Shown: positions 1 through 64,000 of the stretch, in pieces
How the letters are laid out: each line of letters opens with the position of its first letter
Position numbering within the stretch: position 1 is the stretch's first letter
Source of the DNA: Anadara kagoshimensis
Taxonomy: Eukaryota; Mollusca; Bivalvia; Arcoida; Arcidae
Direction: 5' to 3'
Length of the DNA stretch: 64,000 nt
NCBI GenBank assembly: GCA_021292105.1
Contig: CM037868.1
Span: 36,024,876 to 36,088,875, forward strand
Translations under genes and position numbers: made by a program
The notes under the pieces: model-generated
Told to the model about the DNA's origin: nothing
Databases searched by the model: none
What the model saw: the letters and a program-made list of their open reading frames with translations, nothing else

Positions 1-490
1 GACACCGGAGTAAATGTCCGGTGATGTTGTCATAGTATTATATGGAACAGTCAGTATAAAACTCTCGTCACTAGATCCATGGACGGACACTGGAATAAAT
101 GTCCAGTGATGTTGTCATAGTATTATATGGACAACTCAGTATAAAACACCCGTCACTGGACGGACACTGGAGTAAATGTCCGGTGATGTTATCATAGTAT
201 CATATGGAACAGTCAGTATAAAACTCTCGTCACTAGATCCATGGACGGACACTGGAATAAATGTCCAGTGATGTTGTCATAGTATTATATGGACAACTCA
301 GTATAAAACTCCGTCACTGGACGGACACTGGAGTAAATGTCCGGTGATGTTGTCATAATATATGGACAACTCAGTATAAATTTTCCGTCACTGGAGTAAA
401 TGTCCAGTGGTGTGGTCATTCTATTATATGGACAACTCGGTATAAAACTTCCGTCACTGGACGATCACTGGAGTTAATGTCCAGTGGTGT
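1..490. repeat. Higher-order tandem repeat of two alternating monomers
   Basis: Five to six units of roughly 80-92 bp are repeated head to tail. Each carries a core reading TAAATGTCC then GGTGATG or AGTGATG, followed by a TATATGGA segment and a CGTCACT segment. Two monomer types alternate: one has GGAACAGTCAGTATAAAAC and an added TAGATCCATGG, the other has GGACAACTCAGTATAAA. The array therefore repeats as a dimer of about 170-180 bp. The last units (from about 380) are more diverged. The array runs off the left window edge, so its true length is unknown. No coding capacity is seen. Confidence 0.85.
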
Positions 491-1302
491 TAATTGTTAT
501 TGTATTATTTGAGTGTCTTATCGTCTCACTATATGTGCATCTTACTTATTTTACAAACGGGCGTCTATAAATATACATTATTACAAATTCCCGAATTACA
601 TTTCCTGGGGTATGGTTATAGCACTTTTGAAGGGCCACACCCCTCCCACTTATCTTACAACCAACCGTGAATTAAAACATTTATATTATCTTCAAATTCC
701 CTAATTTAAACGAATACTGAAGTAAATGTCCAGTGCTTTTTAGTACTTAAGGATGGTCCAACTATCCCACTTACTTTACAACAAGGTGTCTATTCAAGTC
801 CGTCCAGATAAAATTGGACATCCCATCTATAACCTTTGTAAGAGAGCAATTTTATGGTCTTAGTACTTGGTGTTTTGTTAACTTATATTTGTTAAAAGAC
901 TATTTTTATATTCTACGTAGAATGTTATATTTAAATGACATATTTGATAAAAGTTTCAATTTTAGTTTTTAGTGAACAGTGAGTGATAAAAAAAATGAAA
1001 ATATTTTTGAAATCCTATTTCTTCAAATACGGACTTAATACACCAGAAACGACTTTAAACACTTAGTTCCAAGTAAAATATTTCATTTTATCTGTTTAAA
1101 TTTCTTCTGTATTGAAAATACTAAAATATTTAGAAATAGGGTAAAATTGGATTTTTGGTTAGTGTACTTAACGATTATTTATTTTTCGTATAATGTCTAT
1201 TTCCTACTGCAAAAAGATGTTTTATAGTATAATTTGACTTTTACTTATGTTGTGGAGTTGTATGTGAAGGTTCGGAGGTGTATACGATCTGTTTTATGTT
1301 TT
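491..1302. other. AT-rich intergenic stretch, nothing recognised
   Basis: A diverged remnant of the flanking tandem repeat (TAAATGTCCAGTG) recurs near 724. Apart from that I see no gene, RNA or structured repeat. Confidence 0.5.
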
Positions 1303-1380
1303 ATGGACGATTTAGACGAAGAATTTTTTGACATTGAAATTGATCATCTGTGTGAATTAATTGGAAATCTACATTTATAA
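1303..1380 (+). pseudogene. Short ORF relic (25 aa) with a sister copy at 8009-8092
   Basis: An ATG-to-TAA reading frame begins MDDLDEEFFDIE and ends in LHL. Its acidic start and its end match the minus-strand ORF at 8009-8092 (MYDLDEEFFDIEKEID...LHL), which differs by a two-codon insertion and scattered substitutions. Two dispersed copies keeping the same start and stop suggest a fragment of a mobile-element gene rather than chance. I cannot name the protein. It could also be one exon of a longer gene, since a GTAGGT donor-like site lies about 20 bp after the stop. Confidence 0.4.
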
Positions 1381-1680
1381 AACAGCTATGGATTCAGGTA
1401 GGTCTGTTTATTTTACATATAAACATTAAATAGAAATATGCTTGCAAGAATTTAGTCTGTTTGAGAATATACTAGGATATAGTAAACCCAAAACCTAGAA
1501 TTATTTTGTAAACCTATATTTCGCCCCGTAGGATGATCCAGTCTACCTGTATTTACATTTAAATATGCGATACCTGTCAAGAGAACGAACGACAGTAAAT
1601 AAAGTTCATTCACGCATTCAATGGGGCATAACCTTATTATCATCCTTTTTTAAAGGCAAGACTTAAACATTGTATTTAAG

Positions 1681-1942
1681 TTAAAGTTAAAGTCTGTCCC
1701 GAGCCAGTAGGCCCATCAGGTGGCGTTAAGCTACTGAGAGTACAAGACTCTCCCCTGAATGGGACGCCGGTCCATCGCAGGGTTAACCCCCAGCATTTTG
1801 CTGGTCTCATTTATTTTTCAGCTGAGTGAACTGGGACAACATGAAATTAAGTGCTCAAGGACACAACACATCGCCCGGTCGAGGGATCGAACCCACGACC
1901 TTCGAGTCCAACGCCTTAACCACTAGGCCACGCGCTTCCACC
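1681..1942 (-). repeat. tRNA-derived SINE, family A
   Basis: Read on the minus strand, it starts with a tRNA-like head: box A TGGCCTAGTGGTTAAGG and box B GGTTCGATCCC. A conserved central domain follows (CCTTGAGCACTTAATTTCA..., then TCAGCTGAAAAATAAATGAG) and then a tail. Direct repeats TTGTATTTAAG (1670-1680) and TTGTATTTAAAG (1943-1954) flank it as target-site duplications. The central domain resembles those of the CORE/Meta type SINE superfamilies; I cannot decide which. Sister copies lie at 7482-7731 and 18375-18676. Confidence 0.85.
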
Positions 1943-1954
1943 TTGTATTTAAAG

Positions 1955-2340
1955 TGTCAGTTAAAATAATATGTCAGCGGGGTTAAAGGTTTTAATACAC
2001 ATTCGTCAGTATGGTAAAGGAGAACACGGTTATTATCCTACCAGAAAGGGAATAGCTTTATAAGGGTAATATAAGTAGGAAAATTCAAGTGAAAACCATT
2101 TGGTTGAAAAGCATGAAAGAGGAGTATAATTAGCAAATTACCTACACAAGTGTGAAGATTTATTAATAAAAATAAAGTAGGAATTGATAATTTAAGAGTT
2201 TATAAAATATTTGTTGCATTTTAAAAATTAGTCAACGTCATAGAGCAGTGCAAAGGGGCCAGAGTTTGTTAAAGAAATACAAGGTTTTTTTTTTAAAAAA
2301 AATTCGACAGTTTACGGCTGAGGTTATCTACGATTAATTT
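1955..2340. other. AT-rich intergenic stretch, nothing recognised
   Basis: No coding signal, tRNA-like box or inverted repeat was seen here. Confidence 0.5.
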
Positions 2341-2472
2341 TCCTTTTCAGTGTTAAACTTTCGGCAGGTCTGTATATCCCAGATAGATTTCTGATATGAA
2401 GCTTTTAAAGATAAAATCTTATTATATACAATACAGGCCTGTCGAAAGTTTAACACTAAGTTAACGAAAAGG
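2341..2472. mobile_element. Foldback MITE, 'CTGTCGAAAGTTTAACAC' family
   Basis: The left arm reads GTGTTAAACTTTCGGCAGG. The right arm (2432-2472) is its near-complement, TACAGGCCTGTCGAAAGTTT, extended by AACACTAAGTTAACGAAAAGG. The arms are about 35 bp with an AT-rich centre. The same terminal sequence recurs at 2603-2813, 14670-14870, 17376-17603, 17722-17802 and 17916-17993, so this is a dispersed non-autonomous DNA transposon family. No transposase is present. Confidence 0.75.
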
Positions 2473-2602
2473 AGTCGAATCTTGGCTACCAGGTGGCAAA
2501 GATATCAATAATTATTGGCCAAGAGATAGATACCAGCTGCCGAGATCTAGCTAACAAGGGGCCCAAGTGAGCTGTCGATGATTAGACCCTTATAAGTTAC
2601 AG

Positions 2603-2813
2603 TACAGACCTGTCGAAAGTTTAGCACTAACCTAACGAATTAGTGCAGAATCGACAACTCATCTTGACCACAACGTTTTATGTATAGCAGCTGTCATATA
2701 TCTCTTGACAGCCTTTTGGTCACTAGTTATCTTTATCTCGGCCACTCGGCAGTCGAGCCTTTGACAACTATTCGTTAGCTTAAATGTTTAACTTTTGACA
2801 GGTCCTTATTGTA
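2603..2813. mobile_element. Foldback MITE, same family, about 210 bp
   Basis: It begins TACAGACCTGTCGAAAGTTT and ends with the complement (TTTAACTTTTGACAGGTCC...GTA). The interior includes a segment reading ACAGCCTTTTGGTCACTAG that is shared in part with 17376-17603. No coding capacity. Confidence 0.7.
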
Positions 2814-2867
2814 GCTTAGTATTAAATCGAAATGTCTGTACATATTTATTTGTAAAGTTAAAAGAGT

Positions 2868-3071
2868 TTAAACTAGAAAAACTGTGAGCCACAAGCTCAC
2901 AAAAATACCCCCCGCTCCACCACATATAAAAATCCATCGGATCAAATTGTTAATAGGAGGTGCACATTACATCTACATTATATCACGAAGATTGTGTGAA
3001 AGTTTCATGAAAATCCATTGAAGGATTTAGGAGGAGTTGCGGATAAGAGATATGTACCCTAAGGTGTAACG
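2868..3071 (+). repeat. Interspersed repeat B, left part (split by an LTR)
   Basis: The unit starts AACTAGAAAAACTGTGAGCC and carries a small hairpin, GTGAGCCACAAGCTCAC. A C-rich stretch, a conserved block (TGAAAGTTTCATGAAAATCC) and CCCTAAGGTGTAACG follow. The right part of the same unit resumes at 3732 (GGAAGGACGGACGGACAC...). Two uninterrupted copies at 6403-6710 and 8829-9085 show the split is an insertion. Unrecognised family. Confidence 0.8.
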
Positions 3072-3731
3072 TGTAACAAAATTATTTAACAACTCCAAAA
3101 AGTTCCTAAAACTATTTATTCTATAAGCGTGGTTTGTGTGTCTGTGTGAGGTGTAGTGTGTATTGCGCGCGAGTGAATGCAGCTTTTATATGTCCCAGTG
3201 AATGTGTGTAGGCAGACCAGGAATGTGGACCTGAATGCCTTTTATGGGCAGTACACTAGCGAGGAGCTGATTCCAAGAATAAGCGGTGGCATAATTCCGA
3301 GAATTGTGTATTGGTCAAGCTATATTTGACCTCATGTTGATGTACTGACCACCATACTAGGAGTTCTATTTCCTTAACAAGACAGTATGACCCCCGACCT
3401 GTTGACCATTAACTCTAGATGCTGAAACAGCAAGGGGTAATTATCGGTAGGGCTATTGCTCGTCTTAACAGCAGGAGTTAATAGATCATATCAATCAACA
3501 ACATGTTTTAAATAGCCTAAATACTTCCGGCTTCTGATGTACAGTAGTCTAAACATCAGCAGACAAGTCCACGTATGATGTTTGATAAATACTGCCTCCA
3601 ATGTGTAGTAGCCAATACACCAGTAGATAACACCACTTAATAATATTTGAGAAATTACCAATAACCCAAAATACCGAGTTTAATTACTTTCTTATTTTTG
3701 TAATTTCTATAAAGGCATGTATATTGTTACA
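3072..3731. mobile_element. Solo LTR-like insertion, 660 bp
   Basis: The insert begins TGTAACA and ends TGTTACA, a short terminal inverted repeat typical of Ty3/gypsy-class LTRs. It interrupts repeat B and is bordered by the 4-bp duplication AACG (3068-3071 and 3732-3735), as expected for retroviral-type integration. No primer-binding site, gag or pol sequence is present, so a solo LTR left by recombination is the simplest reading. A DNA transposon with 7-bp ends is the alternative. Confidence 0.65.
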
Positions 3732-3735
3732 AACG

Positions 3736-3806
3736 GAAGGACGGACGGACACAAGGACGGACATCCCTATCACTATATACCCCCCACTTTTTAAGCGAGG
3801 GATATA
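3736..3806 (+). repeat. Interspersed repeat B, right part
   Basis: Continuation of the unit starting at 2868: GGACGG-rich segment, then CCCCTATCACTATATACC, a C-rich run, and TTTTTAAGCGAGGGATATAA. It matches the ends of the uninterrupted copies at 6403-6710 and 8829-9085. Confidence 0.75.
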
Positions 3807-4644
3807 AATATGTTGTACTGAAATTGTTTTGCATGATTGAGTTACATTCAGTGGAAATAATAAACTTTGTCTTATTTAAATCTTAAATCTTAAAAAAGTC
3901 GTATAGATAGGTAATGATTACGTAGACAGGAAAAGACTTGAAAAAACGTAAGGGAGACACCAGGAAGTAACCGAATTATATGAAAAATAACAAAAAATTG
4001 TTTCAGGGAAAACGCGTGCTATATAGCTACATGTATGTGAGACACAATTATTTCAAGACATCAGCTTTTATTTGATTCATGTATTAATTGATTGGCAAAA
4101 ACAAAGGGAACGTGTAGTGTACAAGTTACAACAATTGCTAAAGTACATTTACGTCACGCAAGCTTGATGAAACAGAACAAGCCAGTTTAAATGCGTTTTG
4201 ATTTTCAGTCTTATTTAGTGGAGGCCATTACTTTTAGTTCATTAATCGAAAGATTTTGTTTATTGTGAATTAAGTTTAAATTTGAAATTTTAGGTAAAAC
4301 AGACAAAAGATAATTATTTTCAGCGTCATACCAGTTCGAATAAATATTCAAATTCGGAATATATTATTACGATTTTGTTCGGTGAAGTTCGACTGAAAAA
4401 GTCTTGTTTTTGTTTGAAAAATTTATGGACAGTGAATTACCTCCCTTTTTTGTGAACTAACTTCAATAATGGGATTTATTAGGTGAAACGGTTATATGTT
4501 TTGATTGTTAATTGGAATACTCTAACTGCTACGCTTCACCTGGACACACTTAAGGTTAGTCACTATTTTTCAATATTTTCATTTGTGATGTTTTAATGTC
4601 TTAAACTCTGTTTGAGATCAAATTGAGTATATCGATATATATAA
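3807..4644. other. AT-rich intergenic stretch, nothing recognised
   Basis: No ORF, RNA signature or inverted repeat stands out. Confidence 0.5.
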
Positions 4645-5065
4645 CAGGGGCGGATCCAGAGTCTTGGTGAATGGGGGGCACAAGTATGCGCCAAAGGCGC
4701 GAACTGCTACAGAAATTTTTTTCGCTTTTTTCAGTCCAAATGGTGCAATTTCCTGCATTTTGAACACTGTCGAGCGTCCTTTTTACCTCGCATTCAAAGT
4801 GGATCTAAACCAGTCAAAGAACTAATCAGTCTAGCTTTTTTCAAGAATTGTAATATTAACGCAGGTGGCTATGAGTGTCGGTGAGTTCATAATATCTTTA
4901 TCAATATATGTCTATCAACTGTACTGTCTAAAGTCGCCGTCGGCAACTTTTTATCTGTCGAGGTGTAGTTGTGCACCGCAGATCCAGACCGACTCTTTTT
5001 TGCGTTATATTAGAGTCCGTTCGACCTTTGGAAGTTGTAGATCGATACTTCGATCCATCGGAGGG

Positions 5066-5245
5066 ATACCAGTGACAAGGGGCCTCGGTTTTTAAGGTTT
5101 GTCTGAAAGACCCACATTCATTTTTTAATGCCGAACGAACAGTCACAACCCTTTTTCAATTCTTGGATCAGACCTGACCAGAGACCAAACCCTCGACCTC
5201 CTTGACTTACGCAGCAAGCACTTTACCAACTGACCTGCCTGCTAC
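5066..5245 (-). repeat. SINE family B fragment
   Basis: On the minus strand it reads as a diverged tRNA-like head (box B region near 5195) followed by the family-specific body (GACCCAAGACTTGAAAGTGG-like, then GGGAACTT-like). It is much more diverged than the copies at 11915, 14011 and 46745. It lies inside the 4645-6052 transposon. Confidence 0.6.
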
Positions 5246-5639
5246 ATATGCCGAAGGGGTAGGCCTCCTATTACCATCACCCTCTTCCACACTTGTTTAA
5301 AATGAACTGTATGACATCCATCTGAACTTTCAAGTTAATTTTATTATATTATTAGTTTTAAAATGACCAGTAAGTCAGTTTCATCATTGTATAATGCGTA
5401 TTAAAGGTGCAACACACAAGAATCTTGTCACTAGAAAAAAAACACTGATTATTTCAGACTGATTTGTTCCGTAAAGCCGATAATCGGACGAATAGAATAA
5501 AAAGTCAAATGACAGATTTTTTCCCCATGAAAACCAATTAAAAATAAAAATGTACAAAAATTTGTACTTTTATATGGAGATAGAACATCGTGCTGTAAAA
5601 ATATACAAAAAAGATAATTTTATGTGCTAAAAAATAATC

Positions 5640-5662
5640 CCTCTCTCTCTCTCTCTCTCTCT
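5640..5662. repeat. (CT)n microsatellite
   Basis: Eleven CT dinucleotides in a row. Confidence 0.95.
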
Positions 5663-6081
5663 TGGCCAAAAAGGTAAAATTAGATGAATTCACGTATGAT
5701 TAATGGAATCACTCTTCGTGGAAGTCTTTTAATTAGTATTACTAATTAACATTATCTACTGATACTAACTGGTTTCTTTCACGCCTCAGCGATCAGGTAA
5801 ATAACATTATCACCTAAGACTGGTCAGTACTACATTCTTTCATGCTTCAGCGAACTGGTAAATTACATCATCACCTGATTGCAATTTCCTACCTGTGTAC
5901 ACGAATTAATTAATCAGTACCACTAATTAACTGGTCGTTACGCTGGTTGATTGACAATTAACTGTGAGAGAGAGGGGGGACGTCCGGGCAACTGGGGGGG
6001 GGGGGGGTCACGGGCTCCCTGTGCCCCCCCCCCCCCGCTGGATCCGCCACTGTATAATAGCCATTGCTAATGTGATGTCAC

Positions 6082-6321
6082 TCGTATCTTGCTCCGTTAC
6101 CCATTTACAAACTCAAAGATTATTTAGGTTCTGAGATTTCAGGAAGTTTCTATCAAAGCGAATTGGCTAAATCAGATGTAAGAATAGACGATATGTGGAA
6201 ATTCGAGAAAATCTTAAAAACAAAGGGGAGAGGACAAAATAAACAATATTTGGTTAAATGGTTATATTGGCCCAAGACATTCAATTCTTTGGTCAAACCG
6301 AATGAAGTAAAACATTTGTAA
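6082..6321 (+). pseudogene. Polinton-type integrase C-terminal fragment with chromodomain
   Basis: An open stretch of 79 codons ends in TAA. It contains LPIYKLKDYLGSEISGSFY, typical of the segment after the catalytic core in Polinton/Maverick (F54H12.3-like) integrases. A chromodomain follows: FEKILKTKGRG, QYLVKWLYWP, TFNSLVKPNEV, with the expected YLVKW and FNS-V core. A stop lies just upstream, and the catalytic core with its acidic residues is absent. It is therefore a truncated remnant; the left side abuts the neighbouring inverted-repeat transposon. Known of the family: these integrases insert self-replicating DNA transposons. That this was part of a longer element with the minus-strand ORFs at 7163-8092 is inference. 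Confidence 0.75.
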
Positions 6322-6402
6322 TTGTATAAGTACCATACTCTACTACTGGGTATGTTGTTATTAATGAAAATTGTAAAAATAACTTCAAAATACTAAATAA
6401 AA

Positions 6403-6710
6403 ACTAGAAAAACGAAAAACTGTGAGCCACAAGCTCACAAAAATACCCCCCGCGCCCCCCCCCCCCCCGCCCCCTAAAAAAATCCATCCGATCAAATTTT
6501 TAAATAGGCGGTGCACATCTACATTATATCACAAAGATTGTATGAAAGTTTCATGGAAATCCATTGAAGGGTTTAGGAGGAGTTGCGGATAAGGAAAGGT
6601 ACCCTAAGATGTAACGGAAGGACGGACGGACAAACGGACGGACACCCCTATTACTATATACCCCCCCCCCACACACACACACACACTTTTTAAGCGGGTG
6701 TATAATTAGT
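6403..6710 (+). repeat. Interspersed repeat B, full copy
   Basis: Uninterrupted copy of the unit described at 2868: GTGAGCCACAAGCTCAC hairpin, a long C run, the TTTCATGGAAATCCATTGAA block, GGACGGACGGAC, and a C-rich/(AC)n tail before TTTTTAAGCG. The AC run at about 6669-6687 is a small microsatellite. Confidence 0.8.
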
Positions 6711-7162
6711 TTTGGTTTACTTTTTGCGTTTGTTATTTATCGACTCTAGAAAATGGGGTTGGATTCGAACCTATGTACGAATGATTTGTTCTCTCTATTG
6801 ACAACCTTTAGGTATTTTGTGTTTGAAATACACATAGGATTCGAACCTAGTACTTGTTAAGCTGTGATGGGATTCTATTCACAGAATGCATGAACATGTT
6901 AGAGTAAAAATAACAACAAAACCTTATAAATACTTTTACTTTATATACATAATCTTGTTTCCAATGAAATGACGTTCCAATATATTTTTTAAAATCTTAA
7001 CAATCATGAGCTTCTTTACATTCACACTGGCATGCGAGACATAAATCCTTTCCTTTAGCGTTAATTTTTTCTTTCATACGGAATGCATAAGCTAAATTTA
7101 ATGTATCTTCCAACTGGAATACATCCGGCTTCCATCCTTATAGTCTACAATATAGGAAAACC

Positions 7163-7402
7163 TCACTGAATCATCGACTTACACGTCAATATCGCATATT
7201 TCATATCACACAAGGCTTCAAAATTGTTAAAATCTAACATGATACTAATGCCGGATTTTCTCAGTCGCATTTTTACATTTGGTCCTTTTTTGAAGATTTC
7301 TACACTGACTTTCGGTGATTTTTGAACCGAAATATAGTTTTTATCCACTGTGGTAAACGAACAATCTGGGATGTTACTCAGTTCAATTTGACGTTGAGCC
7401 AT
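7163..7402 (-). CDS. Unrecognised 79-aa ORF, possibly a mobile-element gene
   Basis: The ORF starts MAQRQIELSNIPDCSF and contains KVSVEIFKKGPNVKMRLRKS then GISIMLDFNNFEAL. The last part faintly resembles the end of PC4/p15-type coactivator domains (basic beta strands, then KKGISL--W--L), but I would not assign the family on this. A pyrimidine tract and TTTTTTTACAG precede the ATG directly, so the ATG may start a spliced exon. GTAAGT lies near the 3' end, so the true end may differ. Downstream on the same strand (about 7140-7000) the frame DVFQLEDTLNLAYAFRMKEK is open and could be a further exon or a frameshifted continuation. Confidence 0.35.
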   Translation of the reverse strand: MAQRQIELSNIPDCSFTTVDKNYISVQKSPKVSVEIFKKGPNVKMRLRKSGISIMLDFNNFEALCDMKYAILTCKSMIQ

Positions 7403-7481
7403 CTGTAAAAAAATATTTTAAGTGTAACTTCATACTTCTTCTATATCCTTCAACCAATTATTGCATACCCATTCGTGATAC

Positions 7482-7731
7482 GAAGGTCGTGGGTTCAATC
7501 CCCGGACCGGGCGATGTGTTGCGTCCTTGAGCAAGACACTTAATTTCACGTTGTTCCAGTTCACTCAGCTGAAAAATAAATGAGTACCAGCAAAATGCTG
7601 GGGGTTAACCCTGCGATGGACCGGCGTCCCATTCAGGGGAGAGTCTTGTACTCTCAGTCGCTTAACGCCACCGAAACCGGGATGAGCTCCGGCCTGATGG
7701 GCCTAATGGCTCGGGACAGACTTTAACTTAA
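7482..7731 (+). repeat. SINE family A, 5'-truncated
   Basis: The copy begins just before box B (GAAGGTCGTGGGTTCAATCC) and runs through the central domain to the GGGACAGACTTTAACTTA tail. The 12-bp direct repeat CATTCGTGATAC occurs on both sides (7470-7481 and 7732-7743), showing a 5'-truncated reverse-transcribed insertion. Confidence 0.9.
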
Positions 7732-7880
7732 CATTCGTGATACCACATTCTCATAGCTTGATGATTATGTCCAGTCATATTAAATTGGGACAACTTGGAC
7801 TTGGAGAATAGTCTTGATGTTTTTCACTATCTTCAATTTTTGTGCAAAAAAGTTACAGCAAAAACATATCATTATATTTT

Positions 7881-7976
7881 TCAGTTTGTCAAATAAAAAC
7901 CTGATCGAACCAATTCATAACGTTGAGATTCCGAAAACAAATGTTTTAATGTCTCCAATCTTTCTTCAAAGTCCAT
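7881..7976 (-). pseudogene. Short ORF relic (31 aa), unrecognised
   Basis: The frame begins MDFEERLETLKHLFSE and ends SGFYLTN. It lies between the 8009-8092 and 7163-7402 ORFs on the same strand, with a SINE later inserted between it and the latter. The three may be pieces of one decayed mobile-element gene cluster. No function is assigned. Confidence 0.35.
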
Positions 7977-8008
7977 ATAATTTTTAGAAGTTATAAGTTC
8001 TATACGTG

Positions 8009-8092
8009 TTATAAATGTAAATGTTTCAGCAATTCGCACAACTGGTCAATTTCTTTTTCAATGTCAAAAAATTCTTCGTCTAAATCGTACAT
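8009..8092 (-). pseudogene. Short ORF relic (27 aa), sister of 1303-1380
   Basis: The frame starts MYDLDEEFFDIEKEIDQLCE and ends HLHL before TAA. It shares start, acidic motif and end with 1303-1380. An in-frame two-codon difference (KE) suggests the protein, not only the DNA, was once conserved. Confidence 0.4.
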
Positions 8093-8828
8093 AAAATATT
8101 TTCTTCTAGATAACGTCCGAGCATAAACAAGGATTGCGCTTAAAGTGACTGGATATTGCCTACACAATATTATCTGAAAGCGAACAGCTCCAATGCGTTC
8201 ATCGCTGATTGGTCATTTTATATCAGACCGCGTATTATCAATTTATTCTCATACAACAGAGTGATGCATTGTGTCCATGTAAGAAAATCAATATGCAAAT
8301 TGGCTGTTCAATGAGCAGATGTGAAGCGGAACACCTGCGTTACGAGAACAATAGGCGATGTGCCGTCCTTTTAGAAAGAGCGAGCCGTCCATTACCGTCC
8401 ATTTTAGATGGACGGCCCTATGGGAATTCCTCTGCTGATACAAAAAACCCTCATGTACTACTTTGTGGAACAGATGCTTTGTTCTCATTGTTTAAAATCA
8501 TTTTTGCCAAAGGACACCCATTTTTGTATTGAATATATAAAGGGAGATAACAGTGTCTTTTGAAATTTTATTGTGTCCAAGTTACATCGATTAGATCTAG
8601 TTGTATGTCACATGTAACAAACTATTAAACAAATCATTGATAAAGCATGTCAAAAATTGTTATAAAAACAAATTTGTGGCTAGCTATGAATCGCTTTTAT
8701 GGGGTGTCCAAACTTTCTTGATGGACCTTGATGGACAGCTAAACCTGTGCATTAAGACCAGTCAGGAAACCAAGTAAAATGATCTTTTTGGGCATGTGAC
8801 CTTTATATACAGGTTAAAATAATATATA
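8093..8828. other. Intergenic stretch, nothing recognised
   Basis: A longer frame at 8209-8532 overlaps an opposite-strand frame and resembles no family I know; the paired segment GGACGG near 8390-8415 forms a small hairpin. I do not call a gene. Confidence 0.4.
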
Positions 8829-9085
8829 CTAGAAAAACTGTGAGCCACAAGCTCACAAAAATACCCCCCCCCGCCCAACATAAAAAATTTCCATCGGATC
8901 AAATTTTTAAATAGGAGGTGCAAATCTACATTATATCACAAAGATTGTGTGAAAGTTTCATAAAAATCCATTTAAGGGTTTAGGAGGAGTTGCGGATAAG
9001 AGATAGGTACCCTAAGGTGTAACGGAAGGACGGACGGACACAAGGACGGACACCCCTATCACTTTATACCCCTAACTTTTTAGCT
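8829..9085 (+). repeat. Interspersed repeat B, full copy
   Basis: Same order of blocks as 6403-6710, from ACTAGAAAAACTGTGAGCC to the GGACGG segment and CCCCTATCACTTTATACCCC. Confidence 0.8.
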
Positions 9086-9773
9086 AAAATAAAAAGCAAT
9101 GGGGATACAATTCTACTGGCCTTTATCATGTTTATAAGCAGGTGGCCTTTATTTAAAGGTGGCTTTTAAGGCAGGTTGGACTTTATAGGCATTATTTGAA
9201 AGACTCTTGTTGTATAGGACCAAGTGAAATGTACAATTGAAATTGCGTTTGACTGTCAATTAACTGTCAAATATTGACAGCTTCATATGGCTCGAATATT
9301 GGCCAGTATAGTGACAGCTATACACACTTGAAATCTTAAAATAAAATAATTTATAACATCAAATATTCATAAGGGTTAATTACCGAGAAACGCATTAATT
9401 TGGTTAAAAGGCAAAAAAATTAATATTACATGTATTTTTGAAAATTCCCCAAACTTACATTTTTAGTTAAACAAAAAAAAAATGGATAATTAACAAATAC
9501 GGTTTAGGCGAAATATGTGTGTGGGTAAAATCCCTTAAATTTCGAATGCATTCTAAGTTAACATTACATTAAATGAGCAAATGAGTTGGTTCATCGAGGA
9601 ACGCATTATTAATTTGGTTCATATCAGACGCAAAAACAAAATATTTTGGAAAAATCCCCCAAAATTCAAAGAATCCATGTAACCCGGATTTTCTCACGAA
9701 GTCAATCAAAGTGTCAATACGGTAGTAACTACTAAGACCACTTATATATGTACTTATCAACAAAAAAAGTGTA

Positions 9774-10165
9774 AAGATAAGTAGATCACATGTCTGTTTC
9801 TGCATTACTATAACACGGTGTGTAGGAAAACTTGGACTGGGCTTGGGTCGTGGCTTCAAGAACTTCGGCCTGGTTTTAATACACCAGCTTGAATAATTGG
9901 GTATTACGTAAAGATTACAAGATCACATATCTGTTTCTGCGTGACTGTAACATAATTCAAACACGGTGTATAGGAAAACGCGGACTGGGCTTGGATTGTT
10001 GCTTTAGGAACTTCGGCCTGGTCTTATTACGCGACCTTAAATCAGTTGGTGTTATGTAAAAATTAGTAGATCACATGACTGTAGCATAATTCAATCCCGG
10101 AAACTGTAACATAATTGTAACACGGTGTGTGGGAAAATTTGGACTTGGCTTGGATGGTGGCTTAT
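9774..10165. repeat. Three degenerate tandem units of about 120-130 bp
   Basis: Units share TAGATCACATG or AGATCACATATCTG, then CACGGTGTGTAGGAAAA, GGACTGGGCTTGG and ACTTCGGCCTGGT. The third unit is scrambled by a small internal duplication. An ORF reading across the first unit on the minus strand (9569-9859) is not convincing as a gene. Confidence 0.65.
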
Positions 10166-10893
10166 CATTGCTGATGTGGCGTCACTCATGCCTTGGTTAT
10201 GCCTATACGCGTGACGTGATTGATTGGCTGTTCCAGCGATTGCAAACGAATGCTGTATATGGCAGTGTTTAAATTTTATCTCAGATTAAAAAAACAATAA
10301 GGTTTCTCAAAAAACGAAAATGTAAATAAAACTTTTGAACGATCTAGAAATTGCGTTTATATAGTGCTATTACTTTCAAAGCCGTGTAAAGCAAACTGAA
10401 TAAGGCGCGCAAAATAAATACGAATTTTAAATATAAAAACATGTTGAAAATGGTAAACCAAACATTCACATTATGTCATTCATGAATATTTCAATGTTTC
10501 GATATAAATGAAAAAATATTAACTTTAGTATTCATAATTACAAGTACTGTGGTGAGCTTAAATGTAAAAGTAAGAAACAAATTGGTTATTGTGAAAAATA
10601 ACTAAAACTGGGAAAATATTAGTGTTTTTGCCATTGGTAATCGGACCAAATGCTCGCCTTAAATTCCAGATAGAAAAAATTTATGATATTAAACACAGGT
10701 CGCCTTGACGGCACAATGAACTAAAACACACCCTCACGGATCATAACGTCTCTTACTGTCTGGCTTTGAAACTCGGAACAGATTCTTGAGCGAGAGCGTT
10801 GTAAGTTCGCTAGTTTATACTCACATCTGTGTCTTCCACCATCCATTAACTCACCGCCTCGATATATAGAGGATCTTGCATGAGTGTTTATGT
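10166..10893. other. AT-rich intergenic stretch, nothing recognised
   Basis: No coding or RNA signature seen. Confidence 0.5.
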
Positions 10894-10998
10894 AATATTG
10901 AATTTATTATTTATTAAACGAGTTGAATAATGTTTTATGCAACGAGCCTTGGCGAGTTGCATAAAACATTATTCAACGAGTTTAATAAATTCAATATT
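10894..10998. mobile_element. Near-perfect 105-bp palindrome (foldback MITE)
   Basis: AATATTGAATTTATT at the left is answered by AATAAATTCAATATT at the right. Arms of nearly 50 bp (containing GTTGAATAATGTTTTATGCA) meet at a short CGAGCCTTGGCGAG loop. Only a few mismatches are visible, so it should fold into a long stem. Confidence 0.8.
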
Positions 10999-11914
10999 GC
11001 ATACACACGAATGCAAGATTCTATTTATTATATAATCCCATAAAAACGGTTTTTCGTAGATTTAAAACTTGTCTTCTTATTATAAGAAAACAGCTGATTG
11101 ACAGACACACATCAAGTTCACATAACTGCGTGCATGCGCCAAAAGTAATCCTGCTGAAATATTAAAAGTAAACAATAGTCTGTCCGCAGGATACAAAAAC
11201 AAAACAAACATTTTCAATTTAAATACAATGTATCTTCTTTTTAGAAGAAAAGTACAAATTAGAATCAACAAACAGTGTCAAATGAAACAAACAACTGTGG
11301 ATTAGGTCAATTGTGTGACGTCACTCTGGAATGACTTTTATGCTTTTATGACGTCACACTTGTAACCCAGGTTTCCTAATGTATATAGTTATTAATATAG
11401 TGTAGAATTCTCTGTCCGTCCGTAGTATGTAAATCTTTGTTTTATGTACGTTTTTGTGTATTGTTTGTGTATAGTGAACATGCGTAATGTGTTGTGACGT
11501 ATCACTGTCCATGTGCATTTGTTTACTAATATATATATATATATGTTATTCACGGTTCTGTAATCACGCACGAAATCCGTTGCATTCTGGTCGCGCTCAC
11601 GAATTTTCTTTTTGCATGAAACTCTCTTCTTATTTCATTAAACAGCGAATCATCAAGCTAACAACACCTTTTTCCTTACATTGAACGAACATCTGGTAAG
11701 AAAAACTTACGTATGTATGAGGACATCGTTGTTAACTTAGTTATTTTCATAACTACAGAGAACCCTGTGTTATACACTCATTCAATACGATTTTTATTGT
11801 ATGACCGCATTACATGGATTATTGAGTAGATTATATAATAAAAGTGAAATAATCGTGAATTGCGGCTTAAAACTTCATTGCTCCTTTTTATTCACTCTCG
11901 ATCCTTTTAGATAC
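10999..11914. other. Intergenic stretch, nothing firm
   Basis: Two TGACGTCA-like or GTGACGTCAC palindromes occur (about 11317-11327 and 11349-11357), and an AT run at about 11530-11543. No gene is supported. Confidence 0.4.
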
Positions 11915-12262
11915 CACTGCAGTAGCTCAGTTGGCAGAGTGCTCGCTCTGTAAATAGGACGTCCCGGTTTTGAACCCCAACCGGTTCTGACCCAAGACTT
12001 GAAAGTGGGTAGTGACTGTTCTTTTACCAAACACTTGGCATCATGAAATAAAAGTCGCGGTTCTTTCGGATGGGAACTTAAACTAAACAAGGTCCCATGT
12101 CAGAGTAGACATGGCATGATAAAGAACTCTGTTGTATAATGCCATCGGCGCAACGCACAGGCAAAATTTCTGCACCTTTCCCTATACTATAGCTGATGAC
12201 GTCTCAATATAAGTGAATTATTCTTGACTGGGATGGAACGATAAACACTTTTACTCAACACA
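11915..12262 (+). repeat. tRNA-derived SINE, family B
   Basis: Head with box A TAGCTCAGTTGGCAGAGTG and a box B-like GGTTTTGAACCC. The family body follows: GACCCAAGACTTGAAAGTGG, TTTCGGATGGGAACTTAA, TGTATAATGCCATCGGCGCA, ACGCACAGGCAAAATTTCTG, TCTCAATATAAGTGAA and a TTACTCAAC tail. The head resembles an alanine- or threonine-type tRNA but is not an intact tRNA gene. Other copies: 14011, 15606, 18846, 32060, 44245, 46745, 56585, 62400. Confidence 0.85.
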
Positions 12263-12421
12263 ACTCATCCTCTTAGAAATGTTAAGCAATGTTTTTCCAC
12301 ACGCCAACAAATACTGGTTAAATGTATAGTACATAAAAATATTTTTCCGCTCACTATGATGAAATTAAGATCCGTTTGAAGCATGCTGCGTATAAAATAC
12401 CAAATTTGCAGCTGCACAGTT

Positions 12422-12634
12422 ACGGAAGCGTATTAGGGCCACGACAATTTTTTTTAAATTTGATATGTCGACTTATTATCTCGATAAATCTACTTAGTAT
12501 CTCGATAAATTGACTTACCTATGTCGATTAATCGACTTATTATCTCGATAACTCAGTTAAGTCGATTTATCGAGAAACTAAGTCGACATATCAAAATTTA
12601 AAAAAAAATTGTCGTGGCCCTAATACGCTTCCGT
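12422..12634. mobile_element. 213-bp MITE with about 34-bp terminal inverted repeats, TA flanks
   Basis: It begins ACGGAAGCGTATTAGGGCCA and ends with the exact complement (TGGCCCTAATACGCTTCCGT). TA borders the CGGAAG core on each side. The interior holds repeated ATCTCGATAA and TCGACTTA words that also pair with each other. A TA target fits Tc1/mariner-type mobilisation; the family assignment is inference. Confidence 0.85.
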
Positions 12635-12779
12635 AGCACAGTACTGTCTCTGTCTATAGGATGAAGAGCTGAAATCCGGTTTTTTTGTATTAGTAATTTT
12701 GATGCATAAGTGCAAGAGGTCTCGTTACTACTGCAAACTTATTCCAAATCGATATTTGTTAAATATCTACGACTGTAAA

Positions 12780-13800
12780 ACCATTATTTTCGAGGTTTCC
12801 AATTTCCGTGGATTTTTATTAATGTGAAGCCATTTATTTTCGAGGTTTCCAATTTTTATGGCTCTCTATCACTGGGAAGCCATTTATTTCCGTGGTTTTC
12901 AATTTTCCGTTGATTTTTATTAATGTGAAGCCATTTATTTTCGAGGTTTCCATTTTTCGTGGCTTGTGATTACTGTGAAGCCATTTATTTTTGAGGTTTC
13001 CATTTTCCGTGGATTTTTATTAATGTGAAGCCATTTATTTTTGAGGTATCCAATTTTCGTGGCTTGTGATTACTGTGAAGCCATTTATTTTCGAGGTTTC
13101 CATTTTTCGTGGCTTGTGATTACTGTGAAGCCATTTATTTTCGAGGTTTCCATTTTTCGTGGCTTGTGATTACTGTGAAGCCATTTATTTTTGAGGTTTC
13201 CATTTTTCGTGGCTTGTGATTACTGTGAAGCCATTTATTTTCGAGGTTTCTATTTTTCGTGGCTTGTGATTACTGTGAAGCCATTTATTTTCGAGGTTTC
13301 TATTTTTCGTGGCTTGTGATTACTGTGAAGCCATTTATTTTCGAGGTTTCTATTTTTCGTGGCTTGTGATTACTGTGAAGCCATTTATTTCGAGGTTTCT
13401 ATTTTTCGTGGCTTGTGATTACTGTGAAGCCATTTATTTTCGAGGTTTCTATTTTTCGTGGCTTGTGATTACTGTGAAGCCATTTATTTTCGAGGTTTCT
13501 ATTTTTCGTGGCTTGTGATTACTATGGAGCCATTTATTTCTGAGGTATCCTATTTTTCGTGGCTTGTGATTACTATGAAGCCATTTATTTCGAGGTATCC
13601 TATTTTCGTGGCTTGTGATTACTATGGAGCCATTTATTTCGAGGTATCCTATTTTCGTGGCTTGTGATTACTATGGAGCCATTTATTTCTGAGGTATCCT
13701 ATTTTCGTGGCTTGTGATTACTATGAAGCCATTTATTTTCGAGGTTTCCTATTTTCGTGGCTTGTGATTACTGTGAAACCGTTTATTTTCGTGGTATACA
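12780..13800. repeat. 50-bp minisatellite, about 20 units
   Basis: The unit reads GGCTTGTGATTACTGTGAAG, then CCATTTATTTTCGAGGTTTC, then TATTTTTCGT. Units at 13040-13500 are nearly identical; both ends are more diverged (GAGGTATCC variants on the right, a TTTTTATTAATGTGAAGCC variant on the left). Frames on the plus strand that repeat WLVITVKPFIS are a by-product of the 50-bp period and not a protein. The unit resembles the terminal sequence of the 60869-61933 transposon (TACTGYGAA--CATT-ATTTTCGTGG). Confidence 0.9.
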
Positions 13801-13970
13801 GTTTTCTTGGCCTTTTATGATTTTCGAACCATTTATTTTAGTGATATCCAATTTGTCACGGATCTTAAAAAATGTCATTGCGTGGAATTGTGAATTCATA
13901 GTTTTGTGTTTACCATATCAGGTAAGTTTGTTTTCCGTTGACATGTAAATTCGTGGCTTAGACTATGGAA

Positions 13971-13998
13971 CTGACGGATCGCCGGCCATGCCCACAAT
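13971..13998 (+). mobile_element. Palindromic MITE P, left piece (split by a SINE)
   Basis: CTGACGGATCGCCGGCCATG then CCCACAAT is the left terminal repeat of family P, whose complete copy is at 15343-15552. The remainder of this copy resumes at 14301. Confidence 0.8.
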
Positions 13999-14010
13999 GT
14001 TCCGACAGAG

Positions 14011-14300
14011 TTGAGTTGAGTAACAATGTTTAACGTCCCAGTCAAGAATATTTCGCTTATATCGAAACGTCGCCAGCTATAGACGAAGGTGCAGAGATTT
14101 TGCCTGTGCGTTGCGCTGATGGCATTATACAGCAGGGTTCTTTAGCGTGCCAAGCCTATGCACCGTGACACGGGACCTCGTTTATTTTAAGTTCCCATCC
14201 GAAAGAACCGTGGCTTTCATTTCGTAATGCCGAGTGCTTGGCGAAATAACAGTCACTACCCACTTTCAAGTCTTGGGTCTGACCCGACCGGGGATCGAAC
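14011..14300 (-). repeat. SINE family B inserted into MITE P
   Basis: The minus-strand copy is truncated at box B (GTTCGATCCCCGG) and extends to the GTTGAGTTGAG tail. It is flanked by GTTCCGACAGAG (13999-14010) and GTTCCGACAAAG (14301-14312), a 12-bp target duplication of MITE P sequence. The SINE therefore inserted after the MITE. Confidence 0.9.
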
Positions 14301-14475
14301 GTTCCGACAAAGACACGACATGCTTGAATTACGTACAGAAAATGAAAACTCCGCCTGAATTGTGCGATTTAATGACATCACTGACATAAGTACGTTATGA
14401 ATTGCCGTCAAGCTGCTTTGGTACCTTAATAGCGGTCAGTGTCGGAACATAAAAGGGATGGCAGGTAATACGCCA
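14301..14475 (+). mobile_element. Palindromic MITE P, right piece
   Basis: Resumes with GTTCCGACAAAGACACGACA, continues with the family interior (TTTAATGACATCACTGACAT, GTACCTTAATAGCGGTCAG) and ends with a diverged right terminal repeat (GTCGGAACAT...GGCAGG). Confidence 0.75.
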
Positions 14476-14669
14476 TTTGGGACATCACAAAAATAATGAT
14501 TTCATATTCATAAAATTGTATTATGTATTTCAACTTTATTTGTTCCGGCAATTTTTAAAAAAAGAATTTTCACGTGAACGTTAACATTTTGCGATAACAG
14601 ATTCCTGTTTTCAATTCTAAAATGTTAAAAGATAATTTTAATGGATTTATTTTTTTTTAAAACTTATTT

Positions 14670-14870
14670 TACAGACAGACCTGACGAGAGTTAAACATTA
14701 AGAAGAGTGGGAAGTTGGCTGTCTAGTGACTCAAATACGGAAAGCTAATGACATAAAAGGCTCCTAAAGATAGATTACTGAGTGAACAAAGCTAACAAGG
14801 GATCGAAATGAGCGCCAATAGGGCACTAATCTGTTAACGTAGTGTTAAACTTTCGCCAGGCCTGCACTCT
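14670..14870. mobile_element. Foldback MITE, 'CTGTCGAAAGTTTAACAC' family, diverged
   Basis: Left terminus ACAGACCTGACGAGAGTTAA and right terminus GTGTTAAACTTTCGCCAGGC are imperfect inverted copies. It sits 130-330 bp upstream of the start codon of the VWA7-like gene and so may lie in its promoter region. No TATA box could be chosen with confidence nearby. Confidence 0.6.
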
Positions 14871-14999
14871 ATTTTGTTAAACGAACGCATCCTGATTTGC
14901 AGTATTTAATCTCGACCAATTTGACGTTTTAAACTTTATAACAAAGTGGAATTTAACGAAGGCAAACACACAAGCAGCTGCTGATCTTAAAAACAAGAA

Positions 15000-15225
15000 A
15001 TGCTGTTAAATATATGTGTTGTCATTTTGGGACTTGTTTGTCTTGAGCAGAGTTTTTGTTTTATGCCGAATCCACAAAGTCCTGGCGGAGGAGAGTCTTG
15101 GACCCATGAAGCTATCACAAGGCAAGGAATATATCAAGCAGCTGTGCATTATCTAACAAAAGAGGGAGTTATAGGGAGTGATCAACGACATCCTTATGCG
15201 AAGATGACGTCATTCTTTGGTAACG
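15000..15225 (+). CDS. VWA7-like exon 1 (residues 1-75)
   Basis: Starts at the first ATG of the frame, followed by a hydrophobic signal peptide (MLLNICVVILGLVCL...). The conserved SWTHEAITRQGIY block and a SFFGNG end follow. The donor is G|GTAAGT, phase 1. The frame upstream offers no better start. Confidence 0.88.
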
Positions 15226-18200
15226 GTAAGTACTGTAAAAACCTCGGGTTAAGGACCTTGGTGGCCGGGTGGTCTAAAACGCGTGGTTACCGATTATAGC
15301 GCCTTTCAACAACTATGTTCGAATTCCACTCTGACCAGAGTTAATTGACGTATCGCCGGCCACACCCACTGTGTTCCGACAAATCCCCGGCGTGCTTGAA
15401 TGATACGCAAAAAGAATAAAAACTCGGCCTGAATTGCGCCGTTTAATGACGTCACTGACACTAGTACGTCATTAGTTGCCGTGATGCTGCTTTGGTACCG
15501 TGATGGCGGTCTTTGTCGGAACATTGTGGGCGTGGCCAGCGATCCGTCAATTACTTCGCTCGACTGGTCATTTCTGTTTCCTTCAACATCCTCTAACTGA
15601 ACGAGCACTACGGTAGCTCAATTGGCAGAGTGTTTGCTTCGTATGTTGGAGGTCGTAGGTTCGAACCACAACCAGGGTCTGGGAAGACTTGAATATAAGT
15701 AGCGATTGTATTTTCGCAAAGCATTGGCATTTAGAAATAAAAGTCACAGGCTCCTTCGGAAGAGATCATAAAACCAATGCCCCGCATCACAGCAGGTGTA
15801 GCACGTAAAAAAAACTCTCTCAGCACATTGCCTTCAGCGCACTGCGAAGGTCAACCCTTTCTGCCACTTCACCTATAGCTGGGGACATATCGATATAAGT
15901 GAAATATTCCCGACAGGAAACTAAAAGCGAAACCAATTAAATGAACTGACCGCCTCGTAAAAGTAAACAATTTCATTTCAATTTCATTTTTGTTAAGGCT
16001 AAAAGTTCTTGGATGATAACAGAATCATGAGAACGTAACAAAAATCGATGATTAGTGGCTGCTTGCCCATAAATTGATGACCCAGGGATATTGGGGTGCT
16101 TACCCTTCCGGAGCACCCTGCCTCATTTGCTTGGTGGAAGTTCACGTGTTGACCTAACTTGTCAGTTCCAAAGTTTTAACTTTGTTTCTGGATTGTGATT
16201 CGGACATGGACTAATTTGTTTGTGTTTTTGTTTTAGCATGCAAACTGAGACACTTTCTGTTTGTGTTTTTGTTTTAGCATGCAGACTAAGACACTTTCTG
16301 TTTGTGTTTTTGTTTTAGCATGCTAACTGAGACACTTTCTGTTTGTGTTTTTGTTTTAGCATGCAGACTAAGACACTTTCTGTTTGTGTTTTTGTTTTAG
16401 CATGCTAACTGAGACACTTTCTGTTTGTGTTTTTGTTTTAGCATGCAAACTGAGACACTTTCTGTTTGTGTTTTTGTTTTAGCATGCTAACTGAGACACT
16501 TTCTGTTTGTGTTTTTGTTTTAGCATGCTAACTGAGACACTTTCTGTTTGTGTTTTTGTTTTAGCATGCAAACTGAGACACTTTCTGTTTGTGTTTTTGT
16601 TTTAGCATGCAAACTGAGACACTTTCTGTTTGTGTTTTTGTTTTAGCATGCAAACTGAGACACTTTCTGTTTGTGTTTTTGTTTTAGCATGCAAACTGGG
16701 ACACTTTCTGTTTGTGTTTTTGTTTAAGCATGCTAACTGAGACACTTTCTGTTTGTGTTTTTGTTTTAGCATGCAAACTGAGACACTTTCTGTTTGTGTT
16801 TTTGTGTTAGGATGCAAACTGAGACACTTTCTGTTTTTGTTTTTGTTTTAGCATGCAAACTGAGACACTTTCTGTTTGTGTTTTTGTTTTAGCATGCAAA
16901 CTGAGACACTTTCTGTTTGTGTTTTTGTTTTAGCATGCTAACTGAGACACTTTCTGTTTGTGTTTTTGTTTTAGCATGCAAACTGGGACACTTTCTGTTT
17001 GTGTTTTTGTTTCAGCATGCTAACTGAGACACTTTCTGTTTGTGTTTTTGTGTTAGCATGCAAACTGAGACACTTTCTGTTTGTGTTTTTGTTTTAGCAT
17101 GCAAACTGAGACACTTTCTGTTTGTGTTTTTGTTTTAGCATGCAAACTGAGACACTTTCTGTTTGTGTTTTTGTTTTAGCATGCAACCTGAGACACTTTC
17201 TCACATTAGTACCACAGACCTGACCTCCTCAATACAAGCAAAAAACAAAAACTCTTCACTTAGACGTAAAAAACTTATCTTTCCTCCATTCAACTATTAT
17301 TCCCATTCTATAAATAACTTTGAAGTGTTTAGCAAAATATCAGATGCACTCTTAATACTCTTTACATGTATGAAGTACAGGCCTGTCGAAAGTTTAACAA
17401 TAAACTAACAAATTAGCGCCGAACCAACAGGTTATGATCAACTCAGACCCTTGTTGCCTGTAATGTGACAGCTCGTTGGCAGTTCTATGTGCTATTTATC
17501 GCTCAGAAGTTTTTCGACCCCTAGCTTGCCATGCCTCGGTCACTTGGCAGTCGATTTTCCTCTTCTTTTCGAAAGTGCAGTGTGAATTTTCGACAAGCCT
17601 GTACTGTATATGTAAAATAAGTGCACATGTGATGTTGATTTGACACAATGTTACGTGTTATGATATCTTGACAATTTCCCATTGATAAAATTACTTTGAG
17701 TAGGTCTGATTTTATTAAAACTACAGAACTGTCGAAAGTTTAATACTGATCTGACGAAGTCGAATCTCGTTAGTCTTAATTTGTCGACAGACCTGTTCTG
17801 TATATGTAAAATAAGTGCACATGTGATGTTGATTTGACACAATGTTATGTGTTATGATATCTTGACAATTTCCCATTGATAAAATTACTTTTAGTAGGTC
17901 TGATTTTATTAAAACTACAGAACTGTCGAAAGTTTAGCAATGAACTGACGAGGTCGAATCTCGTTAGTGCAGTTTTAAATTTTCGACAGATCTGGCCCCC
18001 GTTTCACAATCATTCCTTAGCTAAGATTTTCCTTAACTTAAATTTTGCAAATTTTCGGAATCACTTTTTGAAGCTAGTGATGAATAATTTTGTCAAAACT
18101 AAACGCAAATGTTTTAATTTAGAAGGGATCTTAAAAATGACACCTTAAATTTCTCAATATCTTGAAAACAAACAAAATTATAAAGATTTGAAAATTTGCA

Positions 18201-20615
18201 AGATTTAAGTTAAGGAAAATCTTAGCTAAGGAATGATTGTGAAACGGGGGCCAGTACTCTAGAAGTGCACGTGTGACACGTATATACATGATATATGTAA
18301 TGATATCTTGACAATTTACCATTGATAAAAGCACCTTTATTATGTCTTATTATACTAACAGTACAGAACTGTCGGTGGAAGCGCGTGGCCTAGTGGTTAA
18401 GGCGTTGGACTCATGATTCGAAGGTCGTGGGTTCGATCCCTGGACCGGGCGATGTGTTGTGTCCTTGAGCAAGACACCTAATTTCACGTTGTTCCAGTTT
18501 ACTCAGCTGAAAAATAAATGAGTACCAGCAAAATGCTGGGGTTAACCCTGCGATGAACCGGCGTCCCATTCAGGGGAGGGTCTTGTAGTCTCAGTCGCTT
18601 AACGCCACCGAAACCGGGATAATATATAAGCTCCGGCCTGATGGGCCTAATGGCTCGGGACAGACTTTAACTTTTAACAGAACTGTCGAAAATTTAACAC
18701 TGAACTCACGAAATCAGAAGTCCGACCTCGACAGCCGAGTAGCTCAGTGACTAAAAAAAAACAACAGATTAATTAAAAAGCAGGTGCTCAGAACAAGCTA
18801 ACGAGTGCCATAGATCATAGATGAGCTACAATTTCGGCTCTAATTCGTTAACCACTGCGATAGCTTAGTTGGCAGAGTGCTGGCTGCGTAAGTGGGAGGT
18901 TGTGCATTTGAACCCCGACCAAGTTTAATAAAAGACTTAAAAATAGACAGTGACTGTTCTTTTGCAAAGCTCTCTGCATTGTGAAATGAAAGTTGCCGTT
19001 CCTTCGGATGGGAACTTTAATAATTGAGGCCCCGTGTCACGGTAGCGTGGCGCGATTAAGAATCCTGTTGTATAATGCCGTCAGCGCAACACACAGACAC
19101 TATTTCTGCACCTTCTTCCAAAGCTGGTGACGTCGAAATACAAGTGAAATATTATTGACTAACACGTTTAACACCATTACTAAAATCACTCAACTCACCT
19201 CCATTGACAGTAGAGAACTGTCGAAAATTAACAGTAAATTGACGAAAACAGAGGTCGAACCTCTACTGCTGAAATGCAACAGATTAATAAATAGAATATT
19301 CCTAGATATCCTATCTTGCTCAGTCTGTTTCATTCGCTTCTAGTTGTAAGCGTCCTCTGTAGCGGTCACAGTTGGCCTACTCTTTTTTTCAATTCTACAG
19401 AGGCGTCGTTAGCGTGCACAGAGACACGGGTCCTCCTTGTCTTCTTGCTCAGTCTGTTTCATTCGCTTCTAGTTGTAAGCGTCCTCTCTAGCGGTCACAG
19501 GTGGTCTACTCTTTTTCGAACTCTACAGAGGCGTGAACTGAGACACGGGACCTCGGTTTTGGCTCTCATCTAAAAGACTGTTCAAATAATTAGCTGTTTA
19601 CGGCTAGTATGCATATGGACAAAAGATAACAATCATCGCAGAAAATGTTCAGGTCTTAGGTGAGGTTCGAACCCACAAGCAAGTGACAGTACCCCTCGGC
19701 CATGTCCGCCCATATAGCTAGCGGGGGAGGGGAGGGGCAGAGATAAGCGGCAAATATCGCATATTGTCACCCTTCAAAGAAATTTCTCGCATAGCGATTG
19801 ATTAACTTGCACAACGGGGTACATGGAACGATGTTCGGAAATTTGCCGGGGTACATGAACGCACGCGACGTTTAGCGGTAAACGGGAAGTAACTCTGACT
19901 CGTACATCTGTGACGTCTAGTTACGGTAAACAAACATGGCGACAACGCACGCAAGTCACAGAAAATACGAAATGGAAGTTAAAAAGATCCAACTTTTAAC
20001 GCTTTGAAGGGTGACAAAAACATTATACAGGTCTTTGGCAGGTTACACGGTCCCATAAACCCCGTCAAAGATGAATGTACCCTTCGCCGCACATAAATCT
20101 TTGACGGGGACTATGAGATCGTGTAACCTGCCAAAGCCCTGATAACTTATAATATCCGTTTACTTACTGTTAAACTTTCGGCAGGTCTGTACAGTATTAC
20201 ATTGAACTTTAGTTACATGTCATTATTATTATAGGATAATTTAAACAAGCGAAAAATTGTTTACATCCTGTCTGTGTGAAAAATAATTGCGTTTTGATAT
20301 ATCCTCTCTCTATCTCTCAAAGTAATTATGGACAACTTGTTATGCAACCATTACTGCCCTTTGCAACTCATCCCCCTCTTTCTATATCTTATTATATATT
20401 CTTTGCAACCCTTATTTCCTCTCTGTCTCTCAAAATAAATATGCACAACGATTTATGCAGTTATTGCTGATTTTTACACACCCCCTCCTCTCTCTCTCTC
20501 TCTCTTCTATCTGTCAAAATAAATGGAGAACTTGTTATTCTTTGTTACTCCTACTTCATCTCAATCTGTCTCAAAATAAATATGGAAAACTTTTTATGCA
20601 CCCATACTGCTCTTT

Positions 20616-20673
<58 letters not shown>

Positions 20674-20765
20674 TAATAAATATGGACAACTTGTTATTCA
20701 ACCCAAGTTGTTATGCAGTCATTGTCTCTCTTCTTTCTATCTCCACACATAATCTTACCAACACC

Positions 20766-20804
<39 letters not shown>

Positions 20805-23800
20805 TTTCTCAAAATAAATATGGACAAGTTGTTATGCAGTCATTGTTTCTCTTTACAACCCTCTCCTTAATCTATCTCTCAGCCCATGGATGTGTATGTT
20901 TTCTATTTTTTATTTATAATTTCATCAGACCATGATGGATTTGAAAGATATGAAAATATGATTAAAGATATAATCAGAGAAAACAACAAGGTTCAAGAGG
21001 AAAGAAAAAGTGAAGCAATGATTAGTTTCAACGGTGAGGAAATAAAAGCAGGTATGTAACTGTTTACTGTAGACCATCTTTATTTCGCGAGAGATTTGTT
21101 TTTGCGTAATTTCGCGACTCATCCCATTCGCGAATTCCAGCACACATATATTTCTATGTTGACATGCATATTCGCTAATAAGGCCAAGATTGTCTTGACG
21201 CGAAATTGTTTACTCGCGAAAAAATAAGTGATCTACAGTAGTTGCTTAATTCTTCGTGGATAAATTTTGGCGAATCAGACACTAGGACGCATTCACAGGT
21301 ATAAAATTTCGAAGATACAGCTACGAAAAAAGGACGAGACCTGATACGAAGGGTTGTACATACACACTTTGTATATGATATTTTTATCTAACATTTCCAA
21401 TAAGGTTATTTAAAATAATAAGAAACAATACTTTATGCGAAAAATTACATTTTACCACAGAAAACCACTGAACTATGTTAGGACCGACAAATAGAAGACT
21501 CCCTAATGACGTCACAATGAGAAAGTGCATGCGCGTTTTACAGCCAATGTTGTATCACCACACTATGGTGATACAAGATTCTGTATCATGCGTGTTCGAT
21601 AAAACTTGTATTTCGTCAAATCGGATAGAAAAACTAGTTTAATGTTAGATAAATGTAAATTTTCACTTGGTATTTAATTCCGCGCTATTAGACAAACCGC
21701 CAATATGGCAACATTAAATCAATTAAATCAGTAGTTAGTGAATATTTTTTTAATGGGACGTTAAACATCATAACTGAAATTAACTCAACGCCATAGGTGA
21801 AAAGCATGAGAAACAAATTCAAATTTGAAACAAAAATCTATAAAAAAAATACAATACACTAGAATTCGGGAGCTTTACTGGAATAATTGCCGGATTTTGA
21901 CTGATTATTTCGGATTTGGTCTAAAAATTCTGGATTTGATCTAAATATTCCGGATTTTCGCAAAGATTACAGAAAGCGTCTAAATATTCCGGAATTTCGC
22001 AATTATTCCGGTAAAACCCCCTTCTAGTGATACTCACTCACATTTTTTTTCTTTTGTCGTATAGGCCACTTTCATTTGGTAACACTGCGTAAGATGATAG
22101 ACGAGGAAGCCGCAAAGGTCACACCAGATTCAGACCTAGTAAAGTCATATATAGGACAGTATTTATATACACTCCAGTCATTTTACAGCAATACAAACTG
22201 GGTTGAAATGCATGGAAGGAGAATAAATGAAGATATAGGTATGTTTAATCAAATTTTCGAAAAACGACGGTATTCTTCCTCATGCAAAGTATGTCATTAG
22301 CTAAATTAAGCATAAGATATTCAGGTTCTTCGAATACTTTTTTGTTTCGCTTAAAAACATTTTTGTTTTCCAACTTTGGTCCAAGCACTATATTCCAAAT
22401 TGTCCGAAAAGTGCAGTGAACGAAAGAGTGGTATAATATACTAGTATGTAAGTATATAGAAGGGTCAATAGCTACAATAACCGAAATGTCCTCGAGGTAT
22501 AAGTGATCGAAGTACCTCCTTGTGGACGTCAGTGGATCTGAATGCCTAGGTTCGGATCCAAAACAAGAAAGAAAGTAAGTGTCTTGCCGAAGTCTAAGTA
22601 TCAGTTTCGATGAAAAAAGATGAATTGCGTGCTATAAACCATTACTTCATATTACTTATTTAATTTTAACAAATTGAAAAAATAGATTGTCGCATGACAA
22701 CATAACGTCATGTTGTAAATTTTTATTAAAAGGTATGAAAATTCAAAATGATTGAAAGATCGAATTCTTTAAATAAGTAAACTTCGATCATTATAAACAA
22801 TTTAATGAATCTCTTATAACAGAATGAAAATGCATTTTTCCTTGGTTATGTAGAAACATTAAAGAACTGGACATTTAGCACACTGCGTTGCAATGGTTTA
22901 TGCGCAAAATGTCAAATTCTTTCATCTTTCCATTACAAAAATATTTCAGTTTCTTATATATCCATTTGTGGATTTTTAACAATAAACCAACAATTTAAAC
23001 AACAGTACAACCAAAGAAAGTAAAATACATGTAATAACATCGATGTAGCATACAAATTCAAATGTCTCTGTGTGGCATCCCTAATTACGTGAAGTCACGG
23101 ATATTGTCACTGGGATTGTGATGTTCACATGAATTGGTGTGTTTTTTGTTTCTCAACATTTTTTTTTTTTTTTTTTTTTGCTGTTGTTGATTGCTTTGCT
23201 TGGGTACATGGATCGATATGTTTGCTTTGGCCTCACTGATATACAATCCATGTATAAAAAAATACCAGAAAATTACAAAAAAGATGTGACTATTGTCAGT
23301 GGTTGTAACAAAGGTTGTTGATGTTGTTTGAATGTTGCTTAACGTCGCATCAGCATTTTTTCAGCTCTTCGCGACGAGAACTATCTGTACTATATTAATC
23401 TGTAAAGAATAATTTATGACAAACATCATGAAGTGCGAATGTGTTTTTATACTATGTCTTGTACCAGCGCGCACTTAGAACGACATTAAGGTGCTAGCTC
23501 ACCGAGTCAGAACGCCGGAGACAAGCTACAACCTCCCCCAGGTCACATTATACTGACACCAGGTGAACCATTAAAGGCCAACTGCAAGGAACATGTGTTC
23601 TGGGCAGGACTCAAACTTACAGCGGTGAGAGACCATGGATTTGTAGACTGACGTCTTATCCATTAGGCCACCGCGACCTCTTAAATTAATCTATGCGGCG
23701 TCTATAATAACATCACGTCTATGAGACGTCACGTCTATGAAAATGCATTTTTCCTTGGTTATGTAGAAACATTAAAGAACTGGACATTTAGCACACTGCG

Positions 23801-24069
23801 TTGCAATGGTTTATGCGCAAAATGTCAAATTCTTTCATCTTTCCATTACAAAAATATTTCAGTTTCTTATATATCCATTTGTGGATTTTTAACAATAAAC
23901 CAACAATTTAAACAACAGTACAACCAAAGAAAGTAAAATACATGTAATAACATTGATGTAGCATACAAATTCAAATGTCTCTGTGTGGCATCCCTAATTA
24001 CGTGAAGTCACGGATATTGTCACTGGGATTGTGATGTTCACATGGATTGGTGTTTTTTGTTTCTCAACA

Positions 24070-24104
<35 letters not shown>

Positions 24105-27100
24105 GATTGCTTTGCTTGGGTACATGGATCGATATGTTTGTTTTGACGCGCACTTAGAACGACATTAAGGTGCTAGCTTACCGAGTCAGAACGCCGGAGA
24201 CAAGCTACAACCTCCCCCAGGTCACATTATACTGACACCAAGTGAACCATTAAAGGCCAACTGCAAGGAACATGTGGTCTTGGCGGGACTCAAACTTACA
24301 GCGGTGAGAGACCATGGATTTGTAGACTGACGTCCTATCCATTAGGCCACCGCGACCTCTTAAATGTATCTATGCGACGTCTATAATAACACCACGTCTA
24401 TGAGACTGAACTTATTGATTCAAAAATAACAGAAAATAGCATTAAAGACCTAACTATTGGAATAAAGAATTATTTAGCAACAATTTTGTGATTATTGTTT
24501 CAATTGTAGGTAAATCTAACAGAAGTGATAAAATAAAATTCGCTGGATTTTTTACACCAACGTGTGTCAGTAAAAACTTCAATGTAATAAGGTATGTATA
24601 TCTTGTAACATCCGGAGCACTGATAGAAGTTCTTGTGTTTGAAAAAAGATGTTGCAAATGTGTTCTTGGATAATATCTTGTATTGCAATTGCTGTAGTTT
24701 AATTTACAATGACACAAATTCTTCTGGAAGGGTCGGGATATTATTATAATAATTTTTTATGTTATTTTTCACGAAGTGTTGTTGCAAAGACTAGCGATAT
24801 GAAAGATGATGTATATAATTTGTATAATTTCAGTATTGAAGGACGATCATGTGAAAATAACATTATTGTTACCGATAAACTAACGAGTGGATACAGAAGT
24901 GGACAAGACATACAGAAACCTGTCAGTAAGTGACGTATGAATTGATGATAGATGGCGCTGTCAGTAAGTGACGTATTAATTGATGATAGATGGCGCTGTA
25001 AGTAGAACATCAATTGATGATAGATGACGCTGTAAATAGGACAATAATTTACGATAGCTGGCGCTGTAAATTTACAAAAATAATGATAGATGACCCTGTA
25101 CATTAAAAAAGTGACGTCTAAATTGATGATAGATGGCGCTGTAAGTAGGACATCAATAAAACAATAAAAACAATTGACGAAAGATGGCGCTATGAGTAAA
25201 ATATTAATTAAGTAAGACATCAGTTGAAGATAGATAGCGCTTTAAAATAAAAATTATGATATATGACCCTGTAATTTAAAAATCAAATTGACGAAGATGG
25301 CGCAGTGAGTGAAATATATGTGATGATAGATGGTGCTGTAATTTGAATTGAAAATTGATGAAAGTTGACAGTGTAACTTGAATATATAAATTGATGAAAG
25401 CTGGCAGTGTAAGTGGAATATAAATTAAAGATATATTTCACTGTAAATGGAACATAAAGCAATTATAGACGCATTTTAATTGAAATATTTAAGAAATGGA
25501 ATTTACTTTTGTTCTACTATGAGATTATTGAGAGGATGAGAAAGGCGCAATCAAACATGAAGTGTTTTTGCATCATTCTCTTTCCATAACTTTTGCACTT
25601 CATTGAATTCGTGCCAACTCATCATCTTCATAACCTAACAGAAGTAAAATTCCTTTTTCTTTATATATTGATTTATTTTTTTATATTTACAATTTTTCAA
25701 AAAAAAAAAAAAAACGTCTTTTGTTTTTGTCGGGATGACATTCAATTACTTGCTTACCTACTAATAGCAGTTAGGATGTCAGAACAGCTTTGGTTTTGAA
25801 AACATGAAGCTCCTTTTTATCAAATCATTTCGACGTAAAGCCCCACCCACATTTATTTACACTTTGAATAAAGTTGTTTTTGCAACGTCAAACTGAGCAA
25901 CGTAACGTGAAGCGCTGTATACATCGATGACACTTTAAGAAAACGGTGTTTTTGACGTCCAACTTTTCCACGTCGCATGAGCTTCTCCAAGAGGTCATGG
26001 GAATTGTTTTGAAAAGGTGTTTCATATAAGGAAAAATAGCAGCATTTTAAATAAAAAATTTGATAATAGATGGCGCTGTGGGTGAAATAAAAATTGATTT
26101 GGTAGTTACAGAAAAAAACAGCACTCCCCATAGCTGCCTTCATGGTAGCTTAATTTGCCAATGTTTATGGGTTTACTACTTCCTTGATTGTGATTAGGAC
26201 GGACAAGTATTTTGTTTTTATATAAAATTAATAAAAGTGACAGCAAGAACATTAATTATTTTTAAACTATGACAGCGCTGTGCCATCAGAAATAGGAAAC
26301 TAATTTACTAAAAGCTAGCTAAACAGTAGTTGCTTACCCTTCCAGACCACCCGGCCTCACTTCTCTTGTGGAAGTCCACGTGTCTAACCTTACTTGTCAG
26401 TTCCAAAGTTTTTACTTTGCTTCTGGATTGTGATTCGGACATGGATTAGTATGTTTGTTTTTGATTTCTTAACTATTTTAAAATTCATATATTTAGTTAA
26501 TCATGGAAATTCTGGAAAATGCAGTCATGGGGGAGAATTTGATTCAAGTCGAACACAAACAGCTACATGTGGTATCAACAAAGATACAGGTCATCCTAGA
26601 TATTCGCCACATTGGTTCCTTCATCATAAAGCCGTATCGGGTGCTCTTAAAGCTACTGAACAATTTTTTACTCAAAATGGTAATTATCAAAAACATTTTG
26701 TGTAACAATGAACATTAATTCGTTTATAAGCTATGTGCATATTCATCTTTCCATGTTTAAATTTACTGCTCAGAATAATTATATTGTTTTAGTGTATTCA
26801 ATGATTAGCATGTTTGTATTTTCATATTTATATTTTTCATAATTTAATGTTCGTTTTACCCCTTAATCTCAATAGAAAACCCTTATCAGAGCATTACCAG
26901 AATATAGTACTTACACGGTAAATATATGACGTAAACTATACATCACGTCACTGCAACGCCTTGCAACGGTTATTCTCACATAGTCCTGAGACATAGTTCT
27001 TATGTCTTTTTCCTTAACATTATGCTGTGTTGTTTGTATATTTTTGAAATTTAAAAGTTAAAATATCATCTTCGTTTTCAGGGTTTAAAGATTTTAATTA

Positions 27101-30100
27101 GCAGCATATTTATACAACTATATATGCCTGACAATACAAGCTTATTTCTAACGAAATTAATTATATCTTCGGGGATGATTACAGTAGATCAGTCATTTTT
27201 TGTGAGTAGAAAATTTGGCGCCAAGACCATCTTGACGTTATTCGCGAATATTTGTATTCGCGTTTTGAATCTTATTGAATACAATATATGTATGTCAACA
27301 TAGAAATATCTGTGTGATAAAAACATTCACGTGATAATTTAATTCGCGAATGGGATGCGTCGCGAATTTACGCGAAAATAAATCTCTCGCAAAATAAAAG
27401 TGATCTACAGTAGTCCACTAGTTATATTAGCATTATTATTTTTATATATTTTTTTATTTTATTTTTTTTTTGTAAAAATCCCTTTAATGAGCGTTTTTCA
27501 GTTTGCCCGAAAAAGCTATTAACGTATATGTTTCAATGTTGTCAATACAGGCAAAAAAACGTAGAATAATAGAATTTACCCTATTTTCCAGTGGAGACAT
27601 AGAAATCTCATCCGGAAGGTTGAGATAGCTGTTTTGACTTCAAAACAGGGATTGATTCTGTTTCTCTCATCTCCACTATATTGCTGTTTTGTAAAGATTT
27701 TATGGTAAAAATCCCCCTAAAACTAAACAAAAAGTACATAGTTTGTGTATGTAATCAAAAACTGATGACGTGATGACCATAATTGCTGACGTCACCATCA
27801 AAATGATATTGTAACGTCATAACGCCTGTAGCTTGTAGTTATCGTATGGTAAGACAAAAGACCCCGATCCTGTTACAACGCGGTGTTTTCTTGTCCGATA
27901 TGGAAGAAAACATTTTCTTAAATTATCAGTTCTGCAGCGTTGGAGAACCCAGATTTCCAACAATTTGTCATCGACTACCCCAAAAAAAATCCACCATTTT
28001 CAACCGGAAAAGTCGGTGTTTTATACTACATTGCAACTGATTTTGGTATTTTGAATTTTGTAAAGTAATTATTGTTAATAAATTGCAAATATTCTCATTT
28101 TATTTCATATTTCATTTAGACTCGCCATCCCAACTTAACACGGAGAAATTCATATTCCAGAGCGTTCTTAATTTAAAGGTTAAAAAACGCAGTTCCCTAG
28201 CATTTGTTATAGACAAAAGCACATCAATGAAAGAAGAAATTGAACAAGTGACAAAGTGGACGGTAGATAAAGTGTCCTCTGTGATAGGTTCACCAATGGA
28301 ACCTGCAAATTATGTGCTAGTCACCTTTAGTGATCCAGGTATGTGTAATTATTCATTTCCTAAGCGACCTGTCCGGAACAAGTATTTTGTTTGTAAGCGG
28401 CAGACATGGCAAGAACAACTTCCGGAGCAGCTACACGTACTTCGTGTTTATATTTGTTTTTATGTGACTTGCAAATTATAGCTAAATTACCAAAAAGTCC
28501 CAATAAAATATAAATATTATGTAGAGACTGCCATTCATGCTGATAAACCTAAAACGTGTTTACCTATTAAAATGCTTTTCAAATATTAAAGAAACCTTTT
28601 TCACTCTGTTCAAAGTAAAATTAGTTTCTGAATTGATTTTACATGTATGTCAATTGACGTATCGCAGGCCACGCCCACAATGTCCCGACACTGGCCGCGA
28701 TCACGGTAGCAAAGCAGCGTCACGGCAACTAATGACGTTCTAGTGTCAGTGACGTCATTAAACCGCACAATTCAATCATTTCGTCCCTTTGTCGGAACAT
28801 AGTGGACGTGGCCGGCGATCCGTCAATTCGTCTTAGGTGACAAGCTCAAATTCATGGCTTTTGGTTTATTATCACATATTAATCAACAGGTAGATTAGCA
28901 GAATATTAGTTTAATATCAGGTAAATTGAAGTTGTCAATCTAGCTAGTTGCAACAACATCTTCAATATTGCACAAAGTATCATTCACACGTGACTAGACA
29001 TAGCCCTGCATTTTAGCAGAACTATTAACGGGTTACAAATAACTAACAAGACAAATTATACCAATATAATGATAATCATTATGAAATCACAGGTCGTATT
29101 TTAATAGGCTTCGGAATAACTCTTTAAAGGTGTCAAAGAATTTGTGCTTTATAATCGTCTAGTCTTTTTTCATCATCTCTATGTAAGAGTCACCTATCAG
29201 TAAAATGTTATCCCAGGTCTTCTTTTGCACCTGTATATAACGGGCACCTGTCCAAAAAGACCAAATCTACAGGTTCCCTTAGATTGCCTATATAGACGAG
29301 TTTAACTGTATATCAAAAATGTACTTTGGATTTAATAGCATCTAATTAAGGAAATTTTATATGCCTGCATTTTTCTATAATACTAAATAGCACCCTGTCT
29401 GAAACCTATTAATTTGGAATAATTTTACCCATCCAATTTTACAAGGACAAATAAAGATGAAGACTTAGCAGAACTTATCTTCAAATAAAATTGAGAATTA
29501 AAGAAACGCGTAACTATGGGATGTCAAATAAATCAAAGAAACTTTAAATTCATACTTGTTAGCAACATGAAAAAGATACAAATTTCTTGCATCCCAGATA
29601 GAAAAATCCATAAGAGAGGTGTAAGCTATCTCCATCTTGCACCCCTTGTGCAAGATAGCCTACACGCTGTTTTTCCCGCAAAATTTTATCAACAAAATCA
29701 GAGGTGTATCGATAAGTTTAAATTGATTTTAAATTGAAAAACTGTACTTTCTGATGCAAGAAATAAAAAAATAGAATAAATTACTATTTGTAGTGCCAGA
29801 TAAGGATATCTCAATCCTCGTTCAGGACCAAATATATTAAAACTCAGGTTGAAATTTCTCTATCTGGCACTTAAAGTTGTGATAGATTCTGTTAATCATA
29901 ATTCCCTGACGCGATCGAGTTTCCCTGTGGTATATCCTTTAATCAGAACACAACATAACGTCACAATGATATGCCGTCATTGATGCAGAATCTGTCGCAA
30001 CGTTCTAGTGTTTCCCTCTGATGTGTTAAGAAAGGAAAAAAAATCAATGATTCGGAGAAAAACTTCCAGACTGTCTTTTTTTAAAAATATTTTTGTAAAC

Positions 30101-33100
30101 TTGATGAACGTTTCTTTGTTATTTATGTCTGTCTTTCTTATTACCAATGTGATCGTGGTAGCTTTCGGTTTAATAAACAATTTATTGCCTCTGTTTGAGA
30201 AAATTATGAACATTAGTTTATCCTTAACAAGTCACATTTCAATCGAGCTACGCCCTTGGTAAACATGAATTGTTGCGGGTAGACAAACATTCATATCTTC
30301 CTATCTTAAGGGCACTAAATGTATAATATTGAGCCACCGTTCAACAATTAAGATTTGGAAAGTCGATGAAATAATTCATCGACATGATTAACGTGTAAGT
30401 GTTTTTTTAAATATGTAATCTGTTTTATCATTTATTTTTTATCTTGCAAATAAATTGTTGACTCAGAAATATTGAAAGACTAAGCTTATCAAGGCCATCA
30501 AAAAGTTTTATGGCCGTTATCACAGTATTATTGATAAGTTTGATGTCTCTGTGTCCAGGATTGCCCTGGATATACTTGACGTTCCATAGTACCATGTTCC
30601 TTTCACAGAATTTGCATTACACAAGTGACGGGTGTAGCTACCTAAACAGGAGGTGCTTACCCTTACGGAGCACCCGGTCTAACTTCCCTGGTACAAGTTT
30701 ACTTGTCTAACCTAAATTCTAAAATTTTTACTTTGCTTCTGGATTGTGATTCGGACAGGACATGGATTAGTTTGTTTTTGATTATCTGTAAGTTTTTCAT
30801 GCCACAAGACTACTCTATCTGCATTTATTACCTGTTCCAGCCGCAATCATCTTTACACGACGTTAATCAACAATTCACTCAGCCACTGCAATAGAAAACT
30901 TGTTGAATGAAGTTGCACATCACAAGTTTACAGGGCCAATTGAAATGTTAAGCCTGATAAGGAGAAGAAAGAATGAATATGTCAAAAATGGCCTACTGTT
31001 ATCTTTATTTTTGGATCATTGAAAGAACATATCTTTTAGAAATATGAAACAAAGAAACAAAACCTCTGGTATATAATTAAAAACAAACATACTAACCTAT
31101 GTCCGAATCACAATCCAGAAGCAAAATAAAAACTCTGGAAATGCCAAGTTAGGTTCGACACGTGAACGTCCACCAGGGAAGTGAGACTGGATAAACACCT
31201 TCTGTTTAGCTAGCTACACCCACCACGTGTGGAGTCAACCAATTATCAGCAAAGTATATCATTTTAATGTTTCAGAAATGCATACTACCACTTTTGTCAC
31301 TGAGGATGGTAATAAAATGATAAATGAACTGCAATCCATAAATGTCATAGGAGGAGGCACCGACTGTCCGGAACTAACCTTTTCAGGTTTGAATAAAGGT
31401 ATTTACAAAATCCTATGCACACTAAAATGAATTTTATATCATATTTCCGTGGAATGTCCATGTGTCATAGGAAGAGGTAGTGACTAACCGAAACTAATCT
31501 TTTCCGATTTGAATGAAGGTATTTATAAAGAAATTTTTATCTTATTTGTGTAGAATGTCCATGTGTCATAGAAGGAGCCGGCGAATGTCCGGAACTAACT
31601 TTTTCCGGTTTGAATGAAGGTATTTCTAAAACCTAAGTACATATTATGAATGAAATTTATATCTTATTTGTGTGGCATGTCCAAGTGTCATAGGGGGAGG
31701 CGACGACTGTCCAGAACTAACCTTTTTCGGTTTGAAAGTATTTATAAAAATTAAGTACACCTTATGGATGATTTTTTAAAGTATTTACGTGGAATGCTCA
31801 TGTGTCATAGAGGGAGGCAGCGACTGTCCTTAACTAACCTTTTCCGTTTAAATAAAGGTATTTACAAAGCCTATGTACACATTATGAATAAATGAATATT
31901 AATGTTCATGTGTCATAGGGGGAGGTGGCGACTGTCCGGAACTAACGTTTTCCAGTTTGAATAAAGACATTTATAAAAACTAAGTACACATTATGAATTA
32001 ACATCATATTTACGTGAAATGTTTATGTATTTTACCTAAAAAACAGTTTTTACTTTACTTTTAAGATCGTGATTTGCACATTGATAGGACGTCGCCAGCT
32101 AAAGGCATGGATACAGTATTTTTTACTCTTTGCTTTGCTCTGATAGCATAATACGAAAGTGTTCTTCATCTTGCCACGCCTACCTTGACAAAAAATCTCG
32201 TTTTATTTTAGGTTCTCATCCGAACAAAACAAAACGTGACTTTTATTTCGTTATGCCGAATGCTTGGCTAAAAACAGTCACTTCCCACTTTCAGGTCTTG
32301 CATCAGACCTGATCGTTGTCCGAAACCACGACCACCTGCTTACACTTGTGGCCTGTGTTCCTCAACCTTTCAAGAATTGACAGCCCCAAAAACGCGAAAT
32401 TATTCTGACAAGAGCTTAAAATTTAATTACCTCACTCATATTTGCTGTAGCTATTTTTAAATAGTAAATATCCTGCTTCTACACAAACGAACGAACCTTA
32501 ATTAGGGTCAAAATCAATATTTATCTTCTCCAACACACCTTCCCTTAACGCCGCCTCATTAATGGTCAAATCATGAAAGAAGCGATCAACAGCTCCATTT
32601 AAGCAGCTTCCTCGATATAAGTGAGAAAACGTCATTGCTTCACTTTAGTATAATCCACTCCTTCTTTAAGTATCACAGATGTCACTGCTCCAATATAAAA
32701 TGAGTAAAACTTGGTGTAGGTGTCGAACACCAAACTATCATCACTAAAGTTACTGCCTCGATATAAGTAAAATAAAACTTGAAGGGGATGTCAATCATAA
32801 AAGATTTTTATTTTAGTTGCTACAATTAAATAAAAATTAGAACACATCTACTTTTTTTATTTTATTCTTAACACTAGCTGTTGAGGTGTCACTGAAGGAT
32901 TCGACTATTACCTGCTACACAGACGCCGACTCAAAAGATAATCATCTTCAAGAAAAAGTGACAATGGATGCAAAATTGAAAAATATTTCTATAACCTTTT
33001 ATAAATTTCCGTCACCTTGTTCAAGGAGGAAGCGTAGCAGTGAACACTTCAACGGCAATGAAGGTATACTTTTATCATAATATTGTTAATAGGTATGGTG

Positions 33101-36100
33101 TCACTATATTCAAAATAACCCTGGATATATTTGACACCCTATAGTTCCATTTTTCTTTCATTCTTAAATTTCAACACAATTGAAGGATGTATGTAGCTAT
33201 TGGTCTCTATCCATCTGGAACATACGTTCTGACTTTTTGGCGGAAGTTCGCTTGTTTTACTTACAATGCCAGTATATAAGATTTAACTTTGGTTTGGACT
33301 TGTGATTTGAACATTGATTTCTTTTCTTGAAACAAAGCAATGCAGGACACAACGGCAATCAAGGTTTACCTATAGATGTCAATCAAAATTACATCTTTTG
33401 ACTGTCTTAGAACCACTGTTTGTTAAGAAACGAGTTCTAACACCTTTCAAAATTACTGAATCGAATTACTACCATCTCTTACATCTATCCTAGATCAAAT
33501 TCTTGAGTTTTACAATTTGTTTTAGTGTAATATTTGTTCAATATTGCATTACTACTTACAACAATTCTGCTTGTAAATATAACAATTTTGGATTGGAAAA
33601 TTCCCCGCTTTCCTTGTGCAAATTCACTTGTTTAACAGAATTTGTCAGTCTTTAAAGTTTTACACTGTTTTTGAGCAGCAATTTGAACATGAATCAGTTA
33701 TAAATGCTGTTGTTTGGGTGTTTTACCAAAAATTTATAAACGATGTTTAATTTACCATATATCCTTAGTATTGCAAAATTATTTTATTTCTTAAACATTC
33801 TGTATTTTATCTTAAAGTAAGCAGGGAGAAAAGGACCAAGAGAAGTGTTTCAGCAATATTCAAGGAGGTAGCGCTTGCAACAGGTGGCAAAGTTCATAGT
33901 GTCACTCTAGAGACCCTCGCTAGTGTAATGGATCAAGAATTTATGGTAACTAAGTGTATATAAAAACAAGTTATTTTTCGATATCGATTCGTTTTTATTT
34001 TTTCAGTAGATTTAAAGACGCTTACATCTACGTTTTCCGTTTATTTTGTCAATAGACTAAGTACATTAAAGACTTGTGAATATACATTTCCCGCCTTTCT
34101 CAATTTTTGGATCTTTTTTTCTTATTTTGTCAGTAGACTAAGAAAATTCAAGACTTTTGCATATACCTTTTCCGCCTTTCTAAATTTTTCGATTTTTTTT
34201 TACTTATTTTGTCAGTAGACTAAGAAAATTCAAGACTTTTGCATATACCTTTCCCGCCTTTTTCAATTTTTGAAGGTCTTTTTCGATATTTTGTTTTCTT
34301 ATTTTGTCAGTAGACTACGAAAATTCAAGACTTTTGCATATACCTTTCCCGCCTTTTTTCATTTTGGTAGTTCTTTTTCGGTATTTTTTTCTTATTTTGT
34401 CAGTAGACTAAGTACATTCAAAACTTTTACATTACATATTTTACCAGTTTTTTTATTTACAGCACTAGACGGCCGTTTCGTAATAACTTCCTCATCAGTA
34501 GTGCTTGGACCAAAATTATTTTGAAGATGTTGAAAAGCTACCCAAAGGACCAAAATATATTGCTAGTTCCCCGTTTTTTTTCATTTTGGAGTTCTTTTTC
34601 GATATCTTGTTTTCTTGTTTTGTCAGTAGACTAAGAACATTCACAATTTTTACATCTAGTTTCCAGCCTTTCTCAATTTTTGAAGTTCTTTTTCGATATC
34701 TTTTTTTTCTTATTTTGTCAGTAGACTGAGAACATTCAAGACTTCTTGAAATACGTTTCTCGCCTTTCTTAATTTTGGAGGTTTTTTTTCGATAACTTGT
34801 TAGTACATTCAAGACTTGTTCATCTAGTTCGCCGCCCTTTTTCATTTTGGTAGTACTTTTTCGGTATTAAGACTAAGTACATTCAAGACTTGTTCATCTA
34901 GTTCGCCGCCCTTTTTCATTTTGGTAGTACTTTTTCGGTATTAAGACTAAGTACATTCAAGACTTGTTCATCTAGTTCGCCGCCCTTTTTCATTTTGGTA
35001 GTACTTTTTCGGTATTAAGACTAAGTACATTCAAGACTTGTTCATCTAGTTCGCCGCCCTTTTTCATTTTGGTAGTACTTTTTCGGTATTAAGACTAAGT
35101 ACATTCAAGACTTGTTCATCTAGTTCGCCGCCCTTTTTCATTTTGGTAGTACTTTTTCGGTATTAAGACTAAGTACATTCAAGACTTGTTCATCTAGTTC
35201 GCCGCCCTTTTTCATTTTGGTAGTACTTTTTCGGTATTAAGACTAAGTACATTCAAGACTTTATATCTTCATTTCCTGATTACTCATTATGGTTGTTTTA
35301 CGTGGTGATGTAGCTAGCTAGAGTGGAGGTGTTTACCCTTCTGGGACACCTGGCTGCACTTCCTTCGTGCAAGTTCAAATATTTTAAAATGGCATTTTTA
35401 AACTTTTGTTATGTTTTGGGTTTTTAACCCGGCCATGGACCGGTATGTTTTATTTTGATTAAAACATTTGAATGAAAACACCTGGACTGACTTCTCTGGT
35501 TGTAGTTTTCAAGGTTTTTACTTTCATTATGTTATATTCTCTTCCTGCATTTGTGGCTACTTATATCGTGTCCTGGTTTCAGTAGCTTTAAATGTACCTC
35601 GTTATTTAAAGTATTATATCTTTGGTATGCACGAAGTCCGGACCTTGAAGTTCGCCTGTTGAACTGGTTTGGCAGTTTTGCATTGGAATTGTCATTTGGA
35701 CATTGATTGGTATTTTATTTAATTTTTTTATCGTTATAAATTGTTATAATGTTGTAATTACATTTTTGACTTATTTTAGGAGAAATTTTCATCTGCAGAA
35801 GTATGTATCGATTTCTTTATATTGCAATCATCAAGCACAGCAGACTTTTATGTTGACAAGAGTATGTTCTCTCTTCGAATTGCGGTTACTGGGAAGGAGA
35901 GTGCAGACGAAGTTTATGTTACATCGCCATCTGGTAAAAATCATTACTTATATATGAATTTTTATCAAAAATGAAAAAATTACATATTATACCAGTTTCG
36001 AATTTACAGCACTAGGCGGCCGTTTCGGAATACAATTCCTCATTAGTAGTGCTTGGACTAAAATTATAAATCCAAAATTAATTTGAAGATGTTGAAAAGC

Positions 36101-39100
36101 TACTCAAAGGACCAAAACATATTTTACCAAATTTAGCTAAAGAAATACTTTGCATTAGGGAGTATACCTTAGTTTTAAAGAAATTTCAAATTTTAACTTG
36201 CAGGAAATTTAGACAATTATAGTTTCTTCTGACAATAATAAAAAAGAAACATTTACAAATCTTAAAGGTGGACCAGAAGGCATTTTTGCCGAAAAAGCTC
36301 ATTTTAAGCAGTTTTTAAATGGGGTTTATAACCTACCTTAAAGGTTTTAAAATAGGACTTTTGATCAATAATATTGAGACATCATCATTGCCTCGTGATT
36401 GCCAGTTTTAAAATAATTACTGATTTGAAATTGCTAACAGGTGATTTAAAGGACGTTTAACATTTAACTATCGAAAAAAACAATCTTTAAGCAGTTCTTA
36501 AAGGTGGCTTATAACCTTTTTTAAAGGTTTTAAAACAGGACTTCAATAACATTGAAACATTGCAATTGCCTCATAAAAGGCTGTTAAAAGATAGGATTTA
36601 AACCTGTGTTAAAATGATTACTGATTTGAAAATGTACAACGCTAACAGGTGGTTTAAAGGACGTTTAACATTTAAGTATCGAAAAAAAAAACAATCTTTA
36701 AGCAGTTCTTAAAGGTGGCTTATAACCTATCTTAAAGGTTTTAAAAAGGACTTCAATAAGATTAAGACATTAGTATTGCCTCGTAAAAGGCTGTTAAAAG
36801 GTGAGGTTAAAATTAGTGTTAAAATGATTACTGATTTGAAATTATACAACGCTAACAGGTGGTTTAAAGTACATTTAACATTTAACGTTTAACATGTAAC
36901 TATCGAAAAAACATTCTTTAAGCAGTTCTTAAAGGGGGCTTATAAGCTATCTTAAACTTTTTAAAAGAGGACTTCATTAATGTTGAGACACATTATCGTC
37001 TTGTAAAGAACTGTTTAAAGATAGGATTTAAACCAGTGTTAAAATGATAACCGATTTAAAATTGTAATCTAACAGGTGATTTAAAGGGCGTTCAACATGT
37101 AACTACCGAACAACCATCTTTAAGCAGTTCTTAAAGGGGGCTTATAAGCTATCTTAAAGTTATCAAAAGAGAGATTCAATATTATGCAGACAGCATTATT
37201 GTCTCGTTAAAGGCTGTATACAGATGAGATTTAACTCAGTGTTAAAACGGTTATAGGTAAACAACATTGACCTGTCCGCTTGACCTTTCATTACAAATAT
37301 TCATATAGGAAGATTCACCAACATTTAACATGCACAGTTTACATGTGTATAAATAGTGAGTATATATCATGATGTACACAAAATAAACACCTGGGCTCCC
37401 TTTATCTAGTGTACTTGGTCCGTGATAAATATTAATATAAAGTAAAGGTCAAGCGGACACGTCAAAGTTGTTTACCTATATCTCTTTTTCATAAACAAAC
37501 AACGGTTGTTGGTTCATTGGAGAGCAAATTTTATTTCTTGTTTTTTAAATGGTGTTAAGCCGGTCAGTTCCAGAATGGTAGAGACAACCGGAATGCTTAG
37601 ATGAAACCATCGAACTTCGGCAAGCGAGCTGACAAACCTTTTCATGTACTAGAATCTGTGGCTTATTATGATTAGAACTAAGGCTATGGTAGGGAAAACC
37701 GAAGAGCTTAGAGAAAACATCAAGCGAAATGACAAACGCTTTCATATCAGGTTCTGTCCTGAGTTGGATTAGAACTAAAGCTATGAGATGCGCTATGGTA
37801 GGGAAAACCAAAGAGCTTAGAGAAAACATCAAACGAAATGGCAAACGTTTTCATACCAGGTTCTGTCGTGAATTGGGATTAGAACTAAGGCTATGAGATG
37901 AGCAATGGTAGGGAAAACCAAAGAGCTTAGAGAAAACATCAAACGAAATGACAAACGCTTTCATACCAGGTTCTGTCGTGAGTTGGATTAGAACTAAGGA
38001 TATGAGATGCGGTTTGATCCGTTAGTAAGCGCTTTAGACCGCTCAGTCACTGTTAGATGTTTAATTCATGTTTTATTTACAGGGGAAAGATTGAACTTCA
38101 ATAATGGTAATGCACTAAGCAACTCGAAGATCATTTCGTATGATAAACAACAGATAATGACTGTCCAAGTATGTTTATAATTTTTTGCCTTGATTTGCAT
38201 AAGGGAGTTCTTGTTTGAATTTCTTCTCGAGTCTAATTTTTAGTGAGCTTGAAATAAAAGACACGACTGATTCCTCAAGTTTTGTTTCATACTTAGACTT
38301 ATACCTGAATTATGACGCACACTAAAGGCTACATTTGAAACTTTATGACAAACGTTATGACTTCAATTTTTCTATTGTTAACTTTTCTTTTTTATACCTG
38401 CTTCTCCTGCTTATGGTGTATTTGTTTCCCAATTAATACGCTATGATATACCTTGTTCCCACTATTGGTATAACCTAACTTGTCAGTTCCAAAGTTTTTA
38501 CTTTGCTTCTGGATTGTGATTCTGATATGGATTAGTATGTTTGTTTTTGATTATATATTTTTTCAATTTTGTTTTTACAGCACTAGATGGCCCGTGTCGG
38601 AATACAATTCCTGCTTGGGCCAAAATTTAAAAAGATAACCAAAGGGCCTAAATACATTTTGCCCAATTTAGCTAAAGAAATACATTTCACTAAGGAGTAT
38701 ACATTAGGTTTTGATGAATTGAGATTTTAAATTACAGTAAATTTGAACAATAGTTTATCTCTTACATTTATACACAATTATTGCCTACTGGGTTTTTTAT
38801 ATTCTCGGGAACACATTCACCAGCAGAGACTTGAAAGAGGAGAATGATTGTTCTTTCGTCTCACATCTTTAATGTATAATATAAAACACTGATAAATACC
38901 TTAAAATGTTTGCCATATGTTTCCCTAATTATTGCTCTAAGAATATCAATGTTAAAAAAATTCCGTGAATGATGGTTTCTAGTTGTTCTCGACCTGTACA
39001 CTATATTCAATTTAATAAATCCGTCATACATTTAAGCAACGGCAAACGTAACATATAACCAGAATTGTTTCTACGCACTATGCATGAAACCTTTAAATTG

Positions 39101-42100
39101 AACAAAACTTACAATAACATATCATACCAAAATTAATTTTGGACACTAGACGGTTGTTTCGAAATACACTTCCTCATCGGTAGTGCTTGGGCCAAACTGT
39201 GACACCTTCATTTTATTAAATGGAATGAAAATAGGATATTTGAAATCCTGAACAGAATATATTGGGTTTTTTTCAGGCGCCATTAACCGGAAGATGGCAA
39301 TTCGTTGGTAACCATGGTAACAAGGATTTGGTTGTAAATATAACAGCACAAAGTGATTTAGATTTTACTTTTACACTTATGCAACCCAATAAGGAAGGAT
39401 ATGTGTACGAATCAGTGGGTAATCCAGTTGTAGGTAAAATCATATTTTTTCAATTATCAATAGAAATGTTTTAATAATGTAACACTAAAACTTTTAGCTT
39501 TCCATCTTTTTTATCGTACATTTGCGACACTGAAAAGAGTGGATTTTTTTTTACCAAATATCATATCAAAAAATATATCATATATAACTGTAAATCAGGA
39601 AGCGTTTATTTTTAGCGAAAATTGCGAAAATCAATCTTTTCCAAGTATTTTATATTGATGTGTTCAACTGCAGTATCACCTTGAGAATAAAAAGGTACAT
39701 GACTATCTGAAAATGGCGAGTTTCGCGACATTTAACAGTGAAAATGTCTATTTGCAAAATTTTACATTTTTTTATCTTTTTTTTTATTTTTATTTTTGTA
39801 CTCTGTTTTACACATTTATTGATTAATCGTAGAAGTAAGCTATAAACAGCAAAGCAGAACGGGTTACTAAAATTCAAGTCAGTGCGAATCCGATTCTTTT
39901 ATAATGTACAGCAATCATCATCATTTTACTTTAGCTAGTCTACGTAAGGCAGTTCTCAGTTCAACTAAAAAAGAACTTCACAGCAAAATCAACGAAATTT
40001 TGTAAAAGAATTTGGGAACTAACACAAATAAGCCTTACCCGTTAACATTTTGTCATTTTATCTAATCCCTTTCAGCTGATTCTATGATTAAAAAATAACC
40101 GTCTCTAGTTTTAGTGCAAATTTTTAATATTTACCTTTTACGTTGCAGGTCAAAATTACACTACTATTATCACAGTGTTTGGATTTAACATCACTGGAAA
40201 AAATGGAGTTCTCAGATTGTTAGATTTAAATGGCGAATTAATAACAGAATACAACTTACAAATAGATTCTGATTTAAACACAATGACGAATCAGTATTTT
40301 ACGTCAATTACCATGGTACAACAGGTAACGAAGCCCCACAAATATCTGAAATAGGAAGAGCTTGTTCCAAATACGGGAACATTATACAACAACGAATCAA
40401 GCTACTTTCCAATAATTTGTTAACCCAAAAGGGATATTGCAAGACATGGCTTCTCGGGCACTCAAAAAGCCTTCTTGTCGTCATCATATTTTTTTTGAAA
40501 AGAATGAATGTCTATATCTATTGTAGAGCATTATACAAAGAAGCAAGATGCTAACAGATCAATTGTTTATCCCAGGTGTATTGCAAGACCAGGTGAAAAG
40601 TTTTCTTGCAGTCATCATCATATTATTAAAAAGAATGATTATAACATTGTTGAAACGTATGGTGTTTCTTTGTCAGGGTATACCCTGAATATATTCGATA
40701 TTCCATAGTTCCTTTTATTCTCAATTCATTCTTGTTCCATTTTCCTTCTCAATTTTTATATCACTCGTGGTAGGTGTACCTATTAGTATGTATCTTTCTT
40801 GTACACCCAACCTTGCATCTCTAGTCAAAGTTCACTTGTGTTTCTTAATTTGTCATCCATAAATGTCTTTACTTTTATTTGGACATAAATTGGAATGTTT
40901 GATTTGTTGTGTTTTGGGACCAATTATGTTTTAATCTAATTCAGAAGTTGAGGATTCAAGTTCAATACATTGATAAAATCTCCAGTCTTAATATTTGCAT
41001 CTTTCACTAAGTCAAGGTACATTTTCTGTAAAACGTTTATTAATCTACTGTTTTTCATATATAGGTCGGTTGGAGCAAATAAATATTCATTAGATATATT
41101 CGGCTTTGGAGTTTTGTGCTTCGTTCTAGTACACAAGATAAGCATCGCTAATCACTCAAATTGTTATACTGATACTAAGCCAAATGCGAATAATCTGAAA
41201 AGACATTATTTTGTTTTCAGAAATTTGTTTTTCAATTAATTACGCAAGACGAACTTGGAAATACCTTAAAAAGAATTAAATGGCTGATTATTAATCCAGT
41301 AAACATAAAGCTTCATCTAATCCCCATATATGGTAGGTAATTGTATATTTGTACGAATTACGGATATTTGAGTCCTAAGACTTGTCGGAAACCCCGGATT
41401 AACATCCTTGGTAGAAGGTTGTGTGTTGAAATACTTCCTTCAAATAAGCGTATTTATGGACAGCTTGTTATGATATAAGTCTAATAATTGAATGTTGCTT
41501 AATGTCGCGTCAGCAATTTTTCAGCTTTTCGCGACTATAACTATTTATTAATTTCTATGGATTAATCTACGAAAGTCTGCCTTGTACTAGGGCGTCTTTA
41601 AGGTGCTAGCTCACTGAGTCAGTGTGCCACAGACAAGCGTACTACTCCCTCAGTCCAATATACTGATACCAGGTAAACCAGTAATGGCCAATATGTCAAG
41701 AAAAATTTACTTTTCCATATGTAGTCTGAGCGGGACTCGAAATCAAAGGGGTGAAAAACCCTGAATTTGTAGACTGACGTCTTATCTATTAGGCCACCGC
41801 GGGCTCAATTTATGAAATAAGCGAGAAGCTTTGAAACCATTCAATAGACCTATCAGTTTACTACTCGATCGATATATACTACAGTTGCCGTTGACATCGG
41901 GTATTTAGTAATCAATATATGTTTTACCTGTACGCTGTTTTAATATGATGCATATTTCTTTCGCGCAGTTTATCGAAGTTTTCGAAAATATTTTAAAGAT
42001 TTCTTATTTTTTAAGAAATAACATTCCATTTGAGTGTATTAATTTGGTATTATGAATCAGAGTCAGGAATAGCATATTTAACATGAAGGCAAATACCGAA

Positions 42101-45100
42101 TGGATACACTCAAATAGAATGTTATTTCTTATATTTACGATCATAATAATATATTGTTAACACTTCAGAAATGTAAAGATATCACTATACTGATTTATTT
42201 TATCCATAATTCCCACAAAGATATGGGTTTGATGGAACAGCTTTTTTCAAATTAGGATAGAAAGGTTGGAACTAGGTTAGAATTCTGACCAATCAAACAT
42301 TACGTGACGTAATAGAATAATATTCTTTGACGTAATCGGATCGTGTTAAAAGTTACGTCATCAGAGGTCACGATCCACACCGCATTCATGAGGATTAAAT
42401 GCCAACAAAACAAATGGAGTCAATTCTTGCTGTAAATAAATGTTTATAATATTCACTAGACTTTCCATCTATAGAGGTAAAAATTCGATGTGCAAAAAAT
42501 TAAAAAGGATCTAAATAAAATTTGATGACACAAAACAGTGCCATTGGTTTGGTTGTTTTAAAAAACAAATATACCAATCAATGTCAAAATAACAATCCTA
42601 AAACAACGTTAAAATTTGCAACTTGCAAATTAACAATAAACTAACATACTAATCCATGTTCGAATCACAATACAGAAGCAAAGTAAAAACTTTGGAACTG
42701 ACAAGTAAGGTTGGATTCGCAAACTTTCACCGGGGAAGTGAGGCCGGCTGCTCCGAAACGGTAAATTAAGTTAGTTAAACACATGAACTTCTACCAGGGA
42801 AGTGAAGATAAAGTATTTCTGTGTCAAAAATTACTCTAGACACATTTGACGTCTTATAGTCTTAACTTCCTTTCATTCTTAATGTTCAGAAGACACTTAG
42901 CAGTTGCAGCTAACTAAACAGAATTTGCTTACCATTCCAGCGCATCCGGCTCCACTTCTCTTGTAAACTGTTCACGTGTTTAACTTTATTTCCAAAATAT
43001 CAGTTTGAAATTGTGTCTTGGACTCAATGTTTATGTTTGATTATCAATTGATTTTTTAATTACAACCAAGAAACTTAAATTCAAAGAATATAAATTATTT
43101 CACAGCACTTTATTATCTTTACCCTTCCGGAACACCTGGCCTCACTTTCCTGAAGGTCCACGTGTTTAACATAATTACCCAGTTTTAAAGTGTTTTATTT
43201 GCTTTGGGAATGCAATTTGGACATACAAACGGGTAAAGTAGCTTAATAGTTAGTATCAGAGAAGTTCACGTATCAGGAAGTTCACGTATCGCCGGCCACG
43301 CCTTTTATGTTCCGACACTAGCCGCCATCACGATACCAAAGAAGTGTCAAGGCAACTTATGACGTTATAGTGTCAGTGACGTCATTAAATATCACAATTC
43401 ATGTAGAGTTTTTATTCTTTTTGCGTGTAATTCTAACATGCTGGGCTTCTGTCGGAACATTGTGGGCGTGGCCGGCGATCCGTCAATTGGTCAATTTCAA
43501 AGTTTTTACTTTGCTTTAGGATTGCAATTTGAAATGAAAAAGTATGTTTGTTTTTATGGTTATTGGACTTCAATTCAATTTTTATTCCTTTCAGATATGC
43601 TTATAGATGGAATAGAGAAAAATATATCTTATCGTATATATAACCCGAGTAATTTTGCCGAAAATTTAGTATCAGAGATCGAAATAAATTCTGGAAATAT
43701 TGTTTCGTCAGCAACAAGGCATCACTTGGTAGAAGCAGGTTCATTGATAGAAGATTACTTTACTATCAGAGCCGACATACTTTCATCTGATATAATGTAA
43801 GTACGTTTTATTTATTGGAAAAAATTGTAAAAACATGGACTGGTTTGTTGTGAATTTAAAAAAGACACACAAGTCCAAGTCCAAATCGTGATACCATTCC
43901 CATGAAACAATCTCCAATCATAAACAAAGATCATACTACAAAAAATCAAAAACAAACATACTAATCCACGTCCGAATCATAATCCAAAAGCAAAGTAAAA
44001 ACTTTGGAACTGACATGTTAGGTTAGACACGTAAACTTCCACCAGGGAAGTGAGGCCGGGTGGTCCGGAAGGGTAAGCACCTCCTGTTTAGCTAGCTACA
44101 CCCGCCACGTGTGTAATCAAAATTGTGTGAAAGGAACATGGAACTATGAGACGTCAAATATATATGTAATAAAAAATTATTTCATCTTTAAAATGTTCGT
44201 TTTTAATGTGTGAAAAAAAGTTTGTCATTTTATGGAAAGTCATGGGTTCGCCCGATCTTACCAAAGACTTGAATCAGGACAGTGACTGTCCTTTTACCTA
44301 GCACACGGCTTTACGATATGAAAGTCACGGTTTTTTCTGATGGGAACTTGAAATAAACGAGACCCCGTGTCACGATAAAAAACACTGCTGTATAATGTCA
44401 TCAGCGCAACACAAGCAAACTTTCTGCTCCTAGAGGTTTAGATATAAGTGAAATATTCTTGAATGGAATATTTAACACAATTTCTAAACTCATCTTATCA
44501 TTATTGAATATATTCAAACACTTTGTCGTCACTAATGAATGGGAAGCAACCGCTGGAAAAATTATTTAGCTTTTATTTTCCACTAATCTATGAAGCAAAT
44601 AATGTTTTAAAGTAACTGAACTTTTTTATTGTAGAATTTATAATATAAAGGTTAAACCATCTGGATCTCAAGAAACATTACAGTCTTTGTCAAGTCGATT
44701 AAAAGTAAGTTATAATTTTGGTTTCATAATTTTGGTCCAAGCACTACTGATGAGAAATTGTATTCCGAAACGGCCGTCTAGTGCTGTTAAATTAAAACTG
44801 GTATAATATGTAATTACATATACAGTGAATTGGGAAATTTTTCGCTTGGCGTTTATCTCGCATAAATTCGCTGTACTTGACAAGACGCGAAATCTTCTGG
44901 AATATTTAAGATTGTTTTATTTCCGTCTCCTTCGCGCTGGATGTTAGTTCATTGTATGAACAGATTTAAACGTGAATGTCTTGAAGTTATTTATAAACTG
45001 ACGCAAGAATTCAACATGATACATGGACCATTCCCAGCTTATTTTTGCGAAGATTGGCCTATAAGACAGTAGATTCCGAGGATCGATTGTGTTGTTTGTT

Positions 45101-48100
45101 TTAGAGCTAAAGTAAATGTATTTTGTATTATTACACCTTATGTAAAAATCTAACAATTTCATTAGATAAGAGGTATGTAACAATTTGTACTGTCACATAA
45201 AATTTATAATGTCACATATTGCTGCGCGTGACTATGTGACAGTACTTTTGTTGGAGTCGCCTCCCTTCATTTGATCACGTCAGCGCTTTGAACAACGCAT
45301 GTTTTCAGACGTGTCTACGACAAGTGTCTCATTGTTATTGATATTGTTTACATTCGTCTGTAACAACGACGGGTCATTAAGCAGGCCGTGGATACGTTTC
45401 TTAACTTTCGTGGCTAAAATGACTGTGCATTTGAGACATTCCCGGTCGATAAATTGAATGAAAAGTGGTATAGACATTACGAAAGACATCATGATTGGTA
45501 AAATAAAACAAACATTCGGTGTAATAAAATAAATATCGCCTCGGCAAACAATGCTTCCTCAAGGTGACAATATGTACCGGCACCCTGTCAGAAATGTAAT
45601 ATTTATATATTATCACATGGAACAAGGGAAAACATTTTATTAAAACCTAATTAGCAGACTTGCTCCATGTAATACACGCCAATACGTCATCCATTTCTCT
45701 TTCAGGTCACGAATATACGACATCCAGTTTGCCAAATTGTGTTCAAAAGGGGATCTTGTGAAAATGTTACTCGTGGAAACTGCATTCAACACAAATGGTT
45801 TGCAGTTACAGAGACCATGTTTTCGGGTGTCGGGATATCGTCAGTTTCATTAGCTAAAACAGGGCCACATATCAATTTAACAATTGGAGATACAGATACT
45901 TTTTATGGACCATTACAAGTTAATATCAGGTACGGAATGTACAAAATGTGATTTATAAAGGCTGTGGTACGTTAAATAGCTTGCTTTAAAATGCATTTGA
46001 ATACAGTCAAACTAGTCTATAAAGGCAACACAAGGGAACCAGTAATAGTGGCTTTACAGGCAGGTGATCTTTATATAAAGGTTCAAATAATATGAATAAA
46101 GCACAATTGCAATACAATTCTATTGACCTTTATAAACAGATGACCCTCATATAGAGGTTGCCTTTAAGACAAGTTTGACTGTATATGAAACAATTTATAA
46201 TGGCCGATTAGATGAACATCTCCAAACAAACCAGTATTCATTTAACGTTACTGCGTTTAAGACATATTTCTGTTTCGTCAAAAAAAATTCAAAAACCTGG
46301 CATGGGTAATCTTAACTATTGCCAATGTTAAACTCCTATTATATGTAATTCAATAGTAATTTTGTCATTCTTTATCACAACAAATTTTGATATATTGAAA
46401 GATAATAAGTCTACACATGCACATAACACCACTGGGTACCTTTAAACCGCGTGTCAGTTCCAAGTTGGTACTTTCAGCATCATGTGTACAACTATATAGA
46501 ATTATTAGATTGCTATATTTCTTAGTTTTTTTCATGTTTACTTCGTTTCATTTTTTGCTAGTTTACTTCCCTGGTAGAAGCTAAATAAATGTGTTTTCCC
46601 AAATTTGCGAGTTTTTCTATGGTATGTGTTCACGTGTTTACCTTATTTTTCAGTTTTATTTTACTGATTTTTGTGTTTGTTCGATATTAACACGTAACAC
46701 GTATTACCAATGTTTAAGCCACCAATTGATTTTGTTGCACCTTAAGTGGGAGGTCGTGGGTTTAATCCCTGTCCGGGTTTGACCCAAGACTTGAAAGTGG
46801 GAAGTGACTGTATTTTCGCCAAGCACTCGGCATAACGAAATGAAAGTCCCGGTTCTTTCGGATGGGAACTTAAAATAAACGAGGTCCCGTGTCACAGTGG
46901 GCTTGGTACGCTAAAGAACCCTGCTGTATAATGCCATCAGCGCGACGCACAGGCAAAATTTCTGCGTTTTCGCCTACAGCTGGCGACGTCTCAATATAAG
47001 TGAAATATTCTTGACTGGGACGTTAAACACCATTACTCAACTCAACCAATTGATTTTGCCTTATTATTTTAGTGGAACTTGTTGCGAGAGTTACAATCGT
47101 TTGGAGGTATTGGATACAGATGCTTATCTTGCTTATTGCAATTTATTATTTTCGTCTGAAGTACAATTGCACGTTAAAGAAAATGTAAAGGTAATTATAA
47201 TGCATAATATGATTCTGGATGTATTAGTAGGGCCAAGACGGCGTTCATTGTTCATTGATCAATTACAAGTGTTTTATTTTTAGTTTATAAGTTTTACCTT
47301 TGCATTGAGATTAATTTGGACACGGATTAGTTAGTTTATGTCTTGTTGAACATTTAAGTTCATCCATAATATAGATAAATGTCAAATGAATACATATATA
47401 CAAAGTCACAAGCTTGTACACTTAATACAAACATGTTTGGCGCAGAACAGAGTGTAACGAATATGTATCGCATCTGATTCATTCATCATTTTTTCTCATT
47501 TATGTCGTATAGTTAACAAAACATTTTACGGCCGTCATGACAGTGTTGTTTCTCTGTGTTCAAGGTTGTCCTGGATATATTTGACGTCCCACAATTTTAT
47601 GTTTAATTTTGATTACACACGTGGCGGGTGTAGCTAGCTAAATAGGAGGCGCCTACTCTTGTAGGTATTGATTAACCATCACTTTGATACAAAGATCAAG
47701 GTCATGGGTTCAAAGGTTAAGGTCACAGAAGCAACATAATATTGAAATTGTTAATTTTCTCAAAAATTATCCGCAAAATTGAACTTTTTGTATAGTCATG
47801 TATATTGGAATGTTGTAGGTAATAGTACAATGGTCATTTTAATATATGAATGAAGGTCATGGGTTCAAAGGTCAAGGTCACAGATAGAAACAAGTACTGA
47901 AATGAATATTTATCTCAAAAACTTTAACTTTTTGTATCGTATATTAGAATATTAGCCATATGATTATTTTGATATATTAATTAACCTCATGGGTTCAAAG
48001 GTCAAGGTCACAGGTGAGCGCTAAGGCCCATGGGCCTCTTGTTTATTACAAGCTAGCTTAACAGGGAGTGTTTACCCTTTCGGAGCACCTGGTCTCACTT

Positions 48101-48497
48101 GCTTGGTGTAAGTTCGCGTGTTTTACCTGATTTGTCTATTTCAAAGTTTTTATTTTGCTTCTGGATTATGATTCCGACATGAATTAGTATGCTTGTTTTT
48201 GATTATATCGTATCGTTTACAAGCTAACTAACCAGGATTTCTTTCAGAGCACCCGGCCTCACTTTCCTGGCGTAAGTTTGCGTTTTCATTTTGGTTCTGG
48301 ATTAGGATTCTGATATGGATTATTATTATTTTTTAATTTTACATACACATATTATGTTTATTCTGTTTCAGGAACAAGAATGGAAGATAGTACCCATTAT
48401 CTGTATAACACTAGGAGTTATATTCGCCTTCATTCTTTTGTCCATTGCATTAGTGAAATTCGTCAAACACAGGCAAAGTACTTTCAATGTCAAATGA
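15000..48497 (+). CDS. VWA7-like type I membrane glycoprotein, 20 exons, 986 aa
   Basis: Joining the 20 exons listed below gives one continuous frame from ATG 15000 to TGA 48495-48497, with matching phases at every junction. Order of parts: signal peptide (about 1-21), WTHEAIT (34-40), FYSNTNWVE (156-164), LTSGY (218-222), GKCSHGG (239-245), a GINKD stretch (258-262), VWA domain (about 320-510) with DKSTS at 325-329, GGGTD at 392-396 and YTDAD at 421-425, beta-rich C-terminal segments, then a membrane helix (about 951-975) and a short basic tail. This order matches vertebrate VWA7 (G7c), whose usual length is near 890 residues. The metal site is complete, so ligand binding through a divalent cation is plausible; the ligand is unknown. 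The VWA region carries RRKR (457-460) and RTKR (475-478), possible furin sites. The assignment rests on motif recognition; cDNA would settle exon borders and any 5' UTR exon. Confidence 0.88.
15343..15552. mobile_element. Palindromic MITE P, complete copy in intron 1
   Basis: AATTGACGTATCGCCGGCC at the left is answered by GGCCAGCGATCCGTCAATT at the right. The longer arms include CCCACTGTGTTCCGACA and TGTCGGAACATTGTGGG. The interior holds TTTAATGACGTCACTGACAC and a GCTGCTTTGGTACCGTGATG block. Other copies: 13971/14301, 28652-28828, 43284-43488 and a fragment at 57260-57412. No coding capacity. Confidence 0.88.
15606..15945 (+). repeat. SINE family B, diverged full-length copy
   Basis: tRNA-like head with GTAGCTCAATTGGCAGAGTG and GTAGGTTCGAACCACAACC, then the family body in diverged form (ATAAAAGTCACAGGCTCCTT, TCGATATAAGTGAAATATTC). 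It sits about 55 bp from MITE P. Confidence 0.8.
16093..16235 (+). repeat. Interspersed repeat C, partial
   Basis: Contains GGGTGCTTACCCTTCCGGAG, GGTGGAAGTTCACGTG, ACTTGTCAGTTCCAAAG and GATTGTGATTCGGACATGG. Its end (TTTGTTTGTGTTTTTGTTTT) merges into the 41-bp array that follows, which appears to have grown from this terminus. Family C has about 18 copies in the window; I do not recognise it. Confidence 0.8.
16235..17196. repeat. 41-bp minisatellite, about 23 units, intron 1
   Basis: The unit is AGCATGCAAACTGAGACACT then TTCTGTTTGTGTTTTTGTTTT. Variants are GCATGCTAAC and GCATGCAGACTAAG, and the first units alternate between them. Each unit holds a T-rich tract ending TTTTAG before CATGC, which looks like a 3' splice acceptor. 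Frames on either strand reading KQKHKQKVSQ or its reverse are by-products of the period. Confidence 0.95.
17376..17603. mobile_element. Foldback MITE, 'CTGTCGAAAGTTTAACAC' family
   Basis: Starts TACAGGCCTGTCGAAAGTTT and ends TTTTCGACAAGCCTGTA. The interior shares words with 2603-2813. Confidence 0.75.
17604..17993. repeat. Tandem duplication of about 193 bp containing short MITE copies
   Basis: Two nearly identical copies start TATGTAAAATAAGTGCACAT and run through ACAATTTCCCATTGATAAAA to TTAAAACTACAGAACTGTCG. Each carries a short inverted-repeat element (17722-17802 and 17916-17993) bounded by TACAGAACTGTCGAAAGTTT and its complement. A third, decayed piece of the unit lies at about 18280-18370. 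Confidence 0.8.
17992..18254. mobile_element. MITE with about 60-bp inverted repeats, 'GGCCCCCGTTTCAC' type
   Basis: CTGGCCCCCGTTTCACAATC at the left is the complement of GATTGTGAAACGGGGGCCAG at the right. The arms extend through TTAGCTAAGATTTTCCTTAA. The interior is AT-rich and non-coding. Confidence 0.88.
18375..18676 (+). repeat. SINE family A, full-length
   Basis: Complete tRNA-like head (GTGGCCTAGTGGTTAAGG, GGGTTCGATCCC), the central domain and tail. ACAGAACTGTCG flanks it (18363-18374 and 18677-18688), so it inserted into a copy of the 'CTGTCGAAAG' MITE. This is the best family A copy in the window for reconstructing the element. Confidence 0.92.
18846..19190 (+). repeat. SINE family B
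   Basis: Head with GATAGCTTAGTTGGCAGAGT and TTGTGCATTTGAACCCCGAC, then the family body to an ACACCATTACTAAAATCAC tail. It lies close behind the family A SINE. Confidence 0.82.
19314..19560 (+). repeat. Tandem duplication of about 128 bp
   Basis: Two copies begin CTTGCTCAGTCTGTTTCATT and run through TCTAGTTGTAAGCGTCCTCT to GAGACACGGG. The end resembles the GTCACGGGGCCTC part of SINE B, so the unit is probably SINE-derived. Confidence 0.75.
20033..20136. mobile_element. 104-bp palindromic MITE
   Basis: CTTTGGCAGGTTACACGGTC at the left is answered by GATCGTGTAACCTGCCAAAG at the right. ACCCCGTCAAAGAT and ATCTTTGACGGGG form the inner arms around a roughly 25-bp loop. Confidence 0.85.
20460..20815. 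repeat. CT-rich microsatellite cluster
   Basis: Several (CT)n tracts (about 20490-20504, 20620-20669 and 20770-20800) are spaced by a recurring AAAATAAATATGGACAACTT motif. This is a compound repeat with a period of about 100-150 bp, beginning near 20300. Confidence 0.85.
20929..21051 (+). CDS. VWA7-like exon 2 (residues 76-116)
   Basis: Acceptor TTTCATCAG|AC, donor G|GTATGT, phases 1 and 1. It encodes DHDGFERYENMIKDIIREN then a charged stretch ending EEIKA. Confidence 0.85.
21065..21240. mobile_element. MITE with TACTGTAGATCA-type ends, right after exon 2
   Basis: TACTGTAGACCATCTTTATT at the left pairs with AATAAGTGATCTACAGTA at the right. The interior is rich in TTCGCG and CGCGAA. A relative in inverse orientation lies at 27180-27412. 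It starts 14 bp past exon 2, so the donor of intron 2 borders the element. Confidence 0.85.
21241..22064. other. Intron 2 remainder
   Basis: Contains a small hairpin GTATCACCACACTATGGTGATAC (two halves of 10-11 bp, near 21551-21573) and a run of TCCGGAATTTC/TTCCGGATTT words at about 21890-22010. No exon is seen. Confidence 0.5.
22065..22238 (+). CDS. VWA7-like exon 3 (residues 117-174)
   Basis: Acceptor CGTATAG|GC, donor G|GTATGT, phases 1 and 1. It encodes YIGQYLYTLQSFYSNTNWVE, the most conserved N-terminal signature of the family. Confidence 0.9.
23467..23685 (-). repeat. tRNA-derived SINE, family C2, copy 1
   Basis: On the minus strand the head reads GAGGTCGCGGTGGCCTAATG, GATAAGACGTCAGTCTAC and a box B-like AAGTTTGAGTC. 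The body is about 150 bp with CCTGGTGTCAGTATAATG. Copy 2 lies at 24145-24362 as part of the segmental duplication. A diverged relative lies at 41495-41808. Confidence 0.75.
24145..24362 (-). repeat. tRNA-derived SINE, family C2, copy 2
   Basis: Second copy made by the intron 3 duplication; same boxes and body with few substitutions. Confidence 0.75.
24510..24591 (+). CDS. VWA7-like exon 4 (residues 175-201)
   Basis: Acceptor TTGTAG|GT, donor AG|GTATGT, phases 1 and 2. It encodes KIKFAGFFTPTCVSKNFNV; the PTC cysteine corresponds to the conserved P-TC motif of the family. Confidence 0.8.
24834..24925 (+). CDS. VWA7-like exon 5 (residues 202-232)
   Basis: Acceptor ATAATTTCAG|T, donor A|GTAAGT, phases 2 and 1. 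It encodes SIEGRSCENNIIVTDKLTSG followed by YRSG; C-ENNI and LTSGY are family landmarks. Its donor is the first unit of the array at 24921-25455. Confidence 0.85.
24921..25455 (+). repeat. Degenerate minisatellite starting at the exon 5 donor
   Basis: About 13-14 units of 30-50 bp share (A)TTGATGATAGATGGCGCTGT followed by AAGTAGRACAT or CAGTAAGTGACGT. The first unit includes the real splice donor (TGTCA|GTAAGTGACGTA), and the second repeats that 13-base context exactly. Later units keep TGTAAGTAG or decay. An isolated unit occurs at about 26062-26085. The array is intronic and non-coding. Confidence 0.88.
26328..26470 (+). repeat. Interspersed repeat C, partial
   Basis: TTGCTTACCCTTCCAGACCA, GTGGAAGTCCACGTGTCTAA, GTCAGTTCCAAAGTTTTTAC and GATTCGGACATGGATTAGTA. 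It ends about 25 bp before the exon 6 acceptor. Confidence 0.85.
26497..26679 (+). CDS. VWA7-like exon 6 (residues 233-293)
   Basis: Acceptor TATTTAG|TT, donor G|GTAATT, phases 1 and 1. It encodes GKCSHGGEFDSS, then CGINKDTGHPRYSPHWFLHH and a helix into the VWA domain. The GKCSHGG and GINKD motifs are the clearest match to VWA7. Confidence 0.9.
26680..27179. other. Intron 6, first part, nothing recognised
   Basis: AT-rich; no exon-like frame with splice borders. Confidence 0.5.
27180..27412. mobile_element. MITE with TACTGTAGATCA-type ends, inverse copy
   Basis: TACAGTAGATCAGTCATTTT at the left pairs with AAAAGTGATCTACAGTA at the right. Shares ATTCGCGAATGGGATGCGTC with the complement of the 21065-21240 copy. 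Confidence 0.85.
27590..27676. mobile_element. Small foldback element
   Basis: GTGGAGACATAGAAATCTCA and GAGATAGCTGTTTTGACTTC at the left pair imperfectly with AAAACAG and CTCTCATCTCCAC at the right. Likely a decayed MITE. Confidence 0.5.
28120..28338 (+). CDS. VWA7-like exon 7 (residues 294-366), start of VWA domain
   Basis: Acceptor TTTCATTTAG|AC, donor G|GTATGT, phases 1 and 1. It encodes SLAFVIDKSTSMKEEIEQV: the first VWA beta strand with the DxSxS metal-site motif complete. GSPMEPANYVLVTFSDP follows, matching the second strand of VWA7 closely. Confidence 0.92.
28652..28828. mobile_element. Palindromic MITE P, inverse orientation
   Basis: AATTGACGTATCGCAGGCC to GGCCGGCGATCCGTCAATT. The interior GTAGCAAAGCAGCGTCACGG lies on the left here and on the right in 15343-15552. 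Confidence 0.85.
28829..30480. other. Intron 7, middle part, two small inverted repeats
   Basis: A palindrome spans 29619-29662 (GTGTAAGCTATCTCCATCTT answered by AAGATAGCCTACAC). A second pair, GTGCCAGATA at about 29794 and TATCTGGCAC at about 29862, bounds a possible MITE. An antisense frame near 29977-30213 overlaps a sense frame; neither has support. Confidence 0.5.
30488..30783 (+). repeat. Interspersed repeat C, nearly complete
   Basis: Starts AAGGCCATCAAAAAGTTTTA, continues GTCTCTGTGTCCAGGATTGC, GACGTTCCATAGTACCATGT, GTGCTTACCCTTACGGAGCA, TTGCTTCTGGATTGTGATTC and ends TTAGTTTGTTTTTGATTA. A good template for the family. Confidence 0.85.
31078..31235 (-). repeat. Interspersed repeat C, partial
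   Basis: Reverse complement of the family end: AACAAACATACTAACC, GTCCGAATCACAATCCAGAA, CACCAGGGAAGTGAG, GCTAGCTACACCCACCACGT. It stops about 40 bp before exon 8. Confidence 0.85.
31276..31398 (+). CDS. VWA7-like exon 8 (residues 367-407)
   Basis: Acceptor AATGTTTCAG|AA, donor G|GTATTT (a weaker donor), phases 1 and 1. It encodes NVIGGGTDCPELTFSGLNK; GGGTD supplies the threonine of the VWA metal site. Five decayed copies of its 3' half follow directly in the intron. Confidence 0.87.
31452..31990 (+). repeat. Five decaying tandem copies of the 3' half of exon 8
   Basis: Units of about 105-120 bp each carry a version of the exon 8 end (GTCATAG-GGAGGC-, GACTGTCCGGAACTAACC, TTTTCCGGTTTGAATGAAGG) plus the donor and the start of the intron. 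Copies start near 31467, 31567, 31687, 31807 and 31912. Copies 1 and 4 carry a stop in the exon frame; copies 2, 3 and 5 keep it open. Copy 2 still ends AATGAAG|GTATTT, while copy 5 has GAC in place of the donor GT. None has an acceptor-like upstream edge, so none is called an exon. Confidence 0.9.
32060..32345 (-). repeat. SINE family B, decayed
   Basis: Minus-strand body recognised by GACGTCGCCAGCTAAAGGC, TTATTTTAGGTTCTCATCCG, ATTTCGTTATGCCGAATGCT and CACTTCCCACTTTCAGGTCT. The head is degraded (AACCACGACCACCTGCTTAC). Confidence 0.75.
32346..32877. other. Intron 8 end, nothing firm
   Basis: Two or three weak repeats of CTCGATATAAGTGA(GA)AAAC-type words occur at about 32610-32780. No exon seen. 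Confidence 0.4.
32878..33063 (+). CDS. VWA7-like exon 9 (residues 408-469)
   Basis: Acceptor AACACTAG|CT, donor G|GTATAC, phases 1 and 1. It encodes STITCYTDADSKD, with the third metal-site aspartate, then ISITFYKFPSPCSRRKRSSE. RRKR fits the furin consensus. Confidence 0.87.
33085..33817. other. Intron 9 with decayed repeat C pieces
   Basis: Degenerate family C words (CTGGATATATTTGACACC, ATAGTTCCA, GTTCGCTTGTTTTACTTA) occur at about 33100-33310 and 33590-33700. No exon. Confidence 0.5.
33818..33945 (+). CDS. VWA7-like exon 10 (residues 470-512)
   Basis: Acceptor TCTTAAAG|TA, donor ATG|GTAACT, phases 1 and 0. The alternative AG seven bases later gives an early stop, which fixes this acceptor. 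It encodes REKRTKRSVS, then EVALATGGKVHSVTLETLAS, the last strand and helix of the VWA fold, matching the VWA7 'ALASGGEV' segment. Confidence 0.85.
34010..34800. repeat. Degenerate tandem repeat, about 95-105-bp units, intron 10
   Basis: Units share TTATTTTGTCAGTAGACTAA, ACATTCAAGACTTTTG, CCCGCCTTTCTCAATTTT and TTCTTTTTCGATATTTTG. About eight units are present; one is interrupted by a ribozyme-bearing element at about 34420-34570. Confidence 0.85.
34461..34505 (-). ncRNA. Hammerhead ribozyme (type I), antisense to the gene
   Basis: On the minus strand: AGCACTA | CTGATGA | GGAAGTTATTAC | GAAA | CGGCCG | TC | TAGTGCT. The stem I strands AGCACTA and TAGTGCT pair fully, and the CUGAUGA, GAAA and GUC core is intact. 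Stem III is minimal (CG/CG with a two-base loop), as in ribozymes of Penelope-like elements and metazoan retrozymes that cleave best as dimers. Stem II has a G-A mismatch at its second pair. The repeat bearing it extends from about 34432 to 34570 and matches copies at 35985-36230 and 38565-38770. Confidence 0.82.
34800..35262. repeat. Perfect 74-bp tandem array, about six units
   Basis: The unit runs ATTAAGACTAAGTACATTCA, AGACTTGTTCATCTAGTTCG, CCGCCCTTTTTCATTTTGG, TAGTACTTTTTCGGT. Unit starts fall every 74 bases (34861, 34935, 35009, 35083, 35157, 35231) and I see no differences between units. It evolved from the flanking 100-bp repeat by loss of part of the unit, followed by recent expansion. 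Confidence 0.95.
35310..35455 (+). repeat. Interspersed repeat C, diverged
   Basis: TAGCTAGCTAGAGTGGAGGT, TTACCCTTCTGGGACACC and ACCGGTATGTTTTATTTTGA. Confidence 0.6.
35780..35933 (+). CDS. VWA7-like exon 11 (residues 513-563)
   Basis: Acceptor TTATTTTAG|GAG, donor G|GTAAAA, phases 0 and 1. It encodes KFSSAEVCIDFFILQSSST, ADFYVDKSMFSLRIAVTG, DEVYVTSPSG: the start of the beta-sandwich-like region after the VWA domain. Confidence 0.83.
36008..36053 (-). ncRNA. Hammerhead ribozyme, decayed copy (antisense)
   Basis: Stem I (AGCACTA/TAGTGCT), perfect stem II (GGAAT tgt ATTCC), GAAA and CGGCCG are kept. The core is CTAATGA instead of CTGATGA and the cleavage triplet is GCC instead of GTC. Both changes should abolish cleavage. 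The surrounding repeat (about 35985-36230) is the longest copy in the window and shares a 100-150 bp segment (AAGATGTTGAAAAGCTAC, AATTTAGCTAAAGAAATAC) with 38565-38770. Confidence 0.78.
36276..37250. repeat. Tandem repeat of about 185-220 bp, five units, intron 11
   Basis: Units share TTTAAGCAGTTCTTAAAGGT, GGCTTATAACCT, AAAATGATTACTGATTTGAA, AACAGGTGGTTTAAAGGACG and TTTAACATTTAA. The landmark TTTAAGCAG recurs near 36303, 36487, 36698, 36919 and 37121. Units differ by small indels and substitutions. Confidence 0.88.
37253..37479. mobile_element. 227-bp MITE with about 36-bp inverted repeats
   Basis: ATAGGTAAACAACATTGACC at the left is answered by TTGTTTACCTAT at the right. GTCCGCTTGACCTTT and AAAGGTCAAGCGGACA form the inner arms. 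Non-coding AT-rich interior. Confidence 0.85.
37580..38010. repeat. Tandem repeat of about 108-110 bp, four units, intron 11
   Basis: Units share GAACTAAGGCTATG, GGTAGGGAAAACC, GAGCTTAGAGAAAACATC, GAAATGACAAACGCTTTCAT and CAGGTTCTGTC. GAGCTTAGAGAAAACATC recurs near 37704, 37813 and 37922; the first unit is diverged (ATGCTTAGATGAAACCATC). Confidence 0.88.
38083..38168 (+). CDS. VWA7-like exon 12 (residues 564-592)
   Basis: Acceptor TTTATTTACAG|GG, donor CAA|GTATGT, phases 1 and 0. It encodes GERLNFNNGNALSNS then KIISYDKQQIMTVQ, a linking strand. Confidence 0.75.
38455..38555 (+). repeat. Interspersed repeat C, end fragment
   Basis: TAACCTAACTTGTCAGTTCC, TTTTACTTTGCTTCTGGATT and GATTAGTATGTTTGTTTTTG. 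Confidence 0.8.
38565..38770 (-). mobile_element. Ribozyme-family element, core deleted
   Basis: Matches 35985-36230 in TACAGCACTAGATGGCCCGT, CGGAATACAATTCCT and AATTTAGCTAAAGAAATACA. The CUGAUGA segment and one stem I strand are deleted (CCTGCTTGGGCC where CCTCATCAGTAGTGCTTGG is expected). It cannot form the ribozyme. Confidence 0.7.
39144..39187 (-). ncRNA. Hammerhead ribozyme, decayed copy (antisense)
   Basis: Minus strand: AGCACTA | CCGATGA | GGAAGTGTATTTC | GAAA | CAACCG | TC | TAGTGT. GAAA and GTC are intact and stem II pairs (GGAA/TTTC with one wobble). The core has C for U at its second position, stem III has lost pairing, and stem I is reduced to five pairs. It lies about 90 bp before exon 13. 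Confidence 0.7.
39277..39433 (+). CDS. VWA7-like exon 13 (residues 593-644)
   Basis: Acceptor TTTTTTTCAG|GCG, donor G|GTAAAA, phases 0 and 1. It encodes APLTGRWQFVGNHGNKDLVV, ITAQSDLDFTFTLM and VGNPVVG. TG-W followed by a QSDLDF stretch matches the post-VWA region of VWA7 well. Confidence 0.88.
39434..40148. other. Intron 13, nothing recognised
   Basis: AT-rich with a T-rich tract at about 39768-39795. No exon or structured repeat seen. Confidence 0.5.
40149..40324 (+). CDS. VWA7-like exon 14 (residues 645-703)
   Basis: Acceptor ACGTTGCAG|GT, donor CAG|GTAACG, phases 1 and 0. It encodes YTTIITVFGFNITGKNGVLR, LLDLNGELITEYNL and a beta-rich end. Confidence 0.82.
40655..40905 (+). repeat. Interspersed repeat C, strongly diverged
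   Basis: Recognised by TTTCTTTGTCAGGGTATACC, CCTGAATATATTCGATATTC and CATAGTTCC; the end is barely readable. Confidence 0.45.
41221..41332 (+). CDS. VWA7-like exon 15 (residues 704-740)
   Basis: Acceptor TTGTTTTCAG|AAA, donor G|GTAGGT, phases 0 and 1. It encodes KFVFQLITQDELGNTLKRI, matching the FSLELIGQDAAG stretch of VWA7. Confidence 0.85.
41495..41808 (-). repeat. tRNA-derived SINE, family C2, diverged
   Basis: Minus-strand head GAGCCCGCGGTGGCCTAATA and GATAAGACGTCAGTCTAC, then the family body (GGTTTACCTGGTATCAGTAT) and an AATGTTGCTTAATGTCGCGT end on the plus strand. Clearly older than the two intron 3 copies. Confidence 0.7.
42014..42133. mobile_element. Foldback element, about 28-bp arms
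   Basis: AAGAAATAACATTCCATTTG at the left is answered by CAAATAGAATGTTATTTCTT at the right, with GAGTGTAT/ATACACTC inside. The loop is about 65 bp. Confidence 0.75.
42640..42780 (-). repeat. Interspersed repeat C, partial
   Basis: AACATACTAATCCATGTTCG, AATCACAATACAGAAGCAAA, TTTGGAACTGACAAGTAAGG and CACCGGGGAAGTGAGGCC. A diverged plus-strand copy (about 42810-43040) and another fragment at 43105-43215 follow, so intron 15 holds three. Confidence 0.8.
43105..43215 (+). repeat. Interspersed repeat C, fragment
   Basis: TTACCCTTCCGGAACACCTG, GTCCACGTGTTTAACATAAT and GCAATTTGGACATACAAACG. Confidence 0.7.
43284..43488. mobile_element. Palindromic MITE P, intron 15
   Basis: ACGTATCGCCGGCCACGCC to GGCGTGGCCGGCGATCCGTC, with inverse-type interior (CACGATACCAAAGAAGTGTC). 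Its left tip is replaced by a 16-bp direct repeat (GAAGTTCACGTATC). It ends about 105 bp before exon 16. Confidence 0.85.
43595..43796 (+). CDS. VWA7-like exon 16 (residues 741-807)
   Basis: Acceptor TATTCCTTTCAG|AT, donor AT|GTAAGT, phases 1 and 2. It encodes DGIEKNISYRIYNPSNFAE, then ATRHHLVEAGSLIEDYFTIR. A beta-rich extracellular segment; no separate domain recognised. Confidence 0.83.
43945..44165 (-). repeat. Interspersed repeat C, longer copy
   Basis: ATCAAAAACAAACATACTAA, GGAACTGACATGTTAGGTTA, CCACCAGGGAAGTGAGGCCG, AAGCACCTCCTGTTTAGCTA, CACCCGCCACGTGTGTAATC and GGAACTATGAGACGTCAAAT. Confidence 0.85.
44245..44490 (+). repeat. SINE family B, 5'-truncated
   Basis: Starts near box B (CATGGGTTCGCCCGATC) and keeps the body: AAAGACTTGAATCAGGACAG, GAAATAAACGAGACCCCGTG, TGCTGTATAATGTCATCAGC, GATATAAGTGAAATATTCTT. 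Confidence 0.8.
44635..44704 (+). CDS. VWA7-like exon 17 (residues 808-831)
   Basis: Acceptor TTTTTATTGTAG|A, donor AAA|GTAAGT, phases 2 and 0. It encodes IYNIKVKPSGSQETLQSLSS then RLK. Short, but both splice sites are strong and the phases fit. Confidence 0.8.
44740..44785 (+). ncRNA. Hammerhead ribozyme (type I), sense strand, core intact
   Basis: Reads AGCACTA | CTGATGA | GAAATTGTATTCC | GAAA | CGGCCG | TC | TAGTGCT. Stem I has seven pairs. Stem II pairs as GAAAT/ATTCC with one A-C mismatch. Stem III is only CG/CG around two bases, and all conserved core bases plus the GUC cleavage triplet are present. It lies 35 bases inside intron 17, in the same direction as the gene, so the pre-mRNA would contain it. 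Such minimal stem III ribozymes cut weakly alone and better as dimers. The 3' flank (AAAACTGGTATAATATGTAA) matches the antisense copies, so it belongs to the same element family. Confidence 0.87.
45186..45247. mobile_element. Small inverted repeat in intron 17
   Basis: GTACTGTCACATA at the left is answered by TATGTGACAGTAC at the right, with CACATATTGCTGCGCGTG between. Antisense frames just downstream (45280-45625) have no recognisable homology and are not called. Confidence 0.6.
45706..45929 (+). CDS. VWA7-like exon 18 (residues 832-905)
   Basis: Acceptor CTCTTTCAG|GTC, donor AG|GTACGG, phases 0 and 2. It encodes VTNIRHPVCQIVFKRGSCEN then CIQHKWFAVTETMFSG and NLTIGDTDTFYGP. Cysteines at VCQ, SCE and NCI may pair with one another. 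Confidence 0.83.
46745..47045 (+). repeat. SINE family B ending next to exon 19
   Basis: 5'-truncated at box B (GGTCGTGGGTTTAATCCC); body complete to the CACCATTACTCAACTCAACC tail. The tail stops about 27 bp before the exon 19 acceptor, so the branch point of intron 18 may lie in SINE sequence. Confidence 0.88.
47073..47190 (+). CDS. VWA7-like exon 19 (residues 906-945)
   Basis: Acceptor TTATTATTTTAG|T, donor AAG|GTAATT, phases 2 and 0. It encodes SGTCCESYNRLEVLDTDAYL and a beta-rich end (FSSEVQLHVKENVK). A near-identical copy lies at 62660-62777. Confidence 0.87.
47515..47660 (+). repeat. Interspersed repeat C, left half
   Basis: AAAACATTTTACGGCCGTCA, TTCTCTGTGTTCAAGGTTGT, TGGATATATTTGACGTCCCA, TTACACACGTGGCGGGTGTA and a TAGGAGGCGCCTACTC end. 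Confidence 0.8.
47690..48038 (+). repeat. Tandem repeat of about 145 bp, three units
   Basis: Each unit contains AAGGTCATGGGTTCAAAGGT, CAAGGTCACAGA and a TTTTTGTATCGTATATTAGA-like end. The array ends GGTGAGCGCTAAGGCCCATG then GGCCTCTTGTTT, a terminus that recurs widely in bivalve genomes. Confidence 0.8.
48050..48330 (+). repeat. Interspersed repeat C, two adjacent end fragments
   Basis: The first fragment has GTGTTTACCCTTTCGGAGCA and ATTATGATTCCGACATGAAT; the second has TTTCTTTCAGAGCACCCGGC and GGATTAGGATTCTGATATGG. The second ends 40 bp before exon 20. Confidence 0.75.
48372..48497 (+). CDS. VWA7-like exon 20 (residues 946-986 and stop)
   Basis: Acceptor TATTCTGTTTCAG|GAA, phase 0. It encodes the membrane segment IVPIICITLGVIFAFILLSI and a short basic tail (KFVKHRQSTFNVK), then TGA. 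The tail is only about 11 residues, so signalling motifs are unlikely. Confidence 0.88.
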   Translation, partial: EQEWKIVPIICITLGVIFAFILLSIALVKFVKHRQSTFNVK

Positions 48498-48742
48498 AGT
48501 CACCAACGGCTTTGATCTTGTCGCAACCAAAAGACGTAGTATTTTCTTATTTTATTATCTAAGACAGTATGAACGAGATATTTTATTAATTACGTGAGAA
48601 AAACTCGTCAACCTCATTCAAAATACCTTTCTTGTAAATGAAATGATATGATACGATATAATATTCTAAACGAAACGTCATATCATTGCAACCAAAAACA
48701 TGCAATATTCTGATAAAATTGTGTTCGATAATTTTACGATGC

Positions 48743-48748
48743 AATAAA
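48743..48748 (+). promoter_or_regulatory. Polyadenylation signal AATAAA
   Basis: The first canonical AATAAA after the stop codon, 246 bases downstream, followed by a T-rich stretch (TTTTTCTATTCTTTGTG). It would give a 3' UTR of about 270 bases. Confidence 0.6.
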
Positions 48749-48770
48749 TACGATTTTTCTATTCTTTGTG

Positions 48771-48818
48771 TTAGTGAAATTTGTGAAACACAGTAACAGT
48801 ACATTCTATGTCAGCTGA
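48771..48818 (+). pseudogene. Degenerate second copy of the C-terminal tail
   Basis: The 16-codon frame reads LVKFVKHSNSTFYVS then stop, against LVKFVKHRQSTFNVK at the end of exon 20. The upstream piece GCAACCAAAAACATG (48686) likewise echoes GCAACCAAAAGACG (48519). A local duplication of the gene's 3' end is the simplest reading. No acceptor precedes it, and it lies past the polyadenylation signal. Confidence 0.65.
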
Positions 48819-48903
48819 AATCATGAGATTTTATCATTTTAATACCAAATGTATGCTAACCGCGATTTGAAAAAAAAACTTGAACACATGTTTAATATAT
48901 CAT

Positions 48904-49069
48904 TCTAGATTTATTTAGTTAAGGAGCGATAAACCAGTTACAATGTCAAAACCTCTCTAAACCGGACAAGCTACGGACCATAGGTTTTGTCCGGTAACGG
49001 GAGGTGTCCGGTGTAGAGAGATTTTGACATTGTAACTGGTTTATCCCCCCTTAACTAAAAAAATCTAGA
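48904..49069. mobile_element. Foldback element with about 70-bp arms
   Basis: TCTAGATTTATTTAGTTAAG to CTTAACTAAAAAAATCTAGA on the outside; ACCAGTTACAATGTCAAAAC and TTTTGACATTGTAACTGGT inside. AACCTCTCTAAACCGGACA resembles the CAGTGAAACCTCCCTAAA end at 53085, suggesting a pogo/Tigger-type relative (TA flanks). Further TAGAGAG(T)GTCC words follow to 49510. Confidence 0.7.
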
Positions 49070-51544
49070 ATGATGTGATACATGTCAAAGAAGCCAAAAT
49101 CAACAACACTGTTCATGTTAATATTAAGTTAACATCTCATTTGAAGATATACTATAAATAAACATATGAGTAATAAAATTAAATACCAAATATTTTAAAT
49201 AAGAATAAAAAACTTATATTTTAAGTATCCATAATGGAATATTTTTATAAACCTGTTTAAAACTAATATAACTAAAAAAGAAAAACAAAGTAATTTAAAA
49301 AAATAGATCAAAATGTTGTCCGGTTTAGAGGTTCAATTTTTTAGAGTATAAGCAACTTGGGACTAAAAAGTTTGTCCTGTGTCCGGAATAGAGAGTGTCC
49401 AGTTTAGAGAAGTTCTTGTTAGTTGAAATAAAGAAGGATAAATTCGGGACCAAATATTTTGTCTGGAATAGAGAGTTGTTCGCTTTAGAGAATGTCCGAT
49501 TTAGTCGAGTTAACACTCCCATGTGTTCAATACTTGAACCTAGAAATGTTTTTTCCTATGAAGTTTTTTTGCTGTTTTGTATTACTTAGGGTCCCTAGAG
49601 TAAAATTACGTTAGTTGCCCTGCAGGCAACATTGGGCAAATTGCATATATCCAAGATGGCTGCCTGACGCCATATTGAAAATCTATCTTTCGTAGGAATT
49701 ATTCTACAATAGCTTGTAATATGCCGTTTTATATGTTTTAAGGGGTGAGGAACACATTTCCGTTGACGTTTTTAACATTTAGCGCAATTTAACAATTTTG
49801 AACAGACAAGGAAATGAGTAACGGGGTTTTTATCATTAAATGCAACTCAATATAATCACATTCGATGCTGCGTAACTTAACCATACATTTTGATACAGTC
49901 ATACATGAAGCTCGAACAATTTCTTTTAATAACAAATTTAAAATATTATCTTAGTGATTACAGCTTAGCTAAATCTAACGAAAAGGCTAGTTCCACTTTG
50001 CCAAGGTTCTTTTAAGCGTGTATCCAACGGAGAAGTTTTCACAGCCTCATTATCGCATTACAGTTAATTCAGTCACATATTACCATGAAAACCAAACTAC
50101 ATTACTACTTTTTATCAAACTGAATCATAAGTTTGGCAGTAGTTAATTGATTCGAATTTAACATGAACATTGATACATTACGTCATATGATGAAGTATTA
50201 TCGTTTCGGAAATCTGCAGTAAAATTTGTCACCGATAATGCAGCAATCTTCCACAAATTGATAGATTTGAGAAGAACTCATATATAATTTTGGGGGTTAA
50301 TTTTTGGTTTTATGATAGTTTTGATATTTTGATCTACTGTTTCCATTCCAAATGACCGCTATGAAACACACGCTATGATTACAGACTACCAGATCAATCT
50401 ATCTGGTATAAGGGTCTAGATTTGGCCAACAGTGTCTCAACTTACCCACATCTAGATCTGACAGTGCTGTTTCACTTATAAATTATTCTGGACTTCAGAA
50501 AGTTCTTCTACTGCACTACCTACCACCAAAACTATTTGTAACCTGATAAACACATTTAGTTTGTTGGATGCTGGACATGTGCAATATTTTAGTTATCTTA
50601 CTCAGTATCTGTTATAAACGCATGAATGTCATGTGGAAGAATGGCATGTCGACACCATGGTGTTTATGAGACTGCTCTCTCAGCTGACCAGTTTGGATAA
50701 CAACAAACTGCTATCAAATTTGAAAAAGAAGCCTTTAAAATTAGACTTGTTAGTCTGATCCTTTTAGTGGGTAGATTGGTGCGTCTAAATATTCAAAGTA
50801 TGTCTCTGATCGATTTGAATAAAGATATTCTGAGTGTGATACAGACCATAACTCAAAGAGTTCAATCCTATGTGATCCTTGGATATATATGACCAAAATC
50901 TATTGCTTATACAAACTCCCTCTAAATGAATACAGTTCATATGCAAGTCGCTTGCCAATTTGCTTCTAATTTGTCATTGTGGTTGATTCAGTTGTAATTG
51001 GTGAGTAGATGGAATGCGAGTGCATATCCAGTCTACCTGATGGATTTTTAATGCCACCATTAGCTATATAAAGGCAACAAAGTGACGCGATCAAGATGGA
51101 AAAACAAAGTCAGTCTTAATCTTGAAAACATGTTTCTTTTGTTACAATGGACAGCAAGGGTAGTTTGAGCTTACTTTCTGCTTGTATTTGAAATGGGTTT
51201 TGTTATTTTTTCACTTGTGGATGAAAATGGTTGTTATTTGAAAAGCATTTAGTCAGTTCTAGTCAAACAGCTTTGTGTAGTTTGTTCACCTAAAACTATA
51301 GCACATATTCACAATGATTCAATTTGTCTACCGTATCCCGTGATCACATGGCGATAACCTATCGGATTCCATACAATCAATCCCAAAAAGGTCATATTGG
51401 TATCCAGACACTTGGTTTTCGACAAATAGCATCTCATGTCTGCATCTCAAGGTCTATGACTGAGGAAACAACACAGGAAATGTATGCAATTGTGGATTCA
51501 GTCATGATGAATCCAGCATAACTATGTGATCGTGTGTTCTCCGG

Positions 51545-51685
51545 GCTGCACAAACAGGTCATGATATTATTTGTGTGCTGATTGACGACACAGGTGTTTT
51601 TATTTTGCTAGTATATTGGGTGTATAAGCATGAATACAATGCGATGGCGATGTACACATCGAGTGATGAGATAGAACAGTTTTAA
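51545..51685 (+). pseudogene. ORF relic with GHDIICVLIDDTGVF motif
   Basis: The frame AAQTGHDIICVLIDDTGVFI then LLVYWVYKHEY is open between stops. The GHDII--DDTDVF-LL pattern reminds me of large proteins encoded by multicopy invertebrate DNA elements, where an acidic DDTD follows a hydrophobic strand. The family name is not certain and the second D is G here. It lies inside the inverted-repeat element and is broken by stops on both sides. An open frame in another phase just upstream (51324-51521) may belong to the same gene. Confidence 0.35.
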
Positions 51686-51700
51686 ACCTCAATGCAACTT

Positions 51701-52036
51701 GCCATGGTATTGGTTCGAGATGTCTTGAACTGCCAGGCATGAATGCTCTTAGGCACATGGTCTTCGTTCGTGATGTCTTGAGCTGCTACACATACATGTT
51801 CTTAGTGGCTGTGCCATGGTCTTGGTTTGACATGTCTTGAACTGCCAGGCATGAATGCTCTTAGGCACATGGTCTTCGTTCGTGATGTCTTGAGCTGCTA
51901 CACATACACGTTCTTAGTGGTTGTACCATGGTCTTGGTTTGACATGTCTTGAACTGCCAGGCATGAATGCTCTTAGGCAAATGGTCTTCGTTCGTGATGT
52001 CTTGAGCTGCTACACATACAGGTTCTCAGTGGCTGT
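51701..52036. repeat. 112-bp tandem array, three units
   Basis: Unit: CCATGGTCTTGGTTTGACAT, GTCTTGAACTGCCAGGCATG, AATGCTCTTAGGCACATGGT, CTTCGTTCGTGATGTCTTGA, GCTGCTACACATACATG, TTCTTAGTGGCTGTG. Starts at 51701, 51813 and 51925. Only a few differences separate units. Confidence 0.93.
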
Positions 52037-53374
52037 GATACATCATTTAATGAAAGGAAAACTATCAGCATTTCAAATTTTATTAGATGATGTTCTCGGT
52101 TAACAAAGATCACAATTAATCTATTCTTTGTTGTTCTGTATGACTATCCAGCAGATAAAACTGTGACGTTTCCTCGCTAGTCTCTTCACAAAAAACATCA
52201 TAGCCTCATAGTTATGACTTTGTTTCCAACATCATGTTCTGTTGTCTCTCATTTAGTTAATGTTGTGGAAGGGGGCCGAAAGTAAAGATCATTTTCAAGA
52301 GTATAAGTTGATAACCGACTTCGGAATTCAGACCAATTCTCATTACCTGTTTTAGCTAAAGGAGAACTGAGCCATCAGAACGTCTTTATGTCATGTTATG
52401 TCAATGTAAGGTTCAAAATCATAAGTGCAACACACAAGGGTATGTTTGCCTTAAGGAAATATGTCCTGTATTATAATTTTGTAACTTCTAGAGACAGGTA
52501 GTGTTACACCAAATTATGTTACCCATTGTTATCCCAGGATGAATACTAGTAGTTATTTGACACATATGATCGGTCATTATAAAAATGGTGGTAGTTAATG
52601 TAAAACTAATGCCAGACTTCAGTTTCTCATGCCTAAATACCCCTACAAAGATATATTACAACCTATTATAAAGCTTTTGTATAGAAGCAGTATTTCAAGA
52701 TGGCGTCCATCAGCCATCTTGAATTTATAGCTTATTATGCGAGTTAGGTGTATCGTATGTAAAAATTAACACCAGAAATGGGTTTCTCATACCTTAAAAC
52801 ATCTAAAAGGATATATTACAATCAAAAACAAACATACTTATCCATTTCCGAATCTAGATATTGGAAGATATTTTATATCGCAGTATGTACTTCAATTCGG
52901 TGTTTGGCGGCCATTTTGGATTTACGTATATTGTGCAAGTTGCCCAAATTTGCCCAAAGGGCAACTAAGTAAGTTTTGTTCAAGGACCCATGAGGAACAC
53001 AAAACATAAAAAAAACTTCATAGGAATGAACATTTCTAGGTTCATAAAATGCCTACTCAACTAATTTAGGGAGGTTTCACTGTAAATCAAATTTTGAGTG
53101 GTGTATATATGCAACTTATAATTTTTCTTTAATTTGCATAAAATACAGCGAATAAACAAAATCACTTATCCACTTACTTTTCGTTGAAGTTCACTTCTTC
53201 ATCTAAATTTAACAGTTTTCAAAGCTTTGACGTTGCTATTGGATTGGAACTTTTGGGTATGTCTATTTTTGTATTTATTACATTTGGTATGGTAGAGCTT
53301 CTTTCCACTACGGGGACTTTGTAAAACGAAACAGGATCCATGTAAATAAGCCTAGGCTTATTAAGACCCTCATA

Positions 53375-53610
53375 AAGAAATACGGCCGTCATCACTCGAC
53401 GTCCCATAGTTTCATGTTCCTTTTACACAAACACAATATTGATAACACATGTGGCGGATGTAGCTAGCTAAACAGGAGGTGCTTACCCTTCCAAAGCACC
53501 CGGCCTCACATCCCTGTTGGAAGTCCACGTGTCTAACTTAACTTTTCAGTTCTAAAGTTTTTACTTCTGGAGTGTGATTCAGACATGAATTAGTATAGTT
53601 TTGTGTATTA
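53375..53610 (+). repeat. Interspersed repeat C
   Basis: ATACGGCCGTCATCACTCGA, TCCCATAGTTTCATGTTCC, CACATGTGGCGGATGTAGCT, GGTGCTTACCCTTCCAAAGC and TGTGATTCAGACATGAATTA. Confidence 0.8.
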
Positions 53611-53664
53611 CGATTGCAACGGAGATATAGACACTAAAATGTAGAATCAGGAATGTTGCAAGCC

Positions 53665-53955
53665 TAGGCTTATCAAGGCCCTCAAAAAGTTTGTTTATAA
53701 GCTTGATGTCTCTGTGTCCAGGATTGTCCTGCATATATTTGACGCGCCATAGTTCCATGTTCCTTTTTTACAATTTTGATTACACACGTGGCGGGTGTAT
53801 CTATCTAAACAGGATGTGTTTACATTTCCAGAGCAACCGGCCTCACTTTCCTGGTGGAAGTTCATGTGTCTAACCTGACTTGTCAGTTCCAAAGATTTTA
53901 CTTTGCTTCTGGATTATGATTAAGGCATGGATAAGGATTTTTTATTTTTGATCAC
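53665..53955 (+). repeat. Interspersed repeat C, nearly complete
   Basis: CCTAGGCTTATCAAGGCCCT, GATGTCTCTGTGTCCAGGAT, TTGACGCGCCATAGTTCCAT, ACACGTGGCGGGTGTATCTA and GGATTATGATTAAGGCATGG. Confidence 0.82.
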
Positions 53956-54590
53956 ATTTGCATTGATAAATATTTGTCGATGCGAGATTACAAATACGAT
54001 AAAACCTTGACATGAAGATTCATGTTTCTGATTTACATTATTTAAAAAAAATGAAATTATAAAAACAACAGATATTCTAGTGGTATATAAATAACGTTTA
54101 TTAATTTTGTATATACATTTTAAAAGGAAAAAAAATATATTTTTTTAAAAATGTATTGTCATTCTAGTAGCATAGAAGTAAGAATTAAAAAGCCAGCTTG
54201 TATAAATTTATACTGCGAAAAAATCTACTAAAATATTACAAAAATGTATATACACAAGGCTCATAAAACGTCCGTAAAAATAAAATAATTATAGTAATTT
54301 ATATATTGTTACTGATTAAATGAAGCAAAATCGCGGACGTGGAGCTATAGTCTGTTCAAAAAGGAAGTGGTGCTCATACTTCTTTCTATTTTGCCATCTT
54401 TTCAATCACGTACCTTTCTCCATCTAAAATTTTGAAAAAAATATTGACAATAAAACTAAGAAATAAATAAAATAAATATCCTAAAAATATCAAATGTACC
54501 GGCACCATGTACATCGTCGATTATTTACAAAATTGTAAACATCCCTTTTGTTATTTGGTCATTATTTTTGTAAACCATGTACGTAGCACA
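53956..54590. other. 3' flank, AT-rich, nothing recognised
   Basis: No gene signature seen. Confidence 0.5.
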
Positions 54591-55110
54591 ATGACAAACA
54601 GATGGGTGGCCTAAGGCGTCAGATAATCTGAATTCTGAAAGATCCTAGTTTAAGGAATTTTCAACCAACTCTCCTTTACCACAGACTGAAATTTAAATAA
54701 CCCTGTTTCTAGTTTACATTAAAATAAATTGTCACTAAAATATATGATGTTACAGCATCAAGCCCATTGATAATTATATATACCAATTATGTACATTTGT
54801 GTTGTACTTTAAGATGTCAGACGTTTTGGAAGACACAGTCGTACACCTTTGTACCACACAGATGGGTGGCTTATGCGCCAGAAAACCGGTTGTATAAATA
54901 TTACTCTGGTAGATCCTAGTTTAAGAAGCGTACTCCTAACTCCCCACAACCACTGGCTGGGACAATAATAACTTTTTCAAGTTTTACTCATTAGTAGCTT
55001 GGTAGACCCAGTTGACCACGTATTTCTAATAGTAACAAACAGCTGGGCGAAAGATAGTTGCATAACAGTTCCTGTCATAAAAATATCACAATCCGAATCC
55101 TTCTGATACT
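54590..55110 (+). repeat. Three degenerate copies of a tRNA-like unit
   Basis: Units near 54598, 54862 and 55030 begin CAGATGGGTGGCYTAWGGCG and continue GATCCTAGTTTAAG. The GTGGCCTAAGGCGTCAG piece followed about 30 bases later by GATCCTAGTTTAA has the spacing of tRNA boxes A and B, so these may be old SINE heads. Confidence 0.45.
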
Positions 55111-55369
55111 AGTCTACCATGTAAGTCTCATGTATACGTCTAATTCGGAGTTTTAATATTTTAACACACTTACAGAATGTAACAATACAACGTTTTCTCT
55201 GTCAACAATGTTTTTTTTTTATTTTGAATTTTACTAAATTGTCATACTTAAAGTTATACTTTTACCCGATGGTATATATTCATATAATTTCTCACTTTTT
55301 TAAAAACAGTAGTAGTATCCACCAAATTTAAATCTTATAAATCAGGGTTAATGCAAGCATAGGTTTATC

Positions 55370-55640
55370 AAGATCCTCAAAAAGTTTTATGGCCGTCATA
55401 ACAATATTGTTGATAAGTTTTATGTCTCTGTGTCCAGAATTGCCCTGAATATATTTGAATGTTTATTTCACACAATGTTGAATACACACGTGGCGGGTGT
55501 AGCTGGCTAAACAGGAGGTGCTTACCCTTCCTTGGCACCCGGCCTCACTTCCCTGGTGGAAGTTCACGTGTCTGACCTAACTTGTCAGTTCCAAAGTTTT
55601 TACTTTGCCTCTGGATTATGAATTAGTATGCTTGTTTTTG
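55370..55640 (+). repeat. Interspersed repeat C, nearly complete
   Basis: GATCCTCAAAAAGTTTTATG, TTATGTCTCTGTGTCCAGAA, CACACGTGGCGGGTGTAGCT, TTACCCTTCCTTGGCACCCG and TTACTTTGCCTCTGGATTAT. Confidence 0.85.
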
Positions 55641-56227
55641 ATTACTTACGGAATGCTTTTTCCTGTTGTGTATCTCTCTTTTTCAAATCTGATTGAAAGA
55701 AAGAAAAAAATAAGATGATGATCAATAATAGTTTAGTTTAAATGTATTCAAAGTTATAAGAGCATGAATATATTATCGACTCGTTTGCCTTGCCATCTCA
55801 CAGAGTTTGTTGTCACAACTGGAAATTTATACATTGAAGATGTATAACAAACATGATGATTTCATTTTTTCTATTGTCAACTTTCCTATAAAATGCAGCA
55901 ATATACCTGCTTCTTCTGTTTATGGTGTATTTGTTTCACAATTACTACGATATGGTACAGCTTGTTCTTACTCATGACGGTCTTTAAAACAAATTAATTG
56001 GCGTCATCACAATATTGCTAATTAATATGATGTCCTTTTTTCTTTGAGTATAGCCCCAAAGATATAGTTATATCACTAAAACTTAAAGTTAAATAATTTA
56101 AAAATGTATTTGTGTGATCTGCATAACGGACATAAAAATGGGATATATTTTTGTATACAACAATAAACTACGTAATTTTCTTTTCCAATTAAACTCAAGT
56201 ATTCCGACGTGTAAAAATATACTACGT

Positions 56228-56460
56228 AATTGTAATCAAAAACAAACATACTAATGAATGTCCGTATCACAATACAGAAGCAAAGTAAAAAACTTTAAAA
56301 CTGACAAGTTTAGTTAGACACGTTACTTTCAACAGTTAGGTAAAGCCGGGTGCTCTGGAAGGGTAAGCATCTCCTGTTGAGCTAGCTACACCCGCCACGT
56401 GTGTAATCAAAATTGTGTGAAAGGAACGTGGAAGTATGGGACGTGAAATATATTCAGGGC
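56228..56460 (-). repeat. Interspersed repeat C
   Basis: AATCAAAAACAAACATACTA, GTCCGTATCACAATACAGAA, GAAGGGTAAGCATCTCCTGT, TACACCCGCCACGTGTGTAA and GAAATATATTCAGGGCAATC. Confidence 0.83.
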
Positions 56461-56584
56461 AATCCAGTAACATAGATAGCACTTCGACTGTAAAACATAA
56501 TAAACTGTGGTCATGTTCAAATTCAAATTCTGTTAGCAAAATGTTTGCATTGAAATTTCTAATCACCTTTTTCTATGATACACT

Positions 56585-56915
56585 GTTGTAGCTTAGTTGG
56601 TAGAGTGCTTGATCCGTAAGTGGAGGTCGTGGGTTCGATCAGGTCTGACCCAAGACTTGAAAATGGGTAGTGACTGTTCTTTCGCTAAGCACTTGGCATT
56701 ACGAAATGAAAGTCACGTTTTTTTCAGATGGGAACTTGAAATAAACGAGGTCCCGTGTTACGTTGGGCTTGGCTCGATATAAGAACCCTGCTGTATAATG
56801 CAATCCTTCCATCGCACAGGCAAAATTTCTGCACCTTCGCCTATAGTTGGCGACGTCTCGATATATATGAAATATTTTTGAGTGGAACATTTAACACCAT
56901 TACTCAACTCAACTC
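56585..56915 (+). repeat. SINE family B
   Basis: Head GTTGTAGCTTAGTTGGTAGA and GGTCGTGGGTTCGATC, body TGACCCAAGACTTGAAAATG through CTCGATATATATGAAATATT, tail CCATTACTCAACTCAACTCA. Confidence 0.85.
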
Positions 56916-57259
56916 ACTCAACTTCTTATATGTTTATTAGAAAAATTAATGTATTTGTAACTCACTCATAATATTGTGGAGATTTTGTAGATATCCCTTC
57001 AAACAACGTAAATTTCTTAAACCATCACATTTACCTACAATGTCAAAAGTATGTTTGTTTGTTTGCATAGAATAGATAAAAAAATGACAAAGTTTTTTGT
57101 TTTTATTTCAAATGAAATCATCTGCAAAAACCTAGTTTTAAATGTATTTTGCATGTATTACCTGCGAAACCTAACATTATCCATATACCGGATGGATTCT
57201 CCATTGAAAGGTAAATTGGGGATTTATTTCAAATATTTTTTCAGGTTTTGGTAATTTTT

Positions 57260-57412
57260 CATCACGGTACCAAAGCAGCGTCATGGCAACTAATGACGCA
57301 ATTGTGTCAGTGACGTCTTTAAACGGCACGATTCAGGTCGCGTTTTCATTCTTTTGTATGTAAATCAAGACTGTCAGGCCTTTCTCGGAACATTGTGTGC
57401 GTGTCGATCTCT
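57260..57412. mobile_element. Palindromic MITE P, fragment
   Basis: ATCACGGTACCAAAGCAGCG, GTGTCAGTGACGTCTTTAAA and TCTCGGAACATTGTGTGCGT; the left terminal repeat is missing. Confidence 0.75.
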
Positions 57413-57941
57413 CAAATTTCCGAAGATATCACAAACTTAGTAAGCAATATTTTTTTATTGTCAGAAATGTTTTTTTTTTCAAAATGTCCCGCTTTTTAAA
57501 AATTTAAAAATTTGAGTATGTAATTGCTCACTGATAAATAATATAATTGAAACTGATTAGTCCATGTCCAGCTCAGAAACCCGACTGTCAATACTGACAG
57601 ATAAAGCCTAATGCGTGAACTTCAAGGAAATGAGGTCGAATGCTCCAGAATACTCGGTACCTCTTGCCTAGCTAGATACAGCCTCCGTATGTTAAACTCT
57701 TCTGATTTGTCAATATTTTATGGTGATTTTTTGAAAACATTTTTTTTTATTTTTAGCAATACCACTAAACCTTAAAGGTTAGGGGATGTTTTGTCAATTA
57801 AACAGTGACAAAATTGTCGTATCCATATTTTGCAGCAACTTTTAGGTTTAGAAAATATGACAATTATTCTTTCTTTTGTGGTTGCATGACAGATTGAGAT
57901 TTATGAAAACAGGTTAAAATGGATTTTAAAGTCATCGGGTA

Positions 57942-57992
<51 letters not shown>

Positions 57993-58660
57993 CGTAACGT
58001 ACAAAAAAGTCCATTTCGCTGGAAAAGTATTATTTCAGCATGCCTTAATATATTTAATCATAATAAAAAATCTTAACATAGTAATGTATGCTTACCACTC
58101 GGATATTGTGAGTCGATCTGAAAGAAAAGATATAACATTGAAAGTTATTTCTGAAAATATTAAAATGTATTCACAAACAAATCGATTTTATATGTCAACA
58201 TAATAAAATATATCACAAAATTCCCTCCCATCTCTAAATGTATCCAGTGTGGGAAAGCCATGTGGAATATTTCGGTCTTTCATCATGCGGTTTTGTTGTC
58301 TTTCATCAAGTGATATTGTTGACCCGGACTGAACTGGAACTGTTCCCCACATGTGCATATTTTAGTGACGTAACAATCAAAGGACAATTGAATGGCGTCG
58401 TTCTGTGGTGACATGACGGAAAATGGCATCCGAGTTTCCAAAATTTAGAAATTTTCATCGCTTTTTAAAATGTTTATTCTGAGAGATTAGAATAAATAGT
58501 TTTGTTTTCTAATTTATACATTTTGTATAAACCAATTTCAGGTACATGTATATTTAGTCCCATGGTTATAAATTAATTAATCGATTTATAAATGGTCGAA
58601 CAATGACTCTGTACAACGAAGCAGACTGCTTACAAATAAATTGTTGACTCAGGGATATTG
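57413..58660. other. 3' flank with (ATT)n microsatellite
   Basis: A run of about 15 ATT triplets lies at 57941-57990. A frame at 57919-58203 reads through it and is not a gene. Diverged repeat C words occur at about 57555-57690. Confidence 0.7.
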
Positions 58661-58669
58661 CAAGCCTAG

Positions 58670-58995
58670 GCTTATCAAGGCCCTCAAAAAGTTTTATGGC
58701 CGTCCTCACAGTATTAATGATAAGTTTTGTGTCTGTGTCCAGGAATACCCTGGATATACTTGACGTCCCATGGTTCCATGTTCCTTTCACACAATTTTGA
58801 TTACACACGTGGCGGATGAAGCTAGCTTAACAGGAGGTGCTTACCCTTCCGGAGCACCCGGCCTCACTTCCTGGTGGAAGTTTTGGTGTCTAACCTGATT
58901 TGTCAGTTCCAAACTTTTTACTTTACTTCGGGATTGTGATTCGGACATTGATTAGTGTGTTTGCTTTTGATTCGGACATGGATAAGTATGTTTGT
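58670..58995 (+). repeat. Interspersed repeat C, nearly complete
   Basis: CTTATCAAGGCCCTCAAAAA, GTGTCCAGGAATACCCTGGA, GACGTCCCATGGTTCCATGT, CTTACCCTTCCGGAGCACCC and GTGATTCGGACATTGATTAG. The last 20-25 bases are repeated (ATTCGGACATGGATAAGTAT). Confidence 0.87.
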
Positions 58996-60355
58996 TTCTG
59001 TAGCTCTCGCAACAATTTTGAAATCAACAATATAATATTGGTAACATTCTGCATTGATGCGTAGTACATCATTATCTTCGATTTTTTTTATTCAGGCCAC
59101 CAAATTCAAATTTTAAAAAAATCAATAGGCACCAGGGTACACAAGTCGAGTTCCATGTTCTATATGATGTAAGATTCACATACAATACAAATTTCTACAT
59201 TTCGAAAATTCACAGCGCATAATTTTATCAAAAATTACCAGAATGATACACAAACTTGATATGGAACTCATGATCCTTGACTTACAAACCAAATATTGAC
59301 TCAATATCTGCTAGCGTTTAACAAAAACATCCATAAAACTGTTATTTTTGGCAATAATTTAATTAAAATTAAACTGGAACGAAACTAGAACCGGACATGT
59401 AACGCATGATACATAATATTGATGCAATAGATAGTTCCTATGTGACGTCATACTGTCCACTTTCCAGGTAAAGTAGCAGCCATTTTGGTAGGCATTAAAA
59501 TTGAGTCTTATTAATTCTTTCTAAAATAGGGTGTATAAAATTTATCATCACGTCGGTGTTACAGAAACAAAAATCATGGGAACTATCTATATCTGCAACT
59601 GGTGCTGGACGTTTCGCACCAATATTTTTATTTTTCGCCCAAACTTATCAATCCGGCGCAAAGTTTTCCGCCCCAACTAAATTATCCGCACTTACAAAGT
59701 TAAATAAAATACGTAATAAGTAAACTATTCTTGAAATGAAAAAAAATCAAAAAAAAAAAAAGAAATTCTGACAAAATAAGTGAAATAATTTTGATATACG
59801 TAAAATTAATTGGACAAAATCATTGAAATAATTTTGAAATACGGAAAATTCATTTGACGAAATCATTGAAATAATTTTGAAATACATATAATTAATTTGG
59901 CAAAATCATTTAAATAATCTTGAATTACGGAAAATTAATTTGACGACATCATTAAAATACTGAAATACTGAAATACGGAAAATTAATTTGACGAAATACG
60001 TAAAATAATATTGAAATACGGAAAATTGATTTGACGAAATACGTGAAATTAATCTGACGAAATAGTGAAATATCTTGTAATACGGCAAACTAATTTGACA
60101 CATGACGGTAGATTCACATACCAAATATCAGTTTAATATTTGCAAGTGTTTACAAAGAGGTCCGAAAAATTACCCCGCCTGCCCGCCGGTCCACGCCACT
60201 ATATTAATAGTCGAGTTCATGTTCTTTTGAACACGACTAAAACATCACAGTAATATTGATTTTAAATAGATACTTTGGTGATATCATGTATATATTAATT
60301 AATAAATCCCTAATTGAAACCTATTATTAATAACCATATAAAACTTAATTTTGTT
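58996..60355. other. 3' flank; degenerate AT-rich short tandem repeat at 59760-60110
   Basis: Units of about 35-45 bp share GGAAAATTAATTTGACGAAAT, with 8-10 diverged copies. Elsewhere nothing is recognised. Confidence 0.65.
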
Positions 60356-60541
60356 TCACACATGGCTAACCCCTATTGTAATGAGGAATTTTATCTTATC
60401 TAGTAATTTAAAAAAATCAATTAACTCTTCTACTTTTGGACAAATGTGACACAGTTCAATTTTGCATAATCCATAAATGACATTTAGACTTACCATGGTT
60501 ATAAGCATCATACACAGAACAAAAACTGCCAATGATTTCAT
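60356..60541 (-). CDS. Candidate small secreted peptide (61 aa) or its first exon
   Basis: From the ATG at 60541 the frame begins MKSLAVFVLCMMLITMVSLN then VIYG, a good signal peptide. A short mature part follows (LCKIELCHICPKVEELIDFF..., three cysteines). An upstream in-frame ATG at 60577 would add 12 residues, but the TATA box at 60608-60619 puts the likely cap site near 60585, which favours 60541. Inside the signal peptide, ATG|GTAAGT is a strong splice donor (about 60493), so the ORF may really be exon 1 of a spliced gene with further exons below. No homologue recognised. Confidence 0.4.
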   Translation of the reverse strand: MKSLAVFVLCMMLITMVSLNVIYGLCKIELCHICPKVEELIDFFKLLDKIKFLITIGVSHV

Positions 60542-60607
60542 GTTTAACATATAGCGAAGTTTCTCAACTGTTACCATCAAATGTGAAGAAGACCTTTGAA
60601 AGGTTCG

Positions 60608-60644
60608 CTATATATATAGCTGTCTTGTTTTTATTGTGACGTCA
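60608..60644 (-). promoter_or_regulatory. CRE plus TATA promoter for the minus-strand ORF
   Basis: Read on the minus strand, the full CRE palindrome TGACGTCA (60637-60644) is followed 17 bases later by CTATATATATAG (60608-60619). The distance from TATA to the ORF start fits a short 5' UTR. The arrangement suits a cAMP-responsive neuropeptide- or hormone-like gene, which is inference. Confidence 0.45.
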
Positions 60645-60704
60645 TTATTTACCTGATGATTGCCAGCAGTCATAAAATCGCTAGGGAATATAATTTATGT
60701 GATT

Positions 60705-60707
<3 letters not shown>

Positions 60708-60742
<35 letters not shown>

Positions 60743-60762
60743 TATATAATATATATATATTC
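60708..60762. repeat. (AT)n microsatellite
   Basis: Three TATATA runs broken by TATAATATA, about 50 bp in all. Confidence 0.95.
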
Positions 60763-60868
60763 AAACAAAATAATTAAAAACGCAAAATTTAATTCAATCT
60801 ATCTTTAAAATTAAAAATATCACTGACTTGATGTACAAATAATACATATTTTTTTATAAGAAAATATA

Positions 60869-61933
60869 TACTGCGAATGGTTTTATTTTCGTGGGGTCCA
60901 ATTTTCGTGGAATCGGTAAAAAATAACATTTCGTTGGACGTAAAGTCGTGGTTTTACTGAAATGTCAAAAACTAGTTTGTCCTTTGAACATTGATAACGG
61001 GTAGAAAGTGATGATTTGTTTGTTAATCGGTAGTTATAGGATGAGTAATTAGGGATTATCAAAGCCATAGACCGTGACAGATGTAGAAACGCGGAATTAT
61101 GACCAAGTCTAGGGTAGGCGTTAATTAATTGTGATTAGTATATCAGTAACAATTAACTTCATACACGACATGACACCTGGCCTGAGTAAATCTACCTGTT
61201 ACATTAGATAAATAAGCGGCAATTAATTCATATTTATAAGTTCACTCATATCACATCAATCAGAATGTGGTTCATAATCCCTTTTAGCAAAATAGTTTTT
61301 TTTTCTTTGATATCGGCAACTTTTTTAAAATTCTAATTATTGACCTCTGATGACCCAATCATCTGTTTACGAAATTAACAACGGCGGCTCTTACAGATAC
61401 TCTATAATGTCCAAAGAAGGTGCGTTTTTTACAAGACAAACAGTTGATTGAGTTATATTAAATATAAAGGATGTTTGTTGATAGATTGTTGAAATGTTTA
61501 TTTAGTTAATCGAATTTCAATTTAAATGAAACAGGCCATAATTGATGATGAAAGCTACGGCTAGAAACCTGCCTGTCCCTATTCGTCCCGACCAGTGCCC
61601 AATTAAAAATAAACTTTTTTTAAATATAAATATTTATTTAAATAAATATTTTTCTTATTTCTTATTTCTTACATTTACTTAAATATTTTTCACAATTAGA
61701 TTAAGACATCCTAACATCTTCACCTCCTAAAAAGTTTTTGTTGGTGTGAAAATGTGAGTTACGCTAGTTGTAATTTATGAATGCGATTAAATATGGTACA
61801 TGTCCATTACCGGGTAGTTATCTTGTCTTTTTACTTGTGGATAATATTTCGTGGTGGTCGTAAATTCGTGGTTCAAGCTGTCCACTAAAACCACGAAAAT
61901 TGAGTCTCAACGAAAATTAATGATTTCACAGTA
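60869..61933. mobile_element. 1.07 kb inverted-repeat element, 'TACTGYGAA...TTTTCGTGG' ends
   Basis: Left end TACTGCGAATGGTTTTATTT then TCGTGGGGTCC; right end, read in reverse, TACTGTGAAATCATTAATTT then TCGTTGAGAC and a further ATTTTCGTGG. The TTCGTGG words recur through both terminal 80-100 bp. No transposase in the interior. Its ends resemble the unit of the 12780-13800 minisatellite. Confidence 0.7.
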
Positions 61934-62659
61934 TTTCGGTTTCGTCAAATATTTTTCACAATCCTGGTATGGGTAAATAGAAGCTTAAAAGTTGCCAGTG
62001 CTGCACTCTTTTGTATTATATATAATCTAATAGTAACTTTTACTTTGGAGATCCGAACTACCATGCCCTTCTTTATTTCAACATTTGTGGATATGTTGAG
62101 GGGTAATTAGGATATACATAACACCACTGGGCACTTGTTAATCATGTGTACAAGTATATAGAATTATTAGATTGCTTTATTTCTTAGTTTTTTTCGAAGT
62201 TTACTTTGTTTCATTTTTTGCTAGTTTATTTCCCTGGTAGAAGCTCATCTGTTTTTCTAAATTTGCAAGTTTTTCCATTGTATGACTTCACGTGTTTACC
62301 TTATTTTTTCAGTTTTTTTTACTGATTTTTGTGTTTGTTTAATCTTAACACGTAACACGTATTACCAATGTTTAAGCCACCAATTGATTTTGTTGCTCCG
62401 TAAGTGGAAGGTCGTGGCTTCAAACCTTGTCCGGGTTTGACTCAAGACTTAAAAACTTAAAATAAACGAGGTCCCGTGTCACAGTGGGCTTGGCACGCTA
62501 AAGAACCCTGCTGTATAATGCCATCAGCGCGATGCACAGGCAAAATTTCTGCATCTTCGCCTACAGCTGGCGACGTCTCAATATAAGTGAAATATTCTTG
62601 ACTGGGACGTTAAACACCATTACCCAACTCAACCAATTGATTTTGACTTTTCATTTTAG

Positions 62660-62777
62660 TGGAACTTGTTGCGAAAGTTACAATCGTTTGGAAGTATTGG
62701 ATACAGATGATTATCTTGCTCATTGCAATTTATTATTTTCGTCTGAAGTACAATTGCACGTTGAAGAAAATGTAAAG
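62660..62777 (+). CDS. Duplicate of VWA7-like exon 19, frame intact
   Basis: Acceptor TTTCATTTTAG|T and donor AAG|GTAATT are kept, as is the 118-bp length. Compared with exon 19, three residues change (A to D in DTDDYL, Y to H before CNLL, K to E in HVEENV) and other changes are silent. No copy of exons 1-18 lies between 48498 and this point, so it is either an alternative 3' exon of the same gene, part of a truncated copy, or an assembly duplicate of the other haplotype. Confidence 0.6.
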
Positions 62778-63970
62778 GTAATTATAATGCATAATATGAT
62801 TCTGGATGTATTAGTAGGGTCAAGATGGCGTCCATTGTTCATTGATCAATTACAAGTGTTTTATTTTTAGTTTATAAGTTTTACCTTTGCTTTGAGATTA
62901 ATTTGGACACGGATTAGTTAGTTAATGTCTTATTGAACATTTAAATTCATCCATAATATAGATAAGTGTCAAATGAATACATATATACAAAGTCTCAAGC
63001 TTGTACACTAAATACAAACATGTTTGGCGCAGAAAAGAGTGCAACGAATATGTATAACATCTGATTCATTCATCTGTGTCGCATCATTTTTTCTCATTTA
63101 TGTCGTATAGTTAACAAAACATTTTACGGCCGTCATGACAGTGTTGTTTCTCTGTGTTCAAGGTTGTCCTGGATATATTTGACGTCCCACAATTTTATGT
63201 TTAATTTTGATTACACACGTGGCGGGTGTAGCTAGCTAAATAGGAGGCGCCTACTCTTGTAGGTATTGATATGACCATCACTTTGATACAAAGATCAAGG
63301 TCGTGGGTTCAAAGGTTAAGGTCACAGAAGCAACATAATATTGAAATTGTTAATTTTCTCAAAAATTATCCGCAAAACTGAACTTTTTGTATAGTCATGT
63401 ATATTGGAATGTTGTAGGTAATAGTACAATGGTCATTTTAATATATGAATGAAGGTCATGGGTTCAAAGGTCAAGGTCACAGATACAAACAAGTACTGAA
63501 ATGAATATTTATCTCAAAAACTTTAACTTTTTGTATCGTATATTAGAATATTAGCCATATGATTATTTTGATATATTAATTAACCTCATGGGTTCAAAGG
63601 TCAAGGTCACAGGTGAGCGCTAAGGCCCATGGGCCTCTTGTTTATTACAAGCTAGCTTAACAGGGAGTGTTTACCCTTTCGGAGCACCTGGTCTCACTTG
63701 CTTGGTGTAAGTTCGCGTGTTTTACCTGATTTGTCTATTTCAAAGTTTTTATTTTGCTTCTGGATTATGATTCCGACATGAATTAGTATGCTTGTTTTTG
63801 ATTATGTCGTATCGTTTACAAGCTAACTAACCAGGATTTCTTCCAGAGCACCCGGCCTCACTTTCCTGGCGTAAGTTTGCGTTTTCATTTTGGTTCTGGA
63901 TTAGGATTCTGATATGGATTATTATTTTTTTTTAATTTTACATACACATATTATGTTTATTCTGTTTCAG

Positions 63971-64000
63971 GAACAAGAATGGAAGATAGTACCCATTATT
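63971..64000 (+). CDS. Duplicate of VWA7-like exon 20, start only
   Basis: After the conserved acceptor (TATTCTGTTTCAG) ten codons are visible, EQEWKIVPII, identical in protein to exon 20, with one silent change. The remainder lies outside the window. Confidence 0.6.

Follow-up and report, generated by a model that had tools for sequence, protein, structure and literature searches.

The locus and its hammerhead motif

The stretch of DNA analysed here (64,000 nt, referred to below as the window) carries sequences related to VWA7 on its + strand. Pfam places VWA7_N at 26484-26669 (+; 55.5 bits, above the cut-off), VWA_4 at 28194-28343 (+; 82.3 bits for two stretches) and a further, weak VWA7_N match at 22139-22252 (+; 20.6 bits, below the cut-off), and since VWA7_N and VWA_4 lie on this strand a VWA7-like gene runs in the same direction. 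An earlier note on this DNA had described a sense-strand hammerhead ribozyme within an intron of such a gene. This context stands as far as the strand and the upstream domains are concerned, but the exon said to precede the intron lacks homology support: a homology search with 44635-44704 found nothing, nor did a search of viral contigs for this exon, and Pfam over 34001-48900 returned nothing VWA7-like, the one weak match being to ORF6N, below the cut-off. The putative donor GT occupies 44705-44706 and the motif does begin 35 bases beyond it, at 44740. The features of this region are as follows.

44635-44704, +: putative VWA7-like exon, defined by AG/GT signals and an open frame only; donor GT at 44705-44706
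44740-44746, +: hammerhead stem I, 5′ strand, AGCACTA (sequence, fold)
44747-44753, +: conserved core CTGATGA (sequence)
44754-44766, +: stem II, GAAATTGTATTCC, with an A44755-C44765 mismatch and a TGT loop (sequence, folding)
44767-44770, +: conserved core GAAA (sequence)
44770-44777, +: palindrome ACGGCCGT, giving a stem III of 2 bp in the monomer and 8 bp between two copies (folding)
44771-44775, +: CGGCC (sequence)
44776-44778, +: GTC, cleavage expected after C44778 (sequence; analogy with hammerheads)
44779-44785, +: hammerhead stem I, 3′ strand, TAGTGCT (sequence, fold)

All hammerhead core letters are present between 44747 and 44778, and the elements over 44740-44785 follow each other as in a type I hammerhead, with cleavage expected after C44778 by analogy with other hammerheads. 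The letters and their order had been read correctly, with stem I, CTGATGA, GAAA, the palindrome and GTC all located. Stem II, previously described as paired, is not fully so: A44755 faces C44765, a position at which 63 of the 89 distinct family sequences introduced below have a G-C pair and nine the same A-C combination. Stem III of the monomer consists of two pairs closing a GGCC loop.

A fixed-spacing core pattern allowing up to three mismatches matches the window four times, where 0.03 matches are expected from 100 shuffles. One of the matches, at 45813-45844, shows no further similarity to the repeat described below and is probably noise. The Rfam covariance search, which the earlier note had proposed with the lack of a significant score as part of what should speak against the motif, detected no hammerhead family in the window at a cut-off as permissive as E ≤ 10. 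This miss is weak evidence because Hammerhead_1 is at its limit for sequences of this kind: in a near-perfect 339-bp array serving as a positive control it reports a single copy out of five, with a score of 28.1 bits against a gathering threshold of 34 and an E-value of 2.9e-4.

A dispersed family of ~340-bp repeats

The host's own genome (1.115 Gb, 36 contigs) was searched with the pattern CTGATGAGN11CGAAACNNNNGTC. It contains 6,643 exact matches (3,306 + 3,337), while the reversed pattern, used as a control, yields none; the core exactly as found in the window copy occurs three times among the roughly 100 matches listed. Five hammerheads follow each other at intervals of 338-339 nt at G000:C1:310542-311928, a stretch that Tandem Repeats Finder describes as 339 bp x 5.0 with 98% match, and further ribozyme pairs are spaced 325-363 nt apart. 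Each unit of the array carries the core letters and stems of a type I hammerhead. The unit has a GC content of 33.6% and its longest stop-to-stop frame, taken over the doubled unit, is 83 codons. No LTR, PBS or PPT was seen in the five-unit array and its flanks, and nothing resembling the unit was found in phages. On its sequence the family fits the published metazoan non-LTR retrozymes, whose numerous units of 150-450 bp in short tandem repeats have less than 50% GC and encode no protein, and the earlier pointer towards these elements is thus borne out by a dispersed repeat of ~340 bp. Near the start of the unit (locus L009, near 1771-1840) self-complementary CTGAG..CTCAG and GATATC..GATATC sequences could form a conserved hairpin.

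The flanks of the window ribozyme align to the unit outside the hammerhead. The motif does lie at 44740-44785 (+) as originally delimited, but these 46 bases are too small a feature, since they form the 3′ part of a repeat spanning 44715-44815. The insertion begins 10 nt downstream of the G that opens the putative donor, and GTAAGT is preserved. Beyond it the window carries five more stretches of the ~340-bp repeat and two scraps, all placed by alignment to the family unit:

44715-44815, +: 5′-truncated solo retrozyme copy covering the final ~100 nt of the ~340-nt unit; 97.1% identical over 102 aligned columns
35978-36245, −: retrozyme copy, 91.5%, with an altered core (CTAATGA, GCC)
34431-34561, −: retrozyme copy, 86.2%, with a shortened stem II
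39113-39219, −: retrozyme copy, 76% (81% over 39113-39196), core CCGATGA
38550-38829, −: degenerate retrozyme copy, 71% (two pieces, 77% and 84%)
22251-22390, +: degenerate retrozyme relic, 74.5%, ribozyme unrecognisable
27174-27091 and 57420-57508: two internal retrozyme scraps

The copy at 44715-44815 is 90% identical to the one at 36015, and in the copy at 34431-34561 the core lies at 34468-34498 with a stem II shorter by 1 nt. We consider it highly probable (about 0.9) that 44715-44815 is a solitary, 5′-truncated insertion of a metazoan non-LTR retrozyme, i.e. of a ~340-bp multicopy retroelement with no long frame and one type I hammerhead per unit. The motif in the window is a slightly damaged, ordinary decayed copy of this family.

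Folding predictions, which ignore the tertiary contacts of hammerheads and can only serve as a guide, point to the dimer as the form in which the family ribozyme would be active. For the majority hammerhead of the family, 77 nt long, the monomer hammerhead has −10.2 kcal/mol compared with −14.7 kcal/mol for the minimum free energy (MFE) structure; for two majority copies the dimer MFE structure is essentially a double hammerhead with an 8-bp stem III (ACGGCCGU), at −39.3 versus 2 x −14.7 kcal/mol. The suggestion that dimer-type cleavage is the likely active form is supported by this predicted preference. It also agrees with PMC7761336, which describes many type I hammerheads with a weak helix III as acting as dimers. 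On the other hand, most invertebrate retrozyme hammerheads cleave well according to PMC7229834, which counts against a strict dependence on dimers here. The window copy fares worse than the majority sequence, its monomer hammerhead being at −3.2 versus an MFE of −11.8 kcal/mol and its dimer MFE at −31.1 kcal/mol with a shifted stem II; it is predicted to be a poor monomer ribozyme. The single 339-nt unit is no more stable than its shuffles (z 0.12).

Copy ends and the mode of insertion

Two samples of copies, both from one contig (C1), were used to read the ends of the insertions. The first is anchored on the hammerhead and derives from 72 regions around places among the first ~100 matches listed, with up to eight core mismatches allowed, six regions that duplicated a place removed and each set of identical 3′ flanks entered once. 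Of its 67 copies, 56 have their 3′ end between −4 and +9 nt from the unit junction; the other 11 end 7-41 nt early, and one further copy is cut by the end of the locus. The second sample is anchored on the tail and contains 87 unique copies (loci L081-L163). Here the choice of pattern fixes the 3′ end and leaves the 5′ end free, and removal of array-internal junctions and repeated 3′ flanks leaves 69 copies. Their 5′ ends are scattered, the distance to the 3′ end ranging from 25 nt to at least 764 nt (the upper figure is limited by the length of sequence covered) and exceeding one unit in seven of the 69. By eye, at least four apparent 5′ ends (L112, L124, L132, L146) are internal deletions, with the repeat found again directly upstream. 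Most of the copies sampled on C1 are dispersed solo copies.

Copies that share a 3′ end but differ in their 5′ ends are characteristic of target-primed reverse transcription. On the sequences at hand these ends favour target-primed copying that runs across the ribozyme cut site, and copies that cross this site or exceed one unit need a circular or an uncleaved multimeric template. We would put at about even odds the more specific proposal that insertion occurs by target-primed reverse transcription starting always at the same position, 37 nt 3′ of the cut, on a circular or uncleaved multimeric template, over a random distance and sometimes for more than one lap. At the unit junctions of L010 and L031 short repeated 3′ tails lie between tandem units, as might result from restarts or template jumps of a reverse transcriptase.

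If the templates were cleaved linear RNAs, 5′ ends should accumulate at the cut site. Copies throughout the genome were therefore counted in which all four bases preceding offset d from the cut differ from the family. The raw counts are 22 at d = −2, 25 at d = 0, 12 at d = +1, 10 at d = +2 and 15 at d = +3; divided by a rough pass chance for AT-rich flanks they become 46, 65, 39, 40 and 49, respectively. By eye, seven to nine of the 25 copies at d = 0 are apparent small indels in longer copies, and the same holds for several at d = +1, +2 and +3. There is no clear peak among these five offsets, and a genomic footprint of ribozyme cleavage, with 5′ ends exactly at the cut, is unsupported.

Target-site duplications of metazoan retrozymes, when present, exceed 4 bp. 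At least 7 nt are shared between the flanks in nine of 69 copies, compared with 4.3 expected (maximum 10 in 200 shuffles), and the mean shared length of 5.14 is slightly above the shuffle maximum of 5.07. A second test gave six of 70 copies versus 2.3 expected (maximum 7 in 500 shuffles). From these flanks target-site duplications are not established, which weighs against target-primed insertion, with one of the two tests leaning towards them.

The scheme that we propose for the family would start with transcription of tandem source loci, the transcripts cutting themselves mainly as paired dimeric hammerheads via the palindromic stem III (ACGGCCGU). The cleaved monomers would probably be ligated into circles. 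A borrowed reverse transcriptase would then start at one fixed point (..GTAATT) and copy the circular or uncleaved RNA over a variable distance, at times for more than one lap, and the outcome would be 5′-truncated solo copies or short tandem arrays. Transcription, cleavage and circles are inferred for this family by analogy with the published mussel family. The reverse transcriptase of retrozymes is left open in PMC7229834, with LINEs or Penelope-like elements proposed. If true, the target-primed model would indicate, in this one species, machinery of the LINE or Penelope type and not of the integrase type. The family, with 3′ and 5′ ends legible in thousands of copies, offers useful material on the mobility of animal retrozymes; a partial literature search found no paper on 5′-truncated retrozyme copies by title.

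The ribozyme itself appears hardly better kept than the remainder of the unit. In the tail-anchored sample its conservation outside CpG is 92.9%, against 91.3% for the rest of the unit, the catalytic letters being at 92.3%, and all core letters checked are retained in 39 of the 70 ribozyme-spanning copies, an intact tail having been the criterion for this sample. The window and the two samples together give 89 distinct ribozyme sequences, in which the double changes that keep a pair number three, compared with 3.0 in shuffles, i.e. there are no compensatory changes above expectation. In these sequences selection on the ribozyme is not apparent for single inserted copies; the ribozyme would rather be kept in the source elements.

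Known systems and alternative readings

This kind of element has been described in coral, mussel and axolotl in PMC7229834. The same source reports for the mussel Mytilus galloprovincialis ~5,000 type I hammerheads, usually in repeats of ~350-390 bp, with a k of ~0.1 per min and abundant circles. The present family resembles the mussel retrozymes, as far as they are described there, in its thousands of type I hammerheads, set in AT-rich repeats a few hundred bp long, in its tandem copies without visible LTRs and in its likely minimal tertiary contacts. The unit is 339 bp here versus ~350-390 bp in the mussel, the two being likened by description, and here most sampled copies are truncated solo insertions. 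Transcription, cleavage and circles were demonstrated in the mussel (PMC7229834), while for the family here they are predicted from the DNA sequence. The satellite hammerheads of newt and axolotl likewise combine a dimer-dependent type I hammerhead with tandem repeats (PMC7229834), but by their description there the host presumably belongs to another phylum and the sequence would be a different one. Plant LTR retrozymes are also non-autonomous elements with hammerheads (PMC4918200); they have type III hammerheads, LTRs and 4-bp duplications according to PMC7229834, whereas the family here is of type I with no LTR seen.

The motif could alternatively be part of a Penelope-like element; such elements have minimal type I hammerheads in their pseudo-LTRs. 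Tandem arrays and 5′ truncation also fit such elements, and the arrays and truncated copies seen here are compatible with this origin. The minimal, palindromic stem III, weak and favouring dimers, is moreover like that of the Penelope-like hammerheads described in PMC7761336. The unit, however, closes on itself in the 339-bp array and has no frame above 83 codons, and, unlike Penelope-like elements as portrayed there, no coding element accompanies the copies when the unit's own frames are looked at. The short tail copies have no single common upstream element, coding or other, three pairs of them sharing other repeats or being duplicates. We therefore regard a Penelope-like fragment as improbable.

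Ordinary satellite DNA or a DNA transposon, spreading at the DNA level with the motif as a passive passenger, would account for the tandem arrays and for target-site duplications that are not established. Most sampled copies, however, are solo and dispersed, sharing their 3′ end and differing in their 5′ ends, a pattern unlike either class, which makes this explanation very improbable.

A functional intronic ribozyme of the VWA7-like gene, in which a cut at intron position 74 would modulate splicing or produce a small RNA, has in its favour the sense strand, the nearby plausible donor and the intact core letters. The motif is nevertheless a copy of a genome-wide repeat with a stem II mismatch, its hammerhead fold lies 8.6 kcal/mol above the monomer MFE, and the family shows neither compensatory changes nor notably stronger conservation of the ribozyme than of the remaining unit. 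On these grounds a lone functional intronic ribozyme was rejected, as a reading with very little probability indeed. The role in splicing or in circular RNA that had been proposed for this locus is likewise unsupported for what is a truncated single unit with a damaged stem II, one among thousands. Being a single unit, the window copy cannot release unit-length RNA; it may cleave weakly in the pre-mRNA, but most likely it is inert or nearly so. A chance match within the AT-rich intron, with which the missing Rfam hit would agree, has practically no probability given the counts for the core pattern in the window and in the genome. No story of gene regulation is to be built on the window ribozyme: a suspected gene-specific ribozyme becomes a single copy of a catalytic-RNA parasite present in thousands, and the interest resides in this wider family rather than in the window copy.

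Other repeats are found in the window as well. A tRNA-like stretch at 18384-18447 (+; Rfam tRNA, 30.3 bits) is perhaps the head of a tRNA-derived SINE, and there are other long tandem arrays at 34802-35261, 16217-17201 and 12772-13811, with units of 74, 41 and 50 bp. An abundant dispersed repeat of ~85 nt has more than ten strong matches in the window, and sequence similar to it adjoins, by eye, some of the retrozyme copies (L009, L110, L087, L117). Its matches are the following.

42631-42712, 43922-44028, 48120-48208, 26382-26466, 31070-31155, 56233-56319, 58888-58972, 63719-63805 and others: ~85-nt repeat
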